A stretch of 64,000 nucleotides of DNA from Halorussus halophilus. GTDB taxonomy: Archaea > Halobacteriota > Halobacteria > Halobacteriales > Haladaptataceae. Below are positions 1-64,000 of this stretch, piece after piece. Location: assembly GCF_008831545.1 (NCBI RefSeq), contig NZ_CP044523.1, positions 806,001 through 870,000 on the forward strand, in the 5' to 3' direction. The position numbers and the translations under genes are program-made. The notes below the pieces were generated by a model. That model did no database searches and had not been told where the DNA came from. It saw nothing but the letters and a program-made list of their open reading frames with translations. Positions within the stretch are counted from its first letter, which is position 1; every line of letters starts with the position of its first letter.

Positions 1-25
1 ACTCCCTCTGGTCGTTTCTCTCATC

Positions 26-75
26 CCTCGCGCGGGTTTGAGGCGGCCAACCAACGGGCCGCCTCAGCGCGCGCC
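26..75 (+). repeat. Dispersed repeat, hairpin module (copy 1)
   Basis: A CCTCGCGCGGGTTT stretch leads into a 9-bp stem (40-48 GAGGCGGCC, 57-65 GGCCGCCTC) and then AGCGCGCGCC. The same flanks around a different stem occur at 17,570-17,614. The flanks are conserved and the stem covaries, so the hairpin itself may be what is kept. Function unknown. Confidence 0.6.
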
Positions 76-167
76 ATCACCCGGAACACTATCGCGCATC
101 TCCACGGACGAACCGGCGCGCGCGGTCGAATCCCGAAGTGGTCTTCCTGAGCGAATGTGAAGGAAGG

Positions 168-284
168 CTCGAAAGACGAGCGGAGCGAAGTCTTTCGGTG
201 ATTCGACCATCTCGCGCGAGAGACGACTGAGCAACGCGAAGGAGTCGGTTGGGGAGGCGTGTGGCTGAGGCGGTGCTGTGCGGT
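168..284 (+). repeat. Dispersed repeat, GGTGCTGTGCGGT module (copy 1)
   Basis: It begins with GGCTCGAAAGAC, carries GTCTTTCGGTG, and ends with a core (245-284) of a GGGGAGG box, GTGTGGCTG and GCGGTGCTGTGCGGT. A second copy lies inverted at 17,395-17,560, with the core at 17,395-17,433. The rest of 1-497 holds no convincing gene; open frames there are frames of the repeat. Confidence 0.6.
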
Positions 285-321
285 ACGGTGCTGAAGTCGC
301 ACCAGTAATCAGTAGACGCGA

Positions 322-350
322 GAATTTCGTGCGCTCTGCGCACGAAGTTC
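322..350 (+). terminator. Strong hairpin followed by T-run
   Basis: TTCGTGCGC (326-334) and GCGCACGAA (338-346) pair around a 3-base loop. The stem extends outward with one wobble pair. A run of six T follows at about 360. It looks like a terminator for something upstream of the window, or an insulator ahead of trkA. Confidence 0.45.
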
Positions 351-387
351 GAGTGTCGGTTTTTTGGTCCAGATTTTTTGGAGAAGT

Positions 388-420
388 GGTAGCAGGCGCG
401 CGAAGCGCGCCGTTGCTACC
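388..420. repeat. Inverted repeat upstream of trkA
   Basis: GGTAGCA plus GGCGCGC pairs with GCGCGCC plus TGCTACC around a GAA loop, with a 2-base bulge on the right arm. It sits about 80 bp before the trkA start. It could be a leader hairpin or a repeat end; nothing in the sequence decides. Confidence 0.4.
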
Positions 421-497
421 CGACGAGAAAAAAGGTGGAAGGAAATGTTCATACGCTCGGGATTTGAAACACCCAAGAAGAATGACGGAGGGTTTGG

Positions 498-1835
498 ATG
501 CGAGTTATCATCATCGGCGCTGGTGAGGTCGGTTCCTCTATCGCCGCGGGCCTCGCGGACAACCACGAGGTCGTCGTGGTGGACGTGGACGGCGAGCGAG
601 TGGACGCGCTGACTTACTCGCTGGACGTCCTCGCCATCGAGGGCGACGGCACGTCGCTCTCGACGCTTCGGGAGGCCGGTATCGAGCAGACAGACATGCT
701 CATCGCCAGCACGGACGACGACGAGACGAACCTCGTCGCCTGTGGCACGGCCAAGACCGTGGACGACCCGTTCACCATCGCGCGGGTCAAGAACGTCGAT
801 TACCTCGAAACGTGGGAGCACGCCGAGAACGCCTTCGGCGTGGACTTCATGGTCTGTTCGAACCTCCTCACGGCAGAGGACATCGTCCGGGTCATCGGTC
901 TGCCCGCCGCGCGCGACGTGGACCCGTTCGCAGGGGGCAAAGTTCAGATGGCCGAGTTCGAAGTGGACGAGGGCAGTCCCGTCGCCGGGCAAACGGTGCA
1001 GGAGGCAGACCGCTTCGAGTCGCTGACGTTCGCGGCGCTCCTGCGGGAGAACGACGTAGAGATTCCCAGCGGTGAGACGAAGATTCGCGCGGGCGACAAG
1101 GTCGTCGTCATCGGGTCGCCCGAGAGCGTCCAGGGGTTCGCCCGCGAGGTCGCGCCCGGCGCGACCCCGACCGGGAACGAAGACCTCGTCATCATCGGCG
1201 GGAGCGAAATCGGCTTCCACACCGCCCGACTCCTCGAAGACCGCGGCCTTCATCCGCGACTCATCGAACAGGACCACGACCGCGCCCGCGAGTTGGCCGA
1301 GAAACTGCCCGACACGGTCGTGATGGAGAACGACGCGACCGACGCGGACTTCCTCGCGCGCGAACACATCGACGAGGCAGACGCCGTCGTCGCCACCCTC
1401 GAAAGCGACGAGAAGAACCTGCTCGTCTCCGTCCTCGCCAAGCAGCTCGGCGCGAAGCGGTCGGTCGCAGTCGTCGAGAGCGGGGAGTACGTCGGCATCT
1501 TCGAGACGGTGGGCGTGGACGTGGCAGTCAACCCCCGAGAAGTCACGGCCGAGGAAATCACGCGGTTCACGCGCGAGACTCACACGGAGAACGTCGCGCT
1601 CATCGAGAGCGACCGCGCGGAAGTGCTGGAAATCGAAGTCGATAGAGAGAGCGCGCTGGTCGGCCGTCCGATTCGAGAAGCGGTCGCAGACCTCCCCACC
1701 GGTTTGGTCGTCGGCGCGATTACCCGCGACCGGGAGTTCGTCGTCCCGCGTGGTGACACCATCATCGAACCGGGCGACCACGTGGTTGTGTTCGTAGACA
1801 TGGACATCTTAGACGACGTGAGCGGCAAGCTATGA
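498..1835 (+). CDS. trkA: Trk potassium uptake regulator TrkA
   Basis: Cytoplasmic gating subunit of a Trk potassium channel. It is 445 residues in the classic double layout: Rossmann RCK_N with GAGEVG near residue 8, a TrkA_C domain (about 135-215), a second RCK_N starting LVIIGGSEIG (about 230), and a second TrkA_C to the end. The paired RCK domains bind NAD(H) or nucleotide and form the ring under the channel. GGAGGG lies just before the chosen ATG. The stop overlaps the trkH start by 4 bp (ATGA), so the two are translationally coupled. In haloarchaea this pair supports the high cytoplasmic potassium of the salt-in strategy. Confidence 0.95.
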   Translation: MRVIIIGAGEVGSSIAAGLADNHEVVVVDVDGERVDALTYSLDVLAIEGDGTSLSTLREAGIEQTDMLIASTDDDETNLVACGTAKTVDDPFTIARVKNVDYLETWEHAENAFGVDFMVCSNLLTAEDIVRVIGLPAARDVDPFAGGKVQMAEFEVDEGSPVAGQTVQEADRFESLTFAALLRENDVEIPSGETKIRAGDKVVVIGSPESVQGFAREVAPGATPTGNEDLVIIGGSEIGFHTARLLEDRGLHPRLIEQDHDRARELAEKLPDTVVMENDATDADFLAREHIDEADAVVATLESDEKNLLVSVLAKQLGAKRSVAVVESGEYVGIFETVGVDVAVNPREVTAEEITRFTRETHTENVALIESDRAEVLEIEVDRESALVGRPIREAVADLPTGLVVGAITRDREFVVPRGDTIIEPGDHVVVFVDMDILDDVSGKL

Positions 1836-3394
1836 ACGGCCATCTGCGCGTCGATTGGCGAGCGAGCGTCAGTCTCGTCGGGACCGTCGTCAAGTGGCTG
1901 GCGGCCGCGATGCTGTTCCCGCTCGTGGTCGCGCTCTACTACGGCGAGGGCATCACGACGTTCGTCGCGGCTATCGCGCTGTCGATAACCGTCGGGTGGA
2001 CGCTCGAACAACTCGACGACGACCCGGACCTCGGCGCGCGCGAAGGGTTCCTGATGGTCGCACTGACGTGGCTCGCCGTCTCGATAGTCGGGGGCGCACC
2101 GTACGTCATCGCCGGAGAGGGCTCTGTCGCCGTTCCCGTGAACGCACTGTTCGAGTCGATGAGCGGCTTCACGACGACCGGAGCGACGGTCATGCAGAAC
2201 ATCGGCTTCGAGGAACACAGTCGCGCGCTGATGATGTGGCGACAGCAGACCCAGTGGCTCGGCGGCATGGGTATTGTCGTCCTCGCGGTGGCGATTCTTC
2301 CGGAACTCTCTGTCGGTGGTGCCCAACTGATGGACGCGGAAGCGCCCGGTCCCGGAATTCAGAAACTCACGCCGCGAATCGCCGAGACCGCACGCGCACT
2401 CTGGGTGGCGTATCTCGGTATCACCGCGCTGGAAATCGTGCTGTTGTACGGCCTGCATCTGTTGGGCAACGCGCTCGGAACGCCACTCGCGCCGAACATG
2501 ACGCTGTACCAGTCGGTCGCCCACGGCTTCACGACGATGTCTACCGGCGGGTTCTCGCCCGCCGCGCGGAGCATCGAGGCGTTCTCGGCGGCCGTCCAGT
2601 GGCTCATCATCCCGTTCATGGTTGCGGCAGGGACGAACTTCGCGCTGTTCTGGCACGTCTTGAACGGCGAGTCCGAGCATCTGTTCAGAGACTCAGAGTT
2701 CAAATCCTACGTCGGTATCATCGGGGTGCTAGCGGCCGTGGCGACGGCGCTACTCGTCACGGGCGTCGGTATGGCCCGGGTGCCGACCATCGGTCCCATC
2801 GCCGGAAACCTCGAAGCGTCGGCCCGCCACGCGACGTTCCAACTCGCCTCCATCATCACCACGACTGGATACGCCAGCATGGACTTCACGACGTGGAGTA
2901 TCCCCGCGAAGTACCTCCTCTTCGCGGCGATGTTCATCGGTGGCTCCGCGGGTTCGACGGGCGGGGCCATCAAAATCGTCCGGTGGTACGTCATCCTCAA
3001 ATCGTTCAAGCGAGAGCTGTTCACGACGGTCCACCCCGAGGCAGTTCGCCCCGTTCGACTCGGTGGTCGCGCGCTCGACGAGCGCGCACTCCGCGGTATC
3101 TACGCGTTCACCCTGCTCTACATCGTCATCTTCTTCGTGGCGACGCTGGTCCTCTTCCTGAACTCGACTCGCAACCCCGACCCGGTGTTCCCGCTGAGTA
3201 CGCTCGAAGCGATGAGCGCAGTCGCGGCGACGCTGGGCAACGTCGGGCCGGGCTTTGGCGTCGTCGGGCCGATGGGTAACTACCTCAAGTTCACCGCGTC
3301 GAGCAAGCTGTTCATGGTGTTCCTGATGTGGATCGGCCGGTTAGAAATTCTGCCCGTGCTGGTGCTGCTCACGCCCGCCTACTGGCGGTCGTGA
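1832..3394 (+). CDS. trkH: Trk potassium transporter membrane subunit TrkH
   Basis: Polytopic channel subunit of 520 residues. Four pore loops with filter glycines are visible: GFTTTGATVM, GFTTMSTGGFSP, TTTGYASMDF and the more degenerate TLGNVGPGFG. This is the fourfold pseudo-symmetric TrkH/KtrB arrangement. About ten hydrophobic helices cover the rest. It overlaps trkA by 4 bp, so gating ring and pore are made together. It ends about 30 bp from the convergent regulator gene. Confidence 0.95.
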   Translation: MNGHLRVDWRASVSLVGTVVKWLAAAMLFPLVVALYYGEGITTFVAAIALSITVGWTLEQLDDDPDLGAREGFLMVALTWLAVSIVGGAPYVIAGEGSVAVPVNALFESMSGFTTTGATVMQNIGFEEHSRALMMWRQQTQWLGGMGIVVLAVAILPELSVGGAQLMDAEAPGPGIQKLTPRIAETARALWVAYLGITALEIVLLYGLHLLGNALGTPLAPNMTLYQSVAHGFTTMSTGGFSPAARSIEAFSAAVQWLIIPFMVAAGTNFALFWHVLNGESEHLFRDSEFKSYVGIIGVLAAVATALLVTGVGMARVPTIGPIAGNLEASARHATFQLASIITTTGYASMDFTTWSIPAKYLLFAAMFIGGSAGSTGGAIKIVRWYVILKSFKRELFTTVHPEAVRPVRLGGRALDERALRGIYAFTLLYIVIFFVATLVLFLNSTRNPDPVFPLSTLEAMSAVAATLGNVGPGFGVVGPMGNYLKFTASSKLFMVFLMWIGRLEILPVLVLLTPAYWRS

Positions 3395-3426
3395 GTTTCT
3401 CGTTCTCTCCTTCTCGACCCCGCTTC

Positions 3427-4089
3427 CTAATTCCCCAGTTCGCTCTCGCCGAGGTGGTCACCGATGAGCGATTCGTGGGCGCGACGCAGTCGCTCTGAGA
3501 CGGCCTGTCTGGAGACGCCGAGTCGGTCACCGACCGCTCTCAGGTCCACGTTGCGCGGCACGGTGTAGTAGCCCATCTCGTGGGCCGCCGAGAGTGCTTG
3601 TTGTTGCTTGCTGGTCAGTCCGTTTCGCGTGGCGGGACCGTCTTGGTCGCTGTAGAGGCGAGTGACGGTCGCTTCGTACTGCCGACAGAACTCGTCGTCG
3701 AAGACGCTTCCGAGGTCTTGGTGATTCGTGAACCGAAGCCGGAAGCTCCAGACGCTGTCTTTGCCCTTGGCGTGTAGCATGACACCGTCGCGCTCGAAGA
3801 TGGTCTCGGCGAACGAACAGATTTCGCCCGCGAACGTCACCTCGAACAGCGTCGCGTCGCCGTTCCCCCCCAATCGAGTCGTCTTCGTCACCGACGAGTC
3901 CGCGGCGAACAGTTCCTCGGCCCGGTCGGCGTCGATGCCGGACACCCAGACGAACGGCATGATTCTGTCTCCTCCCCCACCGACCATCTGTTCCATCCGG
4001 AACTCCGCGCCCGGTTCGCGCTCGAACGTGTCGCGCAACGCGAGCGAGGACGCGGGTACTTCGACTTCGAAGACGGTCGCTGCACTCAT
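3427..4089 (-). CDS. Bat-like HTH_10 transcriptional regulator (copy 1)
   Basis: A 220-residue member of the haloarchaeal bacterio-opsin-activator-like family. The N-terminal half resembles the family's ligand-sensing fold, with FVWVSGIDADRAEELF near residue 50. The C-terminus is a typical HTH_10: LTSKQQQALSAAHEMGYY, PRNVDLRAVGDRLGVSRQAVSERLRRA. I chose the ATG at 4089 (MSAATVFEV) over an in-frame GTG three codons upstream, because paralogues begin at this point. The signal and target are unknown. A paralogue lies immediately upstream on the same strand. Confidence 0.85.
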   Translation of the reverse strand: MSAATVFEVEVPASSLALRDTFEREPGAEFRMEQMVGGGGDRIMPFVWVSGIDADRAEELFAADSSVTKTTRLGGNGDATLFEVTFAGEICSFAETIFERDGVMLHAKGKDSVWSFRLRFTNHQDLGSVFDDEFCRQYEATVTRLYSDQDGPATRNGLTSKQQQALSAAHEMGYYTVPRNVDLRAVGDRLGVSRQAVSERLRRAHESLIGDHLGESELGN

Positions 4090-4247
4090 ACAGGCCACCC
4101 CACCAGGGCGTCAGTTCCGTACCTTTTCGCCCTTCCTGAGGAGGCAAGCGACGGGTCGTTCATGTGGCCGTCCTTTACCACGAAACCCGCATAAGGCCAC
4201 GGGTTCAATATTAATGGAGTTCGAACAGCGAGCCGAGAGTCTCTCGG

Positions 4248-4904
4248 TTAGCGGTCCAACTGGCCGCCGTCGATGACGAGCGTGTGCCGGATGAGTGTGT
4301 CGTGTGCCCGGCGGAGTCGCTGGGAGACGGAGTTCGCCGAGATGTCGAGTCGTTCGGCGATGTCCTCGACCGTCGCGTTTCGCGGCACCGAGAAGTAACC
4401 CAACTCCGAGGCCAACACCAGCGTCTCGCGCTGTTCGGGCGTCAGACCGAACTCGCCGTCTTTCGGTTCGGTCGTCCGGTACTTGCGGTGGAGTTCGAAC
4501 GCGTCTGCCTCGAAGTGGTCGCGGAACTCCGAGAGAAACCCTTCGTCGGTGAACCGAAGTTTCAGAAACCACTCGTTCTTGTTGGCGATGGCCTGTCGGA
4601 CGATACCGTGGCGGTTGACCATCTCGTCTACCAACTGTTCGATATCGTCGTCCCACCGAATCTCGTAGAGGTAGGTGCCGTCGAACGCGTCGAGGGTCTC
4701 GAACGCTTCGACGGTCGGGTCGTCTTCGAGCGCGTCGGCGAACTGGTCTACGTCGTCGCCCGACACCCAAAAGAAGGGCATCACCCACTCTCTGCTGTGA
4801 GTCGCGAGTCGTTCGATTTCGACGCGCGTTCCGGGAGCCGATTCGAGTGCGTGACCCAGCGCAAAACTGTCTGCGGGAACGGAGAACTCCGCGATGAGGC
4901 TCAT
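4248..4904 (-). CDS. Bat-like HTH_10 transcriptional regulator (copy 2)
   Basis: 218 residues, a paralogue of the gene at 3427 with the same layout: N-terminal sensing half (MPFFWVSGDDVDQFADAL near residue 42) and C-terminal HTH_10 (LTPEQRETLVLASELGYFSVPRN, DIAERLDISANSVSQRLRRAH). The two share the MPFxWVSG motif but are otherwise diverged, so the duplication is old. The gap between them (4090-4247) has an AATATTAATGG stretch near 4207 that could be the TATA box of copy 1. Ligand unknown. Confidence 0.85.
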   Translation of the reverse strand: MSLIAEFSVPADSFALGHALESAPGTRVEIERLATHSREWVMPFFWVSGDDVDQFADALEDDPTVEAFETLDAFDGTYLYEIRWDDDIEQLVDEMVNRHGIVRQAIANKNEWFLKLRFTDEGFLSEFRDHFEADAFELHRKYRTTEPKDGEFGLTPEQRETLVLASELGYFSVPRNATVEDIAERLDISANSVSQRLRRAHDTLIRHTLVIDGGQLDR

Positions 4905-4982
4905 CGAATCGGACTACGTCGTCCCGGTACTAATCGTATATGGTAGGACGTGTAAGGGTAATCGCCCTCGGTCTTCGACAGA

Positions 4983-5507
4983 TTAGTTTCCGTCTCCGCC
5001 GCTCTGGTTTCCGCCCCCTGTCTGGTTCCCGCTACTAGTCGTCTGCTGACCGTCGTCCGGTCGAACCGGACTGAACGTCACGTCCGTGAGATTCTGGTCG
5101 TCGTCCGGGAACAGAGAGGCGTTCGGTTCGAGCGAGTAGAGTTGCCCTTGCTGTACCTCTGCGTCGTTCGCCGGGAAGAACGGCACGCGCTCGTTCGTGT
5201 TCTGGTACTTGGCGAACCGGGTGTTGTAGTCGCTCCACGCGGTGAATCCGGTGACTTCCGGACTCCAATTGACGACTGGCGAGATGACTTCGATGCGCGC
5301 GGCCGGGTGGAACTGCCCGGTGAACATCAGTGCCTTGTACTCCGCGCTGTAGTCTACGCCGTCCCCGCCGTCGCCACCGTCTTGGCCGACTGCACTGCCA
5401 ACCCCACCCATACCGAGCGCGAGCGCACCGGACGCGAGTGCACCGTGTTTCACGAACGTTCGACGCGACGATTCGCCGACGAGTCGCTGGTCGGTGTCTT
5501 CAGACAT
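4983..5507 (-). CDS. Tat-exported hypothetical protein
   Basis: 174 residues from the ATG at 5507; GGGGGAAAG sits just upstream as a ribosome site. The N-terminus has a twin-arginine signal (SSRRTFVKHG then a short hydrophobic stretch ending near AVGQ), followed by a Gly/Asp linker. The mature part has no family I recognise. It ends in a Gly/Asn/Gln low-complexity tail. Presumably a cell-surface protein. It is divergent from the Lrp-type gene at 5631. Confidence 0.7.
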   Translation of the reverse strand: MSEDTDQRLVGESSRRTFVKHGALASGALALGMGGVGSAVGQDGGDGGDGVDYSAEYKALMFTGQFHPAARIEVISPVVNWSPEVTGFTAWSDYNTRFAKYQNTNERVPFFPANDAEVQQGQLYSLEPNASLFPDDDQNLTDVTFSPVRPDDGQQTTSSGNQTGGGNQSGGDGN

Positions 5508-5630
5508 GCTTTCCCCCATCCCGAGAACCGCTCCGGGACGACTACACACAGTAGCGTGAGTCCAAAAAGGGCAGTGCCTGCCGTGTAATGCGGCGGCAAT
5601 GTTTTGCTGATTGCTAGCGTATCACTGCCG

Positions 5631-5861
5631 ATGATTCGCGCCTACGTCGCCGTTATCACTGCGGGCGGAGCCTCGAAGGAAGTCCTCGACGCGGTCCGGG
5701 ACCTCTCCGGCGTCACGGAGGCCCACATCGTCGCTGGCGACTTCGACATCGTCGCCGAAATCGAGGGCGAGACGGTCCACGACCTCCAGACGATGCTTAC
5801 GAAAGAGATTCAAGCCATCGACGGCGTGGGGACGACTCGGACGTACGTGCAACTCGACTGA
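5631..5861 (+). CDS. Stand-alone Lrp/AsnC ligand-binding domain protein
   Basis: A 76-residue protein containing only the RAM (Lrp/AsnC C-terminal) fold: MIRAYVAVITAGG, a VRDLSGVTEAHIVAGDFDIVAEI core and the GVGTTRTYVQL final strand. There is no DNA-binding domain, so it should act by oligomerising or by binding a small molecule and partner regulators. The start at 5631 is preferred over a longer in-frame start, since homologous domains begin at MIxAYV. It sits tail-to-tail with the permease at 5888 and may sense amino acids related to that transporter; this is inference. Confidence 0.85.
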   Translation: MIRAYVAVITAGGASKEVLDAVRDLSGVTEAHIVAGDFDIVAEIEGETVHDLQTMLTKEIQAIDGVGTTRTYVQLD

Positions 5862-5887
5862 CCGCGAGAGAAGAAGTGGTGACTTGC

Positions 5888-8140
5888 TCAACCGAACAGT
5901 CGTTCGCGGAGCGACCGCTTGCGGGTCTGTTCGGCCAGCAGCACCGAACAGTCCACGTCGTCCACCACGTCCAGCACCAGCGACCCGCGGACGAGACGCG
6001 ACAGCAGACCGCGTTCGGTCGCACCGACGACCATCAGCGAACAGTCGTTCGCGGCGCGTTCGATGGCCGTCTCCACGTCACCGGTTTCGACGCGCAGGTC
6101 GGCGTCGCTCAAGCCGTGGTCGTCGGCCCAGTCGGCGAGGAACCGCTCGCCTTCAGTTTGGTCGTCGGCGACGTGCAACAGCGTAATCTCCGAGTCGAAC
6201 TCCGAGCGGAGGTACTTGGCGATAGTCGCGCTGAGGTCCGAGTCCGGACCGCCAGCGGTCGGCACCAGCACGCGCTCGGGGTCGAAGCCGCGGTCTTTCA
6301 GCACGAGGAAGTCACACGGCAAGTTGTGCGTGAGTTCGTCCATCGCGCTCTCTGCTCGGCCCGGCGACCCGTGGGAGTCCGGCCCCCAACCCATGATTGT
6401 GAGGTCCGCCTTGTGGCTCCGGGCGGCGTCGAACACCTCCTCGAACGAGCGGTGCGAGAGGATGGTGTGAGTTTCGATGGGGACGCCGAGCGTCTCGGCG
6501 TCTTCGCGGGCTTTTGCGAGCAGTTCGCCAGACTCTGCGTCCAGTTGCTCGACGTGTTCGGCCCCGCTCGCCAGCGGCGTTTGGTCGGGCACCTGCACGA
6601 TGTGGACTGCGACGACGCGGCCGTCGCGCTGGTTGGCGATGGCGCTCGCCAGCGAGATGAGTTGCTGTTCGTGTTCAGGGTTAGCCAGCGGCACCATCAC
6701 CTTGTACTCGCCGCCGTCCGGTTGGACCGACGTCGCGGCCGCGACGGCCGAGTCTGGCATCTTCTCGGGACGGTTTCGGATGTAATTTCCGAGAATACCC
6801 TGTTTGTCGGTCTTACCACGGGCGTACGCGAAGTACCAGACGACGCCACCGGCGACGAAGAGGACGCTGAGGCCGATTTCAATGGGTGCCATGAACCCGA
6901 TGAGCGCGAACGAGAACAGCGCGCCGAGGATGGGCGTGATGGGGTAGAACGGCACCTTGAACGCCGGTTCGTACTCGGCGACGTCCGCCTCCCGCATCAC
7001 GATGAGCGCGAGGTTGAGCAGTCCGTAGACTATGAGGTGAAGGACGCTTCCGGCTTTGGCCAACACCTTCACTTCGCCCACGAGGATGAGCGCCAGAATG
7101 ATGGCTCCCGTCACCCCTATCGAGCGGTACGGGGTCGCAAATTTCTCGTGGATGTCGTTGAGCCACGACGAGATGAGTTTGTCGCGGCCCATGGCGAAGT
7201 TGATGCGCGAGGAGGCCAGAATCGACGCGTTTGCGCTGGACGCGGTGGCGAGCAGTCCCCCGAAGATGATGAGTCCTGCACCGACGCCTGCAAGGCCGAG
7301 CGTCTCACCGAACGCGATTTCGGCGACTTCGACCACGGGGTCCGCGCCCTCTGCGGCGAGTTGACGCCAGTTCTTCACACTCGCCATGACGACCATCAGG
7401 ATTGCGTACATTATCGTCACGATGACGACCGACCCGACGACCGCCAGTGGGAGATTGCGGCCGGGATTCTTGATTTCCTCCGCGACGGTCGTGATTTTGG
7501 CGAATCCGAGGAACGAGACGAAGACGAGCGCCGTTCCGGGGAGGACCGCACCGTAGCCGCCGAGTTCGGCCGGGGCGAACGGTTTCAGGGTCGAGATATC
7601 CGACTGCAGGAAGCCCAGAATCGAGAAGACGGTCAGAATCGCCACGAGCGTGATGACGATGACGTTCTGTAGTCGTCCCGTCTCTTTCGCACCGACGTAG
7701 TTGATGACGACGAACAGCAGTCCCGCCATCAACGCGGCTATCTTCTTCCCGGTCAACGTCACCACTCCGAGGCTTACGGTGGGGATGGTGACGAGTTGGA
7801 CGATGAAATCGCCGAATCCGAGCACGTAGAACGCAGATGCGAACGCCAGTCCCATCCAGTTACCCATCCCCGCAATCGATCCGAACAGCGGCCCAAGTGC
7901 GTGGTTGACGTAGTAGTAACTGCCGCCAGCCTTCGGCATTGCGGTCCCGAGTTCGCTCGCGGACAGTGCCGTGAACAGCGAGATGATACCGCCGACCGCG
8001 AACGAGAGTGCGATGGCGGGGCCTGCCGTGGCGTACGCTTGTCGAGGCAACACGAAGATACCCGCGCCGATCATGGTCCCGACGCCGATGGTCAGTGCGG
8101 CGAGTGGACCGAGGTCTTTCGCGAGTTCTTCGTCGCTCAT
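5888..8140 (-). CDS. Amino acid permease (APC) with two C-terminal UspA domains (1)
   Basis: 750 residues. The first 450 or so form a 12-helix APC-superfamily transporter with the family signature at the first helix (GVGTMIGAGIFVLP) and GGSYYYVNHALG after helix 2. Two UspA-type nucleotide-binding domains follow (about 475-610 and 615-745). The second carries the ATP-loop pattern GATERGLLSRLVRGS. The fusion suggests transport gated by adenine nucleotides. The start overlaps the stop of the UspA gene at 8137 by 4 bp, so the two are one operon. Confidence 0.9.
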   Translation of the reverse strand: MSDEELAKDLGPLAALTIGVGTMIGAGIFVLPRQAYATAGPAIALSFAVGGIISLFTALSASELGTAMPKAGGSYYYVNHALGPLFGSIAGMGNWMGLAFASAFYVLGFGDFIVQLVTIPTVSLGVVTLTGKKIAALMAGLLFVVINYVGAKETGRLQNVIVITLVAILTVFSILGFLQSDISTLKPFAPAELGGYGAVLPGTALVFVSFLGFAKITTVAEEIKNPGRNLPLAVVGSVVIVTIMYAILMVVMASVKNWRQLAAEGADPVVEVAEIAFGETLGLAGVGAGLIIFGGLLATASSANASILASSRINFAMGRDKLISSWLNDIHEKFATPYRSIGVTGAIILALILVGEVKVLAKAGSVLHLIVYGLLNLALIVMREADVAEYEPAFKVPFYPITPILGALFSFALIGFMAPIEIGLSVLFVAGGVVWYFAYARGKTDKQGILGNYIRNRPEKMPDSAVAAATSVQPDGGEYKVMVPLANPEHEQQLISLASAIANQRDGRVVAVHIVQVPDQTPLASGAEHVEQLDAESGELLAKAREDAETLGVPIETHTILSHRSFEEVFDAARSHKADLTIMGWGPDSHGSPGRAESAMDELTHNLPCDFLVLKDRGFDPERVLVPTAGGPDSDLSATIAKYLRSEFDSEITLLHVADDQTEGERFLADWADDHGLSDADLRVETGDVETAIERAANDCSLMVVGATERGLLSRLVRGSLVLDVVDDVDCSVLLAEQTRKRSLRERLFG

Positions 8141-8574
8141 TCGTCGTCCTCGTCCGGAAGCACGACCACCGGTCGGTCGGTCTCGGTCACGAGCGAGAGG
8201 GTCACGTCACCGGTGAGCATCCGCACCCAACGACTGCCACCGCGCGGCGTGAACGCGATAGACGTGGCGTCTACGTCGTCGGCGACGTCGAAAATAGTCT
8301 CGGCGACGTCGGTGCCGTATTCGAGTCGCGTCTCGACGGCGACGCCTGCGTCCTCGCAGGCCCGCTCGACGACTTCGAAAATCTCTTCGCCGACTTCTTC
8401 GCGCTGTTCGACCGACGCCTTGTCGGGGACGCCGCCGCCCTTCTCGACGACGTGGACCGCGACGACGCGACCGTCACTCGCCGCAATTCGGTCGAGCGCG
8501 GCCGCGAAGGTCGATTCGGCGTCTTCGACGCTGGCGACGGGGACGACGACAGTTTGCAGGAGCGGGTCGCTCAT
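8137..8574 (-). CDS. Universal stress protein UspA family
   Basis: A 145-residue single UspA domain beginning LLQTVVVPVASVEDAESTF, with the central VAVHVVEKGG strand. It is first in a two-gene operon with the permease/UspA fusion and presumably pairs with its UspA domains. The terminal region (PRGGSRWVRMLTGDVTLSLV) matches the family's nucleotide-binding end in position but is not a perfect G-x2-G-x9-G motif. The 256 bp upstream (8575-8830) hold the presumed promoter and no gene that I can see. Confidence 0.85.
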   Translation of the reverse strand: MSDPLLQTVVVPVASVEDAESTFAAALDRIAASDGRVVAVHVVEKGGGVPDKASVEQREEVGEEIFEVVERACEDAGVAVETRLEYGTDVAETIFDVADDVDATSIAFTPRGGSRWVRMLTGDVTLSLVTETDRPVVVLPDEDDE

Positions 8575-8830
8575 GTTCCACCACCGCCGTCTATCGTGAC
8601 GTGTTGCGGGCGACGGGGCGAGCCGTCGAACGCGACGATACGGGACTTGAGACCGGAAACGAGGCTGTAGGTCGGTGATTTCGAGCCGGTAGCGACTCGA
8701 AGGTATCTCTCTCTGATGGGTGTCTGCATCGTGTGTGAGAGATAGCAGACATGGACAATAAGTCGCCCGGTGTCGATGAGTTTAGCCGCTCCACGTCGCT
8801 GGAATCCGGAGTTTGTTGCCGAGAAGTCGG

Positions 8831-9223
8831 TCACACCGCCGCGACCCACACCCGAAACTCCTCGGGTTGGTCGAACACCTCGCGGAACAGACTGTCGATG
8901 CATTGGGCCACGCGATTCGGGTCCGCGAGCGCGGAGACGTGAACGTTCACGCCTTCGACCTCTTCGGGTCGCTGGATGCCGTCTATCTTGAACGCCGGGA
9001 ACTCGCCGAGGACGGCTTTCAGAGCCTCCAATTCGTCTTCTGTACAGTCCACGTTCAGGACGCCGTCGCCGAACTGGACCCACGGCGGGGCCTCCTCGGC
9101 GTCGGTGGCGTCATCGTCTGCTTCGAACGTGCAAAACGGACTCCCGCGCTCGCGGTGGGCCGTGATGGCTTCGGCGAACAACTTCCGGCGCGTTTCGGGC
9201 GTCGCGGCGTCGAATCGAGTCAT
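8831..9223 (-). CDS. Conserved haloarchaeal protein, possibly DUF7108-like
   Basis: 130 residues from MTRFDAATPE; the longer upstream frame is not protein-like. It is acidic and globular, with PPWVQFGDGVLNVDCTEDELEALK and a C-terminal GVNVHVSALADPNRVAQCIDSLFREVF. I recall such proteins as a haloarchaeal family near RNase H genes, but cannot confirm that here. No catalytic motif is evident. Confidence 0.7.
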   Translation of the reverse strand: MTRFDAATPETRRKLFAEAITAHRERGSPFCTFEADDDATDAEEAPPWVQFGDGVLNVDCTEDELEALKAVLGEFPAFKIDGIQRPEEVEGVNVHVSALADPNRVAQCIDSLFREVFDQPEEFRVWVAAV

Positions 9224-9273
9224 AGCTACAGGTTGGCGAGCGGGCCTGAAAAATGGATACACCTTCGGCGGTG

Positions 9274-9627
9274 CTACGCCGGGGACTCGATCTCTTCGAG
9301 GACGCTCTCGCCGCTCCCCGACTTCGACTCCCACTCCCATTCGTCTTCGACTCGCACGCGGCCGTCTTCGAGGAGCGTGACGACGCCGACGGAGTGACCC
9401 GTCGCCGTGTCGCCTGCCTCGTTAATCTGCGTGTAGCGAATGTCCCACTCAGTGCCGTCGAAGGTGCCGACTAAGTGTCCATCGACCACGTCGCCGCCCG
9501 AGTACTGCGCGTAGAGTCGATCGCCATCCTGTTCGAATTCGAATCGGGTGTCTTCGCTGACTTCTCCGGCGGAGGCGTTCGCGACCCCGACGAGCGTCCG
9601 CCCGTCGAGCGATACGTTTTCGGCCAT
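9274..9627 (-). CDS. Conserved hypothetical beta-rich protein
   Basis: 117 residues with a repeating strand pattern: SLDGRTLVGVANASAGEVSEDTRFEFEQDGD, YAQYSGGDVVDGHLVGTF, then DGRVRVEDEWEWES. This looks like a small family of lipocalin-like or antiparallel sheet proteins sometimes labelled N-acetylglutamate synthase without support. No enzyme residues can be seen. It lies 50 bp from its upstream neighbour on the same strand. Confidence 0.7.
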   Translation of the reverse strand: MAENVSLDGRTLVGVANASAGEVSEDTRFEFEQDGDRLYAQYSGGDVVDGHLVGTFDGTEWDIRYTQINEAGDTATGHSVGVVTLLEDGRVRVEDEWEWESKSGSGESVLEEIESPA

Positions 9628-9639
9628 GTGCTGACCAAC

Positions 9640-10395
9640 TCAGCCGAAAATATAACTATTCGGCCCGTCGAGCCCCGCCACGCGCTTCGAAATCGAGGTC
9701 GGGAACTCCCGTGTTGCGTCGTTTATCCGCAGGTTGTCGTAGAACACGTCGAGCGTGGCCGGTTCGACGGCGTCGCCTCGGCCGATGCCCACTCGTACGA
9801 GTCGGGCGTCCTCGCCGAAGCGCTCTACGACGTTGTCGAAGTTCCGGTCGTCACCACCTTCGACGGCGGTGTACTCGAACCAACCGCTCGTTCCCTCGGT
9901 GTCGCCACGGATTCGGGCCGCAACGTCGTGTGTCTGCCACTGCTCGCTGGGGGCGTCCGCGTCGAAGGAGAGATACATGCCGTGGCGGCCGTCGCCGTTC
10001 TCCACGACGAGAAAGGTGTCGTCAGGCGCGGGACCGGCGTTGTTCGGTCCCTCGTAGTAGTCGTAGCTCAATTGCTGGACGTCGCCGAGACGCAACTCAC
10101 CATCAGGTTCCACCACCGACGCGGCGTAATCGACCGTCGAGTTGCCACCCGACGTGACGTGAACCGGGTTCGGATGCGCGTCGTCGCGGACCGAGTCGGA
10201 ACCGGCGGTGACTTCGGCGTCGAAGCTTCCGTCGTCGTTCAAGTCGAAGAGGACTGCACCGGGTGGGAGCGACGTATCGACCTGCTGGCTACTCACGAGT
10301 CCCGAGACGACTACCACCCCGACCACGCTCCCGACACCTGTCAGAAATCCCCGTCTCGACACGGTCCGTTCCGAACTCCCCCGTCCCATGCTCAT
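9640..10395 (-). CDS. Tat-exported hypothetical protein
   Basis: 251 residues. The N-terminus is a twin-arginine signal (SRRGFLTGVG followed by a valine-rich core) with likely cleavage near residue 36. The mature part contains FDLNDDGSFDAEV, a calcium-site-like dockerin stretch, and a beta-rich body. It ends at the start of the gene at 9274. Function unknown, presumably cell-surface. Confidence 0.7.
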   Translation of the reverse strand: MSMGRGSSERTVSRRGFLTGVGSVVGVVVVSGLVSSQQVDTSLPPGAVLFDLNDDGSFDAEVTAGSDSVRDDAHPNPVHVTSGGNSTVDYAASVVEPDGELRLGDVQQLSYDYYEGPNNAGPAPDDTFLVVENGDGRHGMYLSFDADAPSEQWQTHDVAARIRGDTEGTSGWFEYTAVEGGDDRNFDNVVERFGEDARLVRVGIGRGDAVEPATLDVFYDNLRINDATREFPTSISKRVAGLDGPNSYIFG

Positions 10396-10490
10396 GATTC
10401 GTACCCACCACGCCTGTCAGCATATCGTTTGGTCTCAGTTCGACGCTCTCGGCTCCCTGAAATATCTGGTGAGTGGGTAGCTGAACCCAG

Positions 10491-11123
10491 TCAGTCGTCT
10501 CTGTTCAGGTCGAGGACCACCGTCAGCGGGGCGTCGGTACTCTCGAACGAAATCGACCCGGAGTACCGATAGTCGTCGCGGTCGTTCGTTACCGTCCCGC
10601 GAACCTCGTCGTCGCCGATTACTTCGTCGGTGTCGCCTGCGGTCTTCCCCTTCTCGACGCGGCCGCTCACCCGGAACTTGTACGCTACTTCTTTGCCTCT
10701 GCCGCGAATCGTTATCGCGTTCGGGAGCGGTTCCGGCTTGGACTTCTCTCGCGTGTCGCGGACGAGTTTCCCGTTGACGAACACCGCGCCGCGTCCCTCG
10801 GTGTGGAGCGACCGGAGTTCGCCGGAGAACGTGAAACTGTCGCCACGGCCGTTCGCGACGGCCCCCTCGGCGGTGTGGTCGTCTAGTATCTCGTCGCCGT
10901 CGTCGGTGTCGAAGCGCCCGCCCCGCTCGATTTCTCCCGAGACGCTGAATCGGTAGACGAGCGCGCCGTCGTCGTCAGCGAGGAAGTCTATCGTGTTCGA
11001 ATGTGCGCTCGCGGTTCCGCTCAGCGCAGTTCCGGCCATCCCGGCCGCGGCGGCCCCCTTCAGCATCGTTCGGCGGTCGAGGTCCCCTGTCGATTCGGAC
11101 TCTCGTTGGTTGCTGTCTGCCAT
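10491..11123 (-). CDS. Tat-exported protein with an internal duplication
   Basis: 210 residues from MADSNQRES. The Tat motif DRRTMLKGAAAAG is followed by an ASAHS cleavage site. The mature part is two copies of one module of about 75 residues: YRFSVSGEIERGG, DDGDEILDDHTAEGAV, FTFSGEL in the first; YKFRVSGRVEKGK, GDTDEVIGDDEVRGTV, YRYSGSI in the second. This suggests a repeated beta-sandwich surface domain. No known family is recognised. Confidence 0.75.
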   Translation of the reverse strand: MADSNQRESESTGDLDRRTMLKGAAAAGMAGTALSGTASAHSNTIDFLADDDGALVYRFSVSGEIERGGRFDTDDGDEILDDHTAEGAVANGRGDSFTFSGELRSLHTEGRGAVFVNGKLVRDTREKSKPEPLPNAITIRGRGKEVAYKFRVSGRVEKGKTAGDTDEVIGDDEVRGTVTNDRDDYRYSGSISFESTDAPLTVVLDLNRDD

Positions 11124-11306
11124 CGTTCGCACCCACTCGGGAATCGTCTCCGAGCGACCTGAACCCACACGGCCCTCAATCTGCATTTGCTAGGCTTTCG
11201 TCCGAATCAACTGGCGTTCAGAAGAGAAACAACGCATTTCGAGAAAGAAAGCTCGCGTGGTCGCCGGATACGCGGTGAATTCGGATGTTCGAGTGTTCCG
11301 ACCGCG

Positions 11307-13715
11307 TCACTCCAGCAGTTGCCGAAGCCGAGACCTGATACCGAGGTCCCGCTTAGTCATGATGACCGCGTTCGGTGCGTTCGCCCCGACTTTCTCGGGT
11401 ATCGTCCCGAAGACGAGTCGCTGGACCGCGCTCTCTCGGGTCGCACCGATGATAGTCATGTCGTAGTTCTCGGTCTCGGTGACGATTGTTTCGACCACGT
11501 CGTCGCCTTCGAGAACTTCACCTTCCGCGACGACGTCGTCCAGTTCGTCGAGCGTCTCTCGAATCTTGGCTTCGGCTTCTTCTCGCGTCTCTCGGTCCGC
11601 ACCTGATTCCGTGACGTGGACGACTCGAATTTCGGAGCCTTCCGAACGAGCGATAGCGCGGGCGGTCTCGGCGGCCAGTTCCGCGTGCGGGCCGCCAGCG
11701 GTCGGGACCAAGATGGACTCGACAGTGGTCGTGTCGCCTATTTTCTCGACCAGTACGTCGCACTCTGCTTCGCGGACGACTTCGTCTACGGTACCGCCCA
11801 GCACCACGTCGCGGCGATGGTGCGCGCGCCCCCGCCACCCGACGAGGACGGCGTCGCTCTCGTACTGCCGAATCGTGTTGAGGATGCCGTGGGAGGCGTC
11901 GTGGCCGATGCGAACCATGCCGTTGACCGGGACGTCACTATCGACTTCTTCGGCCACGTCCATCGCGCGGTCGATGGCCGCGCGTTCCTCGCCGACGAAC
12001 TGGCGTGCCTCTTCGAGTGGCGTCTGTTCGGGGACGGTGACGACGCTCATTACCAGAATCTCGCCGTCGTTGTCGGCCGCGATGTCTACTGCCGTGCGCA
12101 TCAACTGCTCGACTGTCTCGGGGTTGGCGACCGGTACGACTATCTGGTAGTCGCGGTCGGCGGGCGTGTGTTCGGAGACGACGGTCGGCGTCTCGCGCTC
12201 CAGTCGTTCGGACTCGGGCGCTTGAGACTTCCAGGCGAACCAGAAGCCAACGCCGACTACTTCCGCGAGGACGCCGATGACGAACGCCTTCGGTTCGACG
12301 TTGACCAACAGGCCGAGATTGGCCAGAATTGCAACGATTGGAAGCCACGGAACGGCGGGCACTTCGAACCCGCGTTCGACTTTCGGAAACTTCCGCCGGG
12401 ACTGGATGATGGCGAAGTTGACGAAGATGAGACCGCCGAGTAGCATGAAGTCCGCGAAGTGCGCGATGGAGTGGAGTCCGAGGTGGAGTCCGAGCGGGAA
12501 CGTGACGCTGTGTGGGTCCACGCCGGGTGCCGTCCCGAAGAGAACGCTGAAGACGGCGATGTAGAAGAGGATGAGACCGCCAGTCAGGAGGACCGACTTG
12601 TACGGCGTGTTCAGACTCGGATGCAGGTCTTCGAACTGCTCGGGGAGGTGGTGACGGCGGGCCATCGCTAGTTTCACGCGCGACCCGGCCAGAATCGTCG
12701 CGTTCGCCGCCGACAGCATCGAGAACAACGCGCCAACGATGACGATGTAGAAGCCAACGTCGCCGAGGTAGTACTGGGCCGCCCGACCCATCGAGACTTC
12801 GCCGTTCGTCGCGACGAACGCTCTGGCGGCCTCCGGTCCGGCGAGGTTCTGCTGGTTGGCGAGGAACTGCAAGAAGTTCGTGTCGTTGACTGCCAACACG
12901 ATGACGATGACGACCAGCGCGTAGACGAACGTTACGAACCCCATGCTGAAGAAGATGGCTCGCGGGATGTTCGTACTCGGTTTCTCTATCTCTTCGGCGT
13001 TCGTCGCAATCGCTTCGAAACCGAAGAACGTGATGAACACCAGCGCGGTGGTCAGTCCGAGTTGCCGGAAGTCGTTCAAGTTCTCCGAGAGCGAGTTCAT
13101 CACGACGGACGACTCGAAGCCTTGGAGGCCGCCGTAGAGGAACAGGACGATGAGCGCGACTTTCAGTGCCGTGACGACGATTTGGAACAGTCCGGTCTCT
13201 TCGGTTCCTTTCAGGTTGATTGCGACGAGCAAACCGAGGACCGCCAGCCCCGACGCCCAGTACGGTGTCGCTTGCGAGATGTCCAGCGCGGGGTACATGA
13301 ACCGATAGAACCAGTCCGAGAAACTCGCTAGATAGAACGCCGCACTCGCAGGGTAACCCAGAATCATCGACCACCCGACGATGTAGGTCAGGTCCGTCTC
13401 GAAGACGTTGGCGACGTACATGTAGCCGCCGCCGCTCTCGGGGTAGAGCGACGCGAACTCCGCGTAGGCGAAGGCGGTGAAACTGGCCACGATTGCGGCC
13501 AGCAAGAACGAGACGATGGCCGCCGCGCCGACGTTGCTCACGGCCAGTCCGGAGAGGACGAAGATACCTGCGGCGATCATGGTACCGACGCCCAGCGCGA
13601 TTGCGCCGACGATGCCGATGTCGCGGTCCAGTTGTGCCTCTACGTCCGACCCGGTCCCACCGTCTGGCGCTACGCCGCCTTGGTTGCCTGCGTCCCCTGG
13701 TCCTGAGGCCGACAT
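11307..13715 (-). CDS. Amino acid permease (APC) with two C-terminal UspA domains (2)
   Basis: 802 residues. About 490 residues form an APC transporter (ALGVGTMIAAGIFVLSG, then ESGGGYMYVANVFETDLTY), followed by two UspA domains (about 525-660 and 670-802). The last UspA contains a nucleotide loop, GATRESAVQRLVFGTIPEKV. It is a paralogue of the genes at 5888 and 13861 and is divergent from the latter. The shared 145-bp space carries promoters for both. Substrate unknown. Confidence 0.9.
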   Translation of the reverse strand: MSASGPGDAGNQGGVAPDGGTGSDVEAQLDRDIGIVGAIALGVGTMIAAGIFVLSGLAVSNVGAAAIVSFLLAAIVASFTAFAYAEFASLYPESGGGYMYVANVFETDLTYIVGWSMILGYPASAAFYLASFSDWFYRFMYPALDISQATPYWASGLAVLGLLVAINLKGTEETGLFQIVVTALKVALIVLFLYGGLQGFESSVVMNSLSENLNDFRQLGLTTALVFITFFGFEAIATNAEEIEKPSTNIPRAIFFSMGFVTFVYALVVIVIVLAVNDTNFLQFLANQQNLAGPEAARAFVATNGEVSMGRAAQYYLGDVGFYIVIVGALFSMLSAANATILAGSRVKLAMARRHHLPEQFEDLHPSLNTPYKSVLLTGGLILFYIAVFSVLFGTAPGVDPHSVTFPLGLHLGLHSIAHFADFMLLGGLIFVNFAIIQSRRKFPKVERGFEVPAVPWLPIVAILANLGLLVNVEPKAFVIGVLAEVVGVGFWFAWKSQAPESERLERETPTVVSEHTPADRDYQIVVPVANPETVEQLMRTAVDIAADNDGEILVMSVVTVPEQTPLEEARQFVGEERAAIDRAMDVAEEVDSDVPVNGMVRIGHDASHGILNTIRQYESDAVLVGWRGRAHHRRDVVLGGTVDEVVREAECDVLVEKIGDTTTVESILVPTAGGPHAELAAETARAIARSEGSEIRVVHVTESGADRETREEAEAKIRETLDELDDVVAEGEVLEGDDVVETIVTETENYDMTIIGATRESAVQRLVFGTIPEKVGANAPNAVIMTKRDLGIRSRLRQLLE

Positions 13716-13860
13716 AGTTTACCTTGACTCGGAACTGTGGAAAAGTTACTGCTTGAAATATGGTGCAAAAGTAGACTGTCACGAAGTGTCTGAAACGACT
13801 GCGAAAATTCGACACGACCGGCCACTACCTTTCTTAACGTGAATCTGGTAGCTTCTGGGG

Positions 13861-16179
13861 ATGGCCGAACACACTCGTACGTTGGGCTTCCGCGTCGCGT
13901 TCGCGCTCGGTCTGGGCACGATGATAGCCGCGGGTATCTTCTCGCTGTCTGGAACCGCGGTCGCGGCGGTCGGTTCCAGTGCAGTCATCTCGTTCGTCAT
14001 CGCCGCCGTCATCGCTGGCATCACGGCCGCTTCGTACTCGGAGTTCGCCTCGATATACAGCGAGAACGGCGGCGGCTATCTGTTCTCCTCCCGGACGTTC
14101 GAAAACGACAAACTGCTCTTCGCGGTCGGAGCCTCGCTGTTCTTGGGCTACTGTGCGACGACCGCGTTCTATCTGGCGACCATGGGCGAGTGGTTCCACC
14201 AGTTCATCCTCCCGCACGGACTGTCGGTTCCCCACGGCGTTATTGCGGCTATTACCGCAATTTTGCTCGGCTACCTCAACGCGAAGGGGACCGAAGAGAG
14301 CGGGACGTTTCAGGTTCTCGTGACCGCCGCGAAGGTCGCCGTCCTCCTCGTCTTCATCGGGGGCGCGTTCGCGTGGGCGGGACCCACAGAGGCTACTACC
14401 ACGTTCAGTTCGGAGTTCTCAACCGACGCGGGCGGCATCATCTCCATCGCCGCCGTAGCGTTCATCACCTTCTTCGGATTCTCGGCTATCGCCGCCAGTG
14501 CCGGGGAGATTATCGAACCGAAAGAGACGGTGCCGAAGGCCATCGCGGCCAGCATCTTCACCGTCACCGTCCTCTACATATTCGTCATCGTGGCGATGGT
14601 GAACTCACCGATTCCGCCCGAGGTGGTCGCCCAACAGGGCGAGACGGCGATGGGGAAGGTCGCCGCCGCATTCCTCGGTAGTTTCGGCAAGTGGCTCATC
14701 GTCGCCGGAGCTATCTTCAGCATGGTCTCGGCGTCGAACGCCTCCATCCTCGCGGCGTCCGGAATCGGGTCGCTGATGGGGCGACAGGGCCAAGCGCCCC
14801 GCCGACTCAGTCGCATCCACTCCGAGTACGGCACGCCGTTCTGGAGCGTCGTGGCGACGACGGGAACTATCGTCACACTCGTCGCCGTATTCATCGGTCT
14901 GTTTCCCGCAGAGGGCGGACTCGGGGTCGTTCACCTCGGCTTGAACGCACTCACTGGCTTCGCCAACCTCAACCTGCTCGCGCCGCTGGCAGTCGTCAAC
15001 GTCGCGCTCATTGTCTCTCGGCGGCGACTGCCCGACATCGAACGGCCACTGAAGGTACCGTTCTCGCCGTGGATTCCGATACTCGGTATCATCGCCAACG
15101 TCGCGCTCATCTCCCGACTCCCACCGAAAGGCATCGCCGTCGGACTGGGAGTCGAAGTCGTCCTCGTCGGCGGCTACCTCGCGTGGGGCGGCGCGCCGGA
15201 CGTAGACGAACTCATCCAGCAGGCCGTGCCGCGCCATCAGCCGATACGGCCGAACGGCGGCGACGAGAGCGGAGACGGCACCGGTGGAGACCAGCGAACC
15301 GCCGACACGAAGTCTGAAGAGCGATTCCGCGTCCTCGTTCCGGTCGCACGCCCCGACCGCGCGCCCAGTCACGTCCGACTGGCGGCGGCGCTAGCGAAGG
15401 TCCACGGCGAGAACCCGATTCTCCAAGTGGTCAACGTGACGCACATTCCCGAGCAGACCTCCTACGACAGCGTCGAGGAGGACGCCGAGAAGCGGGCCGA
15501 CCGACTGCTCGATTCGCTGGTCGAGACCGACCTCGACGTCGAGTACACCGTCGAAGGGCACGTCTGTCGCGACGTTGGCTTCGATATCGTCCAGACTGCC
15601 CGCGACGACGACGCGGACCTCGTCGTGATGGGCTATCCCGAGGAACACTACGAAATCGCCGAGGACGTAGAGTACAACGCGCCCTGCGACGTGGTGTACT
15701 CGCAAGGCTTCGAACCTGCCGACGCCGAGCGCATCGACACGGTCAACGTCGGCGCTGGTGGTGGCCCTCACCACGAGGCACTGCTGTCGCTCGTCGGCGA
15801 ACTCGGCCGAGCGGGTGCGAACGTCCACGTCATCGACGTGACGCCGGGCCACCGGGGCGGCACGCCAGAGACGGCCGAAGACACGCTCGATAGCCTTCCT
15901 GCAGGGATTTCGGTCGAGACGCACGAAATCGAGTCAGACAACGTCGCGGACGGACTAGTCGAGACGGCGCTGGCCAACGGTGGTCCGCTCGTCGTTGGCG
16001 CGTCGCGGACTCGCCTGCTCAAACGCTGGGTGTTCGGTTCGACGCCGGACCGCGTCGTCAAGCGGGCGGCGGAAGCCGGCGTCCCGGTCCTCGTCTACGC
16101 GCGCCCGACGGGACTTCCCGGGCGACTCCACGAAGCGTTGTTCCCAGTTCACCGATACGCCCGGAAGTTGCTCACCTGA
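13861..16179 (+). CDS. Amino acid permease (APC) with two C-terminal UspA domains (3)
   Basis: 772 residues: APC transporter (ALGLGTMIAAGIFSLSG, ENGGGYLFSSRTFEND), a linker rich in Gly/Asp/Glu near residue 465, then two UspA domains (about 480-620 and 625-770) ending with GASRTRLLKRWVFGSTPDRV. TTTCTTAACG about 27 bp before the ATG can serve as the TATA box of a leaderless transcript. It is closer in sequence to the neighbouring divergent fusion (11307) than to the one at 5888. Confidence 0.9.
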   Translation: MAEHTRTLGFRVAFALGLGTMIAAGIFSLSGTAVAAVGSSAVISFVIAAVIAGITAASYSEFASIYSENGGGYLFSSRTFENDKLLFAVGASLFLGYCATTAFYLATMGEWFHQFILPHGLSVPHGVIAAITAILLGYLNAKGTEESGTFQVLVTAAKVAVLLVFIGGAFAWAGPTEATTTFSSEFSTDAGGIISIAAVAFITFFGFSAIAASAGEIIEPKETVPKAIAASIFTVTVLYIFVIVAMVNSPIPPEVVAQQGETAMGKVAAAFLGSFGKWLIVAGAIFSMVSASNASILAASGIGSLMGRQGQAPRRLSRIHSEYGTPFWSVVATTGTIVTLVAVFIGLFPAEGGLGVVHLGLNALTGFANLNLLAPLAVVNVALIVSRRRLPDIERPLKVPFSPWIPILGIIANVALISRLPPKGIAVGLGVEVVLVGGYLAWGGAPDVDELIQQAVPRHQPIRPNGGDESGDGTGGDQRTADTKSEERFRVLVPVARPDRAPSHVRLAAALAKVHGENPILQVVNVTHIPEQTSYDSVEEDAEKRADRLLDSLVETDLDVEYTVEGHVCRDVGFDIVQTARDDDADLVVMGYPEEHYEIAEDVEYNAPCDVVYSQGFEPADAERIDTVNVGAGGGPHHEALLSLVGELGRAGANVHVIDVTPGHRGGTPETAEDTLDSLPAGISVETHEIESDNVADGLVETALANGGPLVVGASRTRLLKRWVFGSTPDRVVKRAAEAGVPVLVYARPTGLPGRLHEALFPVHRYARKLLT

Positions 16180-16225
16180 CGTTAGTCGGTTCATAAAAAA
16201 GGGGGTTCGGGTCGTTCGTTCGTGC

Positions 16226-17182
16226 ATGTCGATGGAGGCGAGCGAAGCGAGTAGTCGCTGTACCGACGTGTTGACCGAGGTGTCGAACGCGGTCATCGCA
16301 GACGAAGACGTGCTGGAGACCGTTCTGACCGGCTTTCTCGCCCGTGGGCACGTCCTGCTCGAAGACGTGCCGGGCACCGGTAAGACCCTGACCGCGCGGA
16401 GTTTCGCGTCGGCGCTCGGACTCTCCTTTTCCCGTATCCAGTTCACGCCGGACTTGCTTCCGGCGGACGTGACCGGCACGCACGTGTTCAACGAGCAAGA
16501 CCGTTCCTTCGAGTTCAACGAAGGCCCCATCTTCGCCAACATCGTCCTCGCGGACGAGATTAATCGTGCGCCACCGAAGACCCAGTCGGCACTGCTGGAG
16601 GCCATGGGCGAGGGGCAGGTGACGGTAGACGGCGAGACGCACGACTTGCCGGACCCCTTCTTCGTCCTCGCCACGCAGAACCCCGTCGAGCAGGAGGGGA
16701 CCTTCCCGCTCCCGGAAGCCCAGAAAGACCGCTTCATCATCAAGACGAACCTCGGCTATCCCGACGCCGACGGCGAACTCGAAATCCTGAACCGGCGCGT
16801 CTCCCGAACCGCGCGAACGCCGAGTGCCGAGACGGTCTGCACGCCAAAGGCGGTCGAATCCATGCAGAGCGCGCCCGAGGAAGTCGATGTCGCACTCGAC
16901 GTGCGCAAGTACATCACGTCTATCTCGCGGGCGACCCGCGACGACCCGCGCGTGAAGGCGGGTGCCTCGCCCCGCGGCACGGAGCGACTGATGGAAGTCG
17001 CCCGCGCCCGCGCGGCCCTCGACGGCCGGGACTACGTCACGCCGGACGACGTGAAGCGAGTCGCCAAACCGGGACTCGCTCACCGACTCGTGCTGACGCC
17101 GGACGCGAAGGTGGACAACGTGAAGAAGAAGACTATCGTCGAGAACGTGCTGGAAGACGTGGAAGTGCCGACGGTGAACTAG
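16226..17182 (+). CDS. MoxR-family AAA ATPase
   Basis: 318 residues from MSMEASEASS; the long upstream frame is spurious. Motifs: Walker A EDVPGTGKT, Walker B LADEINRAPPKTQ, and sensor region ATQNPVEQEGTFPLPEAQKDRF, all classic MoxR. C-terminal lid: GASPRGTERLMEVARARAAL. MoxR proteins are chaperones for VWA/DUF58 partners. Here the DUF58/DUF4129 cluster at 17.6-21.1 kb faces it head-to-head, with a dispersed repeat in between. Confidence 0.93.
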   Translation: MSMEASEASSRCTDVLTEVSNAVIADEDVLETVLTGFLARGHVLLEDVPGTGKTLTARSFASALGLSFSRIQFTPDLLPADVTGTHVFNEQDRSFEFNEGPIFANIVLADEINRAPPKTQSALLEAMGEGQVTVDGETHDLPDPFFVLATQNPVEQEGTFPLPEAQKDRFIIKTNLGYPDADGELEILNRRVSRTARTPSAETVCTPKAVESMQSAPEEVDVALDVRKYITSISRATRDDPRVKAGASPRGTERLMEVARARAALDGRDYVTPDDVKRVAKPGLAHRLVLTPDAKVDNVKKKTIVENVLEDVEVPTVN

Positions 17183-17394
17183 GCGGCTTTTCTCGGGGTT
17201 TCGTCCCGGTGTGATTTTTGTGGAGTTGTGTGCAGGCGACAAGCGACCGGATGCGCTCGGTGAACCAAACCACCGGAAACGGCCAGTGAATTATCTGAAG
17301 GGTGGGACTTTCGAAGAAGGAACTGCGGTTGTCCTGACTGTCGCCTAGTGACGACGAACGCAGTGACGCTAGCTACTCCCGAAACCGAGGAGAG

Positions 17395-17560
17395 ACCGCA
17401 CAGCACCGCACCAGCCACACCCTCCCCAGCCGATTCGCTCACGTCCGTTCGTTCATCCACCGAAAGACTACGCACCGATGGACGCTTTGCGTCCATCGAG
17501 CCTTCAGTCACTTCGTTCCTGGAGACTTCGCTTGTCTTTCGAGCCTTGGCTCACAGTCGT
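17395..17560 (-). repeat. Dispersed repeat, GGTGCTGTGCGGT module (copy 2, inverted)
   Basis: Reverse complement of the 168-284 module. The core at 17,395-17,433 reads (minus strand) CGGCTGGGGAGGGTGTGGCT then GGTGCGGTGCTGTGCGGT. The body has GGCTCGAAAGAC, an extra hairpin with GATGGACGC and GCGTCCATC arms, and GTCTTTCGGTGG. The stretch 17,183-17,640 has no gene. Confidence 0.6.
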
Positions 17561-17569
17561 TCGCCAAGA

Positions 17570-17614
17570 CCTCGCACGGGTTTGGCGCGACACGAGGTCG
17601 CGCCAGCGCGCGCC
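17570..17614 (+). repeat. Dispersed repeat, hairpin module (copy 2)
   Basis: CCTCGCACGGGTTT, then stem GGCGCGA (17,584-17,590) and TCGCGCC (17,598-17,604), then AGCGCGCGCC. This matches the flanks at 26-75 with a different stem. The two modules have opposite relative orientation in the two copies. Confidence 0.6.
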
Positions 17615-17643
17615 AGAAGAACACAACAAAAACAACGGACACT

Positions 17644-18363
17644 CTAATTGTACAGCGCAATCGCGAGCGTAATCGCCGCACCCAATAGCAACGCCAACCC
17701 CGCCAGCGAGACGCCGGTCACGTTCAAATCGTAGAGCCAAATCGACGCCCCGACTGCCAGCGCCGCGACGACGCTACTCGCCAAGCTATGAACCACCGAG
17801 ACCATCTTCGTCTCGGCTTCCCTACCGACCTGCTCGCCGAGGCTAATGGCCTGCTTGCCAGCGTCCCACGAGAGAATCGCGGCGGCCATCCCTCCGAGCA
17901 TCCCCATCTTGGTCGCCTCGTTCATTACCGCGGCCATCATGACGCTGGCGAGCAACCACCCGATGCCGACCGCCAGCACGCGTCGCTCCCAGCCTGTGCG
18001 GAGCGGAACGAACGACACCGCGACGAACGCGACGCCGAGGACGCCCGGGAGGAGGACGATTTTCTGCGCGAAGGTCGGCGGTGCGACGACCGAGTAGCCG
18101 ACCGCGCCGAGCGCGGCCACGACGCCGACGAGGACGAGCGACCACCCGGCGAACGAACTGCCGCGGTCGCGGACCGCCGACCCGACTGCGAAGACGACCG
18201 CCGCACCTGCGACGGCCGCCAGCGGCGTGAACTGAGACGAACTCGGCGCGACCAAGCGCACCGTCGCGACTGCCGCCACGACCGACAGCATCGACCCGAG
18301 CGCCGTCGGTCGGTGGGTCACCTTGGTCGCGGAGTCCGGAACGGTTCGTACTTCGCTACTCAT
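17644..18363 (-). CDS. Membrane protein, DUF7519-like, of the MoxR/DUF58 cluster
   Basis: 239 residues from MSSEVRTVP; the upstream extension is unlikely. Roughly seven hydrophobic helices, mostly Ala/Val/Gly, with no catalytic motif. It is last in the minus-strand cluster after DUF58, DUF7269-like and DUF4129-like genes. In haloarchaea such a membrane protein regularly completes this set; the family number is from memory. It probably helps anchor a complex at the membrane. Confidence 0.75.
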   Translation of the reverse strand: MSSEVRTVPDSATKVTHRPTALGSMLSVVAAVATVRLVAPSSSQFTPLAAVAGAAVVFAVGSAVRDRGSSFAGWSLVLVGVVAALGAVGYSVVAPPTFAQKIVLLPGVLGVAFVAVSFVPLRTGWERRVLAVGIGWLLASVMMAAVMNEATKMGMLGGMAAAILSWDAGKQAISLGEQVGREAETKMVSVVHSLASSVVAALAVGASIWLYDLNVTGVSLAGLALLLGAAITLAIALYN

Positions 18364-18391
18364 GCGTGGCTCCCTCCTCCAATTTCGATTG

Positions 18392-19660
18392 TCATGCGTG
18401 CCTCCGTTTCGTCGCCGCGATGGCAGAGCCGAGTTGCTCGTCGGGGTTCCAGTCCACGACCTGCACGCCAGCACGCCGCAGCGAGTGAATCTCGTTCTCC
18501 CGCTGGGCGCGGGCTATCTTCCCGCCGGGCGTCTCTCCGTCGGTCACGTCCGGGCTGACGACCGTGACGGCCGTCCCCGCCGCTTCCAGTTCGAGCGCGG
18601 TCTTCGTCGTGAACGAGTCGGCGAGCGGGGAAATCACGATGAGTTGCGTGTCCGACGCGAGTCGTTTCTTCAGTTCGGTCACCTGTGGTTCGATTGCGGG
18701 GTCCTCCTCGGGCGGAATCGCCGAGAGCGCGGGATGAGTCGCCAGCGAGTTACGGATTCGCGTGCCGTGGTCGGCCCCCGCTCCCGGCGGGTGCCAGCAG
18801 AACTCCTCGCCGATTGCCGCGAGACCGACCTGTTCGCGCGACTCCAACAGCGCCGTGACGATGTTCTCGGCGGCCGCGACGCCGTGGGCTACGGCGTGTG
18901 GTTCGTCCTCGTTCGCCCGGTAAGCCGACCGTCTGGCGTCGAGACAGACGACGACCGAGGTCGCCCGCTCTTTCCGGAAGTCCACGGTCGTCAGTTCGCC
19001 CGAACTGGCCAGTCGGTTCCAGTCGATGCGACTCATCGGGTCGCCGTGCTGGTAGTTGCGCGTCCGGTAGAACTCGATGCCTGCACCGCCGGAGTCGGTC
19101 GGCATCGGGCCGACGCGGTCGGTGGTCTGCTGGCGGAGCGGCACGTCCGGCACGCCGTCGGTGCAGTCGATTTCCGTCTCCGTGGCGACCGTCGTCTCGA
19201 CTTCCGTCGCGCCGCTCCAGTCGCGGGCGAGGACGGTCGCGGGGTCGAACTGGTGGCGGCCGTGGTTCGTGTTGACGGTGTAGCTGAAGGTGGTCGTCTT
19301 GCCGGGGCGCAGGGTCGCTGCGTGGCGCGCAGTCCCGTCCACGACAGAGAGCATCGGCGGCACGCCGTCGATGATTCGCACGTCGGGGAGGGTTCGGTCG
19401 CCCACGTTTCGAATCGTCACGGTCACCTCGACTTCGCCATCGTCGGCAGGTCCCTCGCTGTCTGGTTGCTCTTCGACGCTCCGCTCGATGTCCAACTCCA
19501 CCGGGAGCGTCGGCGAGACACGCGGATACACCGCGAACGCGACGGCGACGACGGCCGAGAGGAGCGCCAGCGGGCGCTTGCCGACGAGACCGACGAATCC
19601 CGCGAACAGTGCCGCCGCGACGACGCCCCGCCAGCGGTCGGTCTTTCGGGTCGTCGTCAT
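18392..19660 (-). CDS. DUF58 domain protein
   Basis: 422 residues from MTTTRKTDR. Two N-terminal hydrophobic segments (about 13-45) are followed by a beta-rich middle and the DUF58 signature EFYRTRNYQHGDPMSRIDWN near residue 195. A VWA-like fold follows (SVVVCLDARRS). DUF58 proteins are partners of MoxR ATPases in bacteria and archaea. The start overlaps the upstream gene by 4 bp (ATGA). Likely part of a membrane-associated assembly or chaperone complex. Confidence 0.88.
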   Translation of the reverse strand: MTTTRKTDRWRGVVAAALFAGFVGLVGKRPLALLSAVVAVAFAVYPRVSPTLPVELDIERSVEEQPDSEGPADDGEVEVTVTIRNVGDRTLPDVRIIDGVPPMLSVVDGTARHAATLRPGKTTTFSYTVNTNHGRHQFDPATVLARDWSGATEVETTVATETEIDCTDGVPDVPLRQQTTDRVGPMPTDSGGAGIEFYRTRNYQHGDPMSRIDWNRLASSGELTTVDFRKERATSVVVCLDARRSAYRANEDEPHAVAHGVAAAENIVTALLESREQVGLAAIGEEFCWHPPGAGADHGTRIRNSLATHPALSAIPPEEDPAIEPQVTELKKRLASDTQLIVISPLADSFTTKTALELEAAGTAVTVVSPDVTDGETPGGKIARAQRENEIHSLRRAGVQVVDWNPDEQLGSAIAATKRRHA

Positions 19661-20247
19661 CGGCGCACCTCCTCGGCCTTGCGGTCGATTGCGTCCGCAG
19701 TCCTGCGAATTCCGCGCTGGAACCCGCTCTCGCCGCGGAGCGCCCCACCGATTCTCGCGCCGACGCCGGTGCTGACCGAACCGCCGACGAACGCGGCGGC
19801 AGTCTCGTCGTCGGTCCACGACCCCGACTCGACGCGTTCGATTGCGGTCTCACGGTCGCAGTCCTCGGTGCGCATCGTCGTCTTCACCGCGGTTTCGCGC
19901 AGTTCGGCACGGACTTCCTCGCCGCCGTCGCCGAACAGTCGCTCCCGAATGCTCAGGCCACTCTCGGCGTACTGGTCGTACTCGGCACCGGGCGCGGGTC
20001 CGGAGGTGACTCGCTCGGGAGCGGGCGGCGTCGATTGAGAGACGCCCTCGACGGTTCGCTGGCCGAGTACTCCGAGGACGACCACGCCCGCCGCAATGCC
20101 GAATGCGACGACGAACTGGTAGTCGTTGCCCACCGCCGAGACGGCCGCATCGACCGGAAGCGGGATTGGCGTCCCCAGTACCGACGCGAATGCTAAGAGC
20201 GCGACGGCACTACCGACCAGACCGAGTGCGTAGCGAACGAATTTCAT
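19657..20247 (-). CDS. DUF7269-like membrane protein
   Basis: 196 residues with two N-terminal transmembrane helices (about 5-27 and 43-63) and a cytoplasmic helical part with the pattern ESGLSIRERLFGDGGEEVRAELRETA. It overlaps both neighbours (1 bp with the DUF4129-like gene, 4 bp with DUF58), so the operon is tight. Family identity is from context and memory; biochemical role unknown. Confidence 0.75.
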   Translation of the reverse strand: MKFVRYALGLVGSAVALLAFASVLGTPIPLPVDAAVSAVGNDYQFVVAFGIAAGVVVLGVLGQRTVEGVSQSTPPAPERVTSGPAPGAEYDQYAESGLSIRERLFGDGGEEVRAELRETAVKTTMRTEDCDRETAIERVESGSWTDDETAAAFVGGSVSTGVGARIGGALRGESGFQRGIRRTADAIDRKAEEVRR

Positions 20248-21104
20248 CAGTCGTCACCTCCGGCGGGGCTGTCTCGATTTCCTCCGAAGCGTCTGTCGCG
20301 ATTTCTCGCGTCAGAGTTGCCGCTGATTCCGTCTTCGCTGGTGTTGTCCAATTCCTGGCGACTCTCTTTCGCGCGGCGCTCTCGCTCTTCGGTGACTTCG
20401 GCACCGCGGTACCGAACTTCTTCGAACTCGCGGGTGACCGTCTCGACGGCGTCGGGGTCCAGTCCCTGTTCGACGGCTGCGTCGGCGTATTCTGACGTGG
20501 TCTTCGCTCGTGGGCTATCGACGTTCGTCCGGCGGGCGATGGCCAACCACGCTCGCGAGATTTCGTCGCGGGGGTCTACGTCTTTCCACGGTCTGTCGGG
20601 ACCAGAGTCGTCGTCGCTGTCACTGCCCTGTGGCACGAGCGCCGCGGCTAGTGCGAGCAGTCGCTCTCGATAGCGGTACGCCAGTCCCACGACGAGCGCG
20701 ACGACGAGCAGTATCGGGCCCCACTTCTTCAGGAAGTCGATGAGACGGTCTATCAGACTCTCTTTCTGCACGCTAACCTGTTCGTTCACCTGCTTTTGCT
20801 CTGGCTGCTTTCTGGTCTGACTCTGGCCGTCAGTCTGCTTGTTCGCCTCCTTGTCGCCGTTCTCGCTCGCCACCTTCTTCTGGCTCTGTTCACTCTGTTG
20901 GTCGTTGCCCTGTTGGTCGTTCGTCCCGTCGGACTTGACCTCTCTTTTCAGTTCCGCCGCGTCCTCCCTGCTGATGGGGAACTGTTCGTGGCTGATGATG
21001 TCGTCGGGTTCGGTCGAGACGGACGAGTCGAGCGTCGTCGCCGACATACCGACCGCGGCGATGCATAGCAGACCGACAGCGACCGAGACGAGCATATCAT
21101 TCAT
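20247..21104 (-). CDS. DUF4129 domain protein
   Basis: 285 residues: signal-like N-terminal helix, a long Gln/Glu/Lys-rich linker (about 60-115), one transmembrane helix (about 128-147), and a C-terminal DUF4129 part (DEISRAWLAIARR, KTTSEYADAAVEQGLDPDAVETVT, FEEVRYRGAEVTEE). First gene of the cluster. In related operons this domain accompanies a transglutaminase gene; none is present here. Confidence 0.85.
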   Translation of the reverse strand: MNDMLVSVAVGLLCIAAVGMSATTLDSSVSTEPDDIISHEQFPISREDAAELKREVKSDGTNDQQGNDQQSEQSQKKVASENGDKEANKQTDGQSQTRKQPEQKQVNEQVSVQKESLIDRLIDFLKKWGPILLVVALVVGLAYRYRERLLALAAALVPQGSDSDDDSGPDRPWKDVDPRDEISRAWLAIARRTNVDSPRAKTTSEYADAAVEQGLDPDAVETVTREFEEVRYRGAEVTEERERRAKESRQELDNTSEDGISGNSDARNRDRRFGGNRDSPAGGDD

Positions 21105-21352
21105 GAGTCACGTGTGCGCGTGAGAGCGCTCGATGTTGTGCGGTAGTCCACTCGGTCGTTTAGTTATTCAGCGAGTAATGGATTCGGCGGGAAGAAACCC
21201 ACACAGAACGGCCAAGAGCCATATTTTCGGCGTTTAAGCCGGGGCTTAGGTTAGAATTCTTACTGTTCTCGCGAGATAAGGGGAATCGAAACTCGCGGGC
21301 GAAAACGAGAATCGATGGGCGAAACTGAAACTCGGAGAACGAATGCGGAAAC

Positions 21353-21841
21353 TCAACGAGCGAGGGCGAACGTCGCACCGAGCAGTAGTCCGTAGACGAG
21401 GTGCGCGAGTGCGAGGACCACGGGCAAGACGAACTCGCCGAAACCGGTCGGGAGCGGCAACAACGGGACCGGTAGCGCCTCCGCACGGACCGCGTTCAGC
21501 CAGAGCGGCAAGAGGAACCCACCGGTGAACACTCCGAGACCGGCACCGTAGAGGACGCCTAAGCCTGTCGTTCCGCCGACCGTTCCGGTGTAGCCGGAGA
21601 GTAATGGACTGGAGACGACGCCAGCGAACAGGAGCGCGAAGAAGACGCTGGTCACGAGGTGGACCAACCACCCGCCCAGTACCGTCGGCAGTCCGAAGAG
21701 CGCGCCGACGAGTGGCATCGCGTCGGCACCGAACTGGAGGACGAGGCCCATGCCGACGCCAGCGACGAGGCCCGCGACGACGCCGGCGGTCCACGTTCGG
21801 GTCTTCGTCGGTCGTGCGGTGGCAGTCTCTTCGACGGTCAT
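21353..21841 (-). CDS. Small polytopic membrane protein
   Basis: 162 residues from MTVEETATA. About four to five hydrophobic helices rich in Gly/Leu/Val with GLVAGVGMGLVLQFGADAMP and LAHLVYGLLLGATFALAR at the end. This resembles the YagU/DUF6789-type small membrane families, but no signature decides. The flanks (21,105-21,352 and 21,857-22,135) have no genes; the former carries several GGGCGAAAC-like repeats. Confidence 0.65.
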   Translation of the reverse strand: MTVEETATARPTKTRTWTAGVVAGLVAGVGMGLVLQFGADAMPLVGALFGLPTVLGGWLVHLVTSVFFALLFAGVVSSPLLSGYTGTVGGTTGLGVLYGAGLGVFTGGFLLPLWLNAVRAEALPVPLLPLPTGFGEFVLPVVLALAHLVYGLLLGATFALAR

Positions 21842-22135
21842 GTGAATATCTGTCACACGCCGGCGACCAACTTATATCGCGTTGTCGGCGAACGAGGAAG
21901 ACGCCGACGTTCCACGCTGATTGAACAGTCCCACGCCTCGTGAGGGTTTCGAGGAGAGACGTTCGGACGTGAGGGTCGTACTGACACTGCTTAGAGCAAT
22001 TGCACTGATAGCTGGTTTCGTGGAGCGACACTGTCTCTCGTAGAGACCCCGTGCAGCCTGTCGATTCGGGGAGTCTCCCGGGAAACGTTAATACGTTCCA
22101 CACCTCTAGCTCTGTAATTCGAGTGAACAGCCAGC

Positions 22136-25100
22136 ATGACAACTTCTGACCCTTCGTGGGGTGGCGCGGCCCACCTCACGAGCATCCTCGACCGGACCAC
22201 CGACGCGGTGTTCGCCTTCGACGACGAGTGGCGATACGTGTACGTCAACGCCGTGGGCGACGAGATGAGTCGCCAAAACGTCGGGCTATCGAGCGACGAC
22301 TTACTCGGCGAGGTACTCTGGGACGTCCTCCCCGAACTGAAAGAGACCGAACTGTACGAGCGTGGGGACGAGGCGATGGAGACCCAGCAACCGGTCACGT
22401 TCGAGGAGGCGTACGACCCCACGGAGTCGTGGTTCGAAGTTCGGCTCTTCCCCTCTCCGGAAGGACTGTCGGTCCACGTCCGCGACGTGACCGAGCAAAA
22501 ACAGCTCGAAGCCGACAAGCGGGCGGTAGAGCGAGAGAAAGAAGCGACGCTCGACCGGGTGAGCGACACCGTCTGGGCGCTCGACGAGGAGTGTCGATAC
22601 ACGTATCTCAATCAGGGGGCACGCGAGTTAGCTCGGGAATGGGGTAGTTCGAACCCGGAGGAACTCGTCGGGACCGTCGTCTGGGAGGCGTTTCCCGACG
22701 CGACTGATCTCTGTGTCTACGAAGCGGTGAATCGTGCGTTCGATACCCAACAGCGCGTAGAAATTATCGACCATCTCGACAAAATCGACCGCTGTTTCGA
22801 GACTCAAATCTATCCGTCTCCCTCTGGCGTGACCATCTACTCACGTGACGTGACCGAACAGAAGCGCCGCGAGTCCGAACTCGAACAGTACGAGCGGATC
22901 CTCGACACCATCACCGACGGCGTCTGCGTGCTCGACGAGGAGGCAAACTTCGTCCTCGTCAACGACGCGTTCGTCAAGTTGGTCGGCCACACCAGATTGG
23001 AGTTGTTGGACGCCGACCTCTCGCTACTCGTCGGCGACGAGACCATGCGCCGGGCACAGGAGATGCGAAACGAGATGTCGCCGGGCGAGAGCGAAACCGT
23101 CGAGGTCGAACACAGAGTCGGCGGGGCGGCCCTCGACTTCGAAGTACAGTTGACCCCGTTCCCGGTCGATGGCGAGTTGACCGGAACGGTCGGCGTCGTC
23201 CGCGACGTGAGCGAGCGCAAGCAGTTGGAGGCCGAACTCGACGAAATCACAGACCGTATCACGGACGGCTTCTACGCGCTCACGCCCGACTGGCGGGTCG
23301 TCTACTGGAACGACGAGATGGAACACCGACTCGGCGTCTCCAGCGACGAAATCGTCGGCGAGAACATCCTAGACGTTTTCCCAGAGTTGCGCGAGAACGT
23401 CGCGTACACCCGATTCGTCGAGGCGATGGAGACCCAAGAGGCGAGTACGTTCCAGTCGTACGCGCCTCGGTGGGACAAGTGGACCGAAATCAGCGTCTAC
23501 CCCTCCGAAGCAGGACTGTCAATCTACTCCCGGGACATCACCGAACGGAAAGCGCGCGAGCGGGAACTCGGGGAGACGAAAGAGCGGTTGGAACTCGCAC
23601 TCGCAGGGACCGAGACCGGTGTCTGGGAGCGCGACGTCGGAACGGACGAGATCGTCTGGGACGAGACGGTAGAACGTATCTTCGGACTGGAACCCGGCAC
23701 CTTCGAGGAGACCTACGACGCCTTTCTCGACTACGTCCACCCCGAGGACCGAACCCCGCTCCAGCGAGCGACAGAACAGGCACTCGAAGCCGACGAGACG
23801 CTCTCGGTCGAGTACCGTATCACCCGAGAAGACGGCACTCGGCGATGGATAGAATCGAGAGGCAACGTCCACCACAACGAAGACGGTTGCTCCGACAGAT
23901 TCGTCGGTGTTCTCCGCGACGTGACCGAACAGAAAGAGCGCGAACGAGACCTCGAACAGTACGAGACCATCGTCGAGACTGCGAGCGACGGCATCTACGC
24001 ACTCGACCCGCAGTTACGGTTCACGATGGTCAACGACGCGTTCGTCGAGATGACGGGGTACGACTACGAGGAGTTGCTGGGCAACGATCTTTCGCTCGTC
24101 GCCGACTCCAGTGCATTCGAGAAGGGTCGGGCGTTACGCGACCAACTCCGCGATGGCGACCGAGAGGTCGGCGTCGTTGCCGACGAGATGCTTCGTGCGG
24201 GCGGGACTCGACTTCCCGTGGAAGCACGAATCGCGCTCCTAGAGACCGACGACGAGTACGTCGGCTCTGTCGGGGTCACCCGCGACGTCTCCGAGCGCGT
24301 CGTCTACGAGCGCGAACTGGAGGACAGGACCGAGCGATTGGAGTCGCTCATCGACAGCGGTCCGCTCGTCGTCTACACGCTCGACCCGGACGGCATCTTC
24401 ACGCTCTCGGAGGGGGCGGGTCTCGACAGACTCGGCGTCGAACGAGGCGAAGTCGTCGGCCAGTCGGTCTTCGACGTGTACGAATCGTATCCCGAAATCA
24501 CCGACCTGCACGAACGCGCCCTCGCAGGTGAGACGGTCCAGCGAACCGTGGCAGTTCAGGACCTCGTCTTCGACAACACCGTTCGCCCCATCTTCGGCGA
24601 GGACGGCGACATCGAGCGCGTGGTCGGCGTCGCGTTCGACATCACCGACCGCCGCAGATACGAAGACGCGCTCACGGCACTCCACGGCACCGCCCAGAAG
24701 CTCTTGGGCGTCCAGACGAGAGCGGACGTGTATCAGGAGGTGCTCGACGCCGCCGACGACGTGGCCGACCTCCCGTTCACCTGCATCTACGTCCCCGACG
24801 AAGAAGCGGGCGTCCTCAGGCCCACGATGGCCGCGACAGGGGTCGCCGAGGAACTCGAAGACCCACCGACGGTCCCTATCGAGGGAAGCATCGTCGGCAC
24901 CGTCTACGAGACGCGGGAGCCGACCGTGTTCGAGGACATCCACGACTCGCCCGAGTTGTACGACGAGTCGTACCCCTCGAAGAGTGGCATGTTCGTCCCG
25001 CTCGGCGACTACGGCGTTCTCGCAAGCGGCGCTCAGGAGCCGGGAGTGTTCGACGAGAGTGCCCGCCGTTTGGCCGAACTACTGGCCGCGACGGCGGAAG

Positions 25101-27148
25101 CCGCACTCGACCGCATCGAACACGAACGCGAACTCACGTCGTGGGCCGAACGACTCGAATCGGTGGTCGAGAACGCGCCGCTGTTGGTGTACGCCCTCGA
25201 CAGCGACGGGCAGTACACGCTCCTAGAGGGTGCAGGACTCGACGCACTCGGCCTCGAAACGGGCGAATTCGTCGGCCAGTCCGTCTTCGAGACCTGTGCG
25301 GACGACGAACGACTCGTGGACGCCCACAAACGGGCACTCGGCGGGGAGTCGGTCCACGCCGTCGCCGAACGGCGGGGACTCACCTTCGAGAACTGGTGTC
25401 GGCCCATCTTCGACGGCGACGAAGTCGTCCGAGTCATCGGCGTCGGTCTCGACATCACCGAGCGCGCACAGTACGAGGACGCACTGGCCGCACTCCACCG
25501 GTCCAGCAGAGACCTGCTACACGCCAGAACCGACGACGACGTTGCGACCAAAGTGGTCGAAGGCAGCGACGAAATCCTCGACTTGACCGGTGTCGTCGTC
25601 TACCTCTTCGACGAGGACGAGACTCTGCTCCGACCGGTCGCACACTCCGAAGACGTGCCATTACTCGTCGGCGAACCTCCGGCGTTCGGCCCGGAGTCGA
25701 GCATCGTTTGGAACACGTTCGTCACGGGCGAGACGGCCTCGTTCGACGACGTGCGCGACTCTGAAGACGTCGCCAACGAGAACACCTCGATTCGAAGCGG
25801 CCTGTACATCCCACTCGGAAACCACGGCGTGTTGACGGTCATCTCGCCAGAAGTCGGATTCTTCGACGAGCAGACGGCCGAACTCGTGGACCTGTTCGCG
25901 ACGACTGCAGAGACGTCGTTAGACCGGGTCGCCCGCGAGCAGGCTATCAAGGACCACCAGTGGGAACTACAACAGCAAGCCAGTCGCCTCGAACAACTGA
26001 ACGAAATCACGGAACAACTCCGCCGGGTCGAGCGCGTCCTCGTGTTCGAGAGTAGTCGCGCCGACATCGAGCAGGCCGTCTGTGAACAACTTACCGCGAG
26101 CGACCGCTTCTCGTTCGCATGGATCGGCGAACAGACAGACGGCGGCGTCGAACCGCGCACGTGGGCCGGGAACGAACTCGGCTACCTCGACAGCGCGACC
26201 TGCTCCGACGAACCGGCAACCAATACGTTACGGACCCGCGAACCGACCGTGGTCGAGAACGTCGCCGACGGCTTGCGGAGCGAACCGTGGCGCAGCGAGG
26301 CCCTCTCGCGTGGCTTCCAGTCGGTCATCAGCGTGCCACTCGTCTACGACGAGTTAGTGTACGGCGTGCTGAGCGTCTACGCGACTCGCGCCGACGGCTT
26401 CGACCCGATGTTCCAAACGGTCTTCGCGGAACTCGGCGACACTATCGCGCACGCCATCGACGCCGCCGAGGCAAAGCAGGGACTGCTGACCGACGACGTG
26501 GTCGAACTCGACCTCCGGATTCCGCGGGCGGCCGACCCGCTTGCGCGTCTCGCCCGAGAGACCGGCGGTGTGACCCGATTCGAAGGACTGGTCCCCGGCG
26601 TCAACGGCGAGCGACTGTTCTTCTCGGTGGCAGATGCCTCGGTCGATAGCGTAATCGCGGCGGCCGAGTCGTCAGTCGTCGTCTCGTCGATTCGGGTCGT
26701 CTCCGACCGCGAAGAGAGCAGTCTCTTCGAGATGACTGTCGATGGCCCCCTGCTGGCGACCGTTCTCAGCGACCACGGTGCCGTCCCCCACGAAATCGAG
26801 ACCGACGGCGACCAGACGCGCGTCGTGGTCGAACTCTCGCGGGCCGTGGACGTGCGCTCGTTCGTCGAAGCGCTCCGCGTCCGATACCCCGAGACGGAAC
26901 TCGCGGCGCGGCGCGACCACGAACGCTCGCTCCAGACGCGCGAAACCTTCCGCGACGACGTGGACGCCGCGATGACCGACCGCCAGCACGAAGTCCTCCA
27001 GACGGCCTATCTGAGCGGCTACTTCGACACGCCACGACAATCGACCGGCGAAGAAGTCGCGGCAGTGCTGGGCATCACGCAACCGACGTTCGCCAACCAC
27101 CTCCGGGGCGGCGAGCGGAAACTGTTCGAGTTGCTCTACGGAAGCTAG
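22136..27148 (+). CDS. Giant PAS/GAF sensor with Bat-type HTH_10 output
   Basis: 1670 residues. Eight PAS-type domains start near residues 15, 135, 255, 370, 485, 610, 730 and 1005. Each has a D-G-V/F-x-A-L-D-type strand, and most end in a DVTEQK- or DVSER-like linker. Three GAF domains follow near 850-990, 1115-1265 and 1280-1450. A Bat output core (about 1455-1605) and a C-terminal HTH_10 (MTDRQHEVLQTAYLSGYF ... ITQPTFANHLRGGERKLFELL) end the protein. There is no histidine-kinase domain, so sensing is coupled directly to transcription. Ligands could be redox cofactors, light chromophores or gas; the sequence does not say. Family members usually have far fewer sensor domains. Confidence 0.9.
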   Translation: MTTSDPSWGGAAHLTSILDRTTDAVFAFDDEWRYVYVNAVGDEMSRQNVGLSSDDLLGEVLWDVLPELKETELYERGDEAMETQQPVTFEEAYDPTESWFEVRLFPSPEGLSVHVRDVTEQKQLEADKRAVEREKEATLDRVSDTVWALDEECRYTYLNQGARELAREWGSSNPEELVGTVVWEAFPDATDLCVYEAVNRAFDTQQRVEIIDHLDKIDRCFETQIYPSPSGVTIYSRDVTEQKRRESELEQYERILDTITDGVCVLDEEANFVLVNDAFVKLVGHTRLELLDADLSLLVGDETMRRAQEMRNEMSPGESETVEVEHRVGGAALDFEVQLTPFPVDGELTGTVGVVRDVSERKQLEAELDEITDRITDGFYALTPDWRVVYWNDEMEHRLGVSSDEIVGENILDVFPELRENVAYTRFVEAMETQEASTFQSYAPRWDKWTEISVYPSEAGLSIYSRDITERKARERELGETKERLELALAGTETGVWERDVGTDEIVWDETVERIFGLEPGTFEETYDAFLDYVHPEDRTPLQRATEQALEADETLSVEYRITREDGTRRWIESRGNVHHNEDGCSDRFVGVLRDVTEQKERERDLEQYETIVETASDGIYALDPQLRFTMVNDAFVEMTGYDYEELLGNDLSLVADSSAFEKGRALRDQLRDGDREVGVVADEMLRAGGTRLPVEARIALLETDDEYVGSVGVTRDVSERVVYERELEDRTERLESLIDSGPLVVYTLDPDGIFTLSEGAGLDRLGVERGEVVGQSVFDVYESYPEITDLHERALAGETVQRTVAVQDLVFDNTVRPIFGEDGDIERVVGVAFDITDRRRYEDALTALHGTAQKLLGVQTRADVYQEVLDAADDVADLPFTCIYVPDEEAGVLRPTMAATGVAEELEDPPTVPIEGSIVGTVYETREPTVFEDIHDSPELYDESYPSKSGMFVPLGDYGVLASGAQEPGVFDESARRLAELLAATAEAALDRIEHERELTSWAERLESVVENAPLLVYALDSDGQYTLLEGAGLDALGLETGEFVGQSVFETCADDERLVDAHKRALGGESVHAVAERRGLTFENWCRPIFDGDEVVRVIGVGLDITERAQYEDALAALHRSSRDLLHARTDDDVATKVVEGSDEILDLTGVVVYLFDEDETLLRPVAHSEDVPLLVGEPPAFGPESSIVWNTFVTGETASFDDVRDSEDVANENTSIRSGLYIPLGNHGVLTVISPEVGFFDEQTAELVDLFATTAETSLDRVAREQAIKDHQWELQQQASRLEQLNEITEQLRRVERVLVFESSRADIEQAVCEQLTASDRFSFAWIGEQTDGGVEPRTWAGNELGYLDSATCSDEPATNTLRTREPTVVENVADGLRSEPWRSEALSRGFQSVISVPLVYDELVYGVLSVYATRADGFDPMFQTVFAELGDTIAHAIDAAEAKQGLLTDDVVELDLRIPRAADPLARLARETGGVTRFEGLVPGVNGERLFFSVADASVDSVIAAAESSVVVSSIRVVSDREESSLFEMTVDGPLLATVLSDHGAVPHEIETDGDQTRVVVELSRAVDVRSFVEALRVRYPETELAARRDHERSLQTRETFRDDVDAAMTDRQHEVLQTAYLSGYFDTPRQSTGEEVAAVLGITQPTFANHLRGGERKLFELLYGS

Positions 27149-27232
27149 TTATCTAGCCCCCCACCGTTCGGGAGGCTAGCTACCGTGAGAGAAGTGCTAT
27201 TCTCTACCAGTACGTTGAGAGAGACGTAGACT

Positions 27233-27511
27233 ATGACCACGAAACCGCCCGATACCGTTCGCCTCTCCCGTGCGGACGCGACGGTGAGCGAACTCGTCGT
27301 CGAAGCCATCAGCATCTGTGTCGGTGCGGAACCGACAGACCTCGGCGTGACGCTGTACGACGTCGTAGACCCCGACGCGCTGGACCGACTCTTCGGCGTG
27401 CAGACCGACGGCACGCCACGGGTCGGTGGTCAGGTCACGTTCTCGATTGCCGATTGTACCGTCGAAGTCACCGACGAGACCGTCAGCGCGACGCCGAACC
27501 AACTCGCGTGA
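27233..27511 (+). CDS. HalOD1 output-domain protein
   Basis: 92 residues matching the haloarchaeal HalOD1 module: VSELVVEAISICVGAEPTDLG VTLYDVVDPDALDRLF, then GGQVTFSIADCTVEV. HalOD1 is an output domain of haloarchaeal two-component and one-component signalling; the stand-alone form has no known mechanism. It follows the PAS/Bat regulator by 85 bp on the same strand. Confidence 0.85.
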   Translation: MTTKPPDTVRLSRADATVSELVVEAISICVGAEPTDLGVTLYDVVDPDALDRLFGVQTDGTPRVGGQVTFSIADCTVEVTDETVSATPNQLA

Positions 27512-27543
27512 CCGACGCTATGCCCACGGAGGAGCGACTCGCC

Positions 27544-27696
27544 ATGACGAACGACGACCGTTGCACCAACTGCGGCGACGAAATAGACACGTCTCAGTGG
27601 TATCCGGTCGTCACGCGGACTGTCGATAGCGAGGTGCAACTGTACTCGTTCTGCGACGAGGACTGCCGCGACGACTGGACCCCAGACTCCCCATAA
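27544..27696 (+). CDS. Small zinc-finger protein (DUF7576-like)
   Basis: 50 residues with four cysteines in two pairs (CTNCGDEIDTSQWYPV and FCDEDCRDDW), a treble-clef-like small zinc domain common in haloarchaea. I chose the ATG at 27544 because GGAGGAG lies about 10 bp upstream; an ATG eight codons earlier is the alternative. Role unknown. Confidence 0.7.
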   Translation: MTNDDRCTNCGDEIDTSQWYPVVTRTVDSEVQLYSFCDEDCRDDWTPDSP

Positions 27697-27716
27697 CCGA
27701 ACTGACTACCCCCAAT

Positions 27717-27866
27717 ATGACTCCCAAACAAACCAAGTACACTCCCGAATCAGTCGTCCTCTCGACCGACTACGTCCACGGGTCGGCCAGAATTACGCTG
27801 TTGTTCGACCCCGACAACGACGACGCGTGGTTAGAATCAGACATGTCAGTAGCTGTCGAGGAGTGA
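27717..27866 (+). CDS. Small hypothetical protein
   Basis: 49 residues, MTPKQTKYTPESVVLSTDYV ... ARITLLFDPDNDDAWLESDM. Acidic with haloarchaeal codon use, and it follows the zinc-finger gene by 20 bp, so co-transcription is likely. No family recognised. It is the last chromosomal gene before the left attachment repeat. Confidence 0.55.
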   Translation: MTPKQTKYTPESVVLSTDYVHGSARITLLFDPDNDDAWLESDMSVAVEE

Positions 27867-27952
27867 GCGGTTTTTCAGCGTCGTTCTTGTGATCTAAGGT
27901 AGCCGTCGCTCACGGGGATTACGGCGTGAACGATTTCGAAAACGGACCCGAA

Positions 27953-27981
27953 TTATCCGCCGAACATCTCGCGCATGTTCG
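27953..27981. repeat. attL: secY-end repeat and complete recombinase core
   Basis: 27,953-27,976 equals the secY 3' end. Within and beyond it, CGAACAT (27,961-27,967), a 7-base spacer CTCGCGC and ATGTTCG (27,975-27,981) form a perfect inverted repeat, the arm-spacer-arm layout of tyrosine recombinase core sites. The outer arm at 27,977-27,981 is not in secY, so it is element-derived. Confidence 0.85.
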
Positions 27982-27991
27982 TCCAAAACTA

Positions 27992-27999
27992 ACTAATAT
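27992..27999 (+). promoter_or_regulatory. Probable TATA box of the integrase gene
   Basis: ACTAATAT is centred about 26 bp before the integrase ATG, the spacing expected for a leaderless archaeal transcript. It lies only 11 bp beyond the recombinase core, so integrase binding at the core could repress its own gene; that last point is inference. Confidence 0.45.
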
Positions 28000-28020
28000 C
28001 TGGCCTGCGTTAACCCGATT

Positions 28021-29298
28021 ATGACGAACATAAACGATACCAACAACGTCACGGGAAAACTCGAAAGGCAGTGGGAACTCCTCGAAGAAGCCGAAATCGA
28101 CGAGAGGGACCGCGAAGCGATCCGAGAATTCGTCGAACTCCACCGCCGGAGCGTCGAAAACTGTGCGCCGAATACGCTGATTAACGATCTCACGAACCTT
28201 CGAATGGCGTCCAAACGTGCAGAGACGCCACTCCGCGAGATGGACATGAAAGGCGTCCGAAAGTTGCTTTCGGCGTTGACGACACCAAAGAATCGGGGTG
28301 GATACGGACTGGACCCGGACGGTGGGGGAATTTTCGGCTACAAACGTGCTCTTCGAGTGTTCTTCGACTGGTTGGACGATGACCCCGACTACGGTGACTA
28401 CGAGTTCGCGGAGCGTATCGAACTGCCGTCCCAACAAACCGATCGTGTTGGCGAGGACCAGATGCTGGAACCGTCCGAGGTCGAAAAGTTGAAGGAAAAG
28501 GCTCGGAACCCGAGAGACCGAGCATTGATCCAATTCTTGGCCGACACCGGTGCTCGCATTTCGCTGGCGTCTCAGCTTCGAGTCGGGGACATCCACGATC
28601 TCGATACTAATCGTCCGACGTTCACGCCGAATCCCGATGGACGCGGGCACAAGGGCGCGCCAGACAAGAATTACCCTATCCTGTATAGCCGAGCGGAACT
28701 TCGAGCGTATATCAACCAGCATCACGTCGACACCCGCCCCGAAGCACCGCTTTGGCACGTTCTTCGTGGGTACGACCACGAGAACCCACAAGAGAGTGCA
28801 GTCGCTGCAGATAGAATCCGAGACATGCTTCGAGAGTGTCGAAGACGGACGGACATCGACAAGCGCGTGACTCCGCACACTTTCCGCCATACCGCACTGA
28901 CCCGCTTGTCGAGAGCAGGTCACAGCCCCCAAGAGATAATGCACATCGCGGGATGGGCCGATGAGCGCATGCTCGAGCGATACGACCATACTTCCGACGA
29001 AGAGCGCAACGAACGACTGCGCGCGGAAGCAGGCTTCATCGACGAACCGGAAGTCGGAACCAACCCACCTACGCCGAAGACGTGTACGAACTGTCGGGAG
29101 AAAGTCGGTCCCGAGGCGCGGTTCTGTCCAACGTGCGGGAGTCCGGTCACCGATGACGCTCGAAATGCGGTACAGCGACAAGAAGACGAGTTCTTCGAGT
29201 CGGCGGCACGCACTGACGAGTTGGTCGAGGAAGTACAGCAGGTCCGCCAACTGCTCCACGAGTTTCCCGCGCTTCGGAGCGCGGTGACCGACTGCTGA
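28021..29298 (+). CDS. Tyrosine recombinase / integrase with C-terminal zinc ribbon
   Basis: 425 residues. An N-terminal SAM-like core-binding domain (about 15-125) precedes the catalytic domain. Visible catalytic residues: Arg179 (TGARISLASQL), H286-x-x-R289 (HTFRH), Trp312 in the His/Trp position (AGWADE) and Tyr321 (LERYDHT) as nucleophile. A zinc ribbon follows (CTNCREKVGPEARFCPTCG) with a short helical tail, a common haloarchaeal integrase extension. Position next to attL marks it as the enzyme that integrated the element into secY. All catalytic residues are intact, so excision may still be possible. Confidence 0.93.
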   Translation: MTNINDTNNVTGKLERQWELLEEAEIDERDREAIREFVELHRRSVENCAPNTLINDLTNLRMASKRAETPLREMDMKGVRKLLSALTTPKNRGGYGLDPDGGGIFGYKRALRVFFDWLDDDPDYGDYEFAERIELPSQQTDRVGEDQMLEPSEVEKLKEKARNPRDRALIQFLADTGARISLASQLRVGDIHDLDTNRPTFTPNPDGRGHKGAPDKNYPILYSRAELRAYINQHHVDTRPEAPLWHVLRGYDHENPQESAVAADRIRDMLRECRRRTDIDKRVTPHTFRHTALTRLSRAGHSPQEIMHIAGWADERMLERYDHTSDEERNERLRAEAGFIDEPEVGTNPPTPKTCTNCREKVGPEARFCPTCGSPVTDDARNAVQRQEDEFFESAARTDELVEEVQQVRQLLHEFPALRSAVTDC

Positions 29299-29303
29299 CG
29301 CAG

Positions 29304-29468
29304 TCATTCGTAATCACCGATGGCCCCTTCGTCAACTGCATCGAGTAGTTGTCGCGCGTATCTCGCAACCGGTAAATCGGATTTCGCCAGTCGCTCGAGA
29401 CTACGTCGGTTCTCTTCAATAGCTTCTGACGGAGTCTCGTAGTCGTCGATTTCAGTCACGTCGGTCAC
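29304..29468 (-). CDS. Small helical hypothetical protein
   Basis: 54 residues from a GTG preceded by a G-rich ribosome site (GGGGGG). The sequence TEIDDYETPSEAIEENRRSLERLAKSDLP VARYARQLLDAVDEGAIGDYE is a plausible two-helix protein of a type found beside integrases in haloarchaeal elements. It converges on the integrase stop with 5 bp between them and overlaps the upstream 39-residue frame by 17 bp. Confidence 0.55.
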   Translation of the reverse strand: MTDVTEIDDYETPSEAIEENRRSLERLAKSDLPVARYARQLLDAVDEGAIGDYE

Positions 29469-29571
29469 CCCCCGACGCAGCGATAGAAGAACTGTTCTTC
29501 CCGAGGTAGAGGTGGCGTTTGACGTGCTCTTCGATGCGGTGAGTATTGGTGGGCAATTGTGTATTGTCCAT
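29452..29571 (-). CDS. Very small protein
   Basis: 39 residues: MDNTQLPTNTHRIEEHVKRH then LYLGKNSSSIAASGGDRRD. The frame is protein-like (amphipathic helix) and its end overlaps the GTG start of the 54-residue gene, as in coupled translation. No family known. 29,572-29,775 upstream has no other frame I would support. Confidence 0.4.
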   Translation of the reverse strand: MDNTQLPTNTHRIEEHVKRHLYLGKNSSSIAASGGDRRD

Positions 29572-29775
29572 CTGTCTTCTGGTGTATCTACACCGAGAAG
29601 CCAATCCGCGAACGGCCTCAGGCTACTTCCCCGAAACTGTTTTCAGGACTGCGAACCCAGAGAGGAACGCGGTTTACGGGCTTTCTCGGTCCGTTCCGCT
29701 GTTTCAGACACCGGCGACCGTTACCTTTGGACGGGGTGGTCGTCGGTGTCGAACAATACTCCAACAGCGACTGCT

Positions 29776-29928
29776 CTATTCGTCGCAGTCCGGCGAATCG
29801 TCGGGGTCGTACTGTCGGACCATCTTCTGGAGCAGTTCGTCGTACGTCTCCCCGCCGCGTTTCTGTGCCTTGAGCGTTCGGCGCGTCGAACGCGAAACGG
29901 GAATCCGCGAGTCAGTCGATTGCACCAT
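29776..29928 (-). CDS. Small ribbon-helix-helix-type regulator or antitoxin
   Basis: 50 residues: IPVSRSTRRTLKAQKRGGETYDELLQKMVRQYD. This is the pattern of the small haloarchaeal RHH-like proteins (a beta strand, a helix, a GGETYDELL turn and a helix) that often serve as antitoxins or autoregulators. An in-frame ATG eight codons upstream (29,952) is an alternative start. No toxin-like partner is visible next to it. Confidence 0.65.
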   Translation of the reverse strand: MVQSTDSRIPVSRSTRRTLKAQKRGGETYDELLQKMVRQYDPDDSPDCDE

Positions 29929-30008
29929 TCGAATTACACCGACGTACCGCATCGGTAAATATATTTCGAGCGAAGAACTAACTACTCGTAGGCAGAATTA
30001 GACTTATC

Positions 30009-30713
30009 ATGAATGAAGAAAATGACATCGACCCTACGGAACTGTTCTCCGGCACACAAAAAGCAGGGGATGAAATCGATGCTGCAGAGGGATCACTGCC
30101 AAAGGGGGAGAAAATCACTCCAGCCGAAACATTCGATAACGACCGACCGCGCGGAATTCTCTCGGAAGCAGACCGAGACTACCTGTGTGGAGAGAAGGAG
30201 TACAAGCACGCACAATCTGAGGCGAACCGCCGTCAAGAAATCCGTGAGCGGATTACGAATGGACTTGAAGATTTCATTTTACTGTGGGTGCTGCTAGACG
30301 AGCGAGAGCGCACGAAAATCTTCGAAGAGATGGGCGACAATCGACTCAAAGATAGTCTCGCAGGAATGGTAGCATTCACATATCTCGGACTAGACCAAGA
30401 CGCAGATCGATTAGAAGACATTATCGAGAATGGCGTCTATTTCGGTTCAAACATCGACGAAAGCGGAAGATGGGCAGGTGAAGCTATAGACGTCGATGCC
30501 TCAATTGATATTGAGTATAATCCCGACGTAGGGGGCATTTACAAACGTTTCAAAGAAGGAAAAGGGCACCAACTCACTCCTGCAGAAATTGGCGTCTTGG
30601 TTCGTGAGGGCAAATTAGACGGAGCAGACATCAACTCGTTGGAGGGGTCGTGGCATCAGCCTCCATTTAGTAAAAACGCCAGCAGCAACGACGAAGATGA
30701 GAAAGATTCGTAG
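30009..30713 (+). CDS. Hypothetical protein of haloarchaeal mobile elements
   Basis: 234 residues. A conserved-looking centre reads RPRGILSEADRDYLCGEKEY, then RRQEIRERITNGLEDFILLWVLLDERERTKIFEEM. I have seen this pattern in haloarchaeal provirus and plasmid proteins of unknown function. The C-terminal half is acidic with HQLTPAEIGVLVREGKLD. No catalytic motif. Weak codon bias compared with the flanking chromosome indicates acquired DNA. Confidence 0.65.
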   Translation: MNEENDIDPTELFSGTQKAGDEIDAAEGSLPKGEKITPAETFDNDRPRGILSEADRDYLCGEKEYKHAQSEANRRQEIRERITNGLEDFILLWVLLDERERTKIFEEMGDNRLKDSLAGMVAFTYLGLDQDADRLEDIIENGVYFGSNIDESGRWAGEAIDVDASIDIEYNPDVGGIYKRFKEGKGHQLTPAEIGVLVREGKLDGADINSLEGSWHQPPFSKNASSNDEDEKDS

Positions 30714-30873
30714 ATAATAACCGGATTCCTCTGGCTTGGTATTGGGGGAACGAAATTTCTTCTAGAACAAGCAGGCTAACAGTAGAAGTATCTCATAGGG
30801 ACTTTCCCTTGAATTCGCTTCTTAGACCAACAACCACAGGTAATGTATTGGGCTTCTCGCGGTCTGGTTCGGG

Positions 30874-30901
30874 TTATAAAATCCAAGATATTCCTTGGAT
30901 T
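30874..30901 (+). promoter_or_regulatory. TATA box overlapped by a palindrome (operator-like)
   Basis: TTATAAAA (30,874-30,881) is a good archaeal TATA box. It runs directly into AATCCAAG (30,880-30,887), a six-base loop and CTTGGATT (30,894-30,901), a perfect 8-bp inverted repeat placed between TATA and the expected transcription start. This is the layout of a repressor operator. The exonuclease gene starts 60 bp downstream. Confidence 0.5.
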
Positions 30902-30960
30902 TCTCTAAGTGTTATTCAAACGAAGGTTTTTCGTGTTGGAGTGTGAAGAAAGGAGTTGTA

Positions 30961-31689
30961 ATGGGAACATTATACTTCGACATCGAAACTGCGAGTCCGT
31001 TTCGAGAACCCCAAGAATTTGGTGACTTCGAGAAAACGAAGTTCTTCGAACCGACCATCTTCGCAGTCGGTTATCGACCGGACGAAGAGGATTCGAAGAC
31101 AGACCTCGTCACCGACACCTTCTTTCGAAACGGCCCGTGGGGGTCAGAACACGATCTCGGCTTGTACGAACGATTGTTCGAATTCTGTGATAGACAGGGA
31201 CCAATCGATCGAGTAGTAACCCACAATGGGGACGGCTTCGATTGTATCCACTTCGAGAACTGGGCAGTTAGAATCGAGGACGACGAAGAAGGTAGTGAGG
31301 TGACGCCGAAAGTTCGGGCACTTCTCGACAATCACATCGACTTAATGCCCACCGCCGTCGAACGATGTCGAGAACCACTTGGACTCGAAGAATGGCGTGA
31401 CCTCGTATCGCTTGACGACGCCTGCGATGTCGCTGGCACCGAAAACCCCACAATCAACCATGATGACTATGATTTAAATCAGGAATTGATACTCGAAGCA
31501 AAAAGGCAGGAAGACGAACCGTACCTTACGAATAAGCAGGTTCCCATTTTCGGTAAAACGTACGTTGACTTGATCAGCGACGGGAAACGAGAGTCCACCG
31601 AGTGTCAAGAACTGAAGCGAGCACTCCACGACTACGCTGTGAGCGACATCACTCCGCTTGCCGAACTCGATCGTAAGTGGTTGTCCTGA
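30961..31689 (+). CDS. DEDDy-type 3'-5' exonuclease (RNase H fold)
   Basis: 242 residues from the ATG that follows a GGAG ribosome site; a longer in-frame start at 30895 lacks one. Exo motifs: Asp7/Glu9 (YFDIETA), Asp94 (HNGDGFD), and Tyr225/Asp229 (YAVSD). Together they give the DEDDy set seen in PolB-type and predicted 3'-5' exonucleases. It is a stand-alone nuclease rather than a polymerase domain. It lies at the left of the cargo region, before an HNH gene, and may degrade cut DNA. Confidence 0.75.
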   Translation: MGTLYFDIETASPFREPQEFGDFEKTKFFEPTIFAVGYRPDEEDSKTDLVTDTFFRNGPWGSEHDLGLYERLFEFCDRQGPIDRVVTHNGDGFDCIHFENWAVRIEDDEEGSEVTPKVRALLDNHIDLMPTAVERCREPLGLEEWRDLVSLDDACDVAGTENPTINHDDYDLNQELILEAKRQEDEPYLTNKQVPIFGKTYVDLISDGKRESTECQELKRALHDYAVSDITPLAELDRKWLS

Positions 31690-31754
31690 TAGCCTCGACG
31701 AATTTTCACGCTACCGGCAACGAAGTTTACAAGACTGGATAACGAGCCCGTGTT

Positions 31755-32507
31755 ATGGCACCGGGTCAGCAAGTAGAAAAACTTCGTAGTAAAGAACGGA
31801 AACGGCGTGCTCGCGTGGAAGAGTTAGAAAGAGAAGTTGAGGAATATACCGCAACGGAGACTCGACGGCGGAGTGCCGCTGCGACAGACTATCCTGGGGA
31901 ATTCAGTCTATCCAGTCTCGAAGCAGCAAAATTTTGGGATAACGACCAACATTCCAGTATAAAAAGCCGTATCGTAGAAGAGATTCGCCGAAGCCAAGAG
32001 TACCAAGAATTGACTGCTGAATTAGAAGACGCAAAGTCGGCACTTGACGACGTGTATTACGAAATCGTATCTCTCGCGCCTCAAGAGGCAACATACGAAG
32101 AGAAAATCCACGTTTTCTACGAAGCGATCCGTTGGAATAAGCGTAGTATTGACGAGTACATCGGGTGTGTATCGCAGTACACTCATCGTTTCTACTGGGA
32201 CGACGAGAGAGAAATGGTCCGAGAGAAAAACTGGTCACAGAAGCGGAAGGATGCTCAAGTGACGGGTCCCCACCGAGAGCAGATACTCAAAGAGTACGAC
32301 TCCGGATGCGTAAAGTGTGGTAACCGGAATGAAGACGAAATCGTCATTCACCACATCGAAACCGTAGTCGAAGGTGGTACGTCCGATAACGACAATCTCG
32401 CACCGCTATGTGTACGATGTCATAAAGAGTCTCATGATGGTAACCCAGCAGGTGGAGGAGTCATCTACGACTCAGTCGCCCAGTTTTGGGAGTGGGCGAA
32501 TAATTAG
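31755..32507 (+). CDS. HNH endonuclease with N-terminal coiled coil
   Basis: 250 residues. Residues about 5-110 are charged and helical (RKRRARVEELEREVEEYT), likely coiled coil. The C-terminus is an HNH zinc-binding nuclease: Cys185/Cys188 (CVKCG), His199/His200 (IHHIE), Asn in NLAPLC, then Cys219, Cys222, His223 (CVRCHKE). The combination suggests a dimeric DNA endonuclease. It could be a restriction enzyme of the element or act in its recombination. Target unknown. Confidence 0.8.
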   Translation: MAPGQQVEKLRSKERKRRARVEELEREVEEYTATETRRRSAAATDYPGEFSLSSLEAAKFWDNDQHSSIKSRIVEEIRRSQEYQELTAELEDAKSALDDVYYEIVSLAPQEATYEEKIHVFYEAIRWNKRSIDEYIGCVSQYTHRFYWDDEREMVREKNWSQKRKDAQVTGPHREQILKEYDSGCVKCGNRNEDEIVIHHIETVVEGGTSDNDNLAPLCVRCHKESHDGNPAGGGVIYDSVAQFWEWANN

Positions 32508-32528
32508 GGTATTGACCCACTTAGACTG

Positions 32529-32792
32529 CTATTTACAGCGAACAATTTCCACACCGTTGCTGTCGTGTTCGACTTCACAAGTGAAGTACTCGTTTTCCGG
32601 AAACAGAATCAACCGGTCTTCATCATCGTTTTCGACTCGAAGTACGTTTTCCGCCGTCCAATCTGCATTTTCTGGCCCTTCCCAAGTGTAGTAATTATTC
32701 TCTCCTTTCACCGCAAAATCGAGTGTCGCAGATCCACTAGCCAGAATGTGTTCTACCTGCGTGAGTTTTGTTCCTTCGGAGACACGCGGCAT
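32529..32792 (-). CDS. Small acidic hypothetical protein
   Basis: 87 residues: MPRVSEGTKLTQVEHILASG, then TLDFAVKGENNYYTWEGPEN and ENVLRVENDDEDRLILFPENEYF. Strand-rich, one domain, no known family. CATATAG about 25 bp upstream is a fair TATA box. It is divergent from dpdA, so the 116-bp space between may control both. An inhibitor or accessory role is possible but unsupported. Confidence 0.6.
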   Translation of the reverse strand: MPRVSEGTKLTQVEHILASGSATLDFAVKGENNYYTWEGPENADWTAENVLRVENDDEDRLILFPENEYFTCEVEHDSNGVEIVRCK

Positions 32793-32908
32793 AGTGGGTA
32801 GAACTCTATCCGTATCTATATGTTTGACGGTGGTCGCTCACACAGACGACCGAATACCTTGAGATTGATATGGTGGTATGCGTAAATCAGGAATGGTGAC
32901 TGATATAC

Positions 32909-35110
32909 GTGCGTTTCTATGTTCCTGAATGGGACGACAATGTCGATGCCAACTACGATTTCATTCATGACGAACACTCTACCTTGGGGACGGAAGAGCG
33001 CGAACTCCAGTACATCTGGGACATTTTCGACTACGAGACGACCCCGATTGACGGAGTTCTCATTTCACGCGAGCAAGTAGAGGAAAGTCAGAGCAAGCTC
33101 GATAATCTAACAAAGTACGGAGTGTACCATCCCGATTCTCGACTTCATATACCCGATTGGCTCCCTACGATCAGCGACTGCGGTGCTTGGGGGTACAAAT
33201 CTCTCCCGTTCCCGCCGTACGGAAACAGCGAGATGCTGGATTTCTACGAAAAGATGGACGTCACTGTCGGGGTGACTATTGATCATCTCGTTCTCGGTTC
33301 CGGAAAAGAAGGCCGTCTGTACTTGGACAAGCGAGCCTTCAAAGACAGCAAAATCACTCAGTCTGACCTTCCGGAATCGCTGACCAACGAAGTTGACGTA
33401 ATGGTTGATGAGTGGCCTGAAGAATGGCCCGAATACGTTGCCGACTATGAAGAGTCGATTTCGGATGTAGATTCGGTTATACCGTTTAGTAAATCCGTCT
33501 TCGACGGAAGTCCGTCGGAGATCATCGCAGCGTTGGAAGATGACCCACGAGCAGTCTTCCGCGACGATGATACGCGATTCCGATACGATTTGACCTTGAA
33601 AAACGCCGGAGAGATGAAGGAACTCTACGATAGTGGAGACTACTCATTCCGGTTGATGGTAGCTATTCAAGGATGGGACGCCGACTCGTATGCGAAAGCA
33701 ACGCTTGAAGTCCTTGAACACGACTACCAGTACGTCGGAATCGGTGGTGTTGCGGGGAGTCCGGTTGACGATGTTCGTGACATCGTCACTGCCGTGGGAA
33801 ATACCGTGAAAAGGCATGAACGTTCGCGAGGGACTCGAGTTGACACTCACGTTTTCGGATTCGCGAAGACCAATGCCTTCGAGTCGGTCGGTCGAACCGG
33901 AATGACGAGTTTTGACAGCGCGAGTATGCTCAGATCCGCTTGGACCGGCGGAGATAACTACCATCTCGACAGCGACCACCGATACGACGCACTTCGCGTC
34001 CGCTTTGGGACGAATCGAGATACTCTGAAAGAAGGGATCGAAAAAGCACTTCGCGGCCAAGAGTTGCTCCACGCGCTTCGAGCATTCGACGCTGACGCGT
34101 CAATATCCGACGCGATTAGTGAATGGCGTGCGACGGCAGAGCAGGCTCTCGATGGTCTTCTACCATACATAGAACAGCACGACCTTGGTGAGAAGTACGA
34201 CTATCGACTCCTTCGAGACATTGAGGACGAGTTCCGTGACGACTACGAATTCGGTCGTGCACTCCGGGCGAACTTTAGTCGAAAATTCCGGCGACGGATC
34301 GTCAAGCTACTTCGAGCTTCCGAGACAGACGATCCACTCGAAGAGTATGAGTCCCTGGTTGAAACAGCCAGAGCGATTTTCGAAGAGTTCCCGAAATCGC
34401 TCGACGTAGTCACAGAGTTGGAAGACCATGAGGGTGAAGTTGCTACCTTCGAACAGATTCAACGAGTAGTCGAGAACTACGTCACGGCGGATGTAATTGA
34501 CGACGAGGAGTATTTAGATGCCTACGAAGAACTACTCCGGACCGAACCGTGGCACGACTGTGATTGCCCTATTTGCGAGAATTTAGGGATCGAAGTGGCG
34601 GTGTTCCGAGCGAACAACCGTAATCGTCGACGTGGATTCCACAACACGAGACGGTTCTACGATGAATTTGAAGATGATCTCCCGAAACTCTTGGTCGCAG
34701 CCCCCGCGACAGACACACTCACTGACGAGCCGACAGTCGAGGATTATCTCACCGAAGAGCATTCTGAGTTCTGGACAGAAACTCACGATCTTCCGGTAGC
34801 AGAACTCGGGGTGTTGACTGCCAACGGTTTCCGTGAATGGTGGAAAGATACGCCAGACACAGTATCGTTCACGTCTCGTGAAATGGCAGAATCCATGTCC
34901 GAACGCTGCGCTCGATACCAGAATTTGTATCTCTATGACCCTGAGAAACGTATTTCTAATTCAGACGTCGAACAGATAGAGGACAGAGGTTGTACGGTCC
35001 ATCTGTACGAATCGAGCGATGCCATTCGGAAAGCAGTACTAGACCGTCTTGGCTATGAAGCCGAATTTGTGCCAAAACGAGCAGTACAAGCTGGGTTGGG
35101 AGAGTTCTAA
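32909..35110 (+). CDS. dpdA: DpdA-type DNA-guanine transglycosylase
   Basis: 733 residues, GTG start (RFYVPEWDDNVDANYDF). TGT-fold enzyme of the family that swaps guanine in DNA for a 7-deazaguanine base (preQ0-type). Visible: Asp90 in SDCGAWGY (the DSGGF position of TGT), Asp125-His126, Asp336 in SFDSASMLRSAWTGG (nucleophile position), and a zinc site Cys551-x-Cys553-x2-Cys556 ... His578 in CDCPICENLG and NRNRRRGFHNTRRFY, the DpdA hallmark as I recall it. Far longer than tRNA TGT. Haloarchaea make preQ0 for archaeosine, so substrate should be available. The DUF6884-like gene follows after 2 bp. Confidence 0.85.
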   Translation: MRFYVPEWDDNVDANYDFIHDEHSTLGTEERELQYIWDIFDYETTPIDGVLISREQVEESQSKLDNLTKYGVYHPDSRLHIPDWLPTISDCGAWGYKSLPFPPYGNSEMLDFYEKMDVTVGVTIDHLVLGSGKEGRLYLDKRAFKDSKITQSDLPESLTNEVDVMVDEWPEEWPEYVADYEESISDVDSVIPFSKSVFDGSPSEIIAALEDDPRAVFRDDDTRFRYDLTLKNAGEMKELYDSGDYSFRLMVAIQGWDADSYAKATLEVLEHDYQYVGIGGVAGSPVDDVRDIVTAVGNTVKRHERSRGTRVDTHVFGFAKTNAFESVGRTGMTSFDSASMLRSAWTGGDNYHLDSDHRYDALRVRFGTNRDTLKEGIEKALRGQELLHALRAFDADASISDAISEWRATAEQALDGLLPYIEQHDLGEKYDYRLLRDIEDEFRDDYEFGRALRANFSRKFRRRIVKLLRASETDDPLEEYESLVETARAIFEEFPKSLDVVTELEDHEGEVATFEQIQRVVENYVTADVIDDEEYLDAYEELLRTEPWHDCDCPICENLGIEVAVFRANNRNRRRGFHNTRRFYDEFEDDLPKLLVAAPATDTLTDEPTVEDYLTEEHSEFWTETHDLPVAELGVLTANGFREWWKDTPDTVSFTSREMAESMSERCARYQNLYLYDPEKRISNSDVEQIEDRGCTVHLYESSDAIRKAVLDRLGYEAEFVPKRAVQAGLGEF

Positions 35111-35112
35111 CT

Positions 35113-35817
35113 ATGCGAATCCTGATTATTGACCAGTGTTCCGGGTCGAAGAAGTATCCAAACGAACTGACGGAGTTCGGGGAAGACGTTCTCGATGAGA
35201 ATTCTCTGTCGGAACTCCTGGAGCGGGATGATACTCTCGGAATCGAAGCTCGGGAGTTGTACGATGGGCGGCAACAGCAGAAAATCGATGAAGCGGTCCA
35301 AATGCTGGAGAGAAACGGTCACGACGTAGCTCGGTATTACGTTAGTGCTGGCTTCGGTGTTGTCCACGAGCGAGATTCACTTCCCCCCTATGAAGTGACG
35401 TTCTCAGAGATGTCCAACTCCGAAATCGATTCTCGGGCAGAACAACTCGATATTCCATCCGATATTCGTGATCTCTTACAGTCGGACTCTTCCTACGATC
35501 TAGTGTATTTCGCTCTCGGCAGTGATTATTATCGGAGTATCGAGCTAGAGGCTACATTAGAGCAGTTAGCCAAGGATACCATGGCTATCGTGTTTAACAA
35601 CGAAGAGACTGCAGAGATGTTCCAGAACGTAGTTTCTATCCCAGCCCGGACCGAAGATGCAGAGCGATTCGGAACTATCGTAGTTGCATTGAAAGGGGTC
35701 TATCTCAAGAATTTAGCACGTGAACTAGGCTCGGACGAGATTACTGACGTTGCAGAAATAGCAGAGTATTGTAGATCAGAGCAGTCGTCACAATCCGGAT
35801 TTGGGGAATTCACTTGA
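35113..35817 (+). CDS. DUF6884/YaaA-like partner of DpdA
   Basis: 234 residues starting ILIIDQCSGSKKYPNEL, then IEARELYDGRQQQK, YVSAGFGVVHERDSLPPYEVTF and LVYFALGSDYYRS. The pattern (Cys-Ser-x-x-Lys, A-x-E-L-Y, S-A-x-x-G-V, P-Y) is that of the DUF6884 group, related to YaaA. It starts 2 bp after dpdA stops, so the two are an operon. A role in processing the inserted deazaguanine base or in binding modified DNA is a guess from the coupling. Confidence 0.6.
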   Translation: MRILIIDQCSGSKKYPNELTEFGEDVLDENSLSELLERDDTLGIEARELYDGRQQQKIDEAVQMLERNGHDVARYYVSAGFGVVHERDSLPPYEVTFSEMSNSEIDSRAEQLDIPSDIRDLLQSDSSYDLVYFALGSDYYRSIELEATLEQLAKDTMAIVFNNEETAEMFQNVVSIPARTEDAERFGTIVVALKGVYLKNLARELGSDEITDVAEIAEYCRSEQSSQSGFGEFT

Positions 35818-35964
35818 TACGACGACCATTAGGGCGCTCGCCGTCCATTCGAACTGCCAACATTCAACAGTAGCCGTGTCTGAAGGTCTGAGCAGGTTCG
35901 CAAATTTCATCCGACAAACCACACAATCTGCTTACTTCTCAAACAATGCTAACTAGACCGTGGC

Positions 35965-36762
35965 CTAGATACAATCAAGACAAATCGCTTCCAAATTCGA
36001 TCTTGCGAATCCACCACCATCTTGTACCTTTCTTATTGTTAAGAAACAATCTTTTCCCCCGCAAATAGCACACTCACTATCATTAGAATTTATGACGTAA
36101 TAGTAAACTTCCATTCTATGTTTCTCTGGAATATCTGTGATGTTTGATGCCGCATATTTCATTTCCTTCTTCACATCTACACCCAAACCCCTTCCCTTAC
36201 CACGATTACAAAACGAACATAAAATTTGAAGATTATCAGGGTCATTAGTGCCAAAACTTGATACAGGCTCGATGTGATCAATGTGAGGTATTGGCTTATC
36301 TGGACCAAGTTCTCGTATACAATCTCCTGTGAATTTTGTTCCACGGAATGATATGTGACAATTCGCGCACCGATATTCTTGGTCCGTTAGGAGTGTGTCT
36401 TTTTGATGAGCGACTGTACCGCGCTGTGCATCCCATGAGTCAAGTATATTATGAAGGTCTCTTGACAATCTATCAACAATATTACGGTCATATCCTAACT
36501 CGTTAGTTAGATAATCTCGAATTATCTCATGGCGAGGAAGAGGATTTGTTTTTTTATAATCAATTGCTTCTGCTGGGCACAGATGCATAGCAAGGCGTAG
36601 TCTAAATTCGTAGATCTCCTTTTTATTTAATTGCGCTTCTGACCCAACTACATCTATTGCTTTTTTAATTGCGTGTTCCTTATCACGGTCATCAATCTCC
36701 TTCAGATCCTTTCGATCACCGAAAAGGAGACGATAGAAGAGAATATCAATGGAATCTTGCAT
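35965..36762 (-). CDS. HNH endonuclease, AT-rich, paired with DGQHR gene
   Basis: 265 residues. Helical N-terminus, then an HNH core: YRCANCHISF, IPHIDHIEPVSSFG, NDPDNLQILCSFCNRGKG. A second cysteine cluster at the C-terminus (CAICGGKDC, LEAICLDC) suggests another zinc site. Its start lies 8 bp after the stop of the DGQHR gene, so the two form an operon. Codon use is much more AT-rich than the dpd-like genes around, pointing to separate acquisition. Probably a restriction nuclease. Confidence 0.75.
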   Translation of the reverse strand: MQDSIDILFYRLLFGDRKDLKEIDDRDKEHAIKKAIDVVGSEAQLNKKEIYEFRLRLAMHLCPAEAIDYKKTNPLPRHEIIRDYLTNELGYDRNIVDRLSRDLHNILDSWDAQRGTVAHQKDTLLTDQEYRCANCHISFRGTKFTGDCIRELGPDKPIPHIDHIEPVSSFGTNDPDNLQILCSFCNRGKGRGLGVDVKKEMKYAASNITDIPEKHRMEVYYYVINSNDSECAICGGKDCFLTIRKVQDGGGFARSNLEAICLDCI

Positions 36763-36770
36763 TCCTTAAA

Positions 36771-38225
36771 TTATGATTCGCGAAAGAGGCCCAACTTCCC
36801 TATCTGAGCACCGGCCATCGCTTTCTCCATTTGTTCTTTGAAATATTCACGGCCATCAGATGTGTCCAGCCCGGATTCCTTCCACTCTTCGGTGAAGAAT
36901 CGTTCGGGGAGGTCGTCTAGAACACTTTCGACGCCGTCCTTCAAATTCTCGTGGTTCTTAAACAATGGATCTCGATCGAAGTCACGATACGTTCGATCAG
37001 TCGACCGTAATCGCTCCAATACTAATTCTTGTAGTTTTAGTAATGCCACTTTTTGGAAAAGTTGTCCGCCTTCACTTTTGACAGTATTTTCCCAAGTATC
37101 GTTGTAGGTGCCTTTAACACCTTCCCAGAAAGCATAGAATGTAGAGAGACGATAATCATAGCCTTCTTCTCCGCCTTCTTCCTCCCATTCCGCAATGTCA
37201 GCATAGAGTTGACTAAAACGATTATCCCTGTATTTTACGTCCATTTTGACGAATTTCGTGACAAGTTGGAAGGCAACGTTTTCTTTTAAGAAGCCTTGGC
37301 TCTCCTCAAAACCGAAGTCGACAAGACCCTTAAACGGAGAGTCTTCATCAGTATGCATCCGCCAAGTAAGTTGAGCCTCTTCCGCTCTTACACCTGCTGT
37401 CCGGAATCGTTGATATAGGTCCTTGATTTCTTCATTTGACAAAGAAGTAGAGATAGTCGCTCTCAGTTCGCGTGGTCGTAGAGGTTTGGCTTTGTTGTTC
37501 ACAACGTAGAAATGGTAGACTTGCTCAGCTTCATCCATGCCCGGCATTAGGACAATGGGGAACTGAACATCGAAATCAGCCACTTCTTTTGCCCCAAACA
37601 CTCGGTGTTGGCCGTCGAGGATTTTACCAGGTCTAGAAACACCCTTTACGTAATCGATGATTGCTTCCTTCCTAGTGTCATCAAGATTATTGATATTTTC
37701 GTTGGCTTGTTTTAACTCAGCAGTGATTTCTGCCAAATATGAGGACGGTGGGCCTTCCTCTTCGTCCATATCCAGATCCTCTTCCAAATCTGACCCATCA
37801 TCAACGAATTTCTTCTCATCTACCCCTAGTCGGCCATAAAATTCGTTATATGTTTGTTCTATAAGTTTCCCTGTACTCTTCTCTTCATTCTTAATTTCAA
37901 TCTCAACGGTTTCGCCTCTGTCCGAGACTTCAACAGAATCGGAATCAGCAGCGACAAGGATGGCTCCAGGAATGATATTATTATCCGATTTCTCTAGATA
38001 CTCTTTGATATTGTCAAGCCGATTCTCATTTAAGTCTCGTTGATAGCCAGCAAGAAAATCAGCCTTTTTCCTTGGGACGTCTGCCCATTTAAGCAATTCA
38101 GCGGCTTTGACATTCGTCATATAGAGGGGTGGTGAAGAGATGTTTCCTCCGGTTTTTTGCTGGACTTTTATTCCTTGATAGGAGTAAGTAGAGTCGTCGC
38201 CCGTTTGCGTTTCCTCGGAAGTCAT
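36771..38225 (-). CDS. DGQHR (DndB-like) protein
   Basis: 484 residues. The DGQHR motif sits at 204-208 (GKILDGQHRVFGAKE), followed by PIVLMPGMDEAEQVYHFYVVNNKAKPLRPRELRATIS, the family's second conserved block. The family includes DndB, the regulator of phosphorothioate modification, and ParB-like fold proteins. In the bacterial Dpd pathway a ParB-like protein, DpdB, works with DpdA. This gene could fill that place or belong with its HNH partner as a separate module. It runs opposite to the dpd-like genes and is AT-rich. Confidence 0.75.
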   Translation of the reverse strand: MTSEETQTGDDSTYSYQGIKVQQKTGGNISSPPLYMTNVKAAELLKWADVPRKKADFLAGYQRDLNENRLDNIKEYLEKSDNNIIPGAILVAADSDSVEVSDRGETVEIEIKNEEKSTGKLIEQTYNEFYGRLGVDEKKFVDDGSDLEEDLDMDEEEGPPSSYLAEITAELKQANENINNLDDTRKEAIIDYVKGVSRPGKILDGQHRVFGAKEVADFDVQFPIVLMPGMDEAEQVYHFYVVNNKAKPLRPRELRATISTSLSNEEIKDLYQRFRTAGVRAEEAQLTWRMHTDEDSPFKGLVDFGFEESQGFLKENVAFQLVTKFVKMDVKYRDNRFSQLYADIAEWEEEGGEEGYDYRLSTFYAFWEGVKGTYNDTWENTVKSEGGQLFQKVALLKLQELVLERLRSTDRTYRDFDRDPLFKNHENLKDGVESVLDDLPERFFTEEWKESGLDTSDGREYFKEQMEKAMAGAQIGKLGLFRES

Positions 38226-38624
38226 CTGAGTGATTGTTTCTCAAGAAAGAGTTAAAAACATTGCTCATCGCACTCACTTGTCACAGTCTAGTTTACCTCT
38301 TCTGCTGATATTCGTTCAACGAGGTATCTATCGCTATAGCTTTCATTGACTGACCACCAGAGGACTTTGAATACGCGCTGTGTATTCAACATTGCTTCGT
38401 CAAACTATCTCCGATTGGGGATTTCATCAGAATCATCCCGTACATCGGCGTAGAACCACATTTTTCTATCAATAATCCTGGTTAGTAGCTGGAAGCAAAG
38501 ATTGTATTCTTGATAATTAAGGAGGGGCAAAGACATGATTCGAATATTTGAACTGGATTGCGAAAAGGGCCGAGGGAGTTGATTTCTATTAGCTAACCTA
38601 GCAGACCTGTCGCTGCTTCACATA

Positions 38625-38640
38625 CAGTATTCAAATACTG
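38625..38640 (+). promoter_or_regulatory. 16-bp palindrome in the promoter of the short TGT operon
   Basis: CAGTATT CA AATACTG, a perfect inverted repeat ending 25 bp before the ATG at 38,666, where TATA or initiator contacts would be. It is a likely operator. The rest of 38,226-38,665 holds no gene; another inverted repeat, GAATAC ... GTATTC, is at 38,371-38,389. Confidence 0.45.
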
Positions 38641-38665
38641 GTTTCTCGAATGTGAGCTGGAAGTC

Positions 38666-39700
38666 ATGCTGTACAGACAACGGACACTCAACCTCCCACA
38701 CGGAAATCTCGAAACACCGGTCTTACTTCCGGTGAGAAACGTGGGAAAACGGTCAAGCGATAACACTCCCGAATACGCTGGGACTATCCCTGACCTATCT
38801 ACGGCGATTGTGAATGCCCGCTCGATTTATCAACGAGACCCGATGTGGGAGCGACTACTGGATGGAGTTACACTTCGGGAAGAGATGGGAGTACCAGATA
38901 ACACGATAGTATTCGCAGATAGCGGTGGGTTCGATTTCCAAAATGATGCTCCTGACGTAGCCCCAAAAGAGATGCTTGCGGTGCAAAAGCAACTGAACGC
39001 GGATATTTACGGGACTATCGATATCCCCCTCTTGCGTGAAAACCGAGACGCAGAGAACCAACGAAGAATACGACAAAACATCGAATACGCGCTTGATGCA
39101 AGCAGCGCTCACGATGGAAAAGGTCTCCTTCTTGCCAGTGTCCACGGTTTCGACCCCGCAACGATTCGGAACAGCATCCGGCACTTAGAGCGTAACGGTG
39201 AGTTCGATGGGTACGCGCTCGGTAGCCTCGCACTCATCCGAACTGACTACCGAAAGACGACGAAGTTGATACTCGCCGCGCGGCGGGCCACAGACAAACA
39301 CCTGCACGTGTACGGTCTAGGCGGAATCGTCTACCAACCTCTCCTGTTGTATTTAGGAGTGGATAGCTTTGACTCGTCAGCATTCATCCGGGCAGCAGGC
39401 AATCGAAACTACTTGATCCCGGGTTTCGGTGGCGAAGAGCTCCAAAATATCGACCACTTGGAGTATCTGCCCTGTCCCTGTCCCATTTGCGGCACCCGAA
39501 CTCTTGATGAAATACGAGAGAACCGGGATCTCCTGACGAAACATAACCTGTGGTCGATTGTCGCCGAACTCCGGCGGTTCCGGTATGTATTCGCCGCGGG
39601 CAAGGATATTGAAGCCTATCTCGATCTTCGGTTTCAAGGGAACGAGGTCACACAACGAGCGTATCGAATTGCCAAACAACAGATGAGGAGACTCGTATGA
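38666..39700 (+). CDS. Second TGT-fold protein (short transglycosylase)
   Basis: 344 residues, about the size of tRNA-guanine transglycosylase. TGT marks: TPVLLPVRN near residue 17, Asp85 in FADSGGFDFQ, YALGSLAL, LHVYGLGG, Asp236 in SFDSSAFIRAAGNRNYL (nucleophile position), zinc ligands Cys270, Cys272, Cys275 (CPCPICGTRT) and His293 (KHNLW). It lacks the PUA domain of archaeal tRNA TGT and the long DpdA tail. It overlaps the next gene by 4 bp, in an operon with a winged-helix protein and an ATPase. Substrate could be DNA or RNA. Confidence 0.75.
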   Translation: MLYRQRTLNLPHGNLETPVLLPVRNVGKRSSDNTPEYAGTIPDLSTAIVNARSIYQRDPMWERLLDGVTLREEMGVPDNTIVFADSGGFDFQNDAPDVAPKEMLAVQKQLNADIYGTIDIPLLRENRDAENQRRIRQNIEYALDASSAHDGKGLLLASVHGFDPATIRNSIRHLERNGEFDGYALGSLALIRTDYRKTTKLILAARRATDKHLHVYGLGGIVYQPLLLYLGVDSFDSSAFIRAAGNRNYLIPGFGGEELQNIDHLEYLPCPCPICGTRTLDEIRENRDLLTKHNLWSIVAELRRFRYVFAAGKDIEAYLDLRFQGNEVTQRAYRIAKQQMRRLV

Positions 39701-40584
39701 CGTCTGAACGACCGACTGTTCGGCCAGTCACGCTTCCACGGTTGGTCGAACTCGTGTACCTTTGCGGGAACTCAACTCAGAGTACAGACGAAGTCGAAGT
39801 AGCACTAGACGTCACACACAGACGTGCTCGGGAGACGATTCTCGAAGTACTCCGCATCGGACTGATTCTTGAACCGTCCGAGGATACGTACGAAATATCT
39901 GCAGCTGGTAGAGAGTTCCTTGATGCCGTACTTGATGAAGTCTGGGAAGACGTCAGCGGGGTTTTGGCTACTCAGAGTCCGCACTACGGATTGTTCCTTC
40001 GGGTACTCGAAGATGACGGAGCGTGTCCCTTAGACGAGTTACTGGAGAATCTATCGGTAGCAGCCGAGAAGACAGACTATACGTTCAATCAAACCGGAAT
40101 CGAAGTACTCGGGGACTGGTCGGAACGACTCGGATCCGTGCAACGGAATGCGTTTACAGGGGACTATTATTCCGTTGAGCGTGAAGAAATAACGCCAGAG
40201 TTCCAATCGACACTTCTCGAAGTGTACGATGAACTCGAGGAAACTACCGGAGTGAACCTTCGGCAACGCTATATTTCGATTCCGAAGCTTCGAGAGTGGA
40301 CATGCGAACGCCTTCGATGTCGAAGATCGGTCTTTGATGACTATTTGGTTAGACTCTGCGAGCAGAACATTGGCAAGCTGGAACTATCCGGTGCACCACT
40401 CGACACGGAAGCGAAGAAGTCTGCGCTCGGAATCAAGCAAATCGAACTCGCAGAAGCAGATACACTCGTTTCGACGTCGCAATCGACGGACCGTGTCATG
40501 AGTGGAGTGACACAGTTCGACAAACAGTACTATTATCTAGCGATCTACGACCGCAACCTCACCGATAAACTACACCAACAATGA
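39697..40584 (+). CDS. Winged-helix protein of the short TGT operon
   Basis: 295 residues. The N-terminus looks like a winged helix (LPRLVELVYLCGNSTQSTDEVEVALDVTHRRARETILEVLRIGLI); the middle is helical, and a second HTH-like block is at IPKLREWTCERLRCRRSVFDDYLVRLC. It overlaps the TGT gene by 4 bp and the ATPase gene by 4 bp. No catalytic motif. A DNA-binding adaptor for the ATPase is the simplest reading. Confidence 0.55.
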   Translation: MTSERPTVRPVTLPRLVELVYLCGNSTQSTDEVEVALDVTHRRARETILEVLRIGLILEPSEDTYEISAAGREFLDAVLDEVWEDVSGVLATQSPHYGLFLRVLEDDGACPLDELLENLSVAAEKTDYTFNQTGIEVLGDWSERLGSVQRNAFTGDYYSVEREEITPEFQSTLLEVYDELEETTGVNLRQRYISIPKLREWTCERLRCRRSVFDDYLVRLCEQNIGKLELSGAPLDTEAKKSALGIKQIELAEADTLVSTSQSTDRVMSGVTQFDKQYYYLAIYDRNLTDKLHQQ

Positions 40585-41738
40585 CGAACCAAGGCTTCAC
40601 GATCACCGACCAGAAACGCGACTATTCACGATTCGGTCTAGAAGAAAACCCGTTCCCGTTCAGTCCGGTTCCGCGAGAGAATCCACGTATTTACTGCGGA
40701 CAGGAACACGTAGTCGATACGGTTAGCTCGACGGTCTCGACCGTGCTATCGTCCGGGAAATCGAAGCATCTCGTGATAACCGGAAAATATGGGAACGGAA
40801 AGTCGCATACGCTCAAGTACACCCGTTCGTTGCTCCGGGACCGAGACGATATCGTTGTCGGGTACGTTTCGCAACCGGGTGAAGGATTTGTCGATCTCTA
40901 TCACGAGTTCGTGTACGATCTGGGTTTTGAGAATCTGCAGAAAATCGCGTACGAGTACTTGGCCGCAGTCGCGCGAGATGTCACCGAAACCGATCCGAGT
41001 GGATCAAGTTCGATGGAGTCGCTCATCGATGAGGGAGAAGTACTTCTTTCCGACTTAGTTCCCCCCGCCATTCGCCGTCTGAGCGATGTCACACAGTTTG
41101 CGGACTTTGCGCGGGCTCTCGTCCATATGGTGTACGAGGATACCAACCTCTACGCATGGCAGTGGTTAACTGCAGAAGGAATCCGCTACGAACAGCGCAA
41201 AGAAATGGAGATTCACACTGCACTCGACGATGATACGATGGGTGTCCGTGCCTTTACCGCGATAAAGAACGTTCTCCTCGATCTCGGGTATACTGGTGTT
41301 TTCGTTTTCGTCGACGAATTCGAGAGTATAGCACGGTTGAATACAAAAGACGAGCAGTCTATCCTGAATAGCATTCGCCATCTAATGGACCAGAACAGTG
41401 AAGGACTCTGTATGCTGTTCGGATGTGCGCCAGAAGTCTGGCAGGACGTGATGAGCGAATATCACGCGTTCTCGGAACGAATTGGCCAAGAAGTAGCACT
41501 TCGACCATTGACCGATGAGCACCTTACTGATCTCGTTGGTCATTACCTAGAGACAGCCCGGGGTTCGGAAGACAGTGGTACAGATCCATTCACCGAGGAC
41601 AGCTTGGAAATAGTATTGCAACGCTCACAGGGTAATATTCGACAGGTACTCGTGCTCTGTAGCAACGTCCTCGACAAAGCGATTGAGCAAGACCGGTCGG
41701 CTATCGATAAGGATCTGGTCCGCGAGATCACTTTCTGA
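40581..41738 (+). CDS. AAA ATPase of the short TGT operon (BrxD-like)
   Basis: 385 residues. FGLEENPFPFSPVPRENPRIY leads into a P-loop ITGKYGNGKSHTL (Lys74) and a Walker B VFVFVDEFES (Asp245, Glu246). A sensor-like region follows (GLCMLFGCAPEVW) and a C-terminal helical lid (DSLEIVLQRSQGNIRQVLVLCS). This resembles ORC/Cdc6- or BrxD-type loader ATPases. Third gene of a tight operon with a TGT-fold enzyme and a winged-helix protein. Confidence 0.75.
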   Translation: MTNQGFTITDQKRDYSRFGLEENPFPFSPVPRENPRIYCGQEHVVDTVSSTVSTVLSSGKSKHLVITGKYGNGKSHTLKYTRSLLRDRDDIVVGYVSQPGEGFVDLYHEFVYDLGFENLQKIAYEYLAAVARDVTETDPSGSSSMESLIDEGEVLLSDLVPPAIRRLSDVTQFADFARALVHMVYEDTNLYAWQWLTAEGIRYEQRKEMEIHTALDDDTMGVRAFTAIKNVLLDLGYTGVFVFVDEFESIARLNTKDEQSILNSIRHLMDQNSEGLCMLFGCAPEVWQDVMSEYHAFSERIGQEVALRPLTDEHLTDLVGHYLETARGSEDSGTDPFTEDSLEIVLQRSQGNIRQVLVLCSNVLDKAIEQDRSAIDKDLVREITF

Positions 41739-41761
41739 AATGGGTCAGTGACGAGTAACGG

Positions 41762-42025
41762 CTATCGCCACTTGCTTTCGACGCTGGTGCGGTATCGTAG
41801 ACCGATGACAGAGGTATTAGCGATGTCCTGGATTACGTGCGGTGGGTGTTCGCTTCGAGCATCGTCGATGTTTGCCTGACTCTCGATGAGATGGGTAAGT
41901 GCAGCGTCAATTACCTCGCTCGTCGGCGGTTCGTCGTGGGGGCCGGAGGCGACGATCTGTTCGGCCTGCTCGATGAGACGCTTGCGCTCGTCGCTCAGTC
42001 TGAGCGTGGTGCGTTTCGTCGTCAT
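41762..42025 (-). CDS. Ribbon-helix-helix regulator
   Basis: 87 residues from MTTKRTTLRLSDERKRLIEQ; the 33 residues read upstream in the same frame are unlikely. The first strand (TTLRLS) and helices (ERKRLIEQAEQIVA, SEVIDAALTHLIES) form an RHH fold with haloarchaeal character. It converges on the ATPase gene. Four TGCATAC-like boxes lie upstream, at 42,036 (inverted), 42,175, 42,188 and 42,206, possible operators for autoregulation. Confidence 0.75.
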   Translation of the reverse strand: MTTKRTTLRLSDERKRLIEQAEQIVASGPHDEPPTSEVIDAALTHLIESQANIDDARSEHPPHVIQDIANTSVIGLRYRTSVESKWR

Positions 42026-42035
42026 ATATACCGAT

Positions 42036-42212
42036 GTATGCACTGGGGGTCCTAGAGCGTTGTGCTGAGGTAACTGGAAGGCCATCTGTTTAAGTACCAC
42101 TCTCTCAGGTGGGGGAAACTGCATTCAGAAGAACGAGATTGAGGGGTGATTCTATGCACATTGTAGGGTGGGGCGCATACGATATCGTGCATACATCGCG
42201 GCAGTTGCATAC
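42036..42212. promoter_or_regulatory. Cluster of TGCATAC boxes near the RHH gene
   Basis: GTATGCA (42,036-42,042), GCATAC (42,175-42,180), TGCATAC (42,188-42,194) and TGCATAC (42,206-42,212). Two are arranged around a CGATATCG palindrome. Short repeated boxes upstream of an RHH gene fit an operator array. 42,026-42,455 holds no gene. Confidence 0.35.
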
Positions 42213-42455
42213 ATTGGCGTCTGACCCCGTGACTTCGCATATCAAGAAGGTACGGGAACTATAGGTTCTCTTGGTCCCCCGACGCCAGATAGAATCACGC
42301 CGGTTGTGATTATTGCAGACATCCACTCATCGGCGTATTTCTTATGCATAATAAAATTATAGGTAATATTATGAATATTGTTGATGGTGCCTGTTCCACC
42401 ATCCTGTCCATGAGGTATGGTAACATTCATCTATCCGTGCATCGCTAGGTTAGGA

Positions 42456-45134
42456 ATGACTCCGAGCTACTCACCTTCCCGGCGGCAGTTTCTCGCCACC
42501 ACAGGGATCGGGCTTGGCATGCCATTCCAGCAGGTGCGCGACTACCGAGGCCGAGCGCATTCTTCCGCAATCCAGGCAACTACAGAGTGGCCAATGTTCC
42601 AAGTCGACGCCGCAAACACCGGCCATCACCCAACCGCAACTGGCCCAACGGGCACAGTTGAAATCGACTGGGAAGCCGATTTTCAGAGCGTTCCACAGTC
42701 ATCACCAGCCGTTGTTGGAAACATGGCCTACATCGGAACCGAGACAGGAATTGCCGCGTTCAATCTCACGACGCATGAGGAGGTGTGGCATACCGAGATA
42801 GACGATAGGGTCTGGTCATCGCCTGCGGTCGCAAACGGCACCGTCTATGCCGGCAGTTGGGACGGAAACATATACGCAGTGGCTGCGAACGATGGTGGTG
42901 AACAGTGGAAATTTCAAACTGACGGCCCAGTGGTCTCTTCGCCGGCCGTAGCGGCTGGAACCGTCTACATCGGTAGTAATGATGGAAACATCTACGCACT
43001 CAGGGCAAAAGATGGGGAGAAACGGTGGCACATTACGACCCACGATGCAGTCAATTCCTCTCCGGCAGTCCGAGGAGACACCATCTATGCGGGAAGTGCC
43101 GACGGGTATGTGTATGCCTTGTCCGTTAGCGGTGGGACCGAACAATGGCGGTTCGAAACGGAGGACAGAGTCATCTCGTCTCCGACCGCGACGGAAGAAG
43201 CGGTTTACGTTGGAAGCGGGAATACCATCTATGCACTGGATGCAGCCACCGGCAGTCAACAGTGGCGATTTAATAATCATACCAAGTCAGTCATTAAGGC
43301 ATCACCAGCGGTTGCGAGTGGAACCGTCTATGTCGGCACTATCGGAGCAATCTACGCGCTGGACGCTATCCAAGGTACTGAAACGTGGCGCTTCAAAAAA
43401 GAAGGATGGGCCTGGAATTCACCTGTCGTAGTTGGGTCGACTGTCTATGTCGGAGTCGGCAACGAAGAAACTGGCACTGTGCCGACCAAAGAAAGAACTG
43501 ACATCCTACAGGCATTTGCTGCAAAAACTGGACAAGAACGCTGGCAACTCGAACTAGGGGGCACAGTTACCTCCGCCCCAGCCGTTGTTGGTGGTGCAGT
43601 ATATGTCACCGGAGACAAACTCTATGCGCTCACCGGTACCGCCAAGCAAGACTCTACAGTTCCATCCGTACTCACCCAGACGTTGCCCGACCCCGTGCAG
43701 TTCATCAGCGACAAGAACAAGAATCAAGCTCATGGGCCGAGTACGGTCATCATTGACACCGAAGCGGGAACGCTCCGTGTGCAGTCCGATGGCAGCACAT
43801 CGACAGTGTCTGCAATCGCCGGCTACCTTGCTGGGTCTCCAATAATCGCAACCTCTTCTTGGGAAGGGAGTGTCGATACCGAGACTCAGCAGATCGGCAC
43901 CTGCGTAAACGAGGGTTTTGATACGCTTGTATTCACTCCCCACAGCTTCGAAGGCATTGCGCTCCGCGGAGTGAGCGCGTTCACTCTCATCGTCGATGGA
44001 GTCGTAATTGACGATCGGTTGATACTGATCCGATACTCTGTTGACCAAGGTATATTGGAGGCGGAACCTATCAAAGAAAATGTAGGATCGGATATATCGT
44101 CTGGACAGGCCGACTGGCCAATGTTGGGGGGTAGTCATGGCCGGACTCGGGCCCGACCTGGTTCCAATGGACCTATTGCGCCAATTTCGGAAAAATGGCA
44201 CTTCAAAGGAATGGACGACCTGTGGGACACTGCAGTGGCTGGCAACACTGTCTATGTCGCAAGTCGGGATTCAAATTTGTATGCGCTTGAGGCATCAACT
44301 GGCGAAGAGCGCTGGCGCTTTGAAGGAGCGGCTCACGATACAAGGGGGCCAGCAGTAGCGCGCGACACGGTCTACGTCGGGAGTAATGATACGAATGTGT
44401 ATGCGCTTGAGGCATCGTCCGGTAAAGAACGTTGGCGCTTCGAAAAAGCAAATAGAATAACGTGGGAGCCTGCAGTAGCAGGCGACACGGTCTATATTGG
44501 TTGCGATGATACGAATGTGTATGCGCTAGAGGCGTCGACCGGCAAAGAGCGTTGGCGCTTCGAAGAAGCGACTGGAATGACACGTTCCCCCGCAGTGATG
44601 GGCGACACGGTCTACGTCGGGAGTAACGATACGAATGTGTATGCGCTTGAGATGTCGACCGGCAAAGAGCGCTGGCGCTTCGAAGAAGCAACTGACAGAA
44701 CATATTGGCCCACGGTGGCTAGTGATACCGTCTACGTTCCGAGCGAAGATGGCAGTGTGTACGCACTAAAGCCATCGTCAGGGAAAAAACGCTGGCACTT
44801 CGAAGGAGAAACCGACAGGTTGTGGGGGTCTGCGGTGGTCGGTGATACCGTCTACGTTGGAACTCGCGACAATATTCTATATGCGCTCAATGTGTCGACT
44901 GGGGAGGAACGCTGGCGCTTTGAGGGAGAAACCAGTGGAACGTACTGGCCCGCGGTAGTGGAAGATACGGTCTATCTCGGGAGCAAAGCATCCTACATAT
45001 TTGCGATAGATGTATCGACTGGTAAAGAGCGCTGGCGCTACAAAGCGGGAATTGGAGGGGTAAGACAGCCGGTAGTGGCGGGTGATGTTATCTTTGTCGT
45101 AGACGGTGCAAATAGGGTGATTGCGCTAGAATGA
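42456..45134 (+). CDS. Tat-exported double PQQ-like beta-propeller protein
   Basis: 892 residues from MTPSYSPSRRQFLATTGIG; the ATG 13 codons upstream would spoil the Tat signal. Residues about 50-415 form one propeller with PQQ-like blades (VYAGSWDGNIYAVAANDGGE). A non-propeller segment (about 430-570) follows. A second propeller has nearly identical 40-residue blades (NVYALEASTGKERWRFE) encoded by 120-bp DNA repeats. Likely a BamB-like surface scaffold. It is not obviously related to its DNA-processing neighbours and may be a passenger, or may act at the cell surface against virus entry (speculative). Confidence 0.8.
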   Translation: MTPSYSPSRRQFLATTGIGLGMPFQQVRDYRGRAHSSAIQATTEWPMFQVDAANTGHHPTATGPTGTVEIDWEADFQSVPQSSPAVVGNMAYIGTETGIAAFNLTTHEEVWHTEIDDRVWSSPAVANGTVYAGSWDGNIYAVAANDGGEQWKFQTDGPVVSSPAVAAGTVYIGSNDGNIYALRAKDGEKRWHITTHDAVNSSPAVRGDTIYAGSADGYVYALSVSGGTEQWRFETEDRVISSPTATEEAVYVGSGNTIYALDAATGSQQWRFNNHTKSVIKASPAVASGTVYVGTIGAIYALDAIQGTETWRFKKEGWAWNSPVVVGSTVYVGVGNEETGTVPTKERTDILQAFAAKTGQERWQLELGGTVTSAPAVVGGAVYVTGDKLYALTGTAKQDSTVPSVLTQTLPDPVQFISDKNKNQAHGPSTVIIDTEAGTLRVQSDGSTSTVSAIAGYLAGSPIIATSSWEGSVDTETQQIGTCVNEGFDTLVFTPHSFEGIALRGVSAFTLIVDGVVIDDRLILIRYSVDQGILEAEPIKENVGSDISSGQADWPMLGGSHGRTRARPGSNGPIAPISEKWHFKGMDDLWDTAVAGNTVYVASRDSNLYALEASTGEERWRFEGAAHDTRGPAVARDTVYVGSNDTNVYALEASSGKERWRFEKANRITWEPAVAGDTVYIGCDDTNVYALEASTGKERWRFEEATGMTRSPAVMGDTVYVGSNDTNVYALEMSTGKERWRFEEATDRTYWPTVASDTVYVPSEDGSVYALKPSSGKKRWHFEGETDRLWGSAVVGDTVYVGTRDNILYALNVSTGEERWRFEGETSGTYWPAVVEDTVYLGSKASYIFAIDVSTGKERWRYKAGIGGVRQPVVAGDVIFVVDGANRVIALE
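44221..45060 (+). repeat. 120-bp tandem repeats encoding propeller blades
   Basis: Units beginning near 44,221, 44,341, 44,461, 44,581, 44,701, 44,821 and 44,941 align at exactly 120 bp. The third to fifth share long identical stretches such as GACACGGTCTA and GATACGAATGTGTATGCGCT. High DNA identity implies recent duplication or gene conversion; blade number may vary between strains. Confidence 0.8.
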
Positions 45135-45681
45135 ATACGCTACGGAGAAAATATACACCTTGTTATAATTTAACTGCGCCTGTCCACAGTATTTTAACAG
45201 TCTCCAACTCTTTGTCGTTAATTGCTTCGGGAATATATGCCCACTACGTACTTACTCACCCAATTCCGGGTGATCTTCTAAGGATTATTGAACTGAAAAA
45301 GACAATTATTGAACAAGAAAGCTGCTAACGTCGTTGGAAGGTCCAAATTTAGATTCCCTGTGAACAAAATCAGCGAAGAAGGATACGCTCGACAGCAGCT
45401 GACGTTAACTTCTACTGCGTTTCGACATGTCTCTGAACGACCGCTCATATCGTATTACCCTCAACGACGCTATCGGCTCACGTCTTGCCCGATACTGACG
45501 CATCACTCAGCAGTATCAATTGACGTCCGTCGTAGCCGCTGGGCTCCGTCTTCATCGTGTAGGCATTCGTTTCGAGTACCCTCAAAAGTACTCCAGTATG
45601 GGCTTCCCCTCTATATTATGCTTCCAACTCAAATTATTCGAGTCGGGTCAGATGTGGAGAATCAGGTGCAGGTAGACCACA
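45135..45681. other. Gene-poor spacer
   Basis: AT-rich stretch between the propeller gene and the helicase-nuclease gene. The short plus-strand frames in it do not look like proteins, and no minus-strand frame is convincing. It may be decayed DNA or a long regulatory space. Confidence 0.5.
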
Positions 45682-45689
45682 TATTTATT
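45682..45689 (+). promoter_or_regulatory. TATA box of the helicase-nuclease gene
   Basis: TATTTATT is centred 27 bp before the ATG at 45,713, the spacing expected for a leaderless haloarchaeal transcript. This suggests the helicase-nuclease has its own promoter. Confidence 0.5.
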
Positions 45690-45712
45690 TGCCATAATGG
45701 AGACATCTACGT

Positions 45713-48700
45713 ATGACATCTCTTCCGCTTTCCGAGGACGAGTTCATCCATCAACTCGAAGAAGCCAATCGGGAGCGGTTCAAGGACGAAGACTGGTCGT
45801 TTAACGAACGCCAACGGAATGCTATCCTTGCCGGGAACGGACCACTCTGGATTACCGCAGGTCCAGGCAGCGGAAAGACTGAAGTCTTGATTTCTCGGAC
45901 CTTGAAGCTCATACTCGCCGATGGAGTCCAGCCTGGGAGTATCCTTCTCACGACGTTTACCGAAAAGGCAGCACAAAATCTGGAGGAACGAATAGTCGAC
46001 CGGCTTGAGAAACTCGGGTTCGAGGACGAAGTTGATGCGAACGATATCCGGATCGGTACGTTGCATTCACTCTGCAACGATATCACGCAAGAATATCGAT
46101 ATCCGGACTACGCAAACGTAGAGTTGCTCGATGAGGACGCCCAACAACTCTTCATGTACAACAACTGTGATTTCGTTTCTGTACTTCGCGGCAACGTCGA
46201 TACTGATGAGTGGGACACTGTTACTGGTGGAGAACTCACAGGGGACGCATGGCGTTTCTTCGATGAGGTTCTCCCACGTGGAGTTAGTTCGCAGTACGGT
46301 CCGAACAAGTGGCAGGCGACTGGGACCGCCGCAAAATTGTTTAACCGGATCTCTCAGTATCGAGCCAGCACCGATTCGCTACGACGGTCACCCCAACCAG
46401 AGTGGCGAGTCTGTGCTGAAGGACTTGAGCGGTATCGGGAGACGCTTCGTGAAAACCATCGATGCGACTTCGCTCGGTTATTAGAACAATTCGTTGACTT
46501 CATCGATAGCGAAAGTGGTCAGCGGTTCATCGATGGAGAACCTGACCGGGAACGTCCACCCTTAGAGCACGTGTTAGTAGATGAGTATCAAGACACGAAT
46601 CCACTCCAGGAGGAACTCTACTTCCGTCTTGTTGAAAAACTCGATAGCCCGAATATCACCGTTGTGGGCGATGATGATCAAGCCCTCTATCGATTCCGCG
46701 GTGGGACCGTAGAGTGCCTAATTCGGTTCCCTGATCGCGCTAAAGATCACTTCGAGACCTCTGTCACAAAGGAACAACTGCGAACCAACTACCGCTCCAC
46801 GGAAGATATCGTTTCCTGGTGTAACCGATATATTGGGGACTATCCGTTGATGCAGCGGGAAGGTGCCCGAGCCTCAAACAAAGAACCCATGATAGTTGCC
46901 CGTGATGAGACTGAAGGTCGAGAAAGTGTTCGGTCTCTTCTGGTTGGGAACAGCGACAAACAATCGGCTGAGACTGCTGCAGAATTGGTGGAACGAATTC
47001 ACGATGAGGGATATATCGAGGACTACAGTCAGGTTGCATTCTTATTTAAAAGTACGAAGGAGAGTTCTCGTTGGGCTGGACGATACGTCGAAGCTCTCCG
47101 AGAGCGCAATATCCCTGTTCATAACCCTCGGAACAAAGCGTTTCTGAAGCAGGATGAAATCGAATTTGCTCTAAGTGCGGTTATTCGGTGTGTTGATCCG
47201 GATCTGGAAGGTACGGACGCCGCGAATGTTCGTGGCCGTGTCCGTAACCAAATCAATCGCTGGTCAGATAAATTCGAGGACTATATTGACGAATATGCAG
47301 CGAACGATCTCGATAACTACGTCCGGCGGAAACGGCGTGAACTAGAACGAGCTGACGGCAAGGAATCTCTGGGGTATACGCTTCTAGAACTTCTTTATCG
47401 AATTCTCTCATTCAACCCATTCCAACAGTGGATTGAAGATCCAGACCACCCCGAGCGAGGGAAGCGACTGGGCCAACTTACGAAGTTGTTCGACTCCTTC
47501 GCGAGCGTTACGGGTCCGGAGCATATGCAGAAGTCATCTCGGACACTATCGGTATCGACTCGCTTCCTCGGGAGCTTTTACTACGTCTTCTGTGGGTATC
47601 TCGAAGCTTCGAGTTTCGATGAACCGGAGGATCCACACGACCAGATTCCCACAGGCTTCGTCCAAATGATGACCGTCCATCAGGCCAAAGGATTAGAATT
47701 CCCTGTCGTTTTCGCCAGCGATCTCGATAGCGAGCCCTGGATGAGCGGAACCTACTGGCTCGAAAACCAACTTACACCATACGCAGAGATCGAACCTTCC
47801 GGAACTTCCGAAGACAGAGCAGAACGAGACGAAGTTAGACGTTTCTACGTCGCCTACTCACGAGCGGAAGAGGACCTTCTCCTCCTCGATAACGAGAACG
47901 CCACTACAAACATTTCTCTCGGATACCATGAGAGTGGGCAACCGCTCTCCGAAAATTGGTTCAAGGGAAGTCGAGAGCTCAATGCTGCTGAAGACTTTCT
48001 CAACCGAGTGGGTGGGAGCGTTGGCCCTCACCGTGAGGTAGGTCTCAAACGCCGATATAGCATCACGGGCGATGTATTGGCGTACCGCCGTTGCAAACGT
48101 CAGTATGGGTACTACAACGAGCTAGATTTCGCACCAAATCACGTCACACAACTCTTCTTTGGGCGAGTCGTTCACGAAACTCTGGATCGGGCGCATCGTC
48201 ATTACGCCGGTGATATCGACGGTGCCACCGAGGGTGAAGTACCGACGGATGATGACATCGAGAAGTACTTCACTGAGGTTTCTGAGGCGTTGAAAGCACG
48301 GAATATCTATCCTATGAGTAAGGAAGCAGAGGAGACCGCTTTGGACTATATTCAGCGATTTAACCGAAAGGAGGGTGCACGACTCTATCCTCGTGTTATC
48401 GATACGGAGCATCGACTTCAAAGCAACCGTGACGATTTCGTGTTAGAAGGTGTCGTCGACGTTTTGGCCGGGGACGATATCGACGGTTACGAAATCTGGG
48501 ATTACAAAGCGGGACAGCGTCCGGATGGGGGAAGAGAATTAGATGACTACCAAGCTCAACTAAACACCTACGCGGAATTGTACCGGTACCAGCAGGGAGA
48601 GTATCCAGATCGAGGTGTAATTTACTTCCTCGGCGAAGAGTCGAGAGACGACGCGGTATTCCAACTCGAGTTCGAGCAAGGGTCCGTCGAGAGCTCTCTC

Positions 48701-48859
48701 AGTGCTTTCGAACAAACTGTTACGAGTATCGAAGATGACCGTGAGCAACGGAACTGGTTCAATATCACCCCTGGTGATGCACCGTCGAACCAAACGTGTG
48801 CAGAGTGCGATATTCGGTGGAATTGCCCTGCCCGTCCCGAATACCACGGGAATCAATAG
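45713..48859 (+). CDS. UvrD-type helicase fused to Fe-S RecB-family nuclease
   Basis: 1048 residues. SF1 helicase motifs: Q-motif FNERQRNAIL, Walker A AGPGSGKTE (Lys55), motif II LVDEYQDT (Asp290, Glu291), III VGDDDQALYRFRGG, IV LRTNYRS, V TVHQAKGLEFPVV, VI FYVAYSRAEEDLLLL. Nuclease: Asp916 (EGVVDV), Asp930-x-Lys932 (IWDYKAG), then YQAQLNTYAELY. Cys794 (YRRCKRQY) with Cys1029, Cys1032 and Cys1038 (CAECDIRWNC) form an AddB/Cas4-type 4Fe-4S staple. It unwinds and cuts DNA. Probably a restriction or degradation effector of the island. Confidence 0.92.
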   Translation: MTSLPLSEDEFIHQLEEANRERFKDEDWSFNERQRNAILAGNGPLWITAGPGSGKTEVLISRTLKLILADGVQPGSILLTTFTEKAAQNLEERIVDRLEKLGFEDEVDANDIRIGTLHSLCNDITQEYRYPDYANVELLDEDAQQLFMYNNCDFVSVLRGNVDTDEWDTVTGGELTGDAWRFFDEVLPRGVSSQYGPNKWQATGTAAKLFNRISQYRASTDSLRRSPQPEWRVCAEGLERYRETLRENHRCDFARLLEQFVDFIDSESGQRFIDGEPDRERPPLEHVLVDEYQDTNPLQEELYFRLVEKLDSPNITVVGDDDQALYRFRGGTVECLIRFPDRAKDHFETSVTKEQLRTNYRSTEDIVSWCNRYIGDYPLMQREGARASNKEPMIVARDETEGRESVRSLLVGNSDKQSAETAAELVERIHDEGYIEDYSQVAFLFKSTKESSRWAGRYVEALRERNIPVHNPRNKAFLKQDEIEFALSAVIRCVDPDLEGTDAANVRGRVRNQINRWSDKFEDYIDEYAANDLDNYVRRKRRELERADGKESLGYTLLELLYRILSFNPFQQWIEDPDHPERGKRLGQLTKLFDSFASVTGPEHMQKSSRTLSVSTRFLGSFYYVFCGYLEASSFDEPEDPHDQIPTGFVQMMTVHQAKGLEFPVVFASDLDSEPWMSGTYWLENQLTPYAEIEPSGTSEDRAERDEVRRFYVAYSRAEEDLLLLDNENATTNISLGYHESGQPLSENWFKGSRELNAAEDFLNRVGGSVGPHREVGLKRRYSITGDVLAYRRCKRQYGYYNELDFAPNHVTQLFFGRVVHETLDRAHRHYAGDIDGATEGEVPTDDDIEKYFTEVSEALKARNIYPMSKEAEETALDYIQRFNRKEGARLYPRVIDTEHRLQSNRDDFVLEGVVDVLAGDDIDGYEIWDYKAGQRPDGGRELDDYQAQLNTYAELYRYQQGEYPDRGVIYFLGEESRDDAVFQLEFEQGSVESSLSAFEQTVTSIEDDREQRNWFNITPGDAPSNQTCAECDIRWNCPARPEYHGNQ

Positions 48860-48970
48860 TCAACTTAATTCCTAAACCAAAAATTTCCTAAAATGTAATA
48901 TCTATCTACCTCCTAAGGAACCGCCTCAACTACATCGAGGAAAGAGGTCGTTATCTCGAGTATCAATAGA

Positions 48971-48976
48971 TTTATG
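48971..48976 (+). promoter_or_regulatory. Probable TATA box of the 49-60 kb operon
   Basis: TTTATG lies about 30 bp before the GTG at 49,003, consistent with a leaderless start for the five-gene operon. The 143-bp space from the helicase-nuclease stop separates two transcription units. Confidence 0.35.
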
Positions 48977-49002
48977 TCGAAACTGAATCATTCATTCGGA
49001 CA

Positions 49003-49833
49003 GTGGAATCCGGTCTGACATCTCTTACGAACCAATCGTACGCGAAATTGATTGTGATTAGGGATTCGTATGTCGGAGAACACAGCCATGAGCAGAGGGC
49101 TCAGCTACGAAGTCTGCCACTCCTAATCGAATATGGATTCGATCGGGTGATCCATACAGAGCTATGGGATAACGACTTCAAGCCAGTAGCCTACACCCAT
49201 CTGAGTCCAAAGGAAATCGACCCGGAGACAATTGAGTTTCCATTGGTACACGTCGTTAGCCAGGAACAACTCGTAGACTATAATCAACAGCATCTCGTCC
49301 GCTCACTTCTGAAAAGCCGTGGCAAGGATGATGTCTATATTGTCGTAACAGATACAAACGCACCCAGAACACCAGCATACACCCCTGAGAGATCATTCGT
49401 TGACGAATTCACTCCGAACAAGAATATCGACTTTGAGAGTCGAGTCACCGAGTATATTCAGAAGAACCTCGATTCCGCCCTTCCAGTGTCGAACAATCGA
49501 GGTTCGAAAAATCTCTACTATCATCAAATCTCACACCATCACAAAGCCGTCGGTGCTCCAGCGAGTTCCCTTCCAGAACTCTTCGATTACAACAATGCTC
49601 CACCAGAAAGTCCAGCGTGGAAACCATTGTACTACTTTGTGGAACATGATTTGGACGCAGTTCTCGACAAGTATACCGAGCGTATTCGTGAGGCACTACG
49701 TTCGTGGACCGAACGGGGCGACGTACAACGAATTGCAAGTAACATGGACCGAATGTTAAACCGGTGTCAGTACCGAGCGGATCGCCTTGATAACCAACGC
49801 GACGAAAACGCAAAACTATACGATAATGCCTGA
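49003..49833 (+). CDS. Hypothetical protein, first gene of the dpdGHIJ-like operon
   Basis: 276 residues, GTG start. The N-terminal half looks like an alpha/beta domain (YAKLIVIRDSYVGEHSHEQRAQL, GFDRVIHTELWDND, FPLVHVVSQEQL, DDVYIVVTDTNAP). The middle has YYHQISHHHKAVGAPASSLPELFDY. The C-terminus is helical. Bacterial dpd clusters carry a phospholipase D-like dpdK near this place, but no complete HxK(x4)D motif is present, so that name is not supported. It overlaps the next gene by 8 bp. Confidence 0.55.
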   Translation: MESGLTSLTNQSYAKLIVIRDSYVGEHSHEQRAQLRSLPLLIEYGFDRVIHTELWDNDFKPVAYTHLSPKEIDPETIEFPLVHVVSQEQLVDYNQQHLVRSLLKSRGKDDVYIVVTDTNAPRTPAYTPERSFVDEFTPNKNIDFESRVTEYIQKNLDSALPVSNNRGSKNLYYHQISHHHKAVGAPASSLPELFDYNNAPPESPAWKPLYYFVEHDLDAVLDKYTERIREALRSWTERGDVQRIASNMDRMLNRCQYRADRLDNQRDENAKLYDNA

Positions 49834-50725
49834 GTACCAACAAAACCAGGGGAAACCCGAGCGGCTTCTGGCAGGATATGGCAGTGTTCGAAGTGCAGAA
49901 CTCAAAACAATTTACGAGGGAATCGATGAAGGAACACCTATCTCTCAGATTGAGGAACGATATGGTCGTCCGCAAGAGAGCGGATACGAGACGGACCACA
50001 TCGATCAGTGTCTCAGGTTCCTGAGGACACTTGACATGATTGAGGAGACAGATGACGAGTCTCTAAATCCGCTTAACCAAGATCTCTTTTCGAACTTCGA
50101 CCTCTCATTCGAATCCCGACTGCTGTATCACATCCGGAAACAGTCTGGTAGGCAGTATCACTTAGCAGAAATCCACGAAGTGGCTGTTGAGAAATTAGGA
50201 GACGAAGGTCACTATGGAACACGCCGAGTCTCCGTCGAGGACTTAGTTACTGAATCCCGCCGCAACACAGAATACGATTTCAAATGGCGCGAAGAGAAAA
50301 TCGAAATGTGGGCAAATCTCCTCGCACCCGTCGGTGCTGTGTCTTATGTCACAAGCAGGGATGAAATTTTCATTTCGCCAAGTCGCGCTCTTCTCCACGA
50401 ACTTCTTGCCCTTCACCAGCAGCATCGAGACGATGGTGATAGCCTGCTGGCCGCATTAAAATGGATTCATTCAGAATTTCTCCCGGTTTTCAGCAGAACT
50501 GGCGGTGACCCTGCTGTGCACGTTGGGGTTGCAGATACCTTCGAGAGCATGGTAGAGGACAACCTCCTCACATTAACCGGAATGTCCGACAGAACGGAAA
50601 CCGTCGACCTTCCAGATTCTATCGACAATACACGAACGCCCGCAGACTACACAATCGATGATTCACCCGATCGTCCGTCGTACTGGTATCCGCTCGAGCG
50701 CAATGAACGGAGGCTCAAAGCATGA
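49826..50725 (+). CDS. DpdG-like helical/winged-helix protein
   Basis: 299 residues from MPEYQQNQGKPERL; an earlier in-frame ATG exists at 49,787 but the overlap start fits better. Mostly helical with a winged-helix-like front (GYGSVRSAELKTIYEGIDEGTPISQIEERYG, LRFLRTLDMIEE). No catalytic residues. Size and position directly before a roughly 1000-residue P-loop ATPase match bacterial dpdG as I remember it; the equivalence is inferred, not shown. Stop overlaps the ATPase start by 4 bp. Confidence 0.5.
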   Translation: MPEYQQNQGKPERLLAGYGSVRSAELKTIYEGIDEGTPISQIEERYGRPQESGYETDHIDQCLRFLRTLDMIEETDDESLNPLNQDLFSNFDLSFESRLLYHIRKQSGRQYHLAEIHEVAVEKLGDEGHYGTRRVSVEDLVTESRRNTEYDFKWREEKIEMWANLLAPVGAVSYVTSRDEIFISPSRALLHELLALHQQHRDDGDSLLAALKWIHSEFLPVFSRTGGDPAVHVGVADTFESMVEDNLLTLTGMSDRTETVDLPDSIDNTRTPADYTIDDSPDRPSYWYPLERNERRLKA

Positions 50726-53700
50726 CGAAGCTAAAGCGTAATTGGGACCGAGACGTCGTCGAGAAGTATATCAAACCTGAGTCGCAGCAAAAGACTCCCG
50801 AGGTCTTCCAGAAAACGCACGTCCCTATCGACAAGATTCAGGCTGAGATACTTCGCCCGCATAGCGGTGATGATGCATTTGTTACAGAGAAGCAGTTCCG
50901 TGACGCGGTGCTTGATTCTGAACTTGAAGATGATAACCGGATATTCATCGTCAAGGGCGAGGTTGGCAGTGGGAAGAGCCACCTCTGTCAGTGGTTAGAG
51001 TACGAAATAAATGGCTACGAAGATGGAGGCTACGATGAGACTCACGTTGCGGTTCACATCTCACGAAGCAATACTCGTCTTGACGAAATTCTCGAGATTC
51101 TTCACGAACCCATCAGCAAGGACTACGAAGAAGTTAGTGATGTCTCGGCTTTAGATCCAATCGAGGTTGCAGACTTCATCATCCAAGGGCTGCGGACGTT
51201 TTACAAGGACAAGAGTTCGCTTCGTTCCTTCGACCTCGATGCCTTCCTAAATGAGTACGACAAGAAGGACGACTTCCGATCGACGCTCATTGAGAATATC
51301 AAAGAATACCAAAAATCGGTTAATCAGGAAGGGAAAGAACAGAATATCAAGGAGTATCTTCTGTCTCGAGAAGACTACGGACGAATCTGTCTAAGCGCGT
51401 TCGGCAAGACGAAACGCGAAGACGATGTCTATCCATTCATTCGGCGAGCAGTCCATGACCTTCTGACGCGAAACATCGGAATCGAGGATTTCAAACGCGA
51501 GTTGGAAGAGATATCGGAAGCATACGTCGAAGAAGGGAAAAGACCGGTCCTCATCTGTGAGGATCTAACTACGTTCAGTGTGCTCAAGGATGATCTCCTT
51601 GATCACATCTTCGAACTATCCAGCGGCCACTTCGACGTGATTCTGGGTTGGACGACAGGGTGGGAACGAGAGAACATTGAGGATGCGTTGTCAACCAGTG
51701 AAGATTCGCTGACGTACATGAAACAGCGGACACAGGGTTACCTCAGTACTACAGACGACAGTGGTCAGGCCTACTTCCTTGAAGGGCGAAGTGCTCCCGT
51801 CGTCCTCGTTCGAAAATACCTAGAAGCGATCAAGGAGGACTCAAATGTAGACGTGAAAATTCCCGAGGAGGAATTCGATACAATCTATCCATTCAACGAG
51901 GCCTTCATCCATCACGTGTATGCAAATCTGGTAGAGGATGGCAATCTACAGCAGACTCCTCGAATTCTTCTAGTACATGTAATCGCGGATTGCCTCACCT
52001 CGGATGTTCCGCCGTTCCAAACAGTACAACCCGAATATAATTCCTACGTCAGAAGTCGTCCGTACCTCATTTCCATGAACGAGTATTCTGAGGCTTGCTT
52101 GGAACTTACACAGTGGTACGGGATGAACCATGAAGGGAGAATCTGGCTTCCTCAGGCCATTTTCGATGCGTTCGGTGTCGATACACATGAGAAGTCTGTG
52201 GAAGACGGGAACGTCTTCTTCGAAATGAGTTTTGCGCCAGATACAGACGTCATCAAGCGCTCCCCGGGGGACGAATCAGTTTCAACACCCATAGAAGAGG
52301 GCGAAGACGACCCAGATGAACCAGACAGAGCGAAGGAAAGTGGAGAGGACACCGAACAAGATGATGGATCTCAGGATTCTGAAGACGACGAAGACGACAA
52401 CGACACATCCTCAAAACAAACAGGGAAGATAGCAATACCGGGGGAAGACTATCGGGAGTTCCAAAGTTGGCTCCGAGACGGTACTGAATATGATAGTGTC
52501 GACCACTTCCGAAAAGGCGTCGTAGAGACCCTCGAACGGTGGTACGAACCCACTCGGCTTGCGAATGAAAACTCAACTGCCCGCACGACCGGGATTTACT
52601 ACGCCCGCGGTTCTGAACCGCCGGTGTTCGTCAGGGGTGCGGATACACGTTCTTCGATGAGTTTCGAGGTTCCACATGGCGCAGAACACGAGGATTTGTA
52701 CCGGCAGATGCTCCATTATGGATATGCGGAGTCATTCGAAGATACTGCGAACTTCGATCGACTTCGCGGTTGGGCCGACGATCAAGTTGTCGATTTCCGT
52801 CATCGGATGCGAGACGATATCGAAAATTGTCTCCCTGAGGAGATGACCGTTGAACAGTTCATCGTGCTCTCTCATTACCTGGTGATGAATATCGGAAAGG
52901 GGACTACAGAGATCACCCGTGAACTCGTATTCGAGAGTTATGAGCTACAAAAGTCGTCACCACTGAGTCACCACTCTAACGTAGACCTGAATTTACCCTC
53001 GGGCTTCGAGGGTGCGTTTGACCGTGTGGCGAACCACACTAAAGATATCCGACTGCTGTCGCAGGGTTTCTTCCTTCTGAAAGAGAACGTAGTTGACTAC
53101 GATAGACTGTCCGAGGCCGTTGAAGGGGTCTCTGAGAATCTGGATCAGTATATTAGCAGAATGGCAACGGTCAGTGTCGATAGTCTCGATGACGCCTATC
53201 GCCTGGGCACCTCTCACACAAATGCCGAGAAGAAGCTCTCGACGATAATCGAAGATGTGTCGGATTTAGCTGGAGAGTTAGAGAAAGTCGAACAACAGGT
53301 CGATCTCAAGGGGTTAAACGAATCTCTCGAAGAGTACCGTGAACTGCACAACATTGGTCACAATCCGCAGAAGCTCGGAGATTTCTATACAGAACTTGAG
53401 GGTTGTTTAGGCTCGTTGGATGTAACGCAACGCGAAAAATGGCGAGAGATCGGTCGACTGTTAGACGACGAAAATGCCGACTTAGATCTGGGTGGGTTTC
53501 GAAAGACGCTCAATACGATAGAGGATGCAGATGTGAAGAGTCCAATTTCGCTGATTGCCCTACTCCACACGTATCAACAAAGTCTCGACGAGCACTCGGC
53601 ATGGGACGTCTACAGTGCGCTCGGAGAGATGATTGAAGAACTCGAAGAGGCAAAGACACGTGATGTAGGGAGTTTCCGCAACCAAGTTCGTGAGTCCTCA

Positions 53701-53763
53701 GAGTTCAGTGGGTTTAGCGAGAAGCGCGACGCTGTTCAGCAGACTCTCGGAGGTGACGTCTAA
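50722..53763 (+). CDS. Large P-loop ATPase, DpdH-like
   Basis: 1013 residues. Walker A FIVKGEVGSGKSHLCQWLE (Lys85) and a Walker B-like PVLICEDLTTF (Glu280-Asp281) give a STAND/BREX-like ATPase. Residues about 513-563 are a very acidic disordered linker (EGEDDPDEPDRAKES ...). The C-terminal half is helical with coiled-coil parts. DpdH in bacteria is also a roughly 1000-residue P-loop protein next to DpdG, so I read this as its archaeal counterpart. A sensor or loader for the downstream helicase is a reasonable role. Confidence 0.6.
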   Translation: MTKLKRNWDRDVVEKYIKPESQQKTPEVFQKTHVPIDKIQAEILRPHSGDDAFVTEKQFRDAVLDSELEDDNRIFIVKGEVGSGKSHLCQWLEYEINGYEDGGYDETHVAVHISRSNTRLDEILEILHEPISKDYEEVSDVSALDPIEVADFIIQGLRTFYKDKSSLRSFDLDAFLNEYDKKDDFRSTLIENIKEYQKSVNQEGKEQNIKEYLLSREDYGRICLSAFGKTKREDDVYPFIRRAVHDLLTRNIGIEDFKRELEEISEAYVEEGKRPVLICEDLTTFSVLKDDLLDHIFELSSGHFDVILGWTTGWERENIEDALSTSEDSLTYMKQRTQGYLSTTDDSGQAYFLEGRSAPVVLVRKYLEAIKEDSNVDVKIPEEEFDTIYPFNEAFIHHVYANLVEDGNLQQTPRILLVHVIADCLTSDVPPFQTVQPEYNSYVRSRPYLISMNEYSEACLELTQWYGMNHEGRIWLPQAIFDAFGVDTHEKSVEDGNVFFEMSFAPDTDVIKRSPGDESVSTPIEEGEDDPDEPDRAKESGEDTEQDDGSQDSEDDEDDNDTSSKQTGKIAIPGEDYREFQSWLRDGTEYDSVDHFRKGVVETLERWYEPTRLANENSTARTTGIYYARGSEPPVFVRGADTRSSMSFEVPHGAEHEDLYRQMLHYGYAESFEDTANFDRLRGWADDQVVDFRHRMRDDIENCLPEEMTVEQFIVLSHYLVMNIGKGTTEITRELVFESYELQKSSPLSHHSNVDLNLPSGFEGAFDRVANHTKDIRLLSQGFFLLKENVVDYDRLSEAVEGVSENLDQYISRMATVSVDSLDDAYRLGTSHTNAEKKLSTIIEDVSDLAGELEKVEQQVDLKGLNESLEEYRELHNIGHNPQKLGDFYTELEGCLGSLDVTQREKWREIGRLLDDENADLDLGGFRKTLNTIEDADVKSPISLIALLHTYQQSLDEHSAWDVYSALGEMIEELEEAKTRDVGSFRNQVRESSEFSGFSEKRDAVQQTLGGDV

Positions 53764-54539
53764 TGGTTCAGTCACAACTTGACGATACTCTTGAAGAGAA
53801 AGTTAATCAACTGGGTAAGAAGGCCGAACAAGCAGAGCAAGCGCAAAGTATCGAAGCAAAAGTCAATCGCGCTCGAGATAATATTCAAGAGCTAGGCCGT
53901 GAACTAGATAGCCTGGACACAGCAGTCAGTACGCTGCTCTTCTACGATAAAATCTTGACCGATGTCTTCGGTGATGAGCGTCATGAAGAGGTAGACCAAG
54001 CGCTACGACGAGCACGGGATGATTCCGAGATATCCGACGAAGATGTTCTCGACGCTGCAGAAGACCGTGAGACATCTAGTCTCACATGGGCTGTCGATGA
54101 TGCCCGTCAGATTGTGCGGAACGCACGAAGTACGGTAATCGAAGAGATTCGGGAACATCAACGGTATTGGGAAGACGAAATTGAGTCTGCTCGGGATCTC
54201 AATCAGATAATTGACGGCGGTAGCACCGGGTTTGACAGTATCCTAGACGACATGGAATCATTCTTAGATTCAGAGATCTGGGACGAAGACAAAAACCCGT
54301 CTTCACTCGCCTCTCGTTGGAATCTCTTGCAACGTAAGTGGGAACAAAACGCCGGGAAACACGGATGGGATTCCTTCCAAGGTGAACATGGTTTGAGCGA
54401 TGAAACGGTTGCGGCTCTCCAACAGTTCGCCGACCATGGGAGCGTACGCCTCGATCAGCTTTCCGTCTCCGTGATTAAGGAAATGAAAGCCGTAAACGAA
54501 CTTGAATCTGCGATCAGACTGGAGATTGACACACAATGA
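53763..54539 (+). CDS. Coiled-coil protein, DpdI-like position
   Basis: 258 residues, almost wholly helical: [60 protein letters not shown]. No enzyme motif. The start shares one base with the ATPase stop, and the stop overlaps the helicase start by 4 bp, so subunit stoichiometry is probably coupled. In bacterial dpd clusters a small protein sits between DpdH and DpdJ; this one matches in place and size only. Confidence 0.5.
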
Positions 54540-57500
54540 AAGACCCAACCAAGCGTGCCGAGGAAATAAAAGAAGCATATAAATCGTATCTGGTCGGCGA
54601 TTTGGGATTAGCTGCTAAAAACGTCCAGCAACGATTCGAAGAAACGGATACCGACGAGCCCTTCGTCGGATCGAAGGGTCCGTACCTCCAAGCACTTGAG
54701 ATTCCGAACTGGAGCGATCAAACGTGGGAAACGTTTGCAGCAGACCTCGGCATCCATCCACGAATCATAGATGCGTTCTCGTCACTCGGATTCGAGCGGC
54801 TATACGACTTCCAAGAACGCAGTGCCAAGACAATAGCAGACGGAGAGAACACCCTGATTACCGCTGCAACTGGACGAGGTAAGACCGAAGCTTGGTTGAT
54901 CCCAATTCTCGACTATATTCTTCGTGCTCGAGAAGGGGAAATCGACGATTGCGATAGAGAGAGCGTGAAAGCGATGCTCATCTATCCGACGAAAGCACTC
55001 GCTCAGGACCAATTGAAACGACTCATCGAGTATCTTTACAAGATAAATCGTCACCTTCCCCAGCGAAAACGAATCACCGTTGGAATCTATGATGGTGACA
55101 CACCGCGAGATACCAGTGAAAGTGGAGCAGAGGGATACCTTCGATCGTCATTCAAGTACTTCGAATGCCCCGGATACAACGAAGATTTAGAGAAGTGCCG
55201 CTCCTGCGGTAAGAGCCTCCGTGTCGAACCGGATCAGGGCCGGTTCACGGTGAAGCCGGAAAAGCCCCAATGCGTAGACGATGTCCCGCTTGAATTCATC
55301 CACCTAACGAAGCAAGACGTACGCCACGGCGATGTCGATATCGTCCTTACGAACCCGGACACGATTAATCTGAAAGCGATTAATGCCAATGCACCCGATG
55401 AGCACGAGACGTTCATCTACGAACCAGACTTTCTGGTATTCGACGAAGTACACACCTACTCTGGTCTATTTGGAAGCTACACCTCGATGCTCGTTAAGCG
55501 TCTCCGTGCGCTCAGAGAAGCACGATTTGGTGAAGACGACCTCCAAGTAATTGCTAGTAGTGCGACGGTCGGAAACCACGATGAACTCTTCCGTAAGGTG
55601 AGTGGTGTCGATACCATCGAACACGTCGGCGAGAATCCGCGTGATTTGTCATACGATTCTCCCGAGTCCGTCCCAAAGGAACTCACGGATTCACGTATCA
55701 CCGAAGATGGACTCGTTGAGATGGGACGAGATACGACTGTAACACCGTCGGCATTCGGTGACGAGACATTTGTCGTTGACGGGCACGAGACCTACAGCAA
55801 TAACGAGTTGGCAGATGCAGTAAGCGACCGCCTCTTCGAGTTCCTGGCCAGAGATCAACCTGGAAACTCTTCAGTCCAAGTAATCCAAGAACTCTACACG
55901 AGTCTACGAGAGGAGCCTCGAACCCGAGAAGCGTTGCTCACAGATATTCAAACGAAGTACGGAGTAGACGAGGAACAATCCCAAACGCTACTTCATAATT
56001 TCCGCGTTCTGGGTGGATTCTCTGGACTTCTCGAGAACCGAAGCCACCTATTTTCTTGGCCGATGGACGGTTTCTATGGTTGTGCAACTTGTCACGCGGT
56101 ATATCGCTCACCTAGAGAGACGTGTGTCGAGTGCGGAGGACATTTCACCACTCGGTCGACCTACTGCAACCACTGCGATGAAGAATCACTGATCAGTTGG
56201 TACTGTCCCCAATGTGACCAACTCGAGCCATACATGCCGACCGAACACGGGAAAATCGAGCAGGACTCTCGTGAATGTCAGCGCTGCTCTAGCGTCCGAA
56301 ACGAGCAAGTCAGCATGCTCCGTGTCACGTTTCGCCCGTATCTAGAATGCGAACAATGTGGAAACGTCGAAAAACGAGGGACGATTCGTGACTGTCCGAC
56401 TTGCAGTTCTCCATCCGTGCGTAGCGATAGTCAGACCGCGTTATGTACGAACCCGAGTTGTGAGCGGGAATTCTCGATAGCCGATCACTGTTCAAACTGT
56501 GGCTCGAAGGACCGGAGCCTGAAGACTCGTCAAGAGCAAGTCGACTGCACGACATGCGAGCGGTCTTACGATCACGCTCCTTCGGAAGGTATCGAGTGTG
56601 AATGTGGAACCAATCTACAGAATACACACCTTCTCCCGTGGGTCTGTCGCAAAGAGGAGTGCGACCGACTCTACTTTGAATCGGAACTGCCCCAGAAGTG
56701 TGAATGCGGTTCCCGGACGTTCGCGCAAGCGGGACTCTATGAAGTACTTCGTCGGAACGAGTGCCAAAATTGCGATACTGAGGCTCTTCCTGGACACAGT
56801 TGTAACTGTTCTAATCCAGACCTCACGACGCGAGAAGTCGAACCCAGTAATTACCAGATGTTCGATCCGACCGGGGAGCTTCGGAGTCCAACGGACTTTC
56901 GGACAGGAGTCCCGTGTTATCATTCCGGGACATCGTACGCAATTAGCGGGCGCGGACAACGTTACTCCGAACTCATGCGGAGTCCTAACAACCTTGCCGT
57001 TACTACTTCACAATATCTCCTCCGTAGCGTTGCAGCGGAGGAGAACTTCGAATCCGCGAAGATACTCTCCTTTGCCGATTCGCACAAGGATATGAACGAA
57101 CTCGGGCGTGACTTCGAGGACCCCGAGACAGAGACAATCCTCGATCAGCTCATCTACGACGGCGTCGTCTCCAACTACGATAGCGATTCGGACAGTTGGG
57201 TCTCGTTGGAAGCGGTCCTTGAAACAGCAAACCAGCGTCTCGATGATTTAGAGGAGACGCTTTCGACGGTACGTGATGTCTCTGGGGGACGTGTATCTCT
57301 CCGTGCAGAGCTCAAGGGACGAGCACGTAGACGATGGGACCCCGAAGAAGCTATCCAAGATCGACTTCTCCGACGAACTATCCCGCATACGTATAGTGGT
57401 CGGTTTGATGAGCGTGATCCACCACTTGTACGGGATGGTGTTCTCGACGTTCGGTTGGCTGATACTACTGACTTAGACGAGGACGAACGAGCAGTCATTC

Positions 57501-60028
57501 GTACTTTGGTCGCAGAGGGTAACGGCATCGGAATCGATTCTCTACGAGAAAAGAGCGGGGCCTCGAATACCACCCGCGCAGTCGACGCACTCGCTGAACG
57601 CGCTGTATTGGACTATGAGACGGAGGACAACTACGTCTCGTTTGACCCTGCTGTCCTAGAAGTAACGGTTGCAGGCACTGATGACTCGCTCAGATACGAC
57701 CCACACGACCAGACGACATATTCCACGTTGGAGGCAGCATACGGAGCGATCCAAGACGGTTGTGTCCCATTCGAAACTACCTTCGACGACCAACGCAACG
57801 TGGACCATCCCCGGTTCAACTATCGTGCCTATCGAATCGGGTATGTTCCTCCGATGCTACTATTAAGTGAAACGTATCTCGGGACGACACCGAAACAGAA
57901 GCGTCGGAACATCGAGTATCTGTTCAAGGAAGGGAAGCAGCCCAACTTCCTGTCGTCTGGACCAACGATGGAAGTCGGAGTCGACATCGGTGCCTTGGAC
58001 TCACTTCTTCTGTTTGGTACACCGCCGAACATGAATGCCTATCTCCAACGAGTCGGACGCGCTGGCCGACGGTCAAAGGCTGCACTCGTCCACAGTGTTA
58101 GTCAACGAAACCCGATTGACTACTACTATTACGAACAACCGGTGGATCTTATCGAGACTTCCCCGAAGGACGTTCCGCTCAATGAGCATAACGAAGAAGT
58201 TCTCCGGGTATCCCTCAGTTGGGGTATTCTCGACTTCGTCGCAGCGAACTTTGCTATCAATTGGGATGTTCAACACGAAGGACACCAGACACGGGTAGAA
58301 GGCGGAGATAACTTTATGCGAAGTTGGGAAGACGGCCAACAGTATAGCAAGTTTACGCATTTGATGGTCCAAGAAAACGGAACACTCCAACTAGAAACAC
58401 GGAATCCGAAGCTACAGGTCATTACCACGGTCATTAACGACCACGAAGGCGAAATCAGAAAACATCTCAAGCGTCTCTTAGAGTACGACTTCTGTGTCTC
58501 CTGCGGTGCAAAATACGATCCTGACGAGAAAGATCGTTGCACGCAGGACGAGTGTACTGGACGTATAGAATCTGCGTTCGACGAGTATGGACACCTAATC
58601 GATGACGCAATTACGAATTTCTCGGAACGGTTCATCGACCACTATCGGAACTATACCGACGACCTACACGATACTCTCGACGAGTTGTCGGTCCGGGAAC
58701 GCAACCTGAACAAAGACCTGCGTCGGGCCGCCAACGATGACGAGATTGCAGCCATCCGTTCAGAGCTTGAGAGCCTCCGTGATCGACAGCAAGTAATTCA
58801 GGACCATCTCGCGGAAGTCCGCAACGATAGCTACGTCGACTTCCTGCGCGGATCGAGGCAAAGCAAGTATGCGTTCAATATGCGGAACATTTCGACTTCG
58901 GTCGGGCTTACGCTGATCGGTGAGAACTACGAACGGCGACGACTTGGCGATGCAAACGGGGGACGGGAAATGCGAATGGCGATGAACGAACTCCATCCGG
59001 GAGCAGCGTATCTCCACAATGGAGACACCTACGTCGTTTCGAGAGTGGATTATGACGACTACGCCTCGGAAACGCTCGAAGAAACGATTGCGGCGACTGA
59101 AGATATTGACTACGACGTGGAGTACGTTTGCCCAGTTTGTCGAGCCAGCTATAACGAGCCAGAAAGCAGTTGTGAGAACTGCGATCGTGATGTTGCACCA
59201 AAGCGACGCCGTCTCGCGGTGATGGATTCTGTGGAAGCGTACCGCGAAGACCTCGCCATTTCTACCGACGATGGCTTTAGCGCTCGTGATATCTATTCTG
59301 AGGACAACGCAGACGTACAGAGTACGTACGCCGACCGAGAAACGAGCATTCTCTCGTTCGACTCCGAACAGGAATTCATCCTTGAAGACCACGAGGGGAA
59401 CGAAGTCGGTACGCTTCGGTATGGCACATTGGAAGTTCTCGTACACGCGACAGGGTATCGGGCACGATACACGAATGGAACAGTTGACCCACAAGAGTCG
59501 TTGTTCGAACGCTGTGGGGTTGAGAACTGTCCCGGCATGATCGTGCGGGATGAGGACTCCGCAAGATGTACCGTCGACTCGAACCACGAACCGGATGGCT
59601 ACGAAAATTGCTCCGAGTTCGTCCGCCTCGGTCACCAGTATACCACCGAAGGCTTGGAAGTCTCACTGAATTCCGAAATATCGGAACACACCTTCGCACA
59701 TGGTCTTCGAGTGAGCCTTCAGTATCTCGGTGGCGTAGACGTTCGAGAAGTCAGCGAAAGTGTCGAAGACGAAGCGGTCTACGTCTTCGACTCGCAGGAA
59801 GGTGGGGCCGAAATTTCACGGATCTTGGTCGAAGAAGACGACGGGGAATATCCACAGTTCAACGACGCCATGGAACTTGTCAAAGAACACTTTGACTGCG
59901 ACTGCGAGAGTGGTTGTCCACTCTGTGTCTACCAGTATGGTTGCGATCAGTGGAATGACCCTCAATCGTTGAATCCCGAAGAAATCCATCGATTACTCAC
60001 TCCAGAAACAATCAATCTAGTCCGCTAA
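54536..60028 (+). CDS. Giant DEAD/H helicase with zinc clusters and DUF1998 (DpdJ/DruE/DrmB-like)
   Basis: 1830 residues. Motif [11 protein letters not shown] (Lys116), Ia [22 protein letters not shown] (303-306), III ASSAT (340-344). Many CxxC zinc ribbons lie between about 518 and 770. Motif V is [17 protein letters not shown] and motif VI is QRVGRAGRR (from 1171). Another zinc knot lies near 1320-1345 and one near 1527. The end has the DUF1998 signature [20 protein letters not shown] (about 1788-1807). Similar helicases are DpdJ and those of Druantia and DISARM. It probably scans or unwinds unmodified DNA. Last gene of the operon, followed by a terminator hairpin. Confidence 0.88.
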
Positions 60029-60050
60029 CGGGAAACCGTCCAACCACCCG

Positions 60051-60100
60051 TTCCGCTGTTTCCGCTGAAATGCGGAAGGCGGAAGGTATTTTCTTTTCCT
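60051..60100 (+). terminator. Terminator hairpin after the DUF1998 helicase gene
   Basis: TTCCGCTGTTTCCGC (60,051-60,065) pairs with GCGGAAGGCGGAA (60,072-60,084) around TGAAAT, then a T-rich tail (ATTTTCTTTTCCTT). Confidence 0.6.
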
Positions 60101-60101
60101 T

Positions 60102-60136
60102 GTGCCCTTAGGCACACTCCCTAAGGGGTGTCTCCC
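60102..60136. repeat. Nested small inverted repeats
   Basis: GTGCC (60,102-60,106) pairs with GGCAC (60,111-60,115). The wider CCCTTAG (60,105-60,111) pairs with CTAAGGG (60,121-60,127). The two overlap and cannot both form, so alternative structures are possible. Function unknown. 60,029-60,286 has no supported gene. Confidence 0.4.
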
Positions 60137-60286
60137 ACTGCATGGGAAAACCAAAGGAAATAGACTCGATTCTATCCAGTAGTAAGTACCTGAAAATACA
60201 ACGTGAGAACTTCATCCGGCAGAGTACCAGCAAAATTTGCTGCTTTCTCGGCGGGCGTTACAGTGTTGCCACTATCCGGTCACCCG

Positions 60287-61909
60287 CTACTGGAGGGTCG
60301 CCGCTACTGTCCCTTCATGCAGATCACCGGAGGAATCGTACCACTTGACAATCGATTTGCGCAGTTCGCGTGGGTTCCGCCCTTGTTTACGCCACGCCAT
60401 TAGTCCCTCGTCCAATACGTCGTCAACGTAGGGCTGCGGAGCACTCTTTAGTTTCGAGAGCACAGTGTCGATTCGCAACGTCATCTTCCCGTCGTCGGGA
60501 ACGTCGGTGAGTCTGGCCGCGTACTTGTTGCACCACAACTGCCACGCGCTAGATGCCGCGTCGCGAATGTTTAGGTTGAGTATCTTGGCTGCTCGGTCGG
60601 CCGCATTCTCGATTTGGTGTTCGGTCTGCTCGACGATACCCGCGATTTCTTGCTGAAACTTGCGACTCGCGAAGCTTACGTCCGCCCCATCGTTTTGGAC
60701 GATTCCATTGAGGTGTTCCAGCGCCCGGTATATTGTGCTGATTGCCCATCCCGTATTCTCTGCTAACTCTTGCGGATGCTGATGTTCGCCATCTTCGACG
60801 AGGGACTCGAGTACTTCGAACCCGCTATCGCGCAAATCACGAAGGGTAGTCACTAACAGCGTCTCCTGGTTGGCCTCCATCTGTGGTGTCGGGTCTGCTT
60901 CGAGACCGACCGTACGCTCCGCCTCACGCGCTTCGAAGTGGTCGTCCGGGACGTAGGTCGTTTGGTCCGCACGAATCGGCACGTCGGCCCAATAGAGCAG
61001 ATTGATGAGCGTCTCGTCGATCTCTCTCCGAACTTCTCGACGTCGGTCCCAATCGAAGGCGTGACCGGTCAGCGACTTCTTCAACAGCACCCCTATCTTC
61101 GGATGGTATAGGGGGTCGCTTTCGTTACTCTCTCGGACGTACTTTGGGTGATAGTGCTTGATTTGCTTGCCGTAGCGGTGACCGGAGACTAGTCGTTTCG
61201 CGTCTTGTTTCGGAAGCACCGCTCGGTGGTTCTTGCCAACGATCTCCTCGTTGTCGACTTTGTACTCGAACTTGCTGCCGCGCTCGTTCGCGCACAGCTG
61301 GAGTAACCGTTGGAGAATCCCGGCAGCCCCGACGACTTTCGAACTCATCGACCGCCGAATACGGACGTATCGTTCGTAGGTCGTGATATTGCTCATCTCG
61401 TGAACGTCACCCCGGAAATAGTCGGAGTTGACGAGCATGGCACCCTCCCGTGCGAGTGCCTGTACGAGTTTCGGAAGAAGCACCCGGTACTCGTGTGGCT
61501 CCAAGTTCGAACCACTGAAGCGAGCGTTTATACCTTCGTTCTCCGCGATATGGTCAAATGGCGATGGTATTCGGCTTCCGTCATCAGCCTTGCGCATATT
61601 CGGAAACCGTGGTCGAATGTGGAAATTCGCTTTTCGCTCGCCTCGTCCTTCTGCATGGACCCGATATTCGTACAATCGGTCTCCACCGATATCGTCTTGC
61701 GGTCGCGGGGCAATCCCACCTCTGTGACCCTGGGTCGTAACTGCCCAAGTCTCGCCGTTGACTTCGGTTTCAATTTCGTCGCTCTCTCCATCGAAACGAT
61801 CCACCAGTAACTTACCAAAGGCCCAATACGGACTCAGGCCGTGGTCGCAGAAGATGAGGTTACCCGCACACTCGTGCGGTGCGGTCTCGACGTGCGTCAC
61901 GCCGACCAC
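60287..61909 (-). CDS. DUF7845-type haloarchaeal mobile-element protein
   Basis: 540 residues. Conserved blocks as I remember the family: ETAPHECAGNLIFCDHGLSPYWAF, FHIRPRFPNMR, YVRIRRSMSSKVVGAAGILQRL, GHRYGKQIKHYHPKYVR, DPLYHPKIGVLLKKS. A winged-helix-like segment follows (LVEDGEHQHPQELAENTGWAISTIYRALEHL), then a helical end. Such proteins recur in haloarchaeal plasmids and proviruses; function unknown, possibly replication or DNA binding. It is the last element gene before attR, transcribed back into the element, with higher GC than the dpd-like operon. Confidence 0.75.
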   Translation of the reverse strand: MVGVTHVETAPHECAGNLIFCDHGLSPYWAFGKLLVDRFDGESDEIETEVNGETWAVTTQGHRGGIAPRPQDDIGGDRLYEYRVHAEGRGERKANFHIRPRFPNMRKADDGSRIPSPFDHIAENEGINARFSGSNLEPHEYRVLLPKLVQALAREGAMLVNSDYFRGDVHEMSNITTYERYVRIRRSMSSKVVGAAGILQRLLQLCANERGSKFEYKVDNEEIVGKNHRAVLPKQDAKRLVSGHRYGKQIKHYHPKYVRESNESDPLYHPKIGVLLKKSLTGHAFDWDRRREVRREIDETLINLLYWADVPIRADQTTYVPDDHFEAREAERTVGLEADPTPQMEANQETLLVTTLRDLRDSGFEVLESLVEDGEHQHPQELAENTGWAISTIYRALEHLNGIVQNDGADVSFASRKFQQEIAGIVEQTEHQIENAADRAAKILNLNIRDAASSAWQLWCNKYAARLTDVPDDGKMTLRIDTVLSKLKSAPQPYVDDVLDEGLMAWRKQGRNPRELRKSIVKWYDSSGDLHEGTVAATLQ

Positions 61910-61996
61910 CTCCGGGAGTCGGCGCGCGCAAGTGTAGATGGCAGTTGCTCGACAGTGGAAGAGAACGCCGGTAAAAAGCTAGTCAGATATTCGGTG

Positions 61997-62025
61997 TTAT
62001 CCGCCGAACATCTCGCGCATCATCG
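61997..62025. repeat. attR: 3' end of secY
   Basis: 61,997-62,020 is the 24-base copy and contains the secY stop (TTA at 61,997 on plus). The core reads CGAACAT (62,005-62,011), spacer CTCGCGC (62,012-62,018), ATCATCG (62,019-62,025): the outer arm is secY's own and imperfect relative to attL. Confidence 0.85.
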
Positions 62026-63466
62026 GGTGCATCTCCATCAGTTGCTCTTCTGCGATTTCCTCGTAGAGCTTGTACGTGATGGAGACGGTCAGCAGGAGAC
62101 CGGTCCCGGTGACGTTCCCGATGGTGCCAAGCATGTTCGCCGCGACGGCGAGCAGGCCGACAAGCGCGCCGCCGATGACGGTCACTTGCGGGATGTAGCG
62201 TTCCATAACCTTCTCGATGACGCCCGTGTTCTGGCGGAAGCCGGGAATCTGCATCCCGGAGTTCTGAATCTGCTCGGCGGTTGCTTCCGGACCCATGTCG
62301 GTCGTCTCGACCCAGAAGATGGCGAAGATGGCACCGCCGATGACCATGAAAGTCAGGTCAACCAGCACGCGGATGATGATCTGCCAGGGTTCGTTACCGG
62401 TGCCTGCGAGCCACCACATCCACTGCTGGGGCGACTGAATCGGCGCGAGGTAGTAGAACAGCCCACCCGTGGGTGTCCCGTCCGTGTACGTCCCTAACCA
62501 GTTCGGCATCGTAGCCGGCCCGAGCTGGCTGTAGAGGATGCGCCCGAGGAACTGGAGGTTCGCTTGCAGTGCGCGCACGAGAATCATCGGCAGGACGCTC
62601 GCGTAGATGAGCTTCACGGGGAAGCGACCACGAGCGCCTTTGACTCGGGCGTGGCTGAGTGGAATCTCCACCCGAACGCTCTCTGCGTAGACGACGATGG
62701 CGAAGATGAGCACCGTCGTGACGAGCGCGAGGATGTCTCCGGGTCCAGTCACCAAGTACTGGATGCCACTGCCGGTCAGCAGCGACGGCACGTTCTCGGC
62801 ACTACCGGTGATGATACCGATCCACGTCGGGATGAGGCCGGTCGGTCCGTCAAGGCTGGGCCACGCGAAGAGACCACCGATTAGTTTCTGGCTCACGCCT
62901 GCGATAATGAACAGGCCGATACCGGAGCCGACGCCCCACTTGCTGACGATTTCGTCCATGAACAGGACGAGAATCCCGCCGACGGCGATTTGCGCGAAGA
63001 TGAGCCACTTGACGCCCATCGTGCCGCCGGGGAACGTCGCGGCTAACGCCTGGCTAGGTGGCAGGAAACTGCCAGCGAACACCATCGGCAGGCCGGTCAG
63101 GAAGATCATGAACACGACCAGCACCTTCTGCAGGCCCTGATAGAGAATCTGGTCGCGGGGGTCGTCGGTGTCGAGACCCAAGAGGTCGGCACCGCCGAGC
63201 AACTGGAGAACGATGCTCGCGGTGACGATTGGACCGATACCGAGCTGTAGAACTGTCCCTTGGCCACCCGCTAACAGCGAGCGGAACTGGCCGAATAGGT
63301 CGGAACCTTGCGCGGCTCCGTACAAGTACACGTTCGTCAGGAAGAAATACAGAACCAGCACGCCTGCCGTCCACCCGAGCTTGCGCTTGAAGGGGACGTG
63401 GCCCTCCGGACGCCGTACGGACGGCATCCGCGTGAGGACTGGTTCTGCAGCCTCTTTCCAACTCAT
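61997..63466 (-). CDS. secY: Preprotein translocase subunit SecY
   Basis: 489 residues from MSWKEAAEPVLTRMPSV; the frame continues upstream but the extension is not SecY-like. Ten hydrophobic helices. SecY marks: EGHVPFKRKLGW, the plug-region GGADLLGLDTDDP, VVYAESVRVEIPLSHARVKG in the TM6 region, GFRQNTGVIEKVMERYIPQVTVIGGALVGLLA and an end at MREMFGG. It forms the membrane channel for Sec export and lies 171 bp after rplO as in archaeal ribosomal operons. The element begins at its stop codon but leaves the protein intact. Confidence 0.97.
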   Translation of the reverse strand: MSWKEAAEPVLTRMPSVRRPEGHVPFKRKLGWTAGVLVLYFFLTNVYLYGAAQGSDLFGQFRSLLAGGQGTVLQLGIGPIVTASIVLQLLGGADLLGLDTDDPRDQILYQGLQKVLVVFMIFLTGLPMVFAGSFLPPSQALAATFPGGTMGVKWLIFAQIAVGGILVLFMDEIVSKWGVGSGIGLFIIAGVSQKLIGGLFAWPSLDGPTGLIPTWIGIITGSAENVPSLLTGSGIQYLVTGPGDILALVTTVLIFAIVVYAESVRVEIPLSHARVKGARGRFPVKLIYASVLPMILVRALQANLQFLGRILYSQLGPATMPNWLGTYTDGTPTGGLFYYLAPIQSPQQWMWWLAGTGNEPWQIIIRVLVDLTFMVIGGAIFAIFWVETTDMGPEATAEQIQNSGMQIPGFRQNTGVIEKVMERYIPQVTVIGGALVGLLAVAANMLGTIGNVTGTGLLLTVSITYKLYEEIAEEQLMEMHPMMREMFGG

Positions 63467-63637
63467 ATATCCCAACTCATCGCTTGGGGGCTTGTAGGTG
63501 CTTCGCTTTGATTGCCGTGTCGGCCGTGCGAAGTGAGTGAACGGCAAGCGAATTGCTGTGCCAACAGCGGCCACACGAAACAATCGACAGCACCGCAGCT
63601 ACCCACAGAAAAAGAAACGGAAAACGAAAAGACCGCG

Positions 63638-64000
63638 TTACTCCTCGTCGTCCGAGTCGTCTTCGTCGTCTTCTGCTGCTTCCTCACCGCGCTCGCTGAG
63701 GACGGCTTCGCCGCCGTTCTCTTCGAGTACCTCGACCGCGCTGGCCGAGAAGGCGTCCGCGACGATTTCGAGTTCGTTGTGGAGTTGGTTCGCGCCGAGA
63801 ACCTTCACGGCGTCGGCGTCCCAGGCGTCCTCGACGATTTCGCGTACGTCGATTCGGTAGCCGCCGTCGGTCTCCTCGGCGAGGTCGTCTGCGGCGTACA
63901 GTGCCGCGTCCTCGTCGAGCTTCTGGAGATCGACGGTCAGGACTTCGTCCTGCACCTTCTCCGGGCGCTTGAACCCGTGTTTGCCCAGCGGTTCGTAGTT
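63638..64000 (-). CDS. rplO: 50S ribosomal protein L15 (uL15), C-terminal part
   Basis: The gene runs off the window: 120 residues are present, NYEPLGKHGFKRPEKVQDEV at the edge, then VKVLGANQLHNELEIVADAFSASAVEVLEENGG and a long acidic tail (EEAAEDDEDDSDDEE). The GKHGFKRP motif and the position before secY identify L15. The acidic tail is a halophilic trait. Binds 23S rRNA in the large subunit. Confidence 0.9.
   Translation of the reverse strand, partial: NYEPLGKHGFKRPEKVQDEVLTVDLQKLDEDAALYAADDLAEETDGGYRIDVREIVEDAWDADAVKVLGANQLHNELEIVADAFSASAVEVLEENGGEAVLSERGEEAAEDDEDDSDDEE

What the first reader, a model, noticed from the sequence alone, without database searches (positions are those of the whole stretch)
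32909..35817. DpdA-type DNA transglycosylase with a DUF6884-like partner in an archaeal island
The 733-residue protein has the TGT active-site aspartates (90, 336), zinc ligands (551, 553, 556, 578) and the NRNRRRGFHN block of DpdA. DpdA inserts 7-deazaguanine bases in DNA of bacteria and some viruses (established for Salmonella Dpd and phages; haloviruses are also reported to carry such bases). A cellular archaeal locus with a tightly coupled DUF6884-like gene suggests a different final modification from bacterial ADG.
Basis: partly seen in the sequence, partly recalled or inferred. Interest (0 to 1): 0.9.

Follow-up and report, generated by a model that had tools for sequence, protein, structure and literature searches.

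The report
Archaeal DNA-base-marking defence island, two transglycosylases
A salt-loving archaeon carries a mobile 34-kb gene island that very probably swaps some guanines in its own DNA for a 7-deazaguanine base and attacks DNA lacking that mark; unlike the textbook bacterial version it always uses two base-swapping enzymes and an unusual ATPase.

Summary
Window 32909-35110 encodes a DpdA with all catalytic and zinc residues, and 35113-35817 encodes a DUF6884 protein. DpdA, DUF6884, a second TGT (38666-39700), a probable DNA-binding protein and a BrxD-like ATPase form a five-gene cassette, seen in 38 of 40 haloarchaeal loci. DpdA and the second TGT co-occur in 55 of 56 genomes each, out of 391. 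In 19 of 40 loci DpdA and DUF6884 are fused. QueD, QueE or a queuosine-precursor transporter lies nearby in 21 of 40. The true DpdB ATPase is absent. A DpdH/YprA-helicase restriction module occurs almost only with the cassette. Everything sits in a 34-kb element integrated at the secY 3' end, with a matching empty site in a relative. BRIGADE, published in 2025 as a Dpd-like system of halophilic archaea, is the nearest described class. The obligate second TGT, recruited separately in archaea and bacteria, and the replacement of DpdB appear new. No base has been measured.

The parts
27953..27976 (.). left 24-bp direct repeat (putative attL) TTATCCGCCGAACATCTCGCGCAT
   Evidence: exact copy at 61997-62020; only this genome of 28 in the family has two copies; contiguous flanks (empty site) in relative G383
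28021..29298 (+). tyrosine recombinase (integrase) just inside the left repeat
   Evidence: PF00589 1.5e-18
32909..35110 (+). DpdA, DNA-guanine transglycosylase
   Evidence: NF041059 267 bits; PDB 7UI4 1e-36; catalytic and zinc residues conserved in the 41-sequence alignment
35113..35817 (+). DUF6884 / DpdC-type domain protein, predicted preQ0 nitrile hydrolysis on DNA; invariant C9 and K13
   Evidence: PF21818 2e-06, PADLOC DpdC 1.2e-10; hhalign 99.7% to the N-terminal domain of Paenibacillus DpdA
35965..36762 (-). HNH nuclease, probable later insertion into the cassette
   Evidence: PF01844 4e-11; GC 0.39; not conserved in the cassette
36771..38225 (-). DGQHR/DndB protein, only distantly DpdB-like, probable accessory
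   Evidence: NF041060 77 bits against cut-off 300; in 2 of 40 cassette genomes
38666..39700 (+). second TGT (TGT2): archaeosine-TGT-like catalytic domain without the tRNA-binding C-terminal region
   Evidence: TIGR00432 133 bits against cut-off 350; Pyrococcus-type ArcTGT 1iq8 5e-22; D85, D236, C270/C272/C275, H293 invariant
39697..40584 (+). probable winged-helix DNA-binding protein (unnamed family)
   Evidence: in 38 of 40 cassettes; only weak HTH/MarR/MukF-type matches
40581..41738 (+). BrxC/BrxD-type AAA ATPase, proposed substitute for DpdB
   Evidence: PF10923 66 bits; Walker A GNGKS and Walker B DEFE conserved
45713..48859 (+). UvrD-like helicase fused to a PD-(D/E)XK nuclease (candidate restriction nuclease)
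   Evidence: PF00580 9.6e-54, PF12705 7.9e-19
49003..49833 (+). restriction-module protein of unknown fold
   Evidence: 34 of 35 haloarchaeal genomes with it also have the cassette
49787..50725 (+). restriction-module protein in the position of DpdG (homology not shown)
   Evidence: gene order compared with Enterobacter dpdG-H-(I)-J
50722..53763 (+). DpdH-like ATPase
   Evidence: PADLOC DpdH 4.8e-14; 38 of 39 genomes with it also have the cassette
53763..54539 (+). probable coiled-coil protein in the position of DpdI
   Evidence: weak coiled-coil-type matches; conserved in BRIGADE-like loci
54536..60028 (+). YprA-family (DruE/DpdJ/DrmA-type) SF2 helicase, 1830 aa
   Evidence: PADLOC DruE1 2.2e-39, DpdJ 5.3e-33; 50% identical to the first helicase of Haloferax alexandrinus pBNX82-4
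61997..62020 (.). right copy of the 24-bp repeat (putative attR) = last codons of secY (61997-63583, -)
   Evidence: secY 3' flanks aligned in relatives

Best explanation
This is a mobile Dpd/BRIGADE-type restriction-modification island. Proposed steps: (1) preQ0 comes from the cell's archaeosine pathway. (2) DpdA exchanges a guanine in DNA for preQ0. It works in an obligate assembly with a second transglycosylase, a probable winged-helix DNA-binding protein and a BrxD-like ATPase; these replace the DpdB ATPase of bacteria. (3) The DUF6884 (DpdC) protein, often fused to DpdA, converts the nitrile on DNA to the amide, giving dADG. (4) The UvrD-nuclease, DpdH-like ATPase and YprA helicase attack DNA without the mark. 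Shown here: family assignments, intact active sites, near-invariant linkage, fusions, preQ0-gene linkage, element boundaries. Inferred: chemistry on DNA, the identity of the base, complex formation, restriction.
For: DpdA above its curated cut-off with conserved active site. DpdA and TGT2 in 56 of 391 genomes each, 55 shared. Five-gene cassette in 38/40 loci. DpdA fused C-terminally to DUF6884 in 19/40, and N-terminally in Paenibacillus and cyanobacteria. All 24 DUF6884 relatives match DpdC. QueD, QueE or a queuosine-precursor transporter near 21/40 cassettes; in divergent G131 TGT2-wH-BrxD-DpdA-DUF6884 is followed by QueD-QueE. QueC and QueD present in the window's genome. DpdB over cut-off in 0/40 cassette genomes and in none of the 7 bacterial two-TGT records, but present with one-TGT Enterobacter dpd. 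Restriction module occurs almost only with the cassette. secY att repeats and empty site.
Against: No DNA nucleoside data exist for this or any cassette-bearing archaeon that I found. TGT2 derives from a tRNA enzyme lineage and its DNA activity is unproven. The window has one YprA helicase, where BRIGADE usually has two, and no PLD nuclease. Structure models were too weak to help: DpdA pLDDT 43; the DUF6884 model (pLDDT 65) has no confident PDB match.
Confidence: 0.75

Rival explanations
1. One reading: the DUF6884 partner makes a final base other than ADG, such as 2'-deoxyarchaeosine or dPreQ1.
For: DUF6884 keeps an invariant C-x3-K motif (DQCSGSK; C9, K13) that resembles the PCSxKPY motif of archaeosine synthase ArcS, which attacks the same nitrile. 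Haloarchaeal virus HVTV-1 carries mainly dPreQ1 (PMC6884629).
Against: All 24 homologues match DpdC models. Profile comparison with ArcS found no significant homology. The same C-x3-K motif is in Enterobacter DpdC (LITTCTNGK).
Confidence: 0.13
2. TGT2 is not part of the DNA reaction but modifies tRNA or supplies a host function, and merely travels with the island.
For: It groups with archaeal tRNA TGT, not DpdA (100/100).
Against: The genome already has a full-length TgtA and ArcS. TGT2 lacks the C-terminal tRNA-binding region. It is present in 55 of 56 DpdA genomes, and a different second TGT is paired with DpdA in Paenibacillus and Deinococcus.
Confidence: 0.1
3. The second TGT acts as an eraser or as a base-excising restriction effector rather than a modification partner.
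For: TGT chemistry passes through a covalent abasic intermediate (general knowledge); its base pocket differs (invariant His160 where DpdA has Gln254).
Against: It is encoded with the modification genes even where the restriction module is distant or not found. Enterobacter DpdA, a modification enzyme, has His at the same place.
Confidence: 0.05
4. The island copy in this window is decayed or inactive.
For: The HNH/DGQHR pair interrupts the cassette between DUF6884 and TGT2; only one YprA helicase is present.
Against: All core genes are full-length with intact active sites; TGT2, wH and BrxD overlap as one unit, and another locus also splits the cassette there (L108: EVE and HTH genes in the same gap).
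Confidence: 0.08

Closest known systems
BRIGADE (Bell et al. 2025 preprint, PMC12458937)
   Same: Only in halophilic archaea; a predicted 7-deazaguanine gene cluster plus ARMADA-like YprA helicase and a PLD or PD-(D/E)XK nuclease. Relatives in Haloferax alexandrinus, Natronorubrum aibiense and G290 have tandem YprA helicases as described.
   Different: The window has one YprA helicase instead of the usual two. The main text does not describe the second TGT, the DpdA-DUF6884 fusion or the BrxD ATPase; its supplement could not be read.
Bacterial Dpd system (dpdA-K; Salmonella Montevideo, Enterobacter pPOL9A)
   Same: DpdA, DpdC-type domain, DpdH-like ATPase, YprA-type helicase; gene order (G)-H-(I)-J.
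   Different: No true DpdB, no DpdK/PLD match; an extra TGT, wH and BrxD-type ATPase; the helicase scores better with DruE than DpdJ.
Two-TGT dpd islands of Paenibacillus, Brevibacillus, Fontibacillus and Deinococcus (L106, L109, L111-L115)
   Same: DUF6884-DpdA plus a second TGT, a small protein and an ATPase; no DpdB over cut-off.
   Different: Their second TGT groups with DpdA, not with ArcTGT (one clade rejected, p 0.002); the small protein shows no detectable homology; the ATPase is DpdH-like.
BREX-Related Capture (BRC) systems (PMC12839542)
   Same: TGT together with BREX-type ATPases in a defence locus; no DpdB.
   Different: BRC has PglZ, DUF6079, DUF4007 and HerA; none was found among the island genes scanned.

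Membership tests
DpdA | score above NF041059 cut-off (200 bits) | tested here: met
   267.4 bits
DpdA | two catalytic Asp, CxCxxC...H zinc site, RNRRRGFHN block | tested here: met
   D90, D336, C551/553/556, H578 conserved in 41 sequences; aligned to 7UI4
DpdA | inserts preQ0 into DNA | not testable with these tools
   needs biochemistry or LC-MS
DpdC (DUF6884) | match to DUF6884 and DpdC models | tested here: met
   PADLOC DpdC 1.2e-10; Pfam 28.4 bits against 30 for the window protein, but all 24 relatives match both
DpdC (DUF6884) | converts dPreQ0 to dADG | not testable with these tools
   needs biochemistry
Bacterial Dpd system | DpdB above NF041060 cut-off (300 bits) | tested here: not met
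   77 bits, and an accessory pair in 2/40 genomes
Bacterial Dpd system | DpdH and DpdJ homologues | tested here: met
   DpdH 4.8e-14; DpdJ 5.3e-33, although DruE1 is better at 2.2e-39
Bacterial Dpd system | DpdK phospholipase-D nuclease | tested here: not met
   no PLD or DpdK match among the larger island genes scanned; small ORFs not all scanned
BRIGADE | halophilic archaeon with 7-deazaguanine cluster | tested here: met
   haloarchaeal relatives throughout; DpdA, DUF6884, TGT2
BRIGADE | ARMADA-like YprA helicase | tested here: inconclusive
   DruE-type profiles score above DpdJ, but no tree with the BRIGADE reference protein could be made
BRIGADE | usually two YprA helicases | tested here: not met
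   one in island and genome; two in relatives
BRIGADE | PLD or PD-(D/E)XK nuclease | tested here: met
   PF12705 domain in 45713-48859
ArcTGT/TgtA (for TGT2) | score above TIGR00432 cut-off and C-terminal tRNA-binding region | tested here: not met
   133 against 350 bits; protein ends after the catalytic domain
BREX BrxD | score above NF033438 cut-off (350 bits) | tested here: not met
   46.6 bits; only the broader PF10923 is met

The most novel reading that the evidence does not exclude
DNA 7-deazaguanine marking in cellular archaea, and in a branch of bacterial Dpd systems, is done by a two-subunit DNA transglycosylase: DpdA plus a second TGT recruited independently from ArcTGT in haloarchaea and from a DpdA-side lineage in Bacillota/Deinococcota. 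A BREX-type or DpdH-type ATPase powers insertion in place of DpdB.
Probability: 0.35. Interest if true: 0.8.

Novelty: new variant of a known kind. Interest (0 to 1): 0.62.

Why it matters
A 2026 paper (PMC13329287) lists 7-deazaguanines in the DNA of bacteria, phages and archaeal viruses, not in cellular archaea. Here about one in seven haloarchaeal genomes carries a complete predicted machinery, including strains from the tractable genera Haloferax and Haloarcula, so the question is directly testable. It also offers an answer to what replaces DpdB, and suggests that DNA base exchange can need two transglycosylases, as tRNA TGTs act as dimers. It may explain how HVTV-1, which lacks dpdA, acquires modified DNA in its host.

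Tried and rejected
Window DGQHR protein as the true DpdB: rejected (well below cut-off, in 2/40 genomes, lower GC). wH protein as homologue of the small Paenibacillus protein in the same place: no homology. DUF6884 as homologue of the ArcS domain: shared short motif only, profile comparison not significant. One origin for both second TGTs: rejected by AU test, p 0.002, though long branches are present. A viral origin for the cassette: no relative of DUF6884 or DpdA in viral contigs, only 26-29% TGT matches, and phage-record hits distant. Structure prediction of DpdA failed (pLDDT 43); the DUF6884 model gave no confident fold match. I considered equating TGT2 His160 with the 'histidine 196' of DpdA in PMC6884629; numbering did not let me confirm it, so it is not claimed. 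The three key Dpd papers (Thiaville 2016, Yuan 2018, Gedara 2023) were not held.

Full report
What is there. DpdA (32909-35110) scores 267 bits with the curated DpdA model (cut-off 200) and about 13 bits with general TGT models; phmmer's only PDB relative is 7UI4, a DNA-guanine transglycosylase. The next ORF starts two bases later and is a DUF6884 protein.

What DUF6884 means. The GATOR-GC survey (PMC11888242) gives DUF6884 as the Pfam domain of DpdC, the enzyme needed for dADG. All 24 archaeal homologues scanned match DUF6884 and PADLOC's DpdC. In Paenibacillus and Allocoleopsis the same domain is fused to the N-terminus of DpdA (hhalign probability 99.7%); in 19 of 40 haloarchaeal loci it is fused to the C-terminus. 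Fusion on either side argues for consecutive steps on one substrate. The simplest prediction is therefore dADG, as in bacteria, not a different base.

A search of 391 haloarchaeal genomes found DpdA in 57, one of them a marginal hit set aside. The second TGT, 38666-39700, is in 56; 55 genomes have both. In 38 of 40 fetched loci the genes DpdA, DUF6884, TGT2, a 295-aa probable winged-helix protein and a BrxD-type ATPase stay together. In the deep-branching G131 the order is changed, DpdA is a shorter bacterial-like form, and QueD and QueE follow directly. QueD, QueE or a queuosine-precursor transporter lies beside 21 of 40 cassettes (named examples), which ties the cassette to 7-deazaguanine. 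The window's own genome keeps QueC and QueD elsewhere and a normal TgtA and ArcS, so TGT2 is not needed for tRNA archaeosine.

The DpdB question. Bacterial Dpd needs DpdB, reported to be an ATPase required for preQ0 insertion (Gedara et al. 2023, from general knowledge and as summarised in PMC12839542; the paper itself was not held). The DGQHR protein at 36771-38225 is far below the DpdB cut-off, occurs in only 2 of 40 cassette genomes, and with its HNH neighbour has lower GC than the cassette, so it looks like a passenger. Paenibacillus, Brevibacillus, Fontibacillus and Deinococcus also pair DUF6884-DpdA with a second TGT, a small protein and an ATPase, and none of the seven has DpdB over cut-off, whereas single-TGT Enterobacter does. 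The bacterial second TGT groups with DpdA and the archaeal one with ArcTGT; a single clade of second TGTs is rejected (p 0.002; long branches call for caution). The second TGT therefore seems to have been recruited at least twice, which suggests a functional need for two transglycosylases. Both TGTs keep their catalytic aspartates and zinc site; TGT2 has an invariant His160 in 39/39 where DpdA has Gln.

Restriction side. The genes at 49003-60028 (unknown, unknown, DpdH-like, probable coiled-coil, YprA helicase) follow the order of bacterial dpd(G)-H-(I)-J. Two of them were searched across the 391 genomes: 34 of 35 genomes with the 49003 protein and 38 of 39 with the DpdH-like protein also have the cassette (Fisher p below 1e-32, not corrected for relatedness). 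The exception G003 has the module alone. The UvrD/PD-(D/E)XK protein at 45713-48859 is the likeliest nuclease.

The carrier. A perfect 24-bp repeat at 27953 and 61997, the latter being the last codons of secY, bounds 34,044 bp with an integrase just inside. Only this genome of 28 in its family has two copies, and in G383 the two flanks are contiguous. Near-identical DpdA copies in different haloarchaeal families and plasmid copies show recent transfer.

Place among known systems. BRIGADE (PMC12458937) is the nearest class and was reported only in halophilic archaea. The window fits except for having one YprA helicase. That paper's main text does not mention TGT or transglycosylase, and its supplement could not be read, so the novelty of the two-TGT cassette is provisional. 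Nothing here shows that any base is present in DNA.

Noticed in passing
27953-27976 and 61997-62020: Perfect 24-bp direct repeat; the right copy is the 3' end of secY. It bounds a 34-kb integrative element, with an empty site in relative G383.
   Followed up: yes
35965-38225 (-): HNH and DGQHR/DndB-like gene pair on the opposite strand inside the cassette, lower GC; a similar pair lies about 10 kb from the cassette in G162.
   Followed up: partly
L159 (Haladaptatus sp. YSMS36 plasmid) 8956-10977 and 11691-13655: Two further long plasmid-borne TGT-annotated genes (about 670 and 655 aa) outside this cassette: another haloarchaeal TGT group of unknown role.
   Followed up: no
L152 (G034): Decayed cassette: intact TGT2 followed by a truncated wH gene, next to a DUF7845 gene; DUF7845 also lies at the right end of the window's element.
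   Followed up: partly
L155 (G003:C1:530000-549999): DpdH-type restriction module without the modification cassette, the only such case in 391 genomes.
   Followed up: partly
L108 11576-12049; L107 7585-8088: EVE-domain or EVE-like genes near two cassettes, possible readers of the modified base.
   Followed up: no
42417-45134: 905-aa PQQ-type beta-propeller repeat protein inside the element, role unknown.
   Followed up: no
L050 7980-11525: DpdA-DUF6884 fusion with about 200 extra C-terminal residues of unknown nature (1182 aa).
   Followed up: no
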